A DNA stretch of 43,215 nucleotides, taken from assembly GCA_014728085.1 (NCBI GenBank), contig WJMF01000166.1:1-43215 (forward strand), in the 5' to 3' direction. Made by a program: the position numbers and the translations under genes. Positions 1 through 43,215 of the stretch are shown piece after piece. The notes under the pieces were generated by a model. The model saw only the letters and a list, made by a program, of their open reading frames with translations, had not been told where the DNA came from and ran no database searches. This DNA is from Candidatus Zhuqueibacterota bacterium (GTDB taxonomy: Bacteria > Zhuqueibacterota > Zhuqueibacteria > Residuimicrobiales > Oceaniaggregativiventaceae). Position 1 is the stretch's first letter. The number at the start of each line of letters is the position of its first letter.

Positions 1-39
1 ACGACTTTATCTTTATGCCAAAGAACAATTATGGGCAAA

Positions 40-58
40 TTATCAAACCATTTGATAA
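40..58 (-). terminator. weak stem-loop 3' of the TonB receptor gene
   Basis: Perfect 8-bp inverted repeat (40-47 with 51-58, loop CCA) lying 24 bases beyond the receptor stop codon at 82. It is AT-rich and followed by only a short T run on the minus strand, so it is at best a weak terminator. Confidence 0.25.
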
Positions 59-81
59 ATAATAGACTTTTTCAGGAAACC

Positions 82-2448
82 CTAATTACCAATTGGCAAA
101 TTTGCTTTAAAATTTACACTTCGTCCGGGTGATAAAGCATAACCTTTATACGTATCTAAAAAATCCCGGTAATCTTTATCAAGTAAATTGGTTAACTCAA
201 GGTCAAAATTGACTGGCATTTTCATTACTTTTAAATCAAAACCAAATCCAATATTCACCAGCGAATATGCGTCCGTGGACGCAACACCAAAGGGAATATC
301 AGGTCCAATACCATCATCAAATTGACCGAATGGTTCGTATATTCCTGCCGCTGATTTATCACCAACATATTTCATAGTAAAAAATAGATATGGTGATTTT
401 GCAATGGATATGTTCGGCAGCATAAATTTTACTTCTCCACAAACACGATCGGCGGGCATAAGCGGCAACTCATTCTCTTTATGAGTCCCGCTGGAAAATT
501 CGCTGTTAATAAATGAATAATTCCCGCCAAGAACCAGCCAGTCAAATACATTATATTTGACACTGAAATCTAATCCAGTTAAAATTGCATCTGCCTGATC
601 ATGTGCAAAAACAAATGTTTCATTCTCAGGCGCTAAAGGATGATCGGGTGCACTGTACAAAAAGATATAATTACGTATTCTGTTTTGAAAAATTGTGGCG
701 GATGCTTCCGCACGCTCATTTCGCAAACGTAAAGAAGCGTTTAAATCCAAAGATATTTCATTATCCAGTTCTGGATTTCCAATCTGATAAGCAAATACAC
801 CGCCGTGATATCCATGGACATACATGTTGTAAAAGCTGGGTGTCCTGAATCCGCGGCCAATATTGGCAGCAGCAGTTAACATTTTCGACAATTTATATGC
901 AGTGCCGATTGCGCCCGATAACGATGAAAACGTTCGTTTATCGTCTTCGGGCAATAGCGGATTCGTCGATGAGCCAAGAAATTGCTGAGAACGGTAATCA
1001 AAGCGGGCGCCGAAATTCAATGTGATTTTATCAGACTGCCATTCTTCAAAACCAAACAAAGCAAAATTGGCAAAGTGTCCTGTCGGTTGCAGTGGGACGA
1101 TACCAATATTTTCATGATCGTAATATTTTATTTCTGCGCCAAACGTGCCGGAAAAATCAGATATTTTCGTATGTACCACTTCAAATCGACCTGTATATAC
1201 ATCTAATACCAAATCCACATTTACGGAATCAGGCAGCGAATCTCGTGACTGACCTGGTTTTGCTGCTTGACGATGATTACGTTGATAGCTAAATTTTGGT
1301 TGTAGTATGAAGCGACCAAGCGGCATATTTGCTTTCGCACTCACGATTTGATTTTGAAGCCGCAAACCGATGGGGGTTCCTTGAGGCAGGAGAAAATTAT
1401 TTTCATTGTAATAATGATCATAATTAATAGAAAACAGGCCCGCCGTTGTTAATACCCCTGCCGAAAACGATCCATTGATTTGCTCAAAATCGGTATGATC
1501 AATCTCGCCTGTAAACTTTGGATCACCCCTCTTACCCGTTTGTGAAAAAGGAGCAAGTTCCGGCGTGTGAAAATTGCCCGCACTTCTTCGCACCAGCGCA
1601 CCTTTAAATCCAACTTTGCCTTTTGACACGCCAAATTTTGCACCCGCCATATATTCGTTGTTGTTTGAATGATAGGCAGTGGTGACAGATGTATTAAATT
1701 CCGTTTTTTCACCAGTAGCAATGTGAAAGCGGTATGGAATTAGATTTATCGCACCGCCCAGGGCATCAGAACCATATAACAAACTGGCTGCACCTTTAAT
1801 GATTTCGACTCGTTCCGCATTGTACGGATCGATATTTGGCGCATGACGTTCACCATATTGCTGATATTCCTGCGCCACACCATCACTTAAAATACGTATT
1901 CGCTCTCCTGTCTGACCCCGAATAATCGGTTTGCCTGCAACAGATCCAGCAGACATATTATATATTCCAGGAATAGATTCAATCGTTTTTCCAAGTGACG
2001 TGGATTGTAAACGAATCTTTTCCCGTCCGCTGATTGAACTTATATCCTGAGGTGAGTTTAATGGATCGACAGCAATCGGGCTGCCAGTAATGACAACAGG
2101 TTCTGATTCAATGGCGGATTGACGCAATTTAAATTGTACACGACTTGTTTCACCAGCATTTACGTTCACATTTTTCGTTTCTGATTTGTAACCAATAAAT
2201 TTTACCGCAACTTGATAAGTTCCAGCAAAAAGTTGGGTAATAATAAATTCTCCTTGTTTATTGGTAGCCGCGCCACGCTCTACATTAGGCAGTATAATAT
2301 TCGCACCGACAAGAGGTTCATTTTCAATGTTTAATACTAAACCTTCTATGTTTCCATATCTTGATTGACTAAATACATTATTAATATTTCCTATAAAGAC
2401 CAAAGCGATCAGTATAGCCGTACTCCACCGTTTAATACTTGAATACAT
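82..2448 (-). CDS. TonB-dependent outer-membrane receptor (metal/siderophore type)
   Basis: 788 residues. A signal peptide ends near AFSQ/VFSQ (about residue 28). A carboxypeptidase-regulatory-like beta domain follows (about 32-115, GNIEGLVLNIENEPLVGAN), then the plug (about 125-240, with GQTGERIRILSDGV and IIKGAASLLYGSDALGGAIN) and a beta-barrel to the C-terminus. The short plug and the motif around ERHAPNIDPYNAERVEIIKG resemble ZnuD/FepA-like receptors for metals or chelates more than SusC. The ATG at 2448 is preceded by AAAGGG at a spacing of about 9. The gene upstream encodes a His-rich small membrane protein and overlaps it by 40 bases, so the two are probably translated from one transcript. 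Substrate is inference: a divalent metal or metal complex is favoured by the histidine-rich partner. Class is confident, substrate is not. Confidence 0.9.
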   Translation of the reverse strand: MYSSIKRWSTAILIALVFIGNINNVFSQSRYGNIEGLVLNIENEPLVGANIILPNVERGAATNKQGEFIITQLFAGTYQVAVKFIGYKSETKNVNVNAGETSRVQFKLRQSAIESEPVVITGSPIAVDPLNSPQDISSISGREKIRLQSTSLGKTIESIPGIYNMSAGSVAGKPIIRGQTGERIRILSDGVAQEYQQYGERHAPNIDPYNAERVEIIKGAASLLYGSDALGGAINLIPYRFHIATGEKTEFNTSVTTAYHSNNNEYMAGAKFGVSKGKVGFKGALVRRSAGNFHTPELAPFSQTGKRGDPKFTGEIDHTDFEQINGSFSAGVLTTAGLFSINYDHYYNENNFLLPQGTPIGLRLQNQIVSAKANMPLGRFILQPKFSYQRNHRQAAKPGQSRDSLPDSVNVDLVLDVYTGRFEVVHTKISDFSGTFGAEIKYYDHENIGIVPLQPTGHFANFALFGFEEWQSDKITLNFGARFDYRSQQFLGSSTNPLLPEDDKRTFSSLSGAIGTAYKLSKMLTAAANIGRGFRTPSFYNMYVHGYHGGVFAYQIGNPELDNEISLDLNASLRLRNERAEASATIFQNRIRNYIFLYSAPDHPLAPENETFVFAHDQADAILTGLDFSVKYNVFDWLVLGGNYSFINSEFSSGTHKENELPLMPADRVCGEVKFMLPNISIAKSPYLFFTMKYVGDKSAAGIYEPFGQFDDGIGPDIPFGVASTDAYSLVNIGFGFDLKVMKMPVNFDLELTNLLDKDYRDFLDTYKGYALSPGRSVNFKANLPIGN

Positions 2449-2813
2449 GGATTATTCCCTTTCAAATTTTCAAGATTTAAAATTCGATTCTGTAAATAAA
2501 CGTTTTTAAGAATCTGAAAGGGCGGAGCACGAGAATAATAGTTACCGAAAAAATATGAATGATTTGGTGCATAATAAATTAATCTTAGAGTTAAAAGTAT
2601 GAAAATGAAAAAATAAAAAATACAATCAAAAATTAGAATTGAACTGAACAATAAATATAGCTGATATGCAGGACAATCATGATGATGCTCTAAATCAGGT
2701 TCATGGGTGTGGAATAATTCCTGTCCGGAACCCAATAAAAGAAACAGAAATACAAGCAATACAATCCAATAATGATTGTTCGTTTGAATGTTTTTTCTAA
2801 TTTCTGCAAACAT
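2409..2813 (-). CDS. small His-rich membrane protein, DUF2946-like
   Basis: 134 residues. One hydrophobic segment (about 17-28) is followed by a metal-ligand-like cluster HTHEPDLEHHHDCPAYQ (about 35-51), a second hydrophobic stretch (about 54-78), and a basic tail with SRAPPF. The order membrane helix, His cluster with CP, membrane helix, terminal RAPP is the pattern of small DUF2946-type proteins often found 5' of TonB receptors for metals; I assign it by that pattern only. Its last 40 bases overlap the receptor gene in another frame, so the natural end could be affected by drift after the RAPP motif. The ATG at 2813 has no clear Shine-Dalgarno. Role inferred: metal sensing or handling in the periplasm for the neighbouring receptor. 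Confidence 0.6.
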   Translation of the reverse strand: MFAEIRKNIQTNNHYWIVLLVFLFLLLGSGQELFHTHEPDLEHHHDCPAYQLYLLFSSILIFDCIFYFFIFILLTLRLIYYAPNHSYFFGNYYSRAPPFQILKNVYLQNRILNLENLKGNNPCIQVLNGGVRLY

Positions 2814-2960
2814 ATTTTATTTAATTATCATTCATTTAGCAGCTAACGACGATGATGAGAAGTGCCGGATAAGAGGCAACTTGTTTCAATAAGTAGCGGA
2901 TTTTCATATTGAATAAAAATTTCAAATCGCTTCGGTTTTAGACGTCTGCTCAATCATTTT

Positions 2961-3470
2961 GTGTGTGCCCGGCATGACGCGTGTATGTTTAATGTCTTTA
3001 ATATACACCGATTAGCCAGAGGGTGCAAGTCCTTTATGGGCGAGTTGGCAAGTTATACACCTTTGGCGGAAGCCCATGAGTAAGCCGCAAGGGTATTCCG
3101 GGTGACCGAAAATCTGAAAAAAGCGGTCCGCCGGCTGGCGAATGTACGGACAAATCCACCAGCAGGCGGACATAATAGCCAAGCGTTCTGATTAATCCCG
3201 GAAACACGGTGAAGGGCCGAACATGAATCCGTTCTGCATTAATTGGGATGAGCACGGGTGAATGGTAATCCAGAGGCGGTTCTTGGCACGACGATTACGC
3301 TTGCCAGACTGGAACGCCGGGGCTATGTTTCAATGCTATCCTAGCCCCTTAAATGAACTCATGGTTAATAGTTTGCCCGCCTGCGGGCAGAAACCGCCGC
3401 TCAAAAGATCTCCACAACCGGTGATATGAGAGGCACACTCTGGTCTTTTGATCGGAGTCGCCTACTCGAT
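2961..3470 (+). mobile_element. ORF-less, decayed group II intron
   Basis: The element begins with the group II 5' consensus GTGTG at 2961, in GTGTGTGCCCGGCATG. It contains the conserved domain I string AGCCAGAGGGTGCAAGTCC (3013 on), GGAAGCCCATGAG and AAGCCGCAAGGGTATTCC (3091 on). Near the 3' side are CTGGAACGCCGGGGCTATG and TAGCCCCTTAAATGAACTC. The end shows a degenerate domain V (about 3393-3425), GGTGATATGAGAGGC, a domain VI hairpin (3438-3445 pairing 3450-3457) and the typical 3' terminus CCTACTCGAT (3461-3470). At about 510 bases it has no room for the reverse transcriptase/maturase normally in domain IV, and no such reading frame is visible. Domain V is poorly conserved, so the copy is likely a relic unable to splice. 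Confidence 0.8.
3126..3171. repeat. GC-rich stem-loop inside the group II intron relic
   Basis: GTCCGCCGGCTGG (3126-3138) pairs with CCAGCAGGCGGAC (3159-3171), with one mismatch and a 20-base loop. It lies in the domain I region. A second short GC palindrome, GCCCGCCTGCGGGC, lies at about 3375-3388. Both look like small palindromes inserted into or evolved within the relic. Confidence 0.55.
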
Positions 3471-3880
3471 TAGTACAACTTATTTGGGTACTGCCTATCG
3501 ATCCCGAAGTAGCTTGGCTAAAAATGCTTTTCCTTCATGATGGTGAGGATCCCGTGCCCACACGCCCGATTTTCTCTTGGAATGCAACAGACCTTGGTTG
3601 ATCGATTGCTGAACCGTGATGATCGGAAATGTTTACCCCGATAGACCAAAATAGCCAAAAACAGGTTCCTCCACCCTAAGTTTCTGGCATGAATAGTGCT
3701 ATTACGTAATGTAAACGGGTCCGACTGTTCAGATTTAGGCTAAGCAGTTATTTTTATGCAACCTACAAGCAGGTTTTATTCATACCGATATTCTATTCTG
3801 TCACTGTTTTATTACAGCATAGAGTTTTTTATGACAAAATCCATAGACATTCATTTTCATTTTAAAAAGGAGGAACTATA
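3471..3880. other. gene-free gap after the intron relic
   Basis: 410 bases with no reading frame that looks like protein on either strand. It includes the leader of the next gene, whose Shine-Dalgarno AAGGAGG sits at about 3868-3874. I see no clear promoter or RNA structure. Confidence 0.4.
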
Positions 3881-4675
3881 ATGAAATATTTTTTAATGGC
3901 TTTTATCATTTTATTTGCAGGAATTTCTATTTCTTCTGCACAATTAATCGTCAAAAAAAGTACGGACGAAATCATGCGATGCACCTCTGAAAAAACCGTT
4001 GGAATCAATGCAAGCGATCCAAAAGCCACATTACAGATTAATCAATTGAATTTGGTAAAAAACGGCTTGTGGCCGACCCAGGTTGGTTCTCCCAGAAATG
4101 GTGTTGCCAGTATTTTTCTTCCGATCGAAAACTATGATTCAAATGAATTGACGTTTGGTTTATCCGGTTCTATTCCCATGATTAGCAGTGATACCCAATC
4201 CGGTAGAAGTGTTTCAGCGATCGTTTATCAGGAGAGCAGCGGCCAACAAACCGGAATAGTCAGCGGTGTATTGGGTAAAACAGATGGGCAAAACAGCATT
4301 TACGGGCTAGGTGGTGATTTGGGAACACACTCCATAATCGGCGTTTCTGGCCAGGTTTACAATACAGTTACGGATAATATATTTACGGCTGCTGGCTATT
4401 TTTCCAGCGGAAAGCAAATCGTTTCGGGGAATGAAAACCATTATGGAATTTATGTGGATGCAGAAAAGAACAATATCTCCGGTAATCTGACGGTAACAGA
4501 TACGGCAACACTGGGGACAGGTACACAGTTACGGAACCTATATGCTTGTGGCTCACCCATTCAAGGGATGGTGGTTATCGGTGCAGATGTAGCAACTGCG
4601 GTGGCTAATTGTCAACGAGTTAATAGCTCGGTCTCAAATGTTAATCTGCTCCCGATAACGGTTAATATTAACTAG
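3881..4675 (+). CDS. secreted protein of tail-fibre/surface-adhesin style
   Basis: 264 residues with a clear signal peptide (MKYFLMAFIILFAG, cleavage after SSAQ near 21). The mature start (VKKSTDEIMRCTSEKTVGI, 24-42) has the pattern of exported tail-fibre-like proteins that open with a short beta repeat 'property-value-GIG' module. The rest is Gly/Ser/Thr-rich with YGIYVDAEKNNISGNLTVTD (about 188-207), again typical of trimeric fibre-type beta structures. No enzyme motif is seen. Strong Shine-Dalgarno AAAGGAGG is 8 bases before ATG. It stands alone between the intron relic and a terminator, and has a loose relative in this window at 34254. Function unknown; surface exposure is inferred. Confidence 0.75.
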   Translation: MKYFLMAFIILFAGISISSAQLIVKKSTDEIMRCTSEKTVGINASDPKATLQINQLNLVKNGLWPTQVGSPRNGVASIFLPIENYDSNELTFGLSGSIPMISSDTQSGRSVSAIVYQESSGQQTGIVSGVLGKTDGQNSIYGLGGDLGTHSIIGVSGQVYNTVTDNIFTAAGYFSSGKQIVSGNENHYGIYVDAEKNNISGNLTVTDTATLGTGTQLRNLYACGSPIQGMVVIGADVATAVANCQRVNSSVSNVNLLPITVNIN

Positions 4676-4772
4676 TTCTGCAAAAGTTGCGACTTTTTCT
4701 GCAAAGCAATATCTTGCCATCATATCGCTATATTTTTACAGGTGTTTTGTTTGAAAATCATCCAAAAGTAAA

Positions 4773-4804
4773 AACGCCCCCCGGCTATGCAGCCGGAGGG
4801 CGTT
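4773..4804 (-). terminator. intrinsic terminator of the 1453-residue gene, possibly shared
   Basis: AACGCCCCCCGGCT (4773-4786) pairs with AGCCGGAGGGCGTT (4791-4804) with one mismatch and a 4-base loop. On the minus strand it is followed by a T run, so it mainly ends the gene at 4858-9219; it may also stop the plus-strand gene ending at 4675. Confidence 0.85.
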
Positions 4805-4857
4805 TGCGTTAACGAGCACGTCATCAAACCTTTTCAGGGCTGATTCGAGAAATTATT

Positions 4858-7800
4858 CTATTTCACCAGCATCATGCGTCTGACCGCGGTAAAGTCTTTG
4901 GTGTCGACCCGGTAATAATAGACACCGCTGGAAAAATTGTGGCCGGCAAATTCAAAGCGGTGGCTGCCGGCGCTCAATTGACCGTCGTGAATCACAGCCA
5001 CCCGCTGGCCCAGGGTGTTGTAGACAGCGATTTTGACATCTCCGTTGACGGGCAGCTTGACGTTAAACGAGGTGACCGGATTAAACGGGTTGGGATAGTT
5101 CTGAGACATTTCGTATACCTCGGGCAGCTGTGAAAGCGGCCGCGACTCTACAGCGCTCGGCATGGTCGTTTTCAGGTAGGCCTTGATCCAGAGATCGGCA
5201 TCCAGATGCCAGGACCAGGTGCCGGGATCGTTGAGCGCCTGATAGGTGTCGGGACCGGTCTGTTCCCAGGCGCGGTCAGCTTCATCGCCTTCACCGTTTG
5301 CATCGGCATAGATCGCAACGGTATCATCGGCACCTTCCATGAATTCAAAACCGACAAACACCGGACCGTCTACCATCAACGGATTGTCCAGGAAGAACAT
5401 GTTGCCCGTCAGGGTGGTATCCAGAACCGAGGTCGGCGTGTGAATTTCGGCAAGCAGATCGCCGGGGGCCCCATCCTGGGTCCTGGCTTTAACCACCAGC
5501 TTGAGGGTATCGTCATCGCCGACGACTTGTTTGTAGGCAAAATAGTATTTCATGCCGAACAATTTGTCACCGGCGTTCATATCAAAGCGCTGGTATTTGC
5601 CGATATCGCCATAGCTGTTGGTGCCGGTAATAAACCCGGCGCCGAACGGATTTTCGTGCAGGGTCGGGGTGTCGCCCTGAAAAAGGGTATCCAGTTTGGC
5701 CACTATATAGTCTTCGTTGTTGCTAAAGGCGGCAATACCGTTGTTGGTGCCGAGAATAAAGAAAAGAAGAGTCTCTTCGTTCAGCATTTTCCAGTCGACC
5801 GATCCAGCACCATTGCCGTTGGGGATCGCACCAATCGAGGGCGATTCGTAGGCGATGCGCGCACTGGCGGCACCCTCTTCGAACATGACCACCTCGAGGT
5901 TTTCGGCCGCGCCTGATCCGTTGAGATCCGGATAGTAAACAACAATGAATTCCTCTTCTTCCACACTGCCATAGGCGATTTTGGAGGCACCGGTACCCAC
6001 CACAGTGGTCGAGACAGTGTCAATCACCGAGCCATCGGCGTTAATGTGTACCAGGGGCCGTCCGTAGGATTTGATCCAGAGGGTCCCGTCTTTGGCCTGC
6101 GCCACATTGGGAACGGTGCCAAAGCCGCCGTCGGCTAGGGTAATCTCTTCTGCCGCAAAGGTCATGCCGTTGTCGGTGGTGGTGTATTTGACGATTTTGT
6201 TGCCGCCGCTGACCACGGAGTAAATGGTAAGCGTATTGTCATCGGCGCGACCATAGACGCTGAACATATCACCCATGCGGCCGAGACCGGCATCGTTGTT
6301 GATAACGGTAACCGGATCGGCAGTTTCATTGTCCCAGCGATAGACGCGGAACGGATGGTTGGTGTCGGAGCCGAGTGACATATTGCACGCAAAGATAATG
6401 CCGTCATCCGAGACATCAACGCAGTTGAGATGAAACAATCCAACGCCTTCTGCCTGGGTCGGTTTGGCAATAACGCCAAGGCTATCCCCGGTCATGGCGT
6501 CGTGAATGACGATGCGATGGGCGCCGAGACGGGTCACGACATAAACCCGGTCCTGGCCGTCGACCTTGCCATAGGCCATACCACGGGTGTAATTGCTGGT
6601 GGAGATATAGGGCGGAAAGGTACCAGCCGCTTGAGTGTTGGCCCACAGCGTGTAGAGCGGATCCGGTGGTTCCACAACCACGACCTCTTCAAAATGGTTT
6701 TTGAACGTACCGCGTAGCGAATAGCCGTCATTCGGGGGTGTCGCTGTCGAGTATTGATCGACGAGAGCGGTCAAATTCATCATGCCGGCCGGTGGCATCC
6801 AGCCGTCGAGATCGGATTCCTTGTCGATGTAAATATAAGTGGTATCGGTGCCGTCGGTGATGTCCACTCTGCCATTGCTGCCCTCAGCCGGCCATTGCGA
6901 CATGTCGACGACCCAGACGTTCTTCAGTCGCACCAGCTTGGCCTCGAACGGTTCACCGATATCGGCAATGGTGATATCGGTCGCCTCGACATCGTTACCG
7001 GCGCCGAGCACGGAGACGTCTTCTGCTGTCGCCGGGCTGATCTGGGTCAGGCCGCGATACTGGGAAATTTCTCCGGTGATCTGAATCAAATCACCGGCTG
7101 CCAGGTCCAGAGCGATCGAGCCGGAATAGAGTACGATCCCGGCGGTCTCATCCTGTAGATAATACTGTGCTTTGCTGCCGTAATTGGGCGAAGTGACCAC
7201 ACCGGTAATGGTAACAGTTTCACCGTCGCGATCGGGAGCAAAATCGCCATTGTCATCTGCTTTGGCTTCCGCGATCTTGAGGGTTTCGATGACCTGCGGA
7301 ATTTCCAGGGTCCAGGAGGTGATGGCGTTGTTGGTGGCCATCTGATAAACCGTATAAGAGCCGTCGTCGTTGGCATTGATAATGATCTCGCCGGCACCGT
7401 TAGCGTTGGGCTGTTCCAGATTACCGGCTTCGCCCTGTGCCCACAGTACGGGGGTGGTTTCGGCATGGGTCACATCCCACACCTGAAATTTACGAATATC
7501 GCCGCCGACATTACTCGCATTGACAGCCACCAGTTTGGCGCCGGTTGCCGCCTGAACAAAATCGCAGTTCATCCACGACGAGACCAGGGTGCCACCGCTG
7601 ATCTCAGCCAGGACGTTGCTTTCGGTGTCGACTTTGCGCAATGTCGTACCGGATCCGTTGATCCAGAGGTCAGAGTCGGCTGAATTCATCACCGCTGCTA
7701 TACCACCACGCGCGGTACCGGCTGCAACGGGAATCGCTGTTTCGGCGACAAAGGCCTCGCCATCACGGGTGGTGAGCACATAGATTGTTTCACTTGATGA

Positions 7801-9219
7801 GCCAGACGCATAGAGCACCGTCGTCGTATCCGATCCGGTAATGCTGAATGCATCGCCGGTACGTCCTGATACGGTTCCTGAAAAAGCCACGGTTGGCGCT
7901 GCGCTTTCATCGGCCCAGCGGTAGACCTTGAATTCGCCGTCAGCAAACACCAGATTACAGGCATAGACGACGCCGTTGTCATCGGCAACCACTTTCATTA
8001 GCGGCAAAATACCGCCGCTGACGCCGGTCATGTCCAGGGTGTCGACAACGGTACCGGTAGCGCCATCCAGAGCATAAATAACAGCACCGCCGCTGCGCGA
8101 GGCAACGAGAACATGATTCGTGGCCGGGTTATGACCGATACCGCGCGTATTGTTGTCGGCGGCAAAGAATGGATACATGCCGGCATAGGTTTCCCAGTTC
8201 AAGGTCAGGTTTACCGGTTCGATCGGCGGTACCGGAAATTCAACTTTATAAGCGCCTAAACCATTATTGGTACTCAGGACAAAGACGGTAAAAGTGCCAT
8301 CGCCATTTTCCTTGACGGCGACATCACCGCTGCCGTTGGGATTGCTGTTGGTGCCAAGCGTCGGCGTCAGGGTGTAGGTCATGGCCTGGTCGACGGAGGT
8401 ACCCGGTGCTCTGACGATACGCGCGTTTTCATTGCCGGTACCATATTGATAGGTGACAAAATAGTCATCATCGCCCAGAGTGGTGAGGAACCGAATCGAG
8501 TTGGAAGCGGTAGAGACCACCGATCCGGGCACGGTTCCCTGCAGAGTGCCGTTTTCGGAAAATTTCATCGGGTTGACGCCAACGGCGTTATAGTAAAAAT
8601 CGCCACCGGGAAGCGGACTCGCCGAGGCGCTGCCGCCTTTGGTACCAAGATCAATCACTTCTGATACAAAGGTGGCGCCATTGTCGGTGGTGGTAAATTT
8701 GACCAGCTCATTGGTGCTGGCGGAGGCGGCCCAGACCACCACTGAATTGTCGCTAACGGATCCGGTGACATTGATCTTGTCGCCCAGGCGTTTACCGCTC
8801 GCATCAAAGGTAATAACCTGAACCGGTGCCGCGGCTTCGCTGTCCCAGGAATAGACTTTGAGAGTGGTATTGAGAGCCAGGTTACAGACGAAAATAACAC
8901 CGTCGTCGGAGACACCGACATCGCTGACGTGATAAGTGCCGCCGGTAATACCGGTGTTGTCCAGCATGCCGAGTGAATCACCGTTGGCTGCGTCGAGAAT
9001 GTAGATAAAGCTGCCACCGTTACGGCTGACGACATAGAGGCGCTCCTGGTTATCAACATTGCCGTAACTAAAACCCCGGGTCAGGTGACCGGTATCGAAC
9101 CAGTCAGGACGCGTGCCCTGGGCTTCTGATTTTTCCCACAGGGTCGTCAGCTCGTTCTGGGCACCGACAAACCCGGTAAAGATCAAAAACACTGCGAAAA
9201 TCAGTAAAATTCGATTCAT
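4858..9219 (-). CDS. giant type IX-secreted DUF4623-like repeat protein
   Basis: 1453 residues. A signal peptide (about 1-20, ending GFVGA) is followed by three homologous beta-rich modules at about 22-330, 336-640 and 855-1165. Each opens with a TRG(F/I/M) motif, then 'RLYVVSRNGG', 'ILDAANGDSLG' and 'DDG(V/I)(I/V)(F/Y)(V/A)CN(L/M)' style strings, as in DUF4623/beta-propeller-like proteins. Between modules 2 and 3 lies an OB-fold-like region (about 650-790, VTITGVVTSPNYGSKAQYYL). A further jelly-roll-like domain (about 1190-1350) precedes the C-terminal sorting domain (about 1370-1453: NYPNPFNPVTSF, SSGVYYYRVDTKDF, RRMMLVK). This implies export by the Por/type IX system and surface attachment. 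The ATG at 9219 follows GAGAGGA. It is downstream of the ROK regulator gene with a 470-base gap. Ligand unknown; a glycan or sugar-polymer binding role is inference from context. Confidence 0.85.
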   Translation of the reverse strand: MNRILLIFAVFLIFTGFVGAQNELTTLWEKSEAQGTRPDWFDTGHLTRGFSYGNVDNQERLYVVSRNGGSFIYILDAANGDSLGMLDNTGITGGTYHVSDVGVSDDGVIFVCNLALNTTLKVYSWDSEAAAPVQVITFDASGKRLGDKINVTGSVSDNSVVVWAASASTNELVKFTTTDNGATFVSEVIDLGTKGGSASASPLPGGDFYYNAVGVNPMKFSENGTLQGTVPGSVVSTASNSIRFLTTLGDDDYFVTYQYGTGNENARIVRAPGTSVDQAMTYTLTPTLGTNSNPNGSGDVAVKENGDGTFTVFVLSTNNGLGAYKVEFPVPPIEPVNLTLNWETYAGMYPFFAADNNTRGIGHNPATNHVLVASRSGGAVIYALDGATGTVVDTLDMTGVSGGILPLMKVVADDNGVVYACNLVFADGEFKVYRWADESAAPTVAFSGTVSGRTGDAFSITGSDTTTVLYASGSSSETIYVLTTRDGEAFVAETAIPVAAGTARGGIAAVMNSADSDLWINGSGTTLRKVDTESNVLAEISGGTLVSSWMNCDFVQAATGAKLVAVNASNVGGDIRKFQVWDVTHAETTPVLWAQGEAGNLEQPNANGAGEIIINANDDGSYTVYQMATNNAITSWTLEIPQVIETLKIAEAKADDNGDFAPDRDGETVTITGVVTSPNYGSKAQYYLQDETAGIVLYSGSIALDLAAGDLIQITGEISQYRGLTQISPATAEDVSVLGAGNDVEATDITIADIGEPFEAKLVRLKNVWVVDMSQWPAEGSNGRVDITDGTDTTYIYIDKESDLDGWMPPAGMMNLTALVDQYSTATPPNDGYSLRGTFKNHFEEVVVVEPPDPLYTLWANTQAAGTFPPYISTSNYTRGMAYGKVDGQDRVYVVTRLGAHRIVIHDAMTGDSLGVIAKPTQAEGVGLFHLNCVDVSDDGIIFACNMSLGSDTNHPFRVYRWDNETADPVTVINNDAGLGRMGDMFSVYGRADDNTLTIYSVVSGGNKIVKYTTTDNGMTFAAEEITLADGGFGTVPNVAQAKDGTLWIKSYGRPLVHINADGSVIDTVSTTVVGTGASKIAYGSVEEEEFIVVYYPDLNGSGAAENLEVVMFEEGAASARIAYESPSIGAIPNGNGAGSVDWKMLNEETLLFFILGTNNGIAAFSNNEDYIVAKLDTLFQGDTPTLHENPFGAGFITGTNSYGDIGKYQRFDMNAGDKLFGMKYYFAYKQVVGDDDTLKLVVKARTQDGAPGDLLAEIHTPTSVLDTTLTGNMFFLDNPLMVDGPVFVGFEFMEGADDTVAIYADANGEGDEADRAWEQTGPDTYQALNDPGTWSWHLDADLWIKAYLKTTMPSAVESRPLSQLPEVYEMSQNYPNPFNPVTSFNVKLPVNGDVKIAVYNTLGQRVAVIHDGQLSAGSHRFEFAGHNFSSGVYYYRVDTKDFTAVRRMMLVK

Positions 9220-9356
9220 ATAAACGGTCCTCTCTTTTTTAAGTGTTTGCTAACTTTTCGGAAGGCGATACGGTTTCGCATCTTTTCTCTTCCATTCGAA
9301 TTTTCGAGCTGCATTTTTTCTCTGTTGAATGCATTGGCGTGCATGAACACCCTCAT
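9216..9356 (-). CDS. possible leader peptide ORF upstream of the giant surface protein
   Basis: A 46-codon frame begins ATG at 9356 (MRVFMHANAFNREKM) and ends with TGA overlapping the ATG of the 1453-residue gene (ATGA overlap at 9216-9219). It is Lys/Arg-rich. A strong GGAGG lies upstream, but about 17 bases from this ATG; a TTG or GTG in another frame would suit that ribosome site better and gives a 38-codon frame. The start region is inside an 8-bp perfect hairpin (9339-9360). Could be a translated leader that couples or attenuates expression, or coincidence. Confidence 0.25.
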   Translation of the reverse strand: MRVFMHANAFNREKMQLENSNGREKMRNRIAFRKVSKHLKKRGPFI

Positions 9357-9360
9357 GCAC
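9339..9360. promoter_or_regulatory. 8-bp perfect inverted repeat, candidate operator or leader hairpin
   Basis: GTGCATGA (9339-9346), spacer ACACCC, TCATGCAC (9353-9360). It lies 120 bases 5' of the giant DUF4623-like gene and about 330 bases beyond the ROK regulator stop. Size (22 bp) and symmetry fit a ROK-family operator, but an RNA hairpin is equally possible. Confidence 0.4.
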
Positions 9361-9688
9361 CAACGATTGGCCACCTCCTTGATTGTTTATGTTCATGTTT
9401 GTTAAAAAGCAAAGCGTGCCATATCAATTGAAAGAAAGGTGCTACGCACCGCGTTTGCGTAAATGAAGGACTGTTAATAAACGATATCGATGGGTGTAAC
9501 TCAGGTGCGTCGCACAGGTATAGGGGTTTGTTTTATTTTTTGTTTCTTCCCATACCACTGTCAGATTAAAAAGAATTGATAAAATGACTCTGTTTTCACA
9601 CCCCCTGGCCGCGTTGGAGCGAGCAATACCGAGAAAAGACTGTATTGATAACAACAAATGCCAAAGAACACAAAAACGGAATTGGATG
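9361..9688. other. intergenic region between ROK regulator and giant surface protein
   Basis: No convincing gene. Holds GGAGG at about 9374-9378 on the minus strand and two tiny palindromes, GGTGCTACGCACC (9438-9450) and GTGCGTCGCAC (9505-9515). A 71-codon minus frame (9442-9657) lacks a ribosome site and protein-like composition. Confidence 0.4.
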
Positions 9689-10939
9689 CTACGTTGACGG
9701 TTTTTTTTGGTGTTTGTTGTGGATTACCTTGGTGCCATAAATCGCCTGCAGGGCCAGGGAAATAGTGCCTTTGACGCCGGCCTGGTCTCTGAGCTCGCCG
9801 GCGACGATTTTCGTTTGCTGAAAGGGTATGTTCATCATCCCTTCCTTGACCAGACCGCGCACACCGGTAATGAGATAATCCGAATTTTCGCTGACGTGAC
9901 CGCTTAATACAATGACGCCGGCATTGACGGTTTTGATAAAAACAAGACAGATATTGGCCAGCAAAAAAATATATTCGTCGAAAATAGCTCTGACCAGCGG
10001 ATCCCCCTCTTCTGCGAGCTTGAAATAGGCCGCAAAATGCTGAAGGCTGTCCCGGTTCTCGGTACCGGGTTTGCCATTGGGCACATTTTCCATCAGCACC
10101 TGCAACAGGTGCTGTTCAGAGAGGATATCTCCGAGAAACTGCTGATCGGAATAGAGGTGTTTTACTTGTTTTTCATTGATGTAAAAGCCGTTGAGATTGA
10201 GATAGCCGATTTCCCCTGCGGTGCTGAACTCACCTCGAACGATTTTGCCGTTGACGAGCAAACCGGCACCAATGCCCTCGCCGATCCAGATACAGACGAC
10301 GTTGTTATAGCCCTGTCCGGCTCCCAGCAAACATTCGCCCAGAGTAATCGCATTGACATCGTTTTCGATAAAAACCGGTACGCCATATCTGTTGCGGAAT
10401 CGCGCTGTCAGAGGTAAATTGGCCCATCCCTTGAGAGTGTCTGCAAACGCCAGCTCGCCTTTATCATAATCGACAAACCCTGGCAGTCCGATGCCGAAAC
10501 TGATCAGCTTGTCCCTGCCAATGCCGGGGGCATCCAGCATCAGATCAACATTTTCGAACAATCGCGGCAACACATCATCCATGGCGGCACCGGCACGGTG
10601 CGGGATCTCTTTAATTTCAATTATTTCCGAACAGATATTGGCGAGCGCCACTCTGCTGTATTCACGACGGATCTCGACGCCGATGACATAACCGTTGTCC
10701 GCATTGATCTGCAGCAAGCGCGGACGCTTGCCGCCACGAAACGTGGATTCGCCCTTGCCGATTTCGACGATGAATCCGGATTCGATCAGGCGTCCGATAA
10801 TTTCCCATACGGTGACCTTGGAGATTCTAATGCGCCGGGCGATTTCGCTACGGGTCATCGGACCCTCTTCGCGGATGAGATTCAAGAGACGAATTTCGTT
10901 TTGTGTTTTTCGAAGCTGTTTTCCGGGATTGTTATTCAT
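9689..10939 (-). CDS. ROK-family transcriptional regulator without the zinc motif
   Basis: 416 residues. Winged helix-turn-helix at about 15-60 (PMTRSEIARRIRISKVTVWE), then the ROK sugar-kinase fold (about 80-400) with GFGIGLPGFVD-like phosphate region (148-157), ENDVNA (192-197) and the glycine-rich IGEGIGAGLLVNG (219-231). The usual zinc-binding CxCGxxGCxE motif is absent: after GEIGY (242-246, Tyr where the zinc-ligand His normally stands) the sequence runs into a Cys-free stretch. It is therefore probably a NagC/XylR-type repressor or activator that senses a sugar without zinc. It sits inside the minus-strand surface locus, between GHL10 and the giant DUF4623-like gene, and is the obvious local regulator. 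Shine-Dalgarno is weak. Confidence 0.88.
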   Translation of the reverse strand: MNNNPGKQLRKTQNEIRLLNLIREEGPMTRSEIARRIRISKVTVWEIIGRLIESGFIVEIGKGESTFRGGKRPRLLQINADNGYVIGVEIRREYSRVALANICSEIIEIKEIPHRAGAAMDDVLPRLFENVDLMLDAPGIGRDKLISFGIGLPGFVDYDKGELAFADTLKGWANLPLTARFRNRYGVPVFIENDVNAITLGECLLGAGQGYNNVVCIWIGEGIGAGLLVNGKIVRGEFSTAGEIGYLNLNGFYINEKQVKHLYSDQQFLGDILSEQHLLQVLMENVPNGKPGTENRDSLQHFAAYFKLAEEGDPLVRAIFDEYIFLLANICLVFIKTVNAGVIVLSGHVSENSDYLITGVRGLVKEGMMNIPFQQTKIVAGELRDQAGVKGTISLALQAIYGTKVIHNKHQKKPST

Positions 10940-10972
10940 TTGTCGGCTTTGTTAATAATCTTTTAACCTCAC

Positions 10973-11137
10973 CAAGTCGCCATGGCGCAAAGTTAAACCT
11001 GCATTCGAATTATGTTGTCTGTGGTAGCCAGTGGTCGTATATGTCTGAACTGCATTTGGCAATAAATGAAAAGTTCTGTATGATATCATTTCTTTATCGT
11101 TAATCACTTGGCGTCTTTGCATTTTTGTGTCAAGCTA
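10973..11137. repeat. dispersed intergenic inverted element, copy A
   Basis: The left end CCAAGTCGCCATGGCGCAAAG and the right end CTTGGCGTCTTTGC (about 11108-11121) followed by TTGTGTCAAG face each other across about 130 bases. The ends are diverged inverted copies of a 'CGCCAAGACGCAAAG'-like sequence. Similar ends recur at 15105, 25081 and, in variant forms, 27009 and 31775. Confidence 0.45.
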
Positions 11138-11138
11138 T

Positions 11139-13022
11139 TTATCTGACCAACAACATCTTGCGCGTCTCAGATCGGGTACCGACCTGCAATGTGTAAAAAT
11201 AAACGCCGCTGGCGATGTCGGTGGCGTTTAACACTGCGGTATAACACCCAGCCTGCCTGTGTGCATCCACCAGCGTTGTGATGATGTTACCGGTAATATC
11301 AACGACCCTCAACCGAACGTGCCCGGGTGCATCGAGTGTAAAGCGAATCGTTGTTGCCGGATTAAACGGATTTGGAAAATTCTGCTCCAGTGAAAAACCG
11401 AGTGCCTGGTTCAGTTTACTCTTTTTTTTTACCATGGAGACGAACCGTTGCGGCCGGTTGCTGTTCAGGATCATCAGAGCATCAGCAAACAAAATGTGAC
11501 TGCCGCGATCAGCATTCGTCAGGCGTACAATTCGCTGTTTCTTTCCTTTTTCCAGAGCATAATCGCCGATCTTGTGCCAGCCGGAATGACCCTTGATGCT
11601 CTGATCGATCAATATGGTATCCACCCCGCTTTTATGGAATATCTGATATGGTGCAGCGGGTTGCGCGTTCCAGTGATAGATATTATAACAATACATTTCA
11701 TACAGTCCGCTTTTGGGAATATCGGCTGTGTATTCAATCCACTCTTCCGTCTGTGTGTTGGTGTAGATACATCCCTGTTCAAAACCATTGATCGCCGTAT
11801 ATTCCGACCAGCCACTGGATTTACTGACCATCGAATCCTCTTCATTGATAATGATGGCTGGTCGCCGCCAATCCGCTGTGCGGTCGGGCACCAGAGCCGG
11901 TTCCTGATAGACCTCATTCTTCAGTGCCGGCAGGTCATCGGCCAGAGTATCATAAAACCAGATCACATGTCCGCGCAAACCGCGGTTGCGGGTGGTTTTA
12001 ATCTTGGAGATGATATGGCTGGTTGGTACGAGGTAATTATTGGCGATGGTCGTCAGGCCGGGATAGAATTTCGATTTATCATTGACATAGCCGAGCTGAA
12101 CAGTAAGGTCCGAGCTGTATTGGGCCGCGGACGAGCGATAAACCTGGGGCGAGACAAAATCGAGGTGACCTTCGTTGATCCAGGGACGCCAGTCCTGGCA
12201 GAAATTGTCATAACCATACGAGTAGACGATCGGTGCATTGGAAACAAAAACTTCAGGCCGGACGCTTTTTATGGTGTCGTAAACAGCTGCGACATACTCG
12301 GTCAGTTTGTCGGCACGCCAGCGCATCCAGTCCCTGTTGTAGATGGTCTGTGGCGGCGGGTTGCCATTGTGCTCAGACTTGAACAAGTGCACGGTCGCCG
12401 AATCATAACCGCAATCAAGCTCGGGATAGCGAATGCGGTCCAACTCGATGCCGTCGACGTCATAATTTTCAATAATTTCCAGGCAAAGGTCGGTGAGAAA
12501 TTGCTGTGCCTGCGGATTGCAGTGGCTGAGCCAGCGATATTGATATGGCCCGTTGAACAAAACCGAACCGTTGCGTTTTTTGGCAAACCATTCCGGATGG
12601 ACCCGATAGAGATGGTCAATGTTACCCTGACAGGCGACAAAGCCATACTCAAGCCAGGCTTCCACATGCAGTCCGTTGCGGTGTCCCTCGGCGATAAATT
12701 CGGCCAGCAGGTCGCGACCTTGTTCGAGCGCCGGATCGGTCCACAAACCGGTGAGGTCGTGAAATACCTTGCTGCGAAAGTACGGGTAACCGAACCGCCA
12801 GACATCGACGTAAACCGTATTCATGTTATGAGCCGCCACATCATCCATTATCTCGATGATCTGCGCTTTGGACGGTACATTCGAACCGGCCCAGGCAACC
12901 CAAACGCCGCGCAGTTCGCTCTCTTGCGAACGACAGCTCAGCGGCACAAAAAACACTGTAAACAGAAACAAGAATGTGATGATTTTAAAAAGCCGATAAA
13001 CACGTTTATGTCTGTTTTTCAT
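11139..13022 (-). CDS. GHL10-type glycoside hydrolase with golvesin-like and type IX sorting domains
   Basis: 627 residues. Signal region 1-30 ends VPLSC, so it could be a lipobox or an ordinary signal peptide. The GHL10 (glycosyl-hydrolase-like 10) TIM barrel spans about 35-365: ELRGVWVAWAG (36-46), AEGHRNGLHVEAWLEYG (111-127), HPEWFAK, and DGIELDRIRYPE (190-201) holding the likely catalytic acidic residues. A golvesin/xanthan-lyase-like beta domain follows (about 385-520), then the sorting domain (about 545-627: NFPNPFNPATTIRF, ASGVYFYTLQVG, KMLLVR). Export and surface attachment follow from the ends; cleavage of a peptidoglycan-like or other polysaccharide is the family expectation, exact substrate unknown. 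Upstream gap to the next gene is 89 bases. A catalytically gutted relative lies at 29346. Confidence 0.88.
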   Translation of the reverse strand: MKNRHKRVYRLFKIITFLFLFTVFFVPLSCRSQESELRGVWVAWAGSNVPSKAQIIEIMDDVAAHNMNTVYVDVWRFGYPYFRSKVFHDLTGLWTDPALEQGRDLLAEFIAEGHRNGLHVEAWLEYGFVACQGNIDHLYRVHPEWFAKKRNGSVLFNGPYQYRWLSHCNPQAQQFLTDLCLEIIENYDVDGIELDRIRYPELDCGYDSATVHLFKSEHNGNPPPQTIYNRDWMRWRADKLTEYVAAVYDTIKSVRPEVFVSNAPIVYSYGYDNFCQDWRPWINEGHLDFVSPQVYRSSAAQYSSDLTVQLGYVNDKSKFYPGLTTIANNYLVPTSHIISKIKTTRNRGLRGHVIWFYDTLADDLPALKNEVYQEPALVPDRTADWRRPAIIINEEDSMVSKSSGWSEYTAINGFEQGCIYTNTQTEEWIEYTADIPKSGLYEMYCYNIYHWNAQPAAPYQIFHKSGVDTILIDQSIKGHSGWHKIGDYALEKGKKQRIVRLTNADRGSHILFADALMILNSNRPQRFVSMVKKKSKLNQALGFSLEQNFPNPFNPATTIRFTLDAPGHVRLRVVDITGNIITTLVDAHRQAGCYTAVLNATDIASGVYFYTLQVGTRSETRKMLLVR

Positions 13023-13111
13023 AGATTAAAAATAACCCTTTCCGAATTCCTGCCCGTGCAGGAAGAGTACAAAAGAAATCGATTTTGTTGTATTGACAGT
13101 CATACAGTATT

Positions 13112-15076
13112 CTATTTCATCAAAATCATTTTATCTACCGAGACCTCCCTCCTGTCCACGATCAGCTTGTAAAAATAGACACCGCTGCTGAGGTGTTCTG
13201 CGTTAAAGGTCAGCTTGTGACTGCCGGCTTTTTTCTTCTGATCGACCAGCGTCTCGACCAAACGGCCGGTGACATCGTATATGCGCAGTTTGGCGTGTCC
13301 CGGTTTTGCCATATCAAAGCGTATCGTTGTTCGCGGGTTGAAAGGATTGGGATAGTTTTGCCAGAGACGACAGGATTGAATCACCTGTACCGGCGTTGCT
13401 TTGACCGCTGAGGTTGACGCCGTCCTGATTTGTACCCTGTCCGTGTCTGTCGGAAATATACCTCTGCCGAAACTGTCGGCATAAAAGTAATGGCTAAAGC
13501 TGACGCCGTTGCCGAGCGGATTGACATCGGGAAAAGCACAGAGCACCTCGCCGGAGGCGGTTTTTTTCGTCACATATGCCATCATGCCGATGGCGGTAAA
13601 GGCATCGCCGATACCGGGACTGTTTTTGATCGCCGCCAGCTCGGCCAGTTTGTCTTCGCCTTCATCCGCATAGGCCAGGGCGCCCTGGTTGGCCATGTTA
13701 CCATCGAACAAATTTTCTATCCAGGAGGAGCCGTCCCATTTGTAAATGCTGCCGATCATATAATCGGGCTGGTTCCAGGGTTCCACCATATAGACCACAT
13801 CTGCTTTAAACGGCAAGGCAGCTATGCCACCCGCCTTTTCCGGAGGGGTCGTCGATCCGGCGTCGCTGTCAGGGTCGAGATCGAATGCGACATACATGCG
13901 ATTGGATTCAGCGGGATCGATCAGGGTATGGCCGCTGATACCGGCAAAAACCTTACCCTCGGACCAGGTCAAGTACATGTTGCGCTCATTACTGCAACCA
14001 ACGTGGTCAGTGGGAAAGAAATCATTGCTGCCATCGACGCTGATCGTCAGGCTATCCTCGCGGGGTGTCGAGGCTTTGAGCAGTGAATCCATGCTCATGG
14101 AGGTGACGCTGTTATAGCCGAATACCGATATGATGGAATGTCGTTTGCTGTCATAGTCCAGATCGACGGTGGCGTTGATATTGTTGATAAAGGTATTGCC
14201 TTCATAGAGGACATTGACGGAATCGCTGTTGTTGCCAAAGTAATCAAAGGTTATGGTGCCGAGTTCATCTTCAAAATACCTGGCGGTACGTATCGACAGC
14301 CCCCAACTGTTGGCGACGGTTACCAGGTTATAATCCCCTAAACGTAAATGTATAATGCTACTCGTACCGCCGGCGGATGCAAGGCTATCCGGTACCACTG
14401 CGATCACGGTTCCGTCGTTGTTGACCAACTGCGGCGGTGGCGAACCGGCATCGGCACCATTGATCCAGAGCTTTCCCCCGGCCGATACCGGAGAGATGCC
14501 ATGACGGGCGGCGCCGGGTTGCGGCAGCGGAATCGGCGTCATTTTTGTCAACATGGCGCCTCCTTCATCTTTCATCACCGCCAGGGTCGCATTTCCCATC
14601 CCGGAGACATATACGTATTTTTCATCGCCGCTGCCGACCGCCGCCAGGGCGTCGCCATAGCGTTCACCATCGAGGGCATCGTCGAATACCAGCTCGGGAG
14701 AAGCCATTTCATTGACATAGCGGTAAACTTTGAGCGTCGAGCCGGGTGAATATTGCGGTGCCGACAGGTTACAGACATAGATGGTACCATCCTTCGCCAC
14801 ATCGACCATGTTAATGGGATAGGTGCCGCCGCTGACGATGCCGGTATCCAGTTTTCCCAGCGAGTCGCCGGTTGCCGCATTTAGAATAATCACATCAGTG
14901 CCGTATTTGCGCGTTGCCACCAGCACATGATCGGTGCTGCGATTGTAGGCAATGCTGCGGGTGACATCGTTACCCGGATTCATCACCGCATAATTGGCCC
15001 AGTTTAAGGGATATTGAGCGGCAACCATGCTGCTGCCGATAATCAACAGACACAAAAAAAGTCGTATTTTATTCAT
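13112..15076 (-). CDS. type IX-secreted DUF4623-like protein
   Basis: 654 residues. Signal peptide about 1-20 (IIGSSMVAAQ). One DUF4623-like module homologous to those in the 1453-residue protein: NWANYAVMNPGND, TRSIAYNRSTDHVLVATR (39-56), ILNAATGDSLGKLDTG (64-79), and DGTIYVCNL. A further beta region (about 350-560) is followed by the sorting domain (about 575-654: NYPNPFNPRTTIRFDM, SSGVYFYKLIVD, KMILMK). The ATG at 15076 has a good GGAGGA site 6 bases away. It is followed by GHL10 in the same orientation, so binding protein and hydrolase may be co-expressed. Predicted cell-surface beta-propeller-like binding protein; ligand unknown. Confidence 0.85.
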   Translation of the reverse strand: MNKIRLFLCLLIIGSSMVAAQYPLNWANYAVMNPGNDVTRSIAYNRSTDHVLVATRKYGTDVIILNAATGDSLGKLDTGIVSGGTYPINMVDVAKDGTIYVCNLSAPQYSPGSTLKVYRYVNEMASPELVFDDALDGERYGDALAAVGSGDEKYVYVSGMGNATLAVMKDEGGAMLTKMTPIPLPQPGAARHGISPVSAGGKLWINGADAGSPPPQLVNNDGTVIAVVPDSLASAGGTSSIIHLRLGDYNLVTVANSWGLSIRTARYFEDELGTITFDYFGNNSDSVNVLYEGNTFINNINATVDLDYDSKRHSIISVFGYNSVTSMSMDSLLKASTPREDSLTISVDGSNDFFPTDHVGCSNERNMYLTWSEGKVFAGISGHTLIDPAESNRMYVAFDLDPDSDAGSTTPPEKAGGIAALPFKADVVYMVEPWNQPDYMIGSIYKWDGSSWIENLFDGNMANQGALAYADEGEDKLAELAAIKNSPGIGDAFTAIGMMAYVTKKTASGEVLCAFPDVNPLGNGVSFSHYFYADSFGRGIFPTDTDRVQIRTASTSAVKATPVQVIQSCRLWQNYPNPFNPRTTIRFDMAKPGHAKLRIYDVTGRLVETLVDQKKKAGSHKLTFNAEHLSSGVYFYKLIVDRREVSVDKMILMK

Positions 15077-15104
15077 TTACTATCCTCCGAAATTTTTAAA
15101 AATC

Positions 15105-15187
15105 TATCAAGTCGCCGGGACGCAAAGAGAAACGGTTGCACGAAAATATCGGTCGTCACCTGAAAGATTTGCTTTGCGTGAGACAAA
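15105..15187. repeat. dispersed intergenic inverted element, copy B (short)
   Basis: CAAGTCGCCGGGACGCAAAG on the left and GCTTTGCGTGAGAC on the right, inverted and about 60 bases apart. Ends match copy A at 10973. Confidence 0.4.
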
Positions 15188-15841
15188 TTAAAAATGATAT
15201 CGAATTCCCAGCGACAGGTTGAGTGTCTGAAATCCGGAAACACCTTCCAACTCGATATTGGGCTGCATGGTCGGCCACAGATCGCCGACGATGAAGCGAT
15301 AGTACCCCAGCACATCAACGGCGAGCATGGATGAGAGGCGAATTTCTATGCCGATTCCGGTACGGAATCCCCAATTGGTCGCTGTCAGTTCTTTAGCGTC
15401 GATGTGCGGCACAAACGGGGTGACGCTGGAATCCGCCTCTATCTCGCCGCGTTTTCCTTTCCAGTGATAGAGCCCGGCGGCGATATTGAGATAGGGGCGG
15501 AGATGCTTTGTTTTAGCAATCGCATAGCGTCCGCTAACCAACAGTTCATAATGCTCCAGCAACAGCTCGATTTTGCCTGCCGGGTACCCGGACAGGTTTT
15601 CATGGTCAAAACGGTTGTACGAAACGATACCGCCGATAAACCATTGGTCGTTGTACTGCTGTCCGGCCGACACCTCGGCGCTCATGGCGGATTGAAACCA
15701 GTCAGACAGCCCGCCAACAGGACGGGAATAGGTACTTGCAGCACCGATCGCCCAGTCACCAACAAGCTGACCCCTGCCTGCCGAAGGTATGATTATTAAA
15801 AATCCAAAAAAAAGGATTATCCATCGATAGCTAAACCGCAT
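15188..15841 (-). CDS. outer-membrane beta-barrel protein
   Basis: 217 residues from the ATG at 15841, chosen because GGAGAGG precedes it by 4 bases and a clean signal peptide follows (MRFSYRWIILFFGFLIIIPS, cleavage near GRGQ). A frame continues upstream to 15952 but adds a non-signal extension. The mature protein is built of alternating beta strands (WFIGGIVSYNRF, LRPYLNIAAGLYHW, NWGFRTGIGIEIRLS) and ends in an aromatic terminal strand LSLGIRYHF, the BAM-recognised C-terminal Phe. Small eight-strand barrel, OmpA/OmpW-like by shape only. It lies within the surface locus, 3' of the other barrel; function unknown. Confidence 0.75.
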   Translation of the reverse strand: MRFSYRWIILFFGFLIIIPSAGRGQLVGDWAIGAASTYSRPVGGLSDWFQSAMSAEVSAGQQYNDQWFIGGIVSYNRFDHENLSGYPAGKIELLLEHYELLVSGRYAIAKTKHLRPYLNIAAGLYHWKGKRGEIEADSSVTPFVPHIDAKELTATNWGFRTGIGIEIRLSSMLAVDVLGYYRFIVGDLWPTMQPNIELEGVSGFQTLNLSLGIRYHF

Positions 15842-16113
15842 CAAACCTCTCCAACTAAACATTTTCAAAGGTTTCCGAAACAATGAAAAACCGTTACCAT
15901 AATTATATTTTATTACCTCCAACGCCGGGACCGCTGAGAGTGTTGAATTCATTATTCAAGATCTCTGTACAGGTACAGATCGTGTCAGTAGAACAAAAAC
16001 TTGCACTAAATATTGAAAGGTATTTACTTTTATTTTACTCTTTTCGACTCGACTTTTTTTCTCTGCGTTCAGATCCTTTGCGGTTTTATCATTTTAAAAC
16101 TGCAGAGAAGATA

Positions 16114-16926
16114 CTAATATTTAAACACCAACCCGGTGGTGATTAATGCCTTTGATTTAATCGGAAACCACTTGATCCCATCCTCTGATAACCCGATACC
16201 GAGGAGCGAATCGCGATTGAGGTAATACAAATAATGAACGCCCATGGCCAGATCGATCGAGGGTCTTAAAGTCACTTTTATTCCCATATAGGGTGACGCA
16301 AATAACTTTGCTCCCTTTTTGGGCGGGGCAAAGTGCGTCAGATCGTATTCGAAATCATAATCGAATTTTCCCGTCGAGAGGCTGTCCAGTTTAAAACGCT
16401 TGGTCCAGTGCTCCTGCATGTGCAGCTGCCGGGTAAAAAGACTAAAACCGGCGTCCATACCGGCATACAGTGAAATCGATTTATAGAGCGGCAGGGTGTA
16501 TGCAAATCCGGCAAAAAGGCGCAACTCTTCAAGTCGTTGTGTCGGATTGAATCGGGCTGAATAGATGCTGTCGGTACTGGTATAGGACAGCGTTTTATTG
16601 ACAATTTCCGCGTCGGTTCCGGGCAGGAAATCGATGTAGGTATCCTCCCAATACTGCCACTCCCATTCATCCAGAACATCTTCCTGGTTCAGTGCCATAT
16701 AGTCATAACTGAGTTTCAGATTAAAATCGAGACGATTCGACAGAATAAAACTCATCTGCGCGCCAACGCCGTATCCCTGTGCTTTGCCGGCTTTATAGAT
16801 TTCGGTTTGCGACTGCAGGGTGGGTCCGATGGTTATTTTCAGGGGTATATTTTGCGAAAAGAGCGGCAATCCCGAAATCAGAATCGCTCCGGTAACAGCA
16901 AGGATGCATAACCGTTTCAATTCCAT
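16114..16926 (-). CDS. outer-membrane beta-barrel protein
   Basis: 270 residues. Signal peptide 1-25 (AILISGLPLFSQ). Repeated amphipathic strands (GYGVGAQMSFIL, DFNLKLSYDYMAL, ELRLFAGFAYTLPL, SISLYAGMDAGFSLF, SIDLAMGVHYLYYL) and a C-terminal ITTGLVFKY strand indicate a porin-like barrel. The start codon directly abuts the stop of the PorV-like gene, so the two are translationally linked in one operon with the type IX-sorted protein at 17905. May be a partner barrel of the secretion or uptake complex; no enzymatic motif. Confidence 0.75.
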   Translation of the reverse strand: MELKRLCILAVTGAILISGLPLFSQNIPLKITIGPTLQSQTEIYKAGKAQGYGVGAQMSFILSNRLDFNLKLSYDYMALNQEDVLDEWEWQYWEDTYIDFLPGTDAEIVNKTLSYTSTDSIYSARFNPTQRLEELRLFAGFAYTLPLYKSISLYAGMDAGFSLFTRQLHMQEHWTKRFKLDSLSTGKFDYDFEYDLTHFAPPKKGAKLFASPYMGIKVTLRPSIDLAMGVHYLYYLNRDSLLGIGLSEDGIKWFPIKSKALITTGLVFKY

Positions 16927-17889
16927 CTAAAACTCCATTGCCAGGGTATAGCGAACCGTGGCGTCGAGGCGTTCATGGTTCATATAGGCCATATCGAAAC
17001 CAAAGGCGGTACCGCTTATATCGAATCTCAAGCCGCCGCCGAGACAGAGACTCTCTTCATCGTAGCCGAATTTATAACCTGCCCTCAAAACCAGCACATG
17101 CCGGATAACACTTTCCATACCCAGATGAATGCGTTCATTGGCATCGCTGGGATGAATAGCTTCAGCGACGACCGTCACATGTGTGGGGGCATCATATGTA
17201 CCGTACACTTTAGCGGAAAGCCCCATCTTCAGGTGTTGCGGCATTTTGAATTTTTCTTCCGAGTATTTCGATTCCAGACCGAAATTCTGCAGAAAAGTAC
17301 CGATTCGTAAACTTTTAAAACCGGTATTGTAGAGGAAACCAATATCCGCAATCACATTATCAGCATGATAGACATCGATACTTTCCCGTACATATTTGAG
17401 GGTGGCACCAAAGGAAAATTTATCGGTTAAGGAGCGGGCATAGCTCATCCCCAGGGCGCAGGCGCCGGCGCTGAAGGTGCCGAGATCAATATACGAGCCG
17501 GTTTGATTGGCGGTTGGATTTTTCGTTTTTTCGATTTCGCCGAAATCAAAATAGATGGCTTGTATACCGACTGTGCCGATGAGCGGCAAATGATAGGTCA
17601 GAGCAAAAGCCTGATGTGAGGTTTCCACATACCAGTTTGCATACGACGCACTCAATGCCACGCGCTTTTGCTGCAAGGCGGTGAGGGCGGGGTTGACAAA
17701 GAGACCATCGGCGCCGGCATCCGTGGCGGTAATACCGGTCTCCCCCATCGCCTGAAAACGGGCGGTCACCGGCAGTTCCAGGAAGACAAATCCGGTGGTA
17801 CCGGTTTTTCTGAATTCCCGGGCATGGGCAAGGGAGTAGCAGGCGATGAGCAGGATTAGGGCGACAAGATATTTGTATTTTCTTTTCAT
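16927..17889 (-). CDS. PorV/UPF0164-family outer-membrane protein
   Basis: 320 residues. Signal peptide ends near AHA (about 23). The opening GTTGFVFLELPVTARFQAMG, then ATDAGADGLFVNPALTAL (55-72), is the hallmark of the PorV/PorQ family (14-strand FadL-like barrels that carry type IX cargo at the cell surface). Further strands LGMSYARSLTDKFSFGATLK and LRAGYKFGYDEESLCLGGGL fit the family. It is 15 bases after the type IX-sorted protein at 17905 and abuts the barrel at 16926. Inferred role: dedicated cargo shuttle or attachment factor for the locus's sorted proteins, rather than the housekeeping PorV. Confidence 0.85.
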   Translation of the reverse strand: MKRKYKYLVALILLIACYSLAHAREFRKTGTTGFVFLELPVTARFQAMGETGITATDAGADGLFVNPALTALQQKRVALSASYANWYVETSHQAFALTYHLPLIGTVGIQAIYFDFGEIEKTKNPTANQTGSYIDLGTFSAGACALGMSYARSLTDKFSFGATLKYVRESIDVYHADNVIADIGFLYNTGFKSLRIGTFLQNFGLESKYSEEKFKMPQHLKMGLSAKVYGTYDAPTHVTVVAEAIHPSDANERIHLGMESVIRHVLVLRAGYKFGYDEESLCLGGGLRFDISGTAFGFDMAYMNHERLDATVRYTLAMEF

Positions 17890-17904
17890 GTAGTAAATTC
17901 AGTT

Positions 17905-19929
17905 TTAATTGATGATGGCAAACTTGCCGGTTTTTACCTCTCCCTGTGGATTGGTAATATGGTAATAATACATACCGCTTTTAACGTACTGGCCGTATTC
18001 ACTAATTTGATTCCAGAATGCCACGCCCGAGTCCGGATTTTGATGGAAAATGGTTTTGACGAGGTCGCCGCGCAAGGTGTAAATGCGAATCGTGCACTTT
18101 TGCGACAGGTTGACAAACTGGATGAGTTTGGTATCACCGGCAATTTCAAATCCGGAGCTGCGATAAAAGGGATTGGGAACAATCTTGACCCTGTCCAGCG
18201 CTGATACCGATGGCTGTAAGGTGGTATAAAAAGGAGTTTTGCTTCGATTGGCAAAAACAGACGATTCCAGCGGTGGCACTTTATAAGCGGGATCGACAGT
18301 CCAGGCGTCATGACCGCGATCATAGCTGGTGATCGCATAATAAAAGCCATAGCCAAGCGGAACCTCCTGATCGACAAAAACATATTGTTGCGAATCGGCA
18401 TTAAAATAATCGATATCTCCCACGGCTATGTCGGCGATTTTCGTCCAGGGGCCGAATGGTAGTTCGCCGGATCGATAGACCCGGTACCCTGCTATATCGG
18501 CAACACCCTGGTGCGGATCGTTTATCTGCTCAACGGCATTGTCAAAGGTAATCACGTTGCCTACCCCACCCTGTTGTTTGCAGGACGACACAGTAAACGA
18601 CGGTGCCGGCGGCGACATGGGTACGGTATAATTGTGCCGGTAATTGAAATCAATACGATCGCTCAGATAGCGAACCGCAGAATCGCCGGCCGCCTTTATG
18701 CGGTCGATGGTCATATCCCGGCGCAGAGCATCTTTATAACCCAGCCCTCCGACAAATTCCGCCATGATGATTTTGATGGAATCGCGTCGCGGAATATTGA
18801 ACGGGCCGAGCGAAAAATTGGCATAGAGGCGATTTTGTCCCATACGCTGATCATTGGGATCTGTGAACGCTTCGGACAGACGAAGCGGATTTGCCATGGC
18901 GGCATATTTGTTTTCAAGTCCTGCCACGCCCAGAAACGGTCCGGAATGATCGCTCGAGGGGGCAGCAGCCGACCAGGCAAAGCTATTGATGTGATTCTCC
19001 TTGCCGGTGGAATCGGGCGAAATATACAAAAATTTCAATCCCCAGAAACCGGGTGCTACGTATTCCGGTTTGAGTATATCGCGATCGTTGACAGGGTCGT
19101 ATCGCATATGTTCATGATAATCGAACGATTCATTATCACCCGGTGTCGTCGTCAGATCTCCGGCCCAGGCGACGAGCAGCTGTTCGTCGGCATGGAACGT
19201 GCTGTGCGTGTTTTTTGCCCCGGCGGGATAGTTGGGAAAGGTCAGGTTCCAGCCGCGGTGATTCGGAGACATTGCCCAGGTAAAAAGCAGGTACACCCCC
19301 TGCAGTGGATTGCGGCGCTGTATATTTCGAATGCTGTATTCGATGATGAGGTAATTTTCATCAGCCTGAGAGCCGGACCACTGGCGAACGGTGCGCCTGA
19401 CGGCAACCGGCATATTTTGATTATCCCAGGGTTGAAACCAGGCACCGTTCATTTCCCAGCCGGAATCGATGATTTCTTCCGCTTCGTACGGATCTGTTTG
19501 CAGCCAGTAATTTTCTCCCTGATTCCAGCGCTTGCGATGAACGGGCCTGTTGCCGGCATCCCGCGATACCAGGTAGCGATATTGATCGCCGCTGAATCCA
19601 ACCTCGGTACCGTGGGTGGCAAAATTATCCCAACCCCACACCGTTCCGCTGTCGGTAAGTGCGGTAATAAAAAAGCCACCGGCAGCAATATAGCTGTTGC
19701 TGCCACCAATATTTTCTTTTACCGATTCAAGCTCAAATCCCGGCCAGTCCATACCATAGGTCTTGCGCTGCCAGTCCGACATGGGTTCACATTCCTGTGA
19801 TACATAAAACGAATGCCACAGCTTGCCGCGCGTCAGATCAATGGTAAAGGTATTGTTCTGGGCTCTAACACTTGTAGCCGTTAAAAGAATGGTGAAAAAA
19901 TAGAGTACGATATGATTTTGTTTTGACAA
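17905..19929 (-). CDS. large type IX-secreted surface protein
   Basis: 674 residues starting at TTG (19929), supported by AAAGG 8 bases upstream and an immediate signal peptide (FFTILLTATSVRAQN). The main body (about 30-440) is a conserved-looking Trp/Tyr-rich domain (WHSFYVSQECEPMSDWQRK, GENYWLQTDPYEAEE) of no family I can name. A fibronectin-type-III-like segment (about 450-565: AGYRVYRSGELPFGPWTKI, YYAITSYDRG) and a degenerate sorting domain (about 585-674: VPNPFY, SGMYYYHITNP, GKFAIIN) follow. It is the gene after the big TonB receptor and before the PorV-like gene. It occupies the place SusD takes in Bacteroidota loci; a substrate-capturing partner of the receptor is inference. Confidence 0.8.
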   Translation of the reverse strand: MSKQNHIVLYFFTILLTATSVRAQNNTFTIDLTRGKLWHSFYVSQECEPMSDWQRKTYGMDWPGFELESVKENIGGSNSYIAAGGFFITALTDSGTVWGWDNFATHGTEVGFSGDQYRYLVSRDAGNRPVHRKRWNQGENYWLQTDPYEAEEIIDSGWEMNGAWFQPWDNQNMPVAVRRTVRQWSGSQADENYLIIEYSIRNIQRRNPLQGVYLLFTWAMSPNHRGWNLTFPNYPAGAKNTHSTFHADEQLLVAWAGDLTTTPGDNESFDYHEHMRYDPVNDRDILKPEYVAPGFWGLKFLYISPDSTGKENHINSFAWSAAAPSSDHSGPFLGVAGLENKYAAMANPLRLSEAFTDPNDQRMGQNRLYANFSLGPFNIPRRDSIKIIMAEFVGGLGYKDALRRDMTIDRIKAAGDSAVRYLSDRIDFNYRHNYTVPMSPPAPSFTVSSCKQQGGVGNVITFDNAVEQINDPHQGVADIAGYRVYRSGELPFGPWTKIADIAVGDIDYFNADSQQYVFVDQEVPLGYGFYYAITSYDRGHDAWTVDPAYKVPPLESSVFANRSKTPFYTTLQPSVSALDRVKIVPNPFYRSSGFEIAGDTKLIQFVNLSQKCTIRIYTLRGDLVKTIFHQNPDSGVAFWNQISEYGQYVKSGMYYYHITNPQGEVKTGKFAIIN

Positions 19930-20167
19930 CAGTTCTGCCTTTTTAGATTATGTCGTTTTCCGGAAAATCCAGAAAAAAATAAACCAAGAGGTTGGTGCTC
20001 ATTTATGAACAGGTCTGAATATTTTCCTTCATAATAAAATAACTTTTTGAAAAAAACACATTCATTATTTTTCTCCGCGCAACTCTACCGGCCTTATATT
20101 CTCAACGTTTGGGTTTTTATACATTGTAACCACAAACAGACCCTCCCCGAAATATTTCCCAACAAGC

Positions 20168-20190
20168 AGGATGGGTTTTTGGACCATCCA
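20168..20190 (-). terminator. weak hairpin 3' of the large TonB receptor
   Basis: A 6-bp stem GGATGG/CCATCC just beyond the receptor stop at 20193, with a loop of about 10 bases and no strong T run. Partial termination before the gene at 19929 is possible. The rest of the 263-base gap shows nothing else. Confidence 0.3.
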
Positions 20191-20192
20191 TT

Positions 20193-23096
20193 TTAAAACG
20201 ACATCCGCAACGACAGATAAACCTGACGCGGAATGTTTCGATAGACCTGAAAATAATTATAGAGCCGTACATCGCGATCAGGATCATTATCCGGATCCGC
20301 ATAGGTGGCGCTGCGCAACATCCAGCGATCCATTTCTTCCGGCCGGCTGATCGGCGTCAGGTGCTGATTATCGAACAAATTGAGCACGCGTACGCTGGCG
20401 GTCAGTTGCAAAGGACCGAGTGAAAACGGTTTTTCAATGCGCAGATCCGTTTGCGATTCGAGCGGATAACGCCGGTTGGATTCGACGCGATAATCGAACT
20501 GATATTCCGGCGACCAATAATATGCCAGGCCGCTGCGAATCGATATGATCACACTGGCCGATACATCCTTGAAAAGGATGCCCGGCAAAAGCATGAGATT
20601 TCTGCTGTCACCAAACCGGTAGGTCAGCACACCGTTAAAGCGATGTGTGCGGTCCTCAGGAGCGAGAAAATCGCTGGCCGAATAGGTATATTTCTGCTCC
20701 AGCTCTTCGCTTGTTTGTTCCCGGTCGAGATAGACGCCGTAATAACCGTAATTGGTTTGGCTCAGGGTATAGGAAAATCGATATTGCCAATGGGTATATT
20801 TACGGTTTGAGAAACTGATTTCAATGCCGCGGGAATGGCCATAGCCGCTGTTGTCATAGCTGAGATAAGTACTCTTAAGATCGCCGGGTTTGTTCTGGCT
20901 GCCGGTCGAGCTGTGGATGTAGATTGCCGATACCTGGTCTTTGAGATCATTGTAATAGGTAACGATATCGAGCTGGTGGGTGTCCCATAAATTTCGCTGC
21001 ACCCCGACTTCATAATTGACGCTCAGCTTGGGTTTTAGATTGGGATTACCATAGCTGTTCCAGCCGTTATAGGTCTGATTGTCCAACGCCCGGTTGATGA
21101 TGGGCATGGAGCGAAAGTGACCGTATTGCACGCGAAACGCAGTTCGTTCGCCGATCGGAAACGAAATCCCCAGCCGTGGAGAGAGGCTTGCGTATGTTTT
21201 GGAGGGCTTATAGTCCGGAATCCCGGCGCTTTTGCTACCCAACGCCGGATAAAAGACATTGTATTTATCCCCGGGCACATCGGTGCCGAAATTATAGGTG
21301 TCCATGCGCAGGCCGATGTTGGCCACCATGCCGGAAAATTCCATTTTATCCTGCACGTACGCAGCCGCGTACCATGTTTTTGCTTTATAATTTGTGGCAA
21401 AACCGGTGCGCCAGATAAATGCCGAGACCGAGAGCGATGATGAGGCGTTGTAATCCTGATCCATAAGCCATGCCTCGATGCCGGCCTTGAAGAGGTTGGT
21501 GGTGGAAACCTGGTGGGTGAAATTGGCTTTACCTTCATAATAATGGGTCACCGAGGCCTGATTGTAAAGACTGGACCAGGTGTAATACTCGCGATATTTT
21601 TCATTCCAGGGTCCCCGATCTTCCAGCAGCCGGTCTTCGGGATCAGGATGGAGCTGTACATCCTTATCGATCCCCGGTGTCGGTGTCTGCAATGCATAGA
21701 GGATTTCGTTTTGATGCGTAAATGCCGTTTCCAGATAGGATTTTGGTGAAAAAACAATTTTATAATTCAGGGATTGCGCATAAACGGTCTCCTCGCGCGG
21801 CGAGTCGTAGATAAGCGTGTATTTTCGCTTGGCGCCATAACTGCCCCACAAGCCGGCCCAGCGAACATCTTCGGAGCCCGAGCCCATTCCGGAATAGTAA
21901 TGCTGATAAAGACCGGTAAACTTTAGGTGATGCATTGAATTGGGCTTATAGCTGAGGACGAGCGAGTAGTTGTGCAGTTTTTGCACCTGTTCCCTGGTCG
22001 GCAGCCGGGTCGGTTTGTTTTTAATTTCGCCGGCGAGAAAAAAGCTCATTTTTTGAGCATCGCGCCCCAGGGGTCCGCCAAAGCTAAAGAGGTAACGGGT
22101 GTTGGGGTGCTGGCGATAGTCGTAGACGCCGAGAATATTATCATCCGACGGCGTGTGATTCCTGATCCATAATTTATAGTTACGCCGCGCAGCGTCAACA
22201 TCGACAACGCCGGCTGAATCCTTGAACTGTGGTTGAGCCAGCCAGCCGTCGAAATTTCCCCATTTCTGCCATTCGTGCTGTTGTTGGGAATAGAGATAAT
22301 CCCCCCAGTGATATTTGCCCGGTGGCAGATATTCGACCTGAAACGCACCGGTAAATTGCGAACCCCCCTCTTTGGTCACTACATTGACAACGCCGGATTG
22401 GGCATTGCCGTATTCGGCATTAAAGCCGCCGGTAATCACCTCCATTTGCGATACTGCCAGTGGATTGACATCGTATTTCCAGCTGTTCTCCGATTTAGTG
22501 CCGGTACCATAGGCAGGGACGCCGGTGTTGGTATTGATGCTCTTGATGCCATTGACCGAGTAATTGATTTCAAATGAGCCGCCGCCGCGAATGCTGATGG
22601 TACCATCGGCGTTTTTGTTGATACCGGGCGACAGCTCGAGCACGCTGCGCAAATTTTCAACCGGCATCACGGCGACTTCGGAAGCCTCGTAATGAACCGA
22701 GCTCGACGTTTTGTCGATTTCGATGATGGGGCGTTCTGCAACGATGGTAACGGACTCTCCCAGATCGACGATATCGCTGGTCAAAGAGACATCGATTTTT
22801 GAGGTACGGCCGATATTAACCTGCACGTCTTTGATGCTAACTTTTTGATAGCCCATAAAATGAACGTTTAGAGTATATTTTCCGGGTGGCACGTTGAGAA
22901 TCACATACCAGCCGTTTATATCGGTGGCAGCGCCCAGATGCGTTCCTTCAACGATAACATTGGCGCCGACCAGGGGAGTGTTGGTGTCTGCATCGGTAAT
23001 AACACCGGCAATTTTACCGGTTTGTTTGGCGTGGCTCAGGGTGGTGGCGAGGAGTAGCGCAAAGAGGATCAGACCCTTGTATGAACGAGAATTCAC
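20193..23096 (-). CDS. large TonB-dependent receptor with carboxypeptidase-regulatory domain
   Basis: 967 residues from a GTG start (23096) with AAGGA 7 bases upstream. Signal peptide about 1-23 (ATTLSHA). Carboxypeptidase-regulatory-like domain about 27-110 (GKIAGVITDADTNTPLVGAN, FMGYQKVSI), plug about 120-245 (SVLELSPGINKNADGTISIR, EVITGGFNAEYGNAQSGVVN), then a 22-strand-type barrel of about 720 residues ending VYLSLRMSF with terminal Phe. Size and build match SusC/RagA-like importers and the Oar-like group, yet no SusD gene follows; a type IX-sorted protein does. Expected role: energy-driven import of oligomers across the outer membrane using TonB-ExbBD. Transcribed from the promoter at 23139-23167, so it probably heads the operon running to about 16114. 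Confidence 0.9.
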   Translation of the reverse strand: MNSRSYKGLILFALLLATTLSHAKQTGKIAGVITDADTNTPLVGANVIVEGTHLGAATDINGWYVILNVPPGKYTLNVHFMGYQKVSIKDVQVNIGRTSKIDVSLTSDIVDLGESVTIVAERPIIEIDKTSSSVHYEASEVAVMPVENLRSVLELSPGINKNADGTISIRGGGSFEINYSVNGIKSINTNTGVPAYGTGTKSENSWKYDVNPLAVSQMEVITGGFNAEYGNAQSGVVNVVTKEGGSQFTGAFQVEYLPPGKYHWGDYLYSQQQHEWQKWGNFDGWLAQPQFKDSAGVVDVDAARRNYKLWIRNHTPSDDNILGVYDYRQHPNTRYLFSFGGPLGRDAQKMSFFLAGEIKNKPTRLPTREQVQKLHNYSLVLSYKPNSMHHLKFTGLYQHYYSGMGSGSEDVRWAGLWGSYGAKRKYTLIYDSPREETVYAQSLNYKIVFSPKSYLETAFTHQNEILYALQTPTPGIDKDVQLHPDPEDRLLEDRGPWNEKYREYYTWSSLYNQASVTHYYEGKANFTHQVSTTNLFKAGIEAWLMDQDYNASSSLSVSAFIWRTGFATNYKAKTWYAAAYVQDKMEFSGMVANIGLRMDTYNFGTDVPGDKYNVFYPALGSKSAGIPDYKPSKTYASLSPRLGISFPIGERTAFRVQYGHFRSMPIINRALDNQTYNGWNSYGNPNLKPKLSVNYEVGVQRNLWDTHQLDIVTYYNDLKDQVSAIYIHSSTGSQNKPGDLKSTYLSYDNSGYGHSRGIEISFSNRKYTHWQYRFSYTLSQTNYGYYGVYLDREQTSEELEQKYTYSASDFLAPEDRTHRFNGVLTYRFGDSRNLMLLPGILFKDVSASVIISIRSGLAYYWSPEYQFDYRVESNRRYPLESQTDLRIEKPFSLGPLQLTASVRVLNLFDNQHLTPISRPEEMDRWMLRSATYADPDNDPDRDVRLYNYFQVYRNIPRQVYLSLRMSF

Positions 23097-23138
23097 CGGG
23101 CATCCTTTTTAAGTTAATTAGGCAAACGAACCAACCGA

Positions 23139-23167
23139 ATATTAACAATTTGTAGATACATTGTCAA
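23139..23167 (-). promoter_or_regulatory. sigma70-type promoter of the large TonB receptor
   Basis: On the minus strand, TTGACA (-35, 23167-23162), 17-base spacer, TAATAT (-10, 23144-23139). The start codon is about 43 bases beyond the -10. Confidence 0.75.
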
Positions 23168-23195
23168 GCAATATTTTAATTGTTTTCTATATTTT

Positions 23196-25037
23196 TTAAG
23201 ATTTGCCGGAAAGATTGAACGGATCAACGATGCGGTCCAATAATAACGCACCCTCTTTTCTCGTAATGGTTTTCCCGGGATACAATCTGCGGCAGGAGTA
23301 TATATCCTTTACCCATCCCTGCTCGAATGCATAGTGTACGGCAGCAATCTCTCGGTTTGACGGATCCACGTCTTCAAAGGGTAAGGAACCGTTGAACTCC
23401 TGTGGCCTGCCCCGCAGCGTCCACGCCAGAATGATAAAGTCAGACCTGGTCAGCTGCGCCGGCAATGACGGCCATACCTCTCCCCCGCCATATCCGGCCG
23501 CCCGAAACGCATCTACGGCATCCTGCCTTGTCAGTGGCTCCTGTGGATGAAAATACATCCGGTTTTCCCAGTCATGCGCAACCGGTTCGCCTTTGAGCAG
23601 ACCGAGCAACCCGGTGCGTTGAATTGCCTGGAAGGCTGGATCTCCAGGGGTAATATCGCTGAACGGCATCAGCCACATGCGGCTATCCAGCAAATGCTGT
23701 TGCAGACAACGTATATCGACGTCGCGCGGATGACTGTGTTCGTTTACACATAACGCTGCTGCAGCGCCGGCCGCCTGGCCGATCTGCATAACAACCGGCT
23801 GTAGACGTGTACAGCCGTTGACGATGTGGGTTACCGAAATGCTCTTTTCGGCAACGAGCAAGCCGTCGACCTGGTACGGTACCAGACACTCATAGGGAAC
23901 ATTAAATGCCGGAATATTCGGATAGGACTCGGTAATGGATGCCGGCGCCCTGTCATGATGATGGTCAAGCGGATAGTCGCCCACGGCAATGCCATGGCTA
24001 TATTTGCCATAATAGTAAGGATCGATGAGCTCCTGTACTCTCAGCGTATCGATACCCCTGAGCCGTCTGGCTTCGCGGATATAGGGTAGATAGGGAAGCC
24101 GGTCGGCGGTTGCAAACTCGTCATCGGTCAGTCCCAAATGCTTCATACCCAGCCGGGTTTGCAGGTGATAAAGACAGTTAAGGGTCGCATTTCTGGCCGC
24201 CTGAAAAGCGGTCCGGCGCTGTTCCCAATTCATATCGATATAATCGACAAAGGTATCGTTGCCTTTTATCGGCCAATTGAGCATGATTTTGCGGTTGGGT
24301 AACCGGCCATACTCGAGCATTTTGCGACAGTCGACCAGATCATCGTCCAGAGAATCCGACAACTCTTTGCACATGCCGGAAAAGTGGGCGGGATCATAAT
24401 CCGGAGGGGCTTTGATGCTCATATCGCGATCGGAATCATATTCTTTCAGGATCGCCACAAAGGTCATATCCTGAATATAGCGATCCGGTTTCTTCGGAGC
24501 ATGTGGTTCGCCGAAATCAGTACGAGCATCCCTGCCGCTGCGATACTCACAGCCCGCCAATGGCAGCAGATCGCCGTATTCGGTGGCATCGATCGTTACC
24601 TGGGCCTCGACGAAGAGGTGATCACCCTTTTCATTGCTGAAATCGACTTCCCGTACGGCAGTTTCTGTCTTTTGCACGGCAACGGGCCGATAGCCGAAAC
24701 GAACGCTGATATTGGGCTGTTCGTCAACCATCTGCTGAAATATCGCATTACCCACTTTAGGTTCGAAAAGGGTATGACTGACCCAGCCGGTTTCAACGGC
24801 CTGCTGGCCGCCATAATGCTCGTACAATCTCTGTCGAAATTCTCCCCACAATCCGGAGGGCAGGTTGTGATTGCCGTCGATGGCGCTGACTCCGGCAGAC
24901 GTCAGCATGCCGCCGAGCCAGGGCGTCTCTTCAACCAGAAGAACCTTTACTCCCATCCGCACCGCCTGAATCGCAGCACAAACACCGCTTGCCCCCCCTC
25001 CTGCGATCAATAAATCCGTTTTCAGCTTTTCATGCAT
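23196..25037 (-). CDS. FAD-dependent oxidoreductase with C-terminal SLH-like repeats
   Basis: 613 residues. N-terminal FAD-binding Rossmann motif LLIAGGGASGVCAAIQA (8-25) with LLVEETPWLGGMLTSAG, the style of the FAD_oxidored (PF12831) family; ATEYGDLLPLAG and the C-terminal NGCTRLQPVVMQIGQAAGAA complete the flavoprotein core (to about 455). From about 465 come SLH-like repeats: YFHPQEPLTRQDAVDAFRAA, then LPFEDVDPSNREIA with YPGKTITRKEGALLLDRIV. There is no signal peptide. AGAGG lies 5 bases before the ATG. Divergent from the transporter at 25514. Substrate is unknown; the family oxidises diverse sugars and organic acids. SLH-type repeats on an apparently unexported flavoenzyme are odd and may just be a helical lid. 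Confidence 0.85.
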   Translation of the reverse strand: MHEKLKTDLLIAGGGASGVCAAIQAVRMGVKVLLVEETPWLGGMLTSAGVSAIDGNHNLPSGLWGEFRQRLYEHYGGQQAVETGWVSHTLFEPKVGNAIFQQMVDEQPNISVRFGYRPVAVQKTETAVREVDFSNEKGDHLFVEAQVTIDATEYGDLLPLAGCEYRSGRDARTDFGEPHAPKKPDRYIQDMTFVAILKEYDSDRDMSIKAPPDYDPAHFSGMCKELSDSLDDDLVDCRKMLEYGRLPNRKIMLNWPIKGNDTFVDYIDMNWEQRRTAFQAARNATLNCLYHLQTRLGMKHLGLTDDEFATADRLPYLPYIREARRLRGIDTLRVQELIDPYYYGKYSHGIAVGDYPLDHHHDRAPASITESYPNIPAFNVPYECLVPYQVDGLLVAEKSISVTHIVNGCTRLQPVVMQIGQAAGAAAALCVNEHSHPRDVDIRCLQQHLLDSRMWLMPFSDITPGDPAFQAIQRTGLLGLLKGEPVAHDWENRMYFHPQEPLTRQDAVDAFRAAGYGGGEVWPSLPAQLTRSDFIILAWTLRGRPQEFNGSLPFEDVDPSNREIAAVHYAFEQGWVKDIYSCRRLYPGKTITRKEGALLLDRIVDPFNLSGKS

Positions 25038-25080
25038 TACTGCCTCTTTTCCTTAAAAAAAATGCAGAACCCGACACTAT

Positions 25081-25268
25081 CTCGCACAAAGCCGTCAAGA
25101 CACAAAGAACGGGATAGCAGGCAATAAAACCGTAAGCAATTTTTTTAACTCCGATTTATGCTTTAATGAATATCCGTTAAAGACCAGGAATGGTAATGAA
25201 CAGCCAAATGAGAAACCAGCAATCTTGAACTTTTCTTGGTGTCTCTGCGCTTTTGTGCGATAATCGAG
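25081..25268. repeat. dispersed intergenic inverted element, copy C
   Basis: Left end CGCACAAAGCCGTCAAGACA and right end TTGGTGTCTCTGCGCTTTTG then TGCG are diverged inverted copies about 140 bases apart, with the same theme as copies A and B. Fills most of the divergent gap between the FAD oxidoreductase and transporter genes. Confidence 0.5.
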
Positions 25269-25444
25269 CTCTGGAAATTAAAATTAACATAAATAACTGC
25301 TGAACACAATCTAAAAACCGTTCTTCTCTACCAAAATAGAATTTCCAAACAAAAGAACCAACCCAAAATTTTTTCCGAATACAAAATCATAACCCGTAAA
25401 TGAACCGTTGAAAAGCGCAACAGGAACAATTGCTGATTTTTTTC

Positions 25445-25473
25445 TTGACACAAGGGATTTTATAGTGTATTTT
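25445..25473 (+). promoter_or_regulatory. sigma70-type promoter of the transporter-hydantoinase unit
   Basis: TTGACA (25445-25450), 17-base spacer, TATTTT (25468-25473), 41 bases before the ATG at 25514. The remainder of the 25269-25513 gap is AT-rich with no gene. Confidence 0.6.
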
Positions 25474-25513
25474 CGTAACCATATTTCCCGTTGCAATAAC
25501 GAGTGCTCACAAT

Positions 25514-26989
25514 ATGGAAACGCTTCAGATTATCCTTTTTATTGCTCTTTTCATCGTCATGGCTTTATCCATGTTTTTCCGCATGATTCCGGCGTTGATC
25601 GCGCTTCCCGTTATGGCCTTTGTGATTCCGCTGATCGGCGGCGTTTCGATCAATGATACGGTTCAGCTTGTCATCGGCCAGGGGGCGCTGAAACTGCACA
25701 ATGCCTACACCGTCGCTCTGTTCGGCAGCATGCTGAGCATTCTGCTGCAGAAAACCAAAGTTGCGGAAAGCTTTATCAAAAAAGGTGCCGAGCTTTCCGG
25801 CGATAATCCCTGGGTCATTGCTGTTATCATGCTTTGCCTGATCACCATGCTCTTTACTACCCTCGGCGGCCTGGGGGCGATCATCATGGTGGCCACCGTC
25901 GTTCTTCCCATCATGTCTTCGGTCGGTATCGGCTCGATGACCGTTGTCGGGATTTTTCTGATCGGCATTAGCATGGGCGGCACTCTCAACGCAGGCAATT
26001 GGGCCCTGTACATCGATGTGATGCAGTTACCGCTCGATCAGATCCGCTCCTTCGCCCTTATCATGTTCACCCTCACCTTTATCACCGCAATTGTCTATGT
26101 CACTGTGCAACTCTATCGCGATGGCCATGAATTAAGACTGAAAAGAATTATTCTGACCACCATAACAATTTTTGCTCTTGTCGGCAGCGGGGCATATCTC
26201 TATTTCCATTTACCGGCAACAGTACAGGCAACCATTGGCAATTTCGTCTCGACCCTGGGCGTTGCTTTCAAGTATGCTTCTGCAGCGCTCGTCGCTTTTC
26301 TGTTTGCGATGAGTCTTGTTCGTCTGGTTCGGGGCAGGCGCAATCAAGACGCCGAAATTTATTGGACGGCTTATTTTACACCAATCATTCCGCTCTTTTT
26401 GATCCTGGTGTTCAGCATGAATTTTATCGCCGCCTTTATCTGCGGCCTGGTATATGGATTCGTATCGACCTATAAAAAGGGCAGCCTGAACCGGTTTATT
26501 CAATCGATCCTGGAGGGCGGCGGCGTGGTAATGCCGGCTGTTGTTCTTATGCTCGGTATCGGCATGCTGCTCAACGCTATCATGGGACCCGGCGGAGAGT
26601 GGGCGGTCTCTCATCCGGAGGGCTGGCCGGTGCTTAATTTGCTGCAACCGCTCATGGCCCGGATCATTCCGCAAAATGAGCTCTATTTTGTCCTCGTTTT
26701 CGGGCTGGCGGCGCCGCTGGCGCTCTATCGCGGCCCGTTAAATGTGTGGGGGATGGGCTATGGCCTTGCCGCCATTTTTTTGGCCAGCGGCATGAATCCG
26801 GCTGCGGTCATGGGACTGCTTATGGCGGTCGGGCCGGTACAGGGCATCAGCGATCCGACCAACACACACAACGTCTGGCTAGCCAATGAAATGCAGCTGG
26901 ATGTGCAAAAGGTGTTGTGGAACACCATTCCCTATACATGGATTCTTGCCATTATAGCGCTCGTTGTCGCGGCCGGGTTGTTTATGTAA
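25514..26989 (+). CDS. polytopic membrane transporter of the ion-transporter superfamily (citrate/GntP-like)
   Basis: 491 residues with about 12 hydrophobic helices spread over the whole length, two halves each containing a Gly-rich re-entrant-like segment: [19 protein letters not shown] (about 115-133) and the region around [19 protein letters not shown] (about 436-454). That layout fits IT-superfamily anion transporters; I cannot name the substrate. No good Shine-Dalgarno. It precedes the HyuA-type hydantoinase in the same direction by 146 bases, suggesting import of a cyclic amide, 5-oxoproline-like or organic acid substrate for that enzyme. Confidence 0.75.
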
Positions 26990-27008
26990 TCGGTAAGGAT
27001 TCATCTAT

Positions 27009-27125
27009 TCATCCTTGCGCAGCTCTGCGGTCTCTATTTCTCTACATCTGGCTTTTACGGTCGCTACGAAATGCAGTTAAAACGCAGAGCGCTCAGAGAG
27101 AGCAGAGTAACACAAAGAACAGAGT
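27009..27125. repeat. variant of the dispersed inverted element between transporter and hydantoinase genes
   Basis: CCTTGCGCAGCTCTGCGGTC on the left and AACGCAGAGCGCTCAGAGAG then AGCAGAG on the right are inverted, diverged 'CGCAGAG' strings with the same layout as copies A-C. It lies inside a probable operon and just before the next gene's start. Confidence 0.35.
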
Positions 27126-27135
27126 GGTGCTTTTT

Positions 27136-29289
27136 ATGAAAATCAAAATCGGAATTGATGTCGGCGGTACCTTTACCCATGCTGTAGCGGTGGATATTTC
27201 CGACTATTCGATTATCGGAAAAGCCTGTGTACCGACCACCCATACGGTAGCTGAGGGGGTCGCCCGGGGCGTTATTGCCTCCTTGCACGAGCTGATCGAC
27301 AAGACCGGCATCAACATGGATGACATTGTCTTGATCGCCCATTCCACCACCCAGGCGACCAATGCACTGCTCGAAGGCGATGTTGCTACAGTGGGTATCA
27401 TCGGCATGGGGCGCGGTGCTGAAGGCCGGGTCGCCAGGCGACAGACCAATCCGAAACATATCGAGCTGGCGCCGGGGAAATTTTTGCAGACTCGTCACGT
27501 CTACCTGGACCTGCGACTGCCGCTGACGAATGAGCGGGCCGAAAGCAGCATTCGGGAGCTCATTAACAACGGTGCCGAGGTGATCGTCGCCACCGAAGCC
27601 TTTGGCGTCGATGATCCCGCCAATGAAGAATTTGTCGCCGGAATTGCCACCGAAATGGGTTATCTGTCGACGGCAGCCAGCCGCATCTCGCGGCTCTACG
27701 GTCTGGTAATACGCACCCGCACAGCCGTTATCAACGCCAGTATGATGCCGAAAATGCTGGAAACAGCGGATATGACCGAACAATCGGTTCGCAAAGCCGG
27801 CATAAGGGCGCCGCTGATGATTATGCGTTCCGATGGTGGCATCATGGACATCAACGAGATGCGCAAACGCCCGATCTTGACCATGCTTTCGGGGCCGGCT
27901 GCCGGGGTTGCCGCGGCGCTGATGTATGTCAAGGTCTCCGACGGCATTTTTGTCGAGGTCGGCGGAACGTCTACCGATATTTCAGTGATCAAAAACGGCA
28001 AACCGCAGATCAAAAGCGCCCGCATCGGCGGTAACCGTCTCTTTCTCAAAACCCTTGATGTGCGCACCGTGGGAATTGCCGGCGGTTCCATGCCGCGTTT
28101 TCGCAATCAAAAAATTATCGATATCGGTCCGCGCAGCGCCCATATTGCCAATGTCCAATATGCCGCCTATACAGAAACCTTAGAATTTGATGCTATCGAA
28201 TTAACAGCCCTGCAACCGCTGGCGGGCGACCCGGATGATTACCTCACCATCCGTACATGCAATGATACAACTGCAGCCTATACCCTTACGCCTTCATGTG
28301 CCGCCAATTATCTCGGCCTCGTCGGCACAGTGGGACACTCGACCGCCAATACGAAGGCGTTGAAAAAATTCTTTGCGCTTGCTTCACGGAAACTCAACAC
28401 CACGGCCCGGGACATTGCCGATAATATTCTCGCCATATCGGCAGAAAAGATCAAACCGCTTATTCGGCAGCTGCTACGAGAATACAAGCTCGATGCAGAC
28501 CTGGTGCAATTCATAGGCGGTGGTGGCGGCGCTCCGGTGCTGGTGCCCTATACGGCGCAATCCATGTCTGTGGATCATCGCATTGCCGAGAATTGCGAGG
28601 TCATTTCCGCCATCGGCGTTGCTCTTGGCATCATCCGCGATTCAGTAGAGCGAAGCATTGTCGATCCCACTGAAAATGATCTGATTGCCCTGCGGCAGCA
28701 AGCGATGCAATCGGTTGAAGCCATGGGAGCGGTATCGGAGACCATTCAGGTGAGCATAGAAGTCGATAGCAAAAATAAACGGGTGATCGCGGTCGCCACC
28801 GGATCAAGCGAACTGCGTACACGCGATATCGCCGTTCAGGCGCTGAGCGATGATGCCCTGCTCGAAGTGGTGGCAACGTCGATTAAGCTCGACAAGAAAG
28901 AGGTCCGGCGTATCGGATCGACCGAATTTTTACAGGCGTTCTCAGGTACGGTGCGGCAGCGCTTGCTGTGGGGCTTGTTTACGCGTGAGGTGCAAAAACT
29001 CCGCGTCATCGATCGCGAAGGGATAATCAAGCTGCAGATCAACGGCTGTCTGGTGCAGGAAGTGAGGGCAAAAGAGGTAAAGCGCAAAATAGCAGAGTTT
29101 ATCGAGCAATTGACCACCTTTGGCGATGCCGGTGCGCTGGTGCCGGATATCTACCTGCTCGTCTCGGCCAAAATCATCGACATGACCGGGCTGGTCAGAC
29201 AGTCGCAGATTATGGCGCTGGTCGACGTCGAGCTGCAACACGTTGCCGCAACCACTCCTGTTGTGGTGATCGCTGCTGAAAAACAATAG
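27136..29289 (+). CDS. HyuA-type hydantoinase/oxoprolinase subunit
   Basis: 717 residues from the ATG at 27136, where the family N-terminus begins ([20 protein letters not shown]). A longer in-frame start at 26917 lies inside the transporter gene and is rejected. Hydantoinase_A N-terminal domain about 4-180 (ASKHR-like actin/ASKHA ATP motif DVGGTFTH) and Hydantoinase_A core about 200-500 ([48 protein letters not shown]). These ATP-using enzymes open hydantoins, 5-oxoproline or carboxylate rings, often with a HyuB partner; no HyuB is present here, and the C-terminal 120 residues are an extra domain. Next to the transporter, a dedicated uptake and hydrolysis pair is likely. Confidence 0.85.
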
Positions 29290-29345
29290 TAACCGTTGAT
29301 CGTACAGTTACTGACCAGACAAAAACTCGTGTGGAGAACCTGATA

Positions 29346-30374
29346 TTGTTTGGAAAACAATTTGTCCTGCTCATCATCGTTTTGCTTCTCATTCTGTGGC
29401 CGGCGGCTATGTTTGCGGAACAACCGGCAGAGTTTCGCGCCGTCAAGATAACCAATGTCGATTCCGATGTCATGTTTTCAGACCAGCGCATCGCTGAGGC
29501 CATGGATTACCTCGCCTCGATCGGTATCAATGTGATTTTACCCGTGGTATGGAACGGTTCTGGTGCTAATGGTGTCTACACGCTTTATCCCAGCTCCGTG
29601 ATAGACAGCCTCTTTGGTCAGCCCTTGCATCCGGCCTTTGCGGTCGGGCACGATCCGCTGCAGCGCATCATAATCGAGGCGCATCGCAACGGCATGAATT
29701 GGCGCCCTGTTCCCCTGATTATCGATGAAAATGATCGCGGGGCCAGTACGAGAGGTCGCTGGGAAGTATCTGATATTGCCGGATACAAGCCTGGTATTCT
29801 AATCAAAAAAGAACAGAACTATGGTACCGTGTACTATTGCTTTACAGTGCCACAAACCACCTGGTACAATGTCTACGCCTACATCGTTACCGGTCCCCTG
29901 GCGACCGACCGCGCCCGTTATGTTATCTATTCGGATAATGACTCGACAGCAGTACTGGTGAACCAGCAGGATTACTACAATCGCGGCTGGCAGGCTTTAA
30001 GACTGGCCTATCTGACTGCAGGCCAAAAGACTGTTTTGAAACTCGACAATATCAATGTCCCTGCCGGACAATATGTGGTGGCCGATGCGGCGATGGTCAT
30101 GATCAACCGCAAGCTTTCTCCTGATGTCATCATCAGTCGATTGCAGACGCCGAATACTAACAACAAAAAAGCACCACGTTCTTTTCAACGGTTGCAAAAC
30201 CATCCCAATCCGTTTAATGCGCCACGAGAATTACCTATATCGTTGAGAAAAGATCATAAATCAATCTATCGGTTTATGATCTATTGGGAAGGGAGTTACA
30301 AACATTGGTTCATAAATTACATGAACCGAATATTTATAGCATCGATTTCGATGCTGCAGCGCTTGCGAGCGTAA
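29346..30374 (+). CDS. GHL10-family protein with catalytic core deleted and sorting domain truncated (likely pseudogene)
   Basis: 342 residues from a TTG at 29346 with GGAG 9 bases upstream; a GTG at 29331 is the alternative. Signal peptide, then the GHL10 N-terminus (AEFRAVKITNVDSDV, IIIEAHRNG). At about nt 29695 the frame jumps straight into the golvesin-like domain (NWRPVPLIIDENDRG). Compared with the intact 627-residue relative at 11139, roughly 265 residues carrying DGIELDRIRYPE are missing, in frame. The end begins a type IX sorting domain (QRLQNHPNPFNA at about nt 30190-30225) and then departs into unrelated sequence (RELPISLRKDHKSIYRF). It cannot be an active hydrolase; it may be a binding-only relic or plain decay. 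It follows the hydantoinase by 56 bases. Confidence 0.7.
   Translation: MFGKQFVLLIIVLLLILWPAAMFAEQPAEFRAVKITNVDSDVMFSDQRIAEAMDYLASIGINVILPVVWNGSGANGVYTLYPSSVIDSLFGQPLHPAFAVGHDPLQRIIIEAHRNGMNWRPVPLIIDENDRGASTRGRWEVSDIAGYKPGILIKKEQNYGTVYYCFTVPQTTWYNVYAYIVTGPLATDRARYVIYSDNDSTAVLVNQQDYYNRGWQALRLAYLTAGQKTVLKLDNINVPAGQYVVADAAMVMINRKLSPDVIISRLQTPNTNNKKAPRSFQRLQNHPNPFNAPRELPISLRKDHKSIYRFMIYWEGSYKHWFINYMNRIFIASISMLQRLRA
30251..30355. repeat. cluster of three perfect stem-loops at a homology breakpoint
   Basis: AGATCATAAA/TTTATGATCT (30251-30260 with 30273-30282), GGTTCAT/ATGAACC (30307-30313 with 30321-30327), and AGCATCGA/TCGATGCT (30338-30345 with 30348-30355) in a row. They start just where the sorting domain of the preceding ORF stops matching. 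From there to 30616 no intact gene is seen. A 65-codon minus frame (30317-30514) is unassigned. Confidence 0.55.
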
Positions 30375-30616
30375 TCTACTTTTTCCGGCTCCAAGGCAGT
30401 AATCGGGTTGAGAGCAAAAAGTGCGTGTTGATCAAATAGAAAATTCGTACATTCGGTATAACGGCGAGTACCGTTGCCAATAATATCAAAATGGTTTGCA
30501 TAAGCGATATTCAATCGGCAAAAAAGGGTTCTTATCCATGTACAATTCGCTGAGAGTAGAGTATGGTTTCAACAGCAAATCTTTGAAAGAGAATTAGGTA
30601 AGGAGAAGAAACAACG

Positions 30617-31555
30617 ATGCTTCCGATCACGGCTACGTTTTTGGATGAAATCACCCATGACATCCCCTCACAAAACTGGGGTCCTGACGACTGGGCCCGT
30701 GATTTTGATATCATGAAATCTGTCGGTATTGATACTGTCATCCTTATCCGTGCCGGTTACCAGAAGATGGTGACATACGAGTCGCAGGTTCTGCAGCAGC
30801 AGGTGAATGCCTTTCCCGTCTACCTTGATCTTGTGGATCTTTTTCTGACCCAGGCGGAGCGCTGCGGCATGACGTTCTACTTTGGTACCTATGATTCGGG
30901 TATGTACTGGCAGAATGGCCGGTATGAAAAGGAAGCGGATATCAATCGGCTCTTTTGCGATGAATTTATGCAGCGATACGGCCACCGGTCGGCATTCGGC
31001 GGCTGGTATATCAGTCACGAAATCAGCGTTTACGATGACGGCATGATGAATGTTTATGAAACACTGGCCACCCATCTGCGCGGCTTAAAACCCGTGCCGA
31101 TCTTGATTTCACCTTATATTCAAGGCAGTAAACAATTCGGATCCAGGGCAATCACGCCGGAGCAGCATCAAAAGGAATGGAATGCAGTGTTTGCCCGCCT
31201 GCAAAATCTGGTGGATATCGTCGCCTTTCAGGACGGCAATGTGCCGCTGGACATGCTCGGCGACTATCTCGCCATGCACAAAAGCCTGGCTGATCAATAC
31301 AATATCCGCAGCTGGAGCAATGTCGAATCCTTTGATCGCGACATGCCGATTAAATTTCCACCCATTGACTTTCGCAAACTGCGCTACAAAATGGAGCAGG
31401 CTGATCTGAGCGGCATCGAAAAACTGATCACCTTTGAATTCTCCCACTTTATGAGCCCGCATTCCATCTATCCGGCAGCGCACCAACTTTACAAGCGCTA
31501 TCACGAGTGGCAGCATTCCAGTGCCGCGAATGATCGGCAAAATGGATTGAAATAA
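30617..31555 (+). CDS. DUF4434 glycoside-hydrolase-like protein
   Basis: 312 residues without a signal peptide, so cytoplasmic as annotated. The opening TATFLDEITHDIPSQNW (5-21), GIDTVILIRAGY and the conserved GGWYISHEI (about 134-142) with ILISPYI are the DUF4434 signature, a TIM-barrel family placed near cellulase-like glycosidases. The acidic residue of HEI and the later QDGN(V) region are candidate active-site positions. A clear AAGGAGAAG precedes the ATG. It is 242 bases after the gutted GHL10 gene in the same direction. Substrate unknown. Confidence 0.82.
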   Translation: MLPITATFLDEITHDIPSQNWGPDDWARDFDIMKSVGIDTVILIRAGYQKMVTYESQVLQQQVNAFPVYLDLVDLFLTQAERCGMTFYFGTYDSGMYWQNGRYEKEADINRLFCDEFMQRYGHRSAFGGWYISHEISVYDDGMMNVYETLATHLRGLKPVPILISPYIQGSKQFGSRAITPEQHQKEWNAVFARLQNLVDIVAFQDGNVPLDMLGDYLAMHKSLADQYNIRSWSNVESFDRDMPIKFPPIDFRKLRYKMEQADLSGIEKLITFEFSHFMSPHSIYPAAHQLYKRYHEWQHSSAANDRQNGLK

Positions 31556-31774
31556 CCTGCTCTGCAACATTCATTTCGAACAGGGCTACTTTTCTTTTTC
31601 CCTTTTATTCATTCACCCCGGCCGCATTCTCATCGGTTAGTCCTGCATTGCAGATTCAGGGACAAGCCAAAACGGTATTTATGTCCGCCTGCACTGCATA
31701 TAGTACCAACGCACATAGAGTGTGTGAAAACAGAGTCATTTTTATCAATTGTGTTTTATTTGACAAAGGATAAA

Positions 31775-31860
31775 CTTCGAAGGTCGCGAAGAGTAATATT
31801 TTAATATGTTGTTTTTATTTGATTTGTACATTTTTCCTTCGGGTTCTTCGCGGGCTTGGG
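31775..31860. repeat. variant inverted element in the 31.6-32.3 kb gap
   Basis: CTTCGAAGGTCGCGAAGAG on the left and CCTTCGGGTTCTTCGCGGGC on the right, inverted and separated by about 40 AT-rich bases. Same architecture as copies A-C with a different core word. The adjoining sequence 31556-31774 holds nothing I can support. Confidence 0.4.
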
Positions 31861-31947
31861 TTCGTTATATTTCTTACCAGACCCTCTTGATATAAAATTT
31901 TTTGATTTCACACACACTCACGCTGCCGGCACAGCGCATCCGGGCAG

Positions 31948-32290
31948 CATACTGTTTACAGGTACGACAAAGGCTACGGCTCTGTAACAATAGTCAGCGG
32001 ACCAGGCCGTTCACCCACTCCTTTACTCCCGAAGATAGATGTGGGCGAGTTAATTTTTACCAAACGAGATCACCCTGCACTTGATGCTGAAACGTTTTAC
32101 TCTCTTTTGCCCGCCGCTCTACCGGAGCATTGGAATCCCGAGTCGGATACATAAGAGCCCCGTTTCGATCGTAAAGGACCAACCCACATCCCCAAGTACC
32201 TGCTTTTAGAATATTTTTTCCCTCATATATCCATAAGCTAATAACAAAGAGAGAATCAAACCACTCTATAAAGTCATATTCCGTTATCGT
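31948..32290. pseudogene. unassigned coding-like relic between DUF4434 and amidase genes
   Basis: Two overlapping frames look protein-like and cannot both be real. On the minus strand, 77 open codons (32290 to TAA at 32057) continue in the same frame directly after the amidase TGA, containing LWIYEGKNILKAGTWGCGLV. On the plus strand, 31948 to TAA at 32152 reads HTVYRYDKGYGSVTIVSGPG and later LLPAALPEHWNPESDT. Neither has a start codon with ribosome site. I do not recognise a family. Most likely a fragment of a deleted gene. Confidence 0.3.
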
Positions 32291-33880
32291 TCAATCCGTT
32301 GCCAAAAACAGCGGTGCTCTTCTGTGCCGGGTTCCCTGTTCGTAGCTGTAGGCAATCCCGAGCAAGAGGGGCTCGCTCCAGGCCCGGCCGAAAAAAGAGA
32401 TCCCCACAGGAACATCACCGATAAATCCCATGGGCACGTTGATGTTCGGATAACCGGAGAGCGCCGCATAGCCGGATGAACTCAACTTGAAATTGTCCCC
32501 GTTGATCAAATCGGTTTTCCACGCCGGTCCGCCGCTCGGAGCAACGATGGCATCGAGGTTGTATTTGACCATTACGCGGTCAATACCATTTCTTCGGTAC
32601 GCATTGAGCATTTTGCTGACAGCCTCTTTATACGCTTCGCTGTCAAGGCTCCCCTTAGACCGGGCGTTTTCCATGACAGCGACATTGAAATAAAGCATTT
32701 CAAGGCTGTCGGCCCGGGTCAACTCGATGACCTCCTTCAGATTGGCGACCGGTGCATGTTCTCCCAGCCTGTTCAAGTATTTTTTCAATCCATCCTTGAA
32801 TTCATATGCCATAACCTCATAGGCGTGTGTATATGGTGTGCCCTGAACGATTTCTTCCAATTCAACGATTTCCGCCCCCCTGCTTTTCATATCGTCAAGC
32901 GCCTGATGCATCAACGAATCGACTTTAAAATGGATTCCTTCATTTTTGTTCAGGTATCCTATGCGTTTGCCGTTCAATCCGTCCTTTTTCAGAAATTGGC
33001 TATAGTCCTTGTAAAACCGACCTTTACCGGCAAGCGTTTTTTGGTCGCTCGAGTCAATGCCGGTGAGTGCCCCGAGTAAAATCGCTGCATCTTCAACGGT
33101 TCTGGTCATGGGACCGGCCGTATCCTGGGTGTAGCTGATGGGTACGATTCCGGAGCGGCTCCACAGGCCTACCGTCGGTTTGATTCCGACAATACCGTTT
33201 GCGTTGGAGGGACAGATGATCGAGCCCCAGGTTTCGGTTCCGATAGCTACGGCACAGAGATTCGCCGAGACCGCAACGGCGGAGCCGGAGCTCGAACCAC
33301 ATGGATTACGGTCCAATACATAGGGGTTTTTCGTCTGACCGCTGACAGCACTCCAGCCGCTGGAAGAAAAGGAGGCGCGATAGTTGGCCCATTCGCTTAG
33401 ATTGGTCTTGCCGAGAATGACGGCACCGGATGCTCGCAATTTTTTTGCCACCCGGCTATCCTGAAGCGGATAAGAATCCTTCAGAATTCTTGATCCTGCC
33501 GTCGTCGGCATTCTGTCTTGTGTATCGATATTGTCTTTTAAAAGCACCGGAATACCGTGCAAGGGACCACGGCGATGCCCCTGTTCGAGTTCTCTATCGA
33601 GGGAATCAGCGATTTCGAGGGCATCGGGATTGATCATGATAACGGCATTGAGCTCAACGCCCTGCTGATCAATCGATTCAATGCGATCGATATAAAGTTG
33701 AACGATTTCTCTTACCGTATATCTTCTGTCGTCATACCCCTGCTGAATCTCGGCGATCGTTATTTCGGCAAGCGGGAAGGATCGCATTGTCCTTGAATTA
33801 TCCCAAATCTGACACGAAAACAAAGACAATAATAAGAGTAATTTCGCAACGATTCCGGAGAAACGCACTAATTTTTTCAT
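32291..33880 (-). CDS. exported amidase-signature lipoprotein
   Basis: 529 residues. Lipoprotein signal peptide with lipobox LFSC (Cys23). Amidase-signature domain about 55-520 with the Ser-cisSer-Lys triad: Lys115 in PVLLKDN, Ser196 in CGSSSGSA and nucleophile Ser220 in GTETWGSIICPS; spacing 196 to 220 is the family's 24. Trp218 replaces the Asp usual in GTETDGS. IVGIKPTVGLWSRSGIVPIS and QDTAGPMTRTVEDAA continue the signature. AAGGG lies 6 bases before the ATG. Hydrolyses a C-N amide bond, in the periplasm or at the surface; natural substrate unknown. Divergent from the gene at 34254 across a 373-base AT-rich gap. Confidence 0.9.
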   Translation of the reverse strand: MKKLVRFSGIVAKLLLLLSLFSCQIWDNSRTMRSFPLAEITIAEIQQGYDDRRYTVREIVQLYIDRIESIDQQGVELNAVIMINPDALEIADSLDRELEQGHRRGPLHGIPVLLKDNIDTQDRMPTTAGSRILKDSYPLQDSRVAKKLRASGAVILGKTNLSEWANYRASFSSSGWSAVSGQTKNPYVLDRNPCGSSSGSAVAVSANLCAVAIGTETWGSIICPSNANGIVGIKPTVGLWSRSGIVPISYTQDTAGPMTRTVEDAAILLGALTGIDSSDQKTLAGKGRFYKDYSQFLKKDGLNGKRIGYLNKNEGIHFKVDSLMHQALDDMKSRGAEIVELEEIVQGTPYTHAYEVMAYEFKDGLKKYLNRLGEHAPVANLKEVIELTRADSLEMLYFNVAVMENARSKGSLDSEAYKEAVSKMLNAYRRNGIDRVMVKYNLDAIVAPSGGPAWKTDLINGDNFKLSSSGYAALSGYPNINVPMGFIGDVPVGISFFGRAWSEPLLLGIAYSYEQGTRHRRAPLFLATD

Positions 33881-34253
33881 ATCATACCCTTCATTTAGTG
33901 TAACCGTTTAAGCCAATATTTAAACATCGGAAAATTTATATTCATAATATTCATAATTTTGTAGTATTTCAATCAATAAATTTTTCAGAAATCGATTAAT
34001 ATCAATTTCAATATGGGCATATAACCAATCAGTGCCTCAACAAATCACGAAAAAACCATCGCATTGATAAATCGTGTATCGATATAAAAGTACATAACGT
34101 ATAATTGCTTGTTTTTGCATTGAACATAAACAAGCTTAATCAATTTAATTATAACAACTTGACGTATAATTAAATCCTTGGTTGTTTTATCTTTTATATG
34201 ATGGCATAATGTTTGTTAGTAAATTAATGGGCAAATAAATCAAGAAGGATAAC
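33881..34253. other. AT-rich divergent intergenic region
   Basis: No gene. Much more AT-rich than its surroundings. Contains a direct repeat ACGTATAATT (about 34107 and 34163), the second copy inside CTTGACGTATAATT, plus several ATTCATAAT words near 33940. Likely holds divergent promoters for the amidase and the secreted protein, but no hexamer pair with good spacing is convincing. Confidence 0.4.
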
Positions 34254-35036
34254 ATGTTAAAAATGTCAACTATGGTTCTAATTATGCTTGCACTCACCCT
34301 GCCGGGGGTATCCCAAATGAAGGTTCAAAATTCGAGTACCAATGAAGTTTTACTGGAAGTGGACGCCTCAGGCAAGGTTCATATTCTTAATACGCTCAGG
34401 GTAAGCGGCGAAGCGCCAAGCAACAATCCACCTCAATCCGGCAAGATTCTTTTCTCAAATGACGGCCAGGGCAATCTTTATTGGTCTGAACAACCGCAAA
34501 ACAACGATTATCTGCAATGGAATGGTACAACATGGACGACGACTCAACCGGCATTTCAACAAGATCGAAAAATGCGTTTTGAGCATTTCCTGGGATCCTC
34601 GATAGCAGAGTGTTCACAATCGGGAGAAATGTATGACGCGGTTGTATGTAATGATTATGAAGGAACAGATTATGCGTTTTCCTATAAAACGCATGATTAT
34701 GTCTCTGTGATTGAGTTGGTCAGTGCTGGTTCCTTTTACGGCAGTCCCAGAACTGCTGAATGTCGCTTCTGGATCGACTATTGGAATGGTTATGGGTGGT
34801 CAAGTGCGATCAACGCACACAATCGGGGCATCGCCAGTCCCGATGATGGCATCGCAGATGAAGCCTTTCAGACGCGTTATAATCTCTCTTCCGTGCCCGA
34901 TGGCAGCTTGATCAGATATGGTCTTACCCGGCGTACGAGTCAGGGTGTCTGTGCACTTTTGATGGCTGGATGGTCCAACACCGGATTTCAATTGCCGATC
35001 AACAATATGGGACATCCTAATCCATGGGTTAGGTAG
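34254..35036 (+). CDS. secreted protein of tail-fibre/surface style
   Basis: 260 residues with signal peptide (LIMLALTLPGVSQ, cleavage about 22). The mature start, VQNSSTNEVLLEVDASGKVH (24-43), is the beta-repeat opener of exported tail-fibre-like proteins, as in the gene at 3881. SGKILFSNDGQGNLYW and YLQWNGTTWTT follow, typical of proteins modelled on phage tail-fibre N-domains. The C-terminal half (about 100-260) is Tyr/Trp-rich with a few Cys (AECSQSG, AECRFWIDYWNGYGW) and no known motif. AGAAGGA lies 6 bases before the ATG. Function unknown; secreted or surface-exposed. Confidence 0.7.
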   Translation: MLKMSTMVLIMLALTLPGVSQMKVQNSSTNEVLLEVDASGKVHILNTLRVSGEAPSNNPPQSGKILFSNDGQGNLYWSEQPQNNDYLQWNGTTWTTTQPAFQQDRKMRFEHFLGSSIAECSQSGEMYDAVVCNDYEGTDYAFSYKTHDYVSVIELVSAGSFYGSPRTAECRFWIDYWNGYGWSSAINAHNRGIASPDDGIADEAFQTRYNLSSVPDGSLIRYGLTRRTSQGVCALLMAGWSNTGFQLPINNMGHPNPWVR

Positions 35037-35132
35037 AATGAAAAATCTCTTTTAAATCTATTCCTTTCGTGACTCTTGTTGAACCACAGAGAAGGGAAAT
35101 ATTGTTTTATATTATCGCCATTCAAGTGAACG

Positions 35133-36287
35133 TTACTCAGCTGGCAGATCATTCGTGCCTGCGTGTCGAAACAGCTTCCCGGAGACGATAAACAACGCGG
35201 CGAAAAACGCGTTGAGGATAAAGACACCGATGATTCCAGGGGCATTTTCCAGGGAAGGTCGCCAGATCAGCATCGCAATCATTGGGACCAGCAATTGCGC
35301 CAGTGCTGTAACAAATAGCGTGCGTGCCATTGCGAGTGGTCGCAGACGCGCAATGCAGGCACCGATAATGCCGACAATGAGAACCACGATATACAACTGG
35401 TTGGCTGGATTGTTCTCAGAGCCGATGATACCGACGGCGAGATTGATCCAAATGAGGAGCAATCCGGCCACAACCGCAACGCCGACAGCGGCACGGTAGG
35501 CAATACTGTCAGAGAGTCTTGAAATCAACACATAAGTGAGACCCGTGCCGAAGAGGAGAATCCCCATGATAATAAAATCGAACAAGCTCCAGTTTACCTC
35601 ACCGGTTAACTGCATTGCTAAAAGTGGCACCATTAGGATGGATGCAGTGGCAAAAGCAACATATACCACCTGACGCCGTATACTGCTGCGGATGCTTTTC
35701 AGCGTCTTCTTTTTCAGCTCATCCGGTGTAGATGTATTTGTTGAAATCTCGGTGGATTCTATTGTTCGTGCGTGAATCAATGCGGCAACCTCCAAATCTT
35801 TTTGCGCAAACGCTTCAACCAGGGCCACATTCCCTACAGTAACCGCGACAACGATGTCCTGGTACGCATTGGCTAAATGAATGCCTCTATCGATCTCTTT
35901 TCTGTTTTTGTCTTTATTCTTTTTAAAAATGTCCGCAGGGATCGGTTCATCAAGCCAGGGGCATCCTTCATGATTGCTGATTTCGGCTTCAAGCCAGATA
36001 CCAAGTTTCACCTTTATCTTGATGTTATTGTCTTTGATTATTCTCAATACCGCTTTCGGGTTTTCCTGTGAATCGTATAACCGGATCAAGCCAAAATTTT
36101 GGTTCCTGGCCAGTATCTGCAGGTCTTCCAGTTTTTCCTCTTCAGACGGATTAACCGCTCTGTTGCCCCGATCCGGATGTTGTCCTTGCCTGAATCCGGA
36201 ATAAGCAACAGCGGTTGTCACACCTGCCAGCAGATCATCCCTGTTTTGCTGAATATCTTTAAAAGGGTTGTTTGAAGGTTGACACAT
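35133..36287 (-). CDS. chimera of a truncated GH17-like domain and a six-helix membrane protein
   Basis: 384 residues. Residues 25-157 match the GH17-like beta-glucanase N-half (YSGFRQGQHPDRGN, NFGLIRLYDSQEN, EISNHEGCPWLDEP, GIHLANAYQDIVVAV). In the catalytic-acid motif VGNEALV the Glu is Val154 (GTG at 35826-35828, one base from GAG), and the barrel then stops, so the nucleophile half is absent. After a linker (about 158-195) come six membrane helices (about 206-226, 232-254, 263-289, 298-315, 323-342, 350-372) of an unnamed membrane protein family. No Shine-Dalgarno at the ATG. Best read as an accidental fusion of two genes by deletion; a membrane-tethered glucan-binding protein is less likely. 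Confidence 0.7.
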   Translation of the reverse strand: MCQPSNNPFKDIQQNRDDLLAGVTTAVAYSGFRQGQHPDRGNRAVNPSEEEKLEDLQILARNQNFGLIRLYDSQENPKAVLRIIKDNNIKIKVKLGIWLEAEISNHEGCPWLDEPIPADIFKKNKDKNRKEIDRGIHLANAYQDIVVAVTVGNVALVEAFAQKDLEVAALIHARTIESTEISTNTSTPDELKKKTLKSIRSSIRRQVVYVAFATASILMVPLLAMQLTGEVNWSLFDFIIMGILLFGTGLTYVLISRLSDSIAYRAAVGVAVVAGLLLIWINLAVGIIGSENNPANQLYIVVLIVGIIGACIARLRPLAMARTLFVTALAQLLVPMIAMLIWRPSLENAPGIIGVFILNAFFAALFIVSGKLFRHAGTNDLPAE

Positions 36288-36463
36288 AATGCACGGTAGT
36301 ACAAGGGAAATGAATACCTATCTTAATGCGCAATAACAACTTTGTTTGCGTAATCTCATTTTCAACTCCTTGTTCTAATAATAAAATTACTCCTGTAATG
36401 TATTATATTCAGTACAATAATCATTAACCTTGAGCAATAGTACAGAGAGGTGCACAGGGAGGG

Positions 36464-37636
36464 TCACATCATCAATCGGCATCCGTAGGCGGCAACAAGT
36501 CCGAGATAATTGCCCAGAGCGTAACCGACCAGCGCGAGAAGGATGGCAATAGGAATGAGTTCTTTTCGGTGATAGGCGGCAACCACAGGAGCAGAAGCCG
36601 CACCACCAATGGCTGCTACACTGGCAATTGCGGTCATGTGGATGTCAACTTTGAACAGCCGGGCGCCCAGCACGACCAGCAATAGATGTACAATCATGCA
36701 GATGATTCCCGCCAGCATAAAGTAAGGTGCCGTAGCGGCCTGAGCCAGATCCGCCTGAGCACCGATCATGGACAGGTAGGTATAGACCAGAGCCATCGAC
36801 AGTGCGCTGGTGCCCGGAACATTGCGGAATCGCGTGGTCGCGAGGATCAGCCCTGATGTGGTCAGGATCAGTATCTCCCAGGTTTTCTCAGTGAAAATGC
36901 CCGGTAACACCGGCATATGTGCGGCTATCATTTCAACGATCCAGATGAGTAAAAAACCGGCGCCAAAAAGAGTGAGTACATCACGAAAGTTCACTTCCTT
37001 GGATTTTTGTTTCAGATCATTGACCGCCTTGTAGGTGTTTTCGGATTGTTCTTCACTCACACGGGCAAAACGTGCAAACGATTTGCCCCAGCGTTTTGCG
37101 GCAAACAGCAGCGGAAAATATAGAATAAAAATAAACGTGTCGGCCAGTACCACGATTCCCATCAGGGTCGGGGGCGTGGACACGGCCTCGGCCACTGCTG
37201 CCATATTTCCGGTGCCGCCGATCCAGCTGCCCACCAGAGCGCCGAATCCGCGCCAGGCGTCAGGCCCCAGATGATTTCTGAGCAGGAAAAACGCAACCAT
37301 ACCGCCGATCACCACACCGATCGATCCAAGCACGACAACCCCCATACTGCGGAACGCAATTTTTACCGTAGCGCGAATATCAACGTCCAGCAACATCAGA
37401 ACAATAAACATGGGAACGGCAAAGGCTTTGAAATTGCTATAAACCGGTGACGCATTGGGGATGACATCCAGAGTGCTCATAACGATCGGCGCCACAAATA
37501 TCCAGATAATAGGAGGAAAAATATCAAATAATCTCCAGCCGGTCTTTTTCTCCAGGCCGATGAATACAACCGGACTCAGCATCATAATCGCAAGTAAAGC
37601 ATAGGGGTGTGTAATGAGAACGTCATTGTGTTGCAT
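36464..37636 (-). CDS. DUF819 family integral membrane protein
   Basis: 390 residues with about 10 hydrophobic helices. The family pattern is clear: VIWIFVAPIVMSTL-like opening (about 44-57), the conserved GSWIGGTGNMAAVAEAV (about 136-152), and a C-terminal ASVAAIGGAASAPVVAAYHR (about 348-367). The repeat of two glycine-rich GGTGN/GGAASAP segments suggests an inverted-repeat transporter fold. Substrate is not known; the family has been linked to small-molecule or amino-acid-type transport without proof. Single gene, weak ribosome site, 153 bases of gene-free AT-rich sequence upstream. Confidence 0.85.
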   Translation of the reverse strand: MQHNDVLITHPYALLAIMMLSPVVFIGLEKKTGWRLFDIFPPIIWIFVAPIVMSTLDVIPNASPVYSNFKAFAVPMFIVLMLLDVDIRATVKIAFRSMGVVVLGSIGVVIGGMVAFFLLRNHLGPDAWRGFGALVGSWIGGTGNMAAVAEAVSTPPTLMGIVVLADTFIFILYFPLLFAAKRWGKSFARFARVSEEQSENTYKAVNDLKQKSKEVNFRDVLTLFGAGFLLIWIVEMIAAHMPVLPGIFTEKTWEILILTTSGLILATTRFRNVPGTSALSMALVYTYLSMIGAQADLAQAATAPYFMLAGIICMIVHLLLVVLGARLFKVDIHMTAIASVAAIGGAASAPVVAAYHRKELIPIAILLALVGYALGNYLGLVAAYGCRLMM

Positions 37637-37789
37637 TGGAAACTCGTGTTATTAGGATTTTTTGTTTACAGACAAATAATAACCTACAGTATACGAATTT
37701 TATATCGGGATATGAAGGATTTTTTTCATTATTGCTTATCTGTTTTGCATGTTGTTGAGCAATGAGGAATCTCCTCCCCTTATCAATTT

Positions 37790-38083
37790 TTAGTAATCGC
37801 GCAGCGATAAGGACAGACTCGTACCTTCTGTTATCGTTGTGTCTTTTGCTACTGCCACGCTTTCTTGAGGTGAGTACATAAATGTAGAGATCCCTATATT
37901 CGACTCCAGATATTCGAAGGTGAATCGATTGCCCTGAACATCTAAACGCTCAAGAGACGGCATTGCAGATAAATCCGGTAAATCGGTAAACCTGTTGTTT
38001 CGAATATTCAGATTTTTCAGAACGTCCATATTAGAAAGTTGTTGTGGGATGGGACCTTTGAACTGATTGTCGTTTAAATATAA
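37790..38083 (-). pseudogene. leucine-rich-repeat protein stump
   Basis: The frame shows LYLNDNQFKGPIPQQLSN, LNIRNNRFTDLPDLSA and LERLDVQGNRFTFEYLES, about three leucine-rich repeats. The typical linker YSPQESVAVAKDTTITEG then leads into an Ig-like domain that is cut after a few residues by a stop. The 5' part before LYLNDNQ is low-complexity sequence running into the pgk terminator, so the original start and most repeats are gone. Both ends are truncated. Confidence 0.7.
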
Positions 38084-38123
38084 AAATAACATGAAAAAAA
38101 TGTAAAAAAAATAGTACAACAAA

Positions 38124-38155
38124 AAACGCGCGGCAGACAGCCGTGCCGCGCGTTT
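38124..38155 (-). terminator. intrinsic terminator of pgk
   Basis: Perfect 12-bp stem AAACGCGCGGCA (38124-38135) / TGCCGCGCGTTT (38144-38155), 8-base loop, followed on the minus strand by TTTTTTG. It lies 48 bases after the pgk stop. Confidence 0.92.
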
Positions 38156-38202
38156 CAACGGAGAAATCGTATATAGGGTGGCTTGGTTGTTCAGGAATAA
38201 AT

Positions 38203-39429
38203 CTATTTGTCGCTCAACGCCGCAACGCCGGGCAACTCTTTACCCTCCATGAGCTCCAGGCTGGCACCGCCGCCGGTGGAAATATGGCTCATCTCGTCGG
38301 CAAAGCCGAATTTCTTGACGGCGCTGGCCGAATCGCCGCCCCCGATGACCGTAATCGCATCCGATTTTGCCAGGGTTTCAGCAATGGCACGTGTGCCCTT
38401 ATCGAACCCTTTAACCTCGAATACACCCATGGGGCCGTTCCAGACAATGGTTTTGGCCTTTTGCAGCTCTTTGTTGTATTTTTCAATGGTCCTGGGGCCA
38501 ATATCGAGCCCCATATTTCCCTCCGGAATCGAGGCGTCGTCGGTGGTCTTGCCCTCAACCGGGCTGTCAGACTTGGGAAATTGAGTCGCAATGACGTGAT
38601 CCAGCGGCAGAAAAAAACCGACATTTTTCTCTTTCGCTGTCTCAAGCAATTCTTTAGCTTTTTCGACAAAATCTTCTTCCACCATAGAGTTGCCAACCGA
38701 TTTACCCTGAGCTTTTAGAAACGTATAGGCCATGGCGCCGCCGATAAAAATGGCATCGACGCGTTTCATCAGATTTTCGATGACGTTGAGCTTGTCGCTG
38801 ATTTTGGCGCCGCCGAGGATGGCCATAAGCGGGCGATCGGGATTGTCAAAGACTTTAGAAAAGTAATCGAGCTCTTTTTGCAGCAGATATCCGGCTGCAC
38901 CCTGTCCCAGTTTTTCCGGTACGCCGGACATGGAGGCATGGGCGCGGTGCGCGGTACCAAAGGCATCGTCGACATAGAGGTCGGCGAGACCGGCAAGCCC
39001 GTCGATAAACCACTGCCGTTCCTCTTTCGACATCTTTTCACCGTCTTTTTTCCCCTCTTCCTCGGGATGAAATCGCAGATTTTCCAGTAAGAGGACGTCA
39101 CCGTTATTCATTTGTGACACCATTTGCCCGGTTTTATCGCCGACACAATCCGGCGCAAATCCGACATTTTGGTTAAGCAAATTGCTCAAATGCCCGGCAA
39201 CCGGTTTAAGCGAAAGCTCGGGTTTGACCTTGCCCTTGGGACGGCCGAGATGCGACATTAAAATCGCCTTGCCGCCTTTGTGAATCACTTTTTTAATGGT
39301 GGGCAAAGCCGCCACAATACGCTTGTCATCACCGACCTTGCCGTCATCGGTCAACGGTACGTTAAAATCGACGCGTACCAGAACGCGCTTTCCCTGAAGA
39401 TCGAGATCATCAATAATCATTTTTTTCAT
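38203..39429 (-). CDS. pgk: phosphoglycerate kinase
   Basis: 408 residues from the ATG at 39429, preferred over the upstream frame start at 39456 because GAGGA lies 5-6 bases before it and the family N-terminus begins here. Catalyses 1,3-bisphosphoglycerate + ADP to 3-phosphoglycerate + ATP in cytosolic glycolysis. Family motifs in order: [14 protein letters not shown] (about 12-25), [11 protein letters not shown] (about 56-66), [28 protein letters not shown] (about 205-214), [10 protein letters not shown] (about 335-344), and [14 protein letters not shown] (about 367-380). Length is normal. It is a single gene with its own promoter and terminator, divergent from tRNA-Leu. Confidence 0.97.
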
Positions 39430-39503
39430 AGCATCCTCGCTGTTGATAAGGTTCAAGATTTATATCGTCATTTATCCATTTAAACGGCTTTACTATGTCG
39501 CAT

Positions 39504-39532
39504 AATATAAAATTTTTATTAGAAAAATTCAA
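39504..39532 (-). promoter_or_regulatory. pgk promoter
   Basis: Minus strand TTGAAT (39532-39527), 17-base spacer, TATATT (39509-39504), 75 bases before the pgk start codon. Confidence 0.65.
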
Positions 39533-39547
39533 ATTAAAAACTATTTC

Positions 39548-39576
39548 TTGACAAAGTATGTGAATTGTTTTATATT
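39548..39576 (+). promoter_or_regulatory. tRNA-Leu promoter
   Basis: TTGACA (39548-39553), 17-base spacer, TATATT (39571-39576), ending 12 bases before the tRNA. Back-to-back with the pgk promoter. Confidence 0.8.
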
Positions 39577-39588
39577 TATAATCAATTC

Positions 39589-39673
39589 GCCGAGGTGGTG
39601 AAATAGGTAGACGCACTGGATTCAAAATCCAGCGGGCTTTTTGTCCATGGGGGTTCGATTCCCCCCCTCGGCA
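39589..39673 (+). tRNA. tRNA-Leu(CAA)
   Basis: 85 bases. Acceptor stem GCCGAGG (39589-39595) pairs with CCTCGGC (39666-39672) with discriminator A73. The anticodon arm CTGGA-TTCAAAA-TCCAG gives anticodon CAA, decoding UUG. The long variable arm (CGGGCTTTTTGTCC) marks a class II tRNA and GGGGGTTCGATTCCCCC is the T arm. CCA is not encoded. Confidence 0.97.
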
Positions 39674-39680
39674 CTAAACA

Positions 39681-39709
39681 AAAAGGTCGGAAAACAATCC
39701 GACCTTTTT
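39681..39709 (+). terminator. intrinsic terminator of tRNA-Leu
   Basis: AAAAGGTCGGA (39681-39691) pairs with TCCGACCTTTT (39698-39708), followed by T run, 7 bases after the tRNA. Confidence 0.9.
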
Positions 39710-40019
39710 GTTTGTATCTGAGAGATAAATTGAGTCTTGTGATCTCCTCATCCATTCATCTCTTTTCCTGCCGGGATAACCCTGCTGAGAAAAGGTACTC
39801 TTGCCCCCAGCCAAAGCGGCCGGCAGAGTGGTTTGAGCTCTGTTTTCCAGACGTGACGTAATAAAACCAGCTCAGATCCCCTTCCTGGCTTGCTTTAAAA
39901 TTGGTTACCCAAAGATTATTCATCGGTCAACTGTAGATATACGGGCTTTATACTTTTGCAGTATACATAAATTTGCCCAGATTGATATCGCTGAGCTGAA
40001 CCAGGGATATGGCATCGCT

Positions 40020-40490
40020 TCACCATACGATTTGTCCGTTTTTTCCGCGAACCACAGCGAAATTCTGAATGGTATTCCAATCCGAGGCCGAACCGGGAAT
40101 CTCATTTTTACCCGGTTCTACCAGTCCGCCCTGCACTTCGTACATGATTTTAAACTGTGGCATTCGAAACAGAAAAGCGATATCGACGCTCTCGGTGGTA
40201 TAGACCCTGCTTTTTCTTGCATTATAATGAACCTCGATGCGTTTTTCCGGTATAAAGAGACGTATATCGGAGGCCGGATGCTCGGGTAAAATAGACCGAT
40301 GTCCCTCCTCTATTTCAATAGGGTAGCTCTTATAGCCAAGGGGGTGAACATTTTCGAGCCAGAGCGCCCAAAAGTTGCCTTTACTGCGGCTTTTCATCAG
40401 CTGAGCCCTGAGCGTATTGCCGTTTTTATCAATTATGCGAAAAATCCTGTCTCCGGGCAGGATTTCGTTATCCATATAGACCTGCATCAA
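40020..40490 (-). pseudogene. C-terminal half fragment of the GH38 pseudogene
   Basis: Open frame of 156 residues between the two nonsense codons. It carries the beta-sandwich part (MDNEILPGDRIFRIIDKNGN, ALWLENVHPLGYKSYPIEI, WNTIQNFAVVRGKNG). An ATG at 40490 is fortuitous; there is no ribosome site and homology continues on both sides through the stops. Confidence 0.7.
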
Positions 40491-40588
40491 CCCTGAATGC
40501 TGCTAGTTCAGCGTATTGAATACCGTAATTGTAGGCGCGTTGGAACGCGGCAAAATGGACTGCAGCAATCCCATGGTATATTCGGTGA

Positions 40589-41065
40589 TTAGGCGTGAAT
40601 TTTTAACCGCATCATATGCATAAGCCGCTTTTTCCATCCATTGAACTCTTGAATTTTCCGCCATTGGATCGGATATGCATTCAGCAGCGCCAAATGTATG
40701 CTCATCATAAAAAAAAGGCCATCCAGGACGGCTGAGACCTCATGCAAAAGGTGTTCTGGAAGGTCAGCACCTGCAAGTTTTGCAATGCTCGGCAATCCCA
40801 GGTTAGCGAGCATCTCTGCATGGGTGGCCCGGGCCGCAGCGGTCTCACGTGCTGCAGAGCCAAACCCATCCGTCCACCAGTCCGGCCATGCAGCCCGGTA
40901 AACACGCAATCCCCCTCCCTCCGTAGCACGAATATAATCGAGAAAATCACGTGCAACAGCGGTCTGCAGTTTGGGCCATTCGTATTTTTCATTCCAGCGT
41001 TTTACCATTTCGCATGCCGCTAACCCCGAAGGTGAATTATCGGTAAAATAGCCGCTGTGCTGCAC
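40589..41065 (-). pseudogene. central catalytic-region fragment of the GH38 pseudogene
   Basis: Open frame of 158 residues, read in frame from about 41157 down to the frameshift near 40670, after which it continues in the wrong phase (RKIQEFNGWKKRLMHMMR) to 40589. Contains HSGYFTDNSPSGLAACEMV and WTDGFGSAARETAAARATHA. The GTG at 41065 is not a true start. Confidence 0.7.
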
Positions 41066-41097
41066 AGCAATTCGGTTGTAGGGATATCCTTTGGCGA

Positions 41098-41319
41098 TTA
41101 AATTATCGAGATAGTCGAATAGTTTGAATTCAAATTGATGCAGACAATAACCATAGCAGTATCCAGAGCAAGTGTAATGATGCCAAAACGGTCTCTGGCG
41201 TTATCCACCATAACCGATTCAAAGGTCAGAGTGACAGGGCGATTCCCTTTGACCTGCCATTTTTCTATATCCGTAGTGATGAAGGTCAATTCATACCGGT
41301 CGTTGATATAAAAATCAAA
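41098..41319 (-). pseudogene. unassigned protein fragment upstream of the GH38 pseudogene
   Basis: Frame open from 41319 with FDFYINDRYELTFITTDIEK, then KGNRPVTLTFESVMVDNARD and RFGIITLALDTA before a switch to nonsense sequence near 41165. Protein-like beta-strand pattern, no start codon with ribosome site. May be a displaced piece of the same GH38 gene joined by deletion, or of a different lost gene. Confidence 0.4.
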
Positions 41320-41492
41320 TTAAAGGATCCAGTTTTTGATAATGACCTGGAAATTGCTTTATATTGGCAGAAAAAATGACTAATTTTAATATAAAAAGGT
41401 AAATACCACGTTATTATCCGGTCTTGATTTCAGCAAAAAATTTTACTCTGCTTGTCATACCTATAATATACACGATTAATGAGGATTAAACG

Positions 41493-42866
41493 ATGAAAAA
41501 ATATGATGTTATATGGATCGGTACCGGGCAGGCTACCGGTGAAACCGTTCCCAAACTGGCAAAGGCCGGCAAAGAAATCGCTATTCTCGAGGGCGGACCG
41601 TTTGGTGGGTCCTGTGTCAATTTCGGCTGTACACCGACCAAAACCCTGGTGGCAAGCGCCCGCGATGCGCATATGGTCAGGCGCAGCAGCGATTTTGGTG
41701 TCAATGTAGAGGATTTTTCAGTAGATTTCGACCGGGTAATGCAGCGACAAAATGAAATCCGCCATAACAACAGCAAAGGCCTCGAAAAATGGCTGACGGA
41801 CATGGACAAGGTCAATGTCTACAAGCATTACGGCCGATTTATCGATGAGCATACCGTGCAAGCCGGCAATGAAACGATATCCGGTGAAAGCATTGTTATC
41901 CATACCGGTGCAAAGGCACGGGAACCGGAAATACCTGGCCTTGATGTTGTCGACTGGCTCGATAATGTACGCCTGCTCGATCTGAAAGAACGGCCCGAAC
42001 ACCTGCTCATCATCGGCGGCAGCTATATCGGACTCGAGTTCGGCCAGGCATTAAGCCGTTTTGGCTGCGAGGTGACCATTTTGGACAAAGGCTCGCAACT
42101 CATCTTCCGCGAAGATAAAGATATCGCCGACACCGCACAGAAAATTTTACAAAATGAGGGGGTTGCTGTAGAGCTCAACGCAGCCATTCGAGAGGTCAAA
42201 GCGGTTGATGGCGGTGTTCGGGTGATATATCGCCAAAACGAAGAACAAAAATCCGTTCAGGGATCACACCTGCTCGTCGGTGCCGGCCGCCGGCCCAATA
42301 CTGATTTTCTCAACCTCAAAGCGATCGATATCGAAACCGACAAGCGCGGGCATATTGTGGTCAACAACGTCGGCCAAACATCAATATCGCATATATATGC
42401 CCTTGGCGATGTCAATGGCAAAGGCGCGTTTACCCATACTTCGGTCAATGACGGACAGGTGTTTTGGGATCATTACAGCGAAAAGGGCAGCCGCAAGATC
42501 GATGACCGGATATTAATTTATGCGCTTTATATGGATCCACCGTTGGGACGGGTCGGTATGAGTGAAAAGATGGCCCGTGAAAGCGATAAAAATGTGCTCA
42601 TGGCCACATTGCCCATGGAAAAGGTTTCGCGCGCGATTGAAAAAGATGAAACCAGCGGTATGATCAAATTGCTGGTCGATGCAGATAGCGAGCAGTTTCT
42701 GGGCGCTGCAATATTCGGCACCGGCGGTGACGAGCTCATCAGTACGATTGCCATATTTATGTATAGCAAACAGTCCTGGAAAACCTTTCAGCAGGCGGTA
42801 TTGCCACATCCGACCGTTGGCGAGATGTTGCCCTTTGTGCTTGATGCTCTGGAACCGCTGAAGTAA
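41493..42866 (+). CDS. pyridine nucleotide-disulfide oxidoreductase (MerA/Lpd-like flavoprotein)
   Basis: 457 residues. FAD-binding GTGQATGETVPKLAKAG (10-26), redox-active pair Cys41/Cys46 in GGSCVNFGCTPTK (38-50), NAD(P)H-binding LIIGGSYIGLEFGQAL (about 172-187), FAD-contacting IYALGDVNGKGAFTHTSVND (about 307-326), and dimer-interface His439-Glu444 (HPTVGE). This is the full catalytic set of class I flavin disulfide reductases such as mercuric reductase and lipoamide dehydrogenase. No heavy-metal-binding N-domain and no C-terminal CC pair, so mercuric reduction is doubtful; no lipoamide complex genes are near. AATGAGGATTAAACG gives a fair Shine-Dalgarno. Single gene, a TATAAT-like box lies near 41462. 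Confidence 0.88.
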   Translation: MKKYDVIWIGTGQATGETVPKLAKAGKEIAILEGGPFGGSCVNFGCTPTKTLVASARDAHMVRRSSDFGVNVEDFSVDFDRVMQRQNEIRHNNSKGLEKWLTDMDKVNVYKHYGRFIDEHTVQAGNETISGESIVIHTGAKAREPEIPGLDVVDWLDNVRLLDLKERPEHLLIIGGSYIGLEFGQALSRFGCEVTILDKGSQLIFREDKDIADTAQKILQNEGVAVELNAAIREVKAVDGGVRVIYRQNEEQKSVQGSHLLVGAGRRPNTDFLNLKAIDIETDKRGHIVVNNVGQTSISHIYALGDVNGKGAFTHTSVNDGQVFWDHYSEKGSRKIDDRILIYALYMDPPLGRVGMSEKMARESDKNVLMATLPMEKVSRAIEKDETSGMIKLLVDADSEQFLGAAIFGTGGDELISTIAIFMYSKQSWKTFQQAVLPHPTVGEMLPFVLDALEPLK

Positions 42867-42878
42867 ATGATATAAAAA

Positions 42879-43214
42879 TTATTTTTTGGCAGAGGCCATC
42901 AGGCGCAAGCCCCTGGGCACCAGTGCGATTTCGCTGACATCGAACAACCCCTGAACCAGCAAAGCCAACAGAGCCGCCGGTATGGCGCCCTCGAGAATAA
43001 GAGCGACGTTGTCGAGCCGTATACCGGTCAGAATGGGTTGGCCATAGCCACCGGCACCGATTAATGCGCCAAGTGTAGCGGTACCGACGTTGATCACGGC
43101 AGAGGTCTTGATGCCGGCGAGTATGGACCTCGATGCAAGCGGTAATTCTACCAGCCGTAACAGCGTCAGGGACGGCAGGCCCAGGGCAAAGGCGGATTGG
43201 CGAATCGGTAGCGG
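42879..43214 (-). CDS. osmoprotectant/glycine-betaine ABC transporter permease, 3' end (partial)
   Basis: Open to the window edge. The visible 111 residues start [20 protein letters not shown], with the EAA-like loop ([20 protein letters not shown]) and then the conserved [20 protein letters not shown] of ProW/OpuCB-type permeases. Two membrane helices follow ([20 protein letters not shown]) and a short cytoplasmic tail. The ProW/OpuC family imports quaternary ammonium osmolytes with an ATPase and binding protein, not visible here. It converges on the flavoprotein gene with only 12 bases between them. Confidence 0.85.
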
Positions 43215-43215
43215 G

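Follow-up and report, generated by a model that had tools for sequence, protein, structure and literature searches.

A recurrent gene trio of a TonB-dependent receptor, a type IX CTD protein and a PorV/PorQ-family barrel in Candidatus Zhuqueibacterota and other phyla

SusC-SusD pairs are the textbook importers of the superphylum that includes Candidatus Zhuqueibacterota, and despite this many genomes of the phylum hold no detectable SusD. Which surface protein could partner a large TonB-dependent receptor in such a genome is a question raised by one gene cluster in contig WJMF01000166.1 (assembly GCA_014728085.1), whose 43,215 analysed nucleotides are referred to here as the window. A sequence-only reading of the window had proposed that a SusC-like receptor is joined there by a type IX-sorted protein in the place of SusD, by a PorV-like barrel and by two porin-like barrels, together forming an alternative import complex. 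Here we examine this proposal in the window, in the host genome (5.19 Mb, 98% complete, KSB1 lineage) and in genomes of the same and other phyla.

The cluster consists of five open frames, all on the minus strand: a TonB-dependent receptor (T), a type IX CTD protein (S), a PorV/PorQ-family barrel (V) and two barrels of 270 and 254 aa. Their positions, and those of the motifs discussed below, are as follows.

23167-23139, minus strand: promoter-like site, TTGACA-17-TAATAT with TG ahead of the -10, a consensus match only
20193-23096, minus strand: T, TonB-dependent receptor, 967 aa, start GTG; CarboxypepD_reg-like N-terminal extension, TonB-box-like motif, Plug, and barrel with terminal Phe
22731-22760, minus strand: TonB-box-like motif GESVTIVAER, T residues 113-122, between the N-terminal extension and the Plug
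17905-19929, minus strand: S, surface protein, 674 aa, start TTG; signal peptide ends ...SVRAQ
17908-18204, minus strand: CTD of S, residues 576-674; trio-specific class with a near-C-terminal Lys (TGKFAIIN)
16927-17889, minus strand: V, PorV/PorQ-family outer-membrane barrel, 320 aa; 15-base gap from the S stop
16114-16926, minus strand: accessory barrel-like protein, 270 aa; its ATG abuts the V stop (TAG/ATG)
15188-15952, minus strand: accessory outer-membrane barrel, 254 aa; PF13505 at 3.7e-6

Gene order and spacings agree with the earlier description, including the 15 bases between S and V, the ATG that abuts the V stop and the further barrel behind it. T and S lie 263 bases apart, a distance that is only 8-54 bases in most other copies. 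A single promoter had been said to drive the genes from T onward; the site is present and among the best-scoring in the region, and it is plausible only, because TTGACA/TAATAT-type sites are no more frequent there than in shuffled sequence (16 against 13.6 +/- 3.8).

TonB-dependent receptors carry a TonB box, a Plug and a 22-stranded barrel. T matches such receptors in the PDB, and it has both the Plug and a TonB-box-like motif; its domains by Pfam are PF13715 (6.4e-19) and PF07715 (Plug, 1.7e-8). The motif GESVTIVAER, which we take to resemble TonB boxes, has a similar motif aligned with it throughout the 14 host copies of T, and a pattern search finds it in 8 of the 14. The description of T as SusC-like was rejected: against the SusC/RagA model TIGR04056 it scores 66 bits where the cut-off is 368.25, and the best E value among the host copies is 1.9e-21. 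SusD-adjacent receptors of the same phylum score 528-901 bits with that model (7 of 7 tested) and are weak matches to the trio receptor profile, at 60-120 bits in most loci. A FastTree phylogeny of 67 receptors placed the 12 SusC proteins in one clade (support 100) and the trio receptors in another (99), with other receptors of the host genome outside both; L335b, which falls within the trio clade, likewise belongs to a trio. The finer branching order is unsure because of long branches. On this basis we assign T to a receptor clade that is separate from SusC and has a partner of its own.

SusD_RagB (PF07980) and SusD-like_2 (PF12771) were not detected in the host genome, in a search that did detect its positive control. 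Of 68 genomes from the phylum, 26 have SusD_RagB, and there it lies beside a true SusC and not beside a T-type receptor; a SusD adjoining other copies of T, combined with a predicted complex that lacks an interface, had been named as one finding that would speak against the proposal. SusD proteins have a helical fold and a lipobox; S itself matched no SusD family, it has a Sec signal without a lipobox Cys, and the model of a relative is rich in beta strands. In every cluster of the host genome with a T-clade receptor, the partner is S and not a SusD/RagB lipoprotein. Since T is not SusC-like, S is no simple replacement for SusD on a SusC, as had been supposed; it accompanies a receptor of another clade.

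S is predicted to comprise a Sec signal, an undescribed N-terminal region, an Fn3-like region and a type IX CTD. The N-terminal region belongs to no family in Pfam or NCBIfam. The earlier identification of S as a type IX-sorted protein stands as far as the general features go: Sec signal, C-terminal beta-sandwich and near-C-terminal Lys are present, and SprA is encoded in the genome. It does not extend to membership of type A by score, since the CTD reaches 20.3 bits with TIGR04183, below the cut-off of 23, and is best matched by the PorZ and PorU models. The near-C-terminal Lys, a feature of type A CTDs (PMC10994853), is retained in most S copies. Compared with solved structures, the trio CTD profile matched PorZ (E 0.0017) and PorU (0.035). 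AlphaFold modelled the CTD of the window S as a high-confidence beta-sandwich (pLDDT 86-96 for residues 601-674), and Foldseek returned PorZ as the best match (3.8e-5) with PorU third; this model used 40 distant relatives and is good for the CTD only, so the Foldseek result informs on the CTD only. The N-terminal body was modelled with a mean pLDDT of 47. A relative of S from locus L242 (1181 aa) reached a pLDDT of 74 and is predicted to be beta-strand-rich, and Foldseek of that model gave only generic multi-beta-sandwich matches with query TM < 0.1, and no SusD or known binding fold. Ligand binding by S is therefore unsupported, because the body of the window protein is unmodelled and the matches of its relative are generic.

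HMM profiles separate the trio CTDs from the ordinary CTDs that occur in the same genomes. When the host genome is set aside, 106 of 114 genes with a trio-type CTD have T and/or V as a neighbour (both in 85), against 0 of 96 genes with ordinary CTDs, the latter count being partly positional because the loci were fetched through S. Within the host genome, three genes with ordinary CTDs are followed by a PorV-family gene. The barrels PorV and PorQ anchor PorZ and PorU on the cell surface, and the PorZ CTD is uncleaved (PMC8545088). As judged from profiles and modelled fold, S-type CTDs are a class of their own, most like the CTDs of the surface-retained PorZ and PorU.

V was correctly placed in the PorV family, with 176.9 bits to the PorV/PorQ-family model NF033709 (cut-off 90, E 7.7e-52). 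With NF033710, the equivalog model of the general shuttle PorV, it scores 81 bits, under the cut-off of 250, and it is nearer to PorQ than to general PorV. The V profile matches the PorV of F. johnsoniae (6h3i) at E 6.7e-33. Type A CTDs have been described as all served by one PorV, and dedicated carriers have been described for type B CTDs (PMC12618676, PMC9143113). The host genome encodes SprA and a PorU sortase (910 bits) and, at C99 beside an M6i protein, a separate canonical-like PorV (233 of 250 bits with NF033710), so that the dedicated V copies are accompanied by a type IX system of the general kind. Two further arrangements of PorV-like genes were seen. One subfamily (L122, L123, L133-L136 and L161) has a second, longer PorV-like barrel, of ~500 aa where complete, directly after V; locus L062 (C157), at 8178-11505, has two PorV-like genes and a CTD protein, with no receptor nearby.

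The two trailing barrels of the window are present as described; as core parts of the system they were rejected, and they count here as accessory genes outside the conserved unit. The 254-aa barrel scores just under the OMP_b-brl cut-off (27.7 against 28.7), and no family was found for the 270-aa barrel. The other trios of the host genome gave no homologues, though a weak homologue of the 270-aa barrel lies directly after V in L356 (1-549; another phylum), and weak homologues of both stand in tandem behind another gene in L328 (12547-13972; a Kryptonium genome).

The profiles used derive from copies in the host genome itself. In that genome 25 S-like places and about 24 PorV-family genes above the cut-off were found, many of them adjacent. 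It has 15 T-clade receptors, each in a cluster with S and V. By automated count, with contig ends set aside and neighbours taken over all frames, T immediately precedes S in 13 of 15 cases and V immediately follows S in 13 of 16. Two clusters are rearranged (C117, S-c-x-T-V; C27, T-S-V-V-T-S). The receptor on C206, an apparent exception in the receptor tree, is included in the 15: 43 nt behind it begins an S gene that the end of the contig truncates and that continues on C119 with its V. Two other arrangements were observed in the wider set of loci. The order S, ordinary CTD protein, T recurs in the host and in other phyla (L064, L138, L140, L318, L319 and L328), with V after T in several; three tandem S genes occur in L149 and L150, and in L149 they stand behind T and V, an order that would suit a single receptor served by several capture proteins.

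The S family was found in 25 of 25 near relatives (host genome counted) and in 68 of 69 genomes of the phylum. Of 49 copies in the relatives, 40 have T ahead of S and 31 have V behind it; in short loci from the phylum of genome G077 V follows S in 9 of 20. The copies without V are mostly T-S pairs, in tandem among the relatives. A wider locus scan, which used the 1270-aa (C198-type) S subfamily, reached genomes whose record titles name KSB1, Neomarinimicrobiota, Ignavibacteria, Kryptonia, Calditrichota/Caldithrix, Chlorobi, Bacteroidetes MAGs and one Gemmatimonadota. In its loci T immediately precedes S in 68 of 71 cases and V comes immediately behind S in 62 of 65; the median gaps are 0 and 7.5 nt. 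Several matches were obtained in each of the 16 named genomes that were searched, and most gave further trios. In the phylum of genome G077, S was present in 71 of 148 sampled genomes, and T, S and V lie inside short flanks in 10 of the 11 best loci. Kryptonia have counterparts of the window trio itself in the same order, with identities of 43% for T, 41-42% for S and 44-45% for V. Conservation in relatives, on which the earlier proposal had been made to depend, is thus found and extends far beyond them, across phyla. The trio is more than a chance grouping, because it recurs ~15 times in one genome and again across phyla. The conserved unit is the three genes T-S-V, and their linkage is established.

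Over 84 trios, the pairwise distances of the three proteins are correlated with one another (r 0.83-0.84), as is expected of a unit inherited together. Partial Mantel tests, which are prone to false positives and are based here on 12-19 modules, gave a finer division. Among 12 host copies, the CTD follows V given T (r 0.505, 0/999) and not T given V (0.078, 342/999), and the N-terminal part of S follows T given V (0.559, 0/999). Among 19 divergent representatives, with the third partner held constant, the values are 0.352 for CTD and V, -0.003 for CTD and T, and 0.362 for the N-terminal part and T. The N-terminal part also tracks V, at 0.439 and 0.36 in the two sets, third partner constant. 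These results lend indirect support to a pairing in which the CTD would go with V and the body of S with T.

From the conserved unit, the CTD class, the correlated divergence and the type IX machinery we infer a physical complex with docking of the CTD on V, retention of S by V, capture of a ligand and import. S would leave the cytoplasm by Sec and then pass the type IX translocon (SprA), with the CTD as signal. A dedicated V, and not the general PorV, would pick it up by the CTD and would remain with it as an anchor, a role that PorV/PorQ barrels have for PorU and PorZ, and SprF for SprB. The extracellular body of S would be set over T as a capture protein or lid, and T would import the ligand across the membrane with TonB energy. 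That T-S-V works in this way as a single uptake unit of the outer membrane, alongside SusC-SusD and distinct from it, with S held by V and partner of T, is in our judgement evenly poised between being right and being wrong. Against it count the copies without an adjacent V, among both the relatives and the short phylum loci, and the PorU sortase of the genome, which could cleave S off V. The broader claim, of a general class of outer-membrane importers that is independent of SusC-SusD and widespread in KSB1, Neomarinimicrobiota, Ignavibacteria, Kryptonia and relatives, has in our view a similarly even chance.

The gene linkage could also arise if S were ordinary type IX cargo, an enzyme or a binding protein secreted with the help of a PorV-like shuttle of its own, and T an importer that forms no complex with it and is co-regulated because it takes up whatever S releases or captures. 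Dedicated cargo-carrier pairs encoded by adjacent genes are known from type B CTDs and SprF (PMC12618676), S might be cleaved off V because the genome has the PorU sortase, and several S genes in some operons, or the rearranged order S-c-x-T-V, would suit such an arrangement. It accounts less well for the receptor clade specific to S partners, for a T-S adjacency that in some subfamilies is tighter and more constant than that of S and V, for S body distances that follow T independently of V, and for a CTD nearest to those of the retained PorZ and PorU; we regard it as a less probable, though serious, explanation.

Two other explanations change the part played by V or T. V might be a FadL-like channel for hydrophobic compounds and no cargo carrier, with T, S and V as parallel parts of the uptake of such compounds. 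The V profile does match the FadL-family proteins TodX/TbuX (E 1.9e-5 and weaker), but PorV is far closer, NF033709 is exceeded, and V adjoins one specific CTD class and diverges together with it, so that we find this role improbable. We likewise see little likelihood that T is not mainly an importer and uses TonB energy for signalling or for the handling of S (release, retraction or assembly): the carboxypeptidase-regulatory-like N-terminal extension is found in receptors of several roles and the ligand of T is not known, yet 15 divergent copies in one genome better fit a set of uptake specificities, and the architecture of T is complete, with TonB-box-like motif and Plug.

If T-S-V is an uptake unit, it resembles several known systems in part; no description of it was found in open-access papers. 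With SusC-SusD importers and utilisomes (PMC7618045) it shares a TonB-dependent barrel with a carboxypeptidase-like N-terminal extension, an operon-paired surface partner and many paralogues per genome. It differs in a receptor that lies in a separate clade outside the SusC/RagA family, in a partner that is a type IX CTD protein, predicted to be beta-strand-rich where modelled, and not a SusD lipoprotein, and in the added PorV/PorQ-like barrel; the additional surface proteins carried by SusCD units are lipoproteins (PMC7618045). In BtuB-BtuG of Bacteroides (PMC10404256) a non-SusD surface protein is the lid of a TonB-dependent transporter, as is proposed for S, but BtuG is a lipoprotein and has no carrier barrel, whereas S has a type IX CTD and lacks a lipobox. 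The PorU/PorZ and PorV/PorQ attachment complex (PMC8545088), whose CTDs are those most like that of S, offers the precedent for a CTD protein on a PorV/PorQ-family barrel, the arrangement proposed for S and V; its members are sortase machinery without a TonB receptor partner, whereas T-S-V is a multi-copy set found in receptor operons. Pairs of a type B CTD protein and PorP/SprF, such as SprB-SprF (PMC12618676, PMC9143113), likewise have the carrier or anchor gene directly downstream and many cognate pairs per genome, a likeness that for S and V rests on adjacency and correlated divergence. There the carrier is of the PorP/SprF family and the CTD of type B; T-S-V has a PorV/PorQ-family barrel and a type-A-like CTD, plus a receptor.

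Were the model correct, the uptake of large or scarce nutrients by abundant uncultured phyla would be explained by a second receptor-partner system present in multiple copies, and many unannotated CTD proteins and PorV paralogues would gain a role. The type IX system would then reach beyond secretion to the assembly of transporters, and the rule of one PorV for all type A-like CTDs would be broken.

Several other genes of the window were noted. Directly upstream of T, at 23196-25037 on the minus strand, lies an FAD-dependent oxidoreductase (PF12831, 1e-104) whose C-terminal part appears SLH-like by eye. Downstream of the trio, at 11139-15076 on the minus strand, are two type IX cargo proteins with ordinary type A CTDs: one (11139-13022) with a GHL10 glycosyl hydrolase and a Golvesin_C domain, the other (13112-15076) of 654 aa. 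The pair of GHL10 and Golvesin_C is found again at 29331-30374 on the plus strand. A second TonB-dependent receptor, at 82-2448 on the minus strand (788 aa), is of the ordinary type and falls outside the trio clade.
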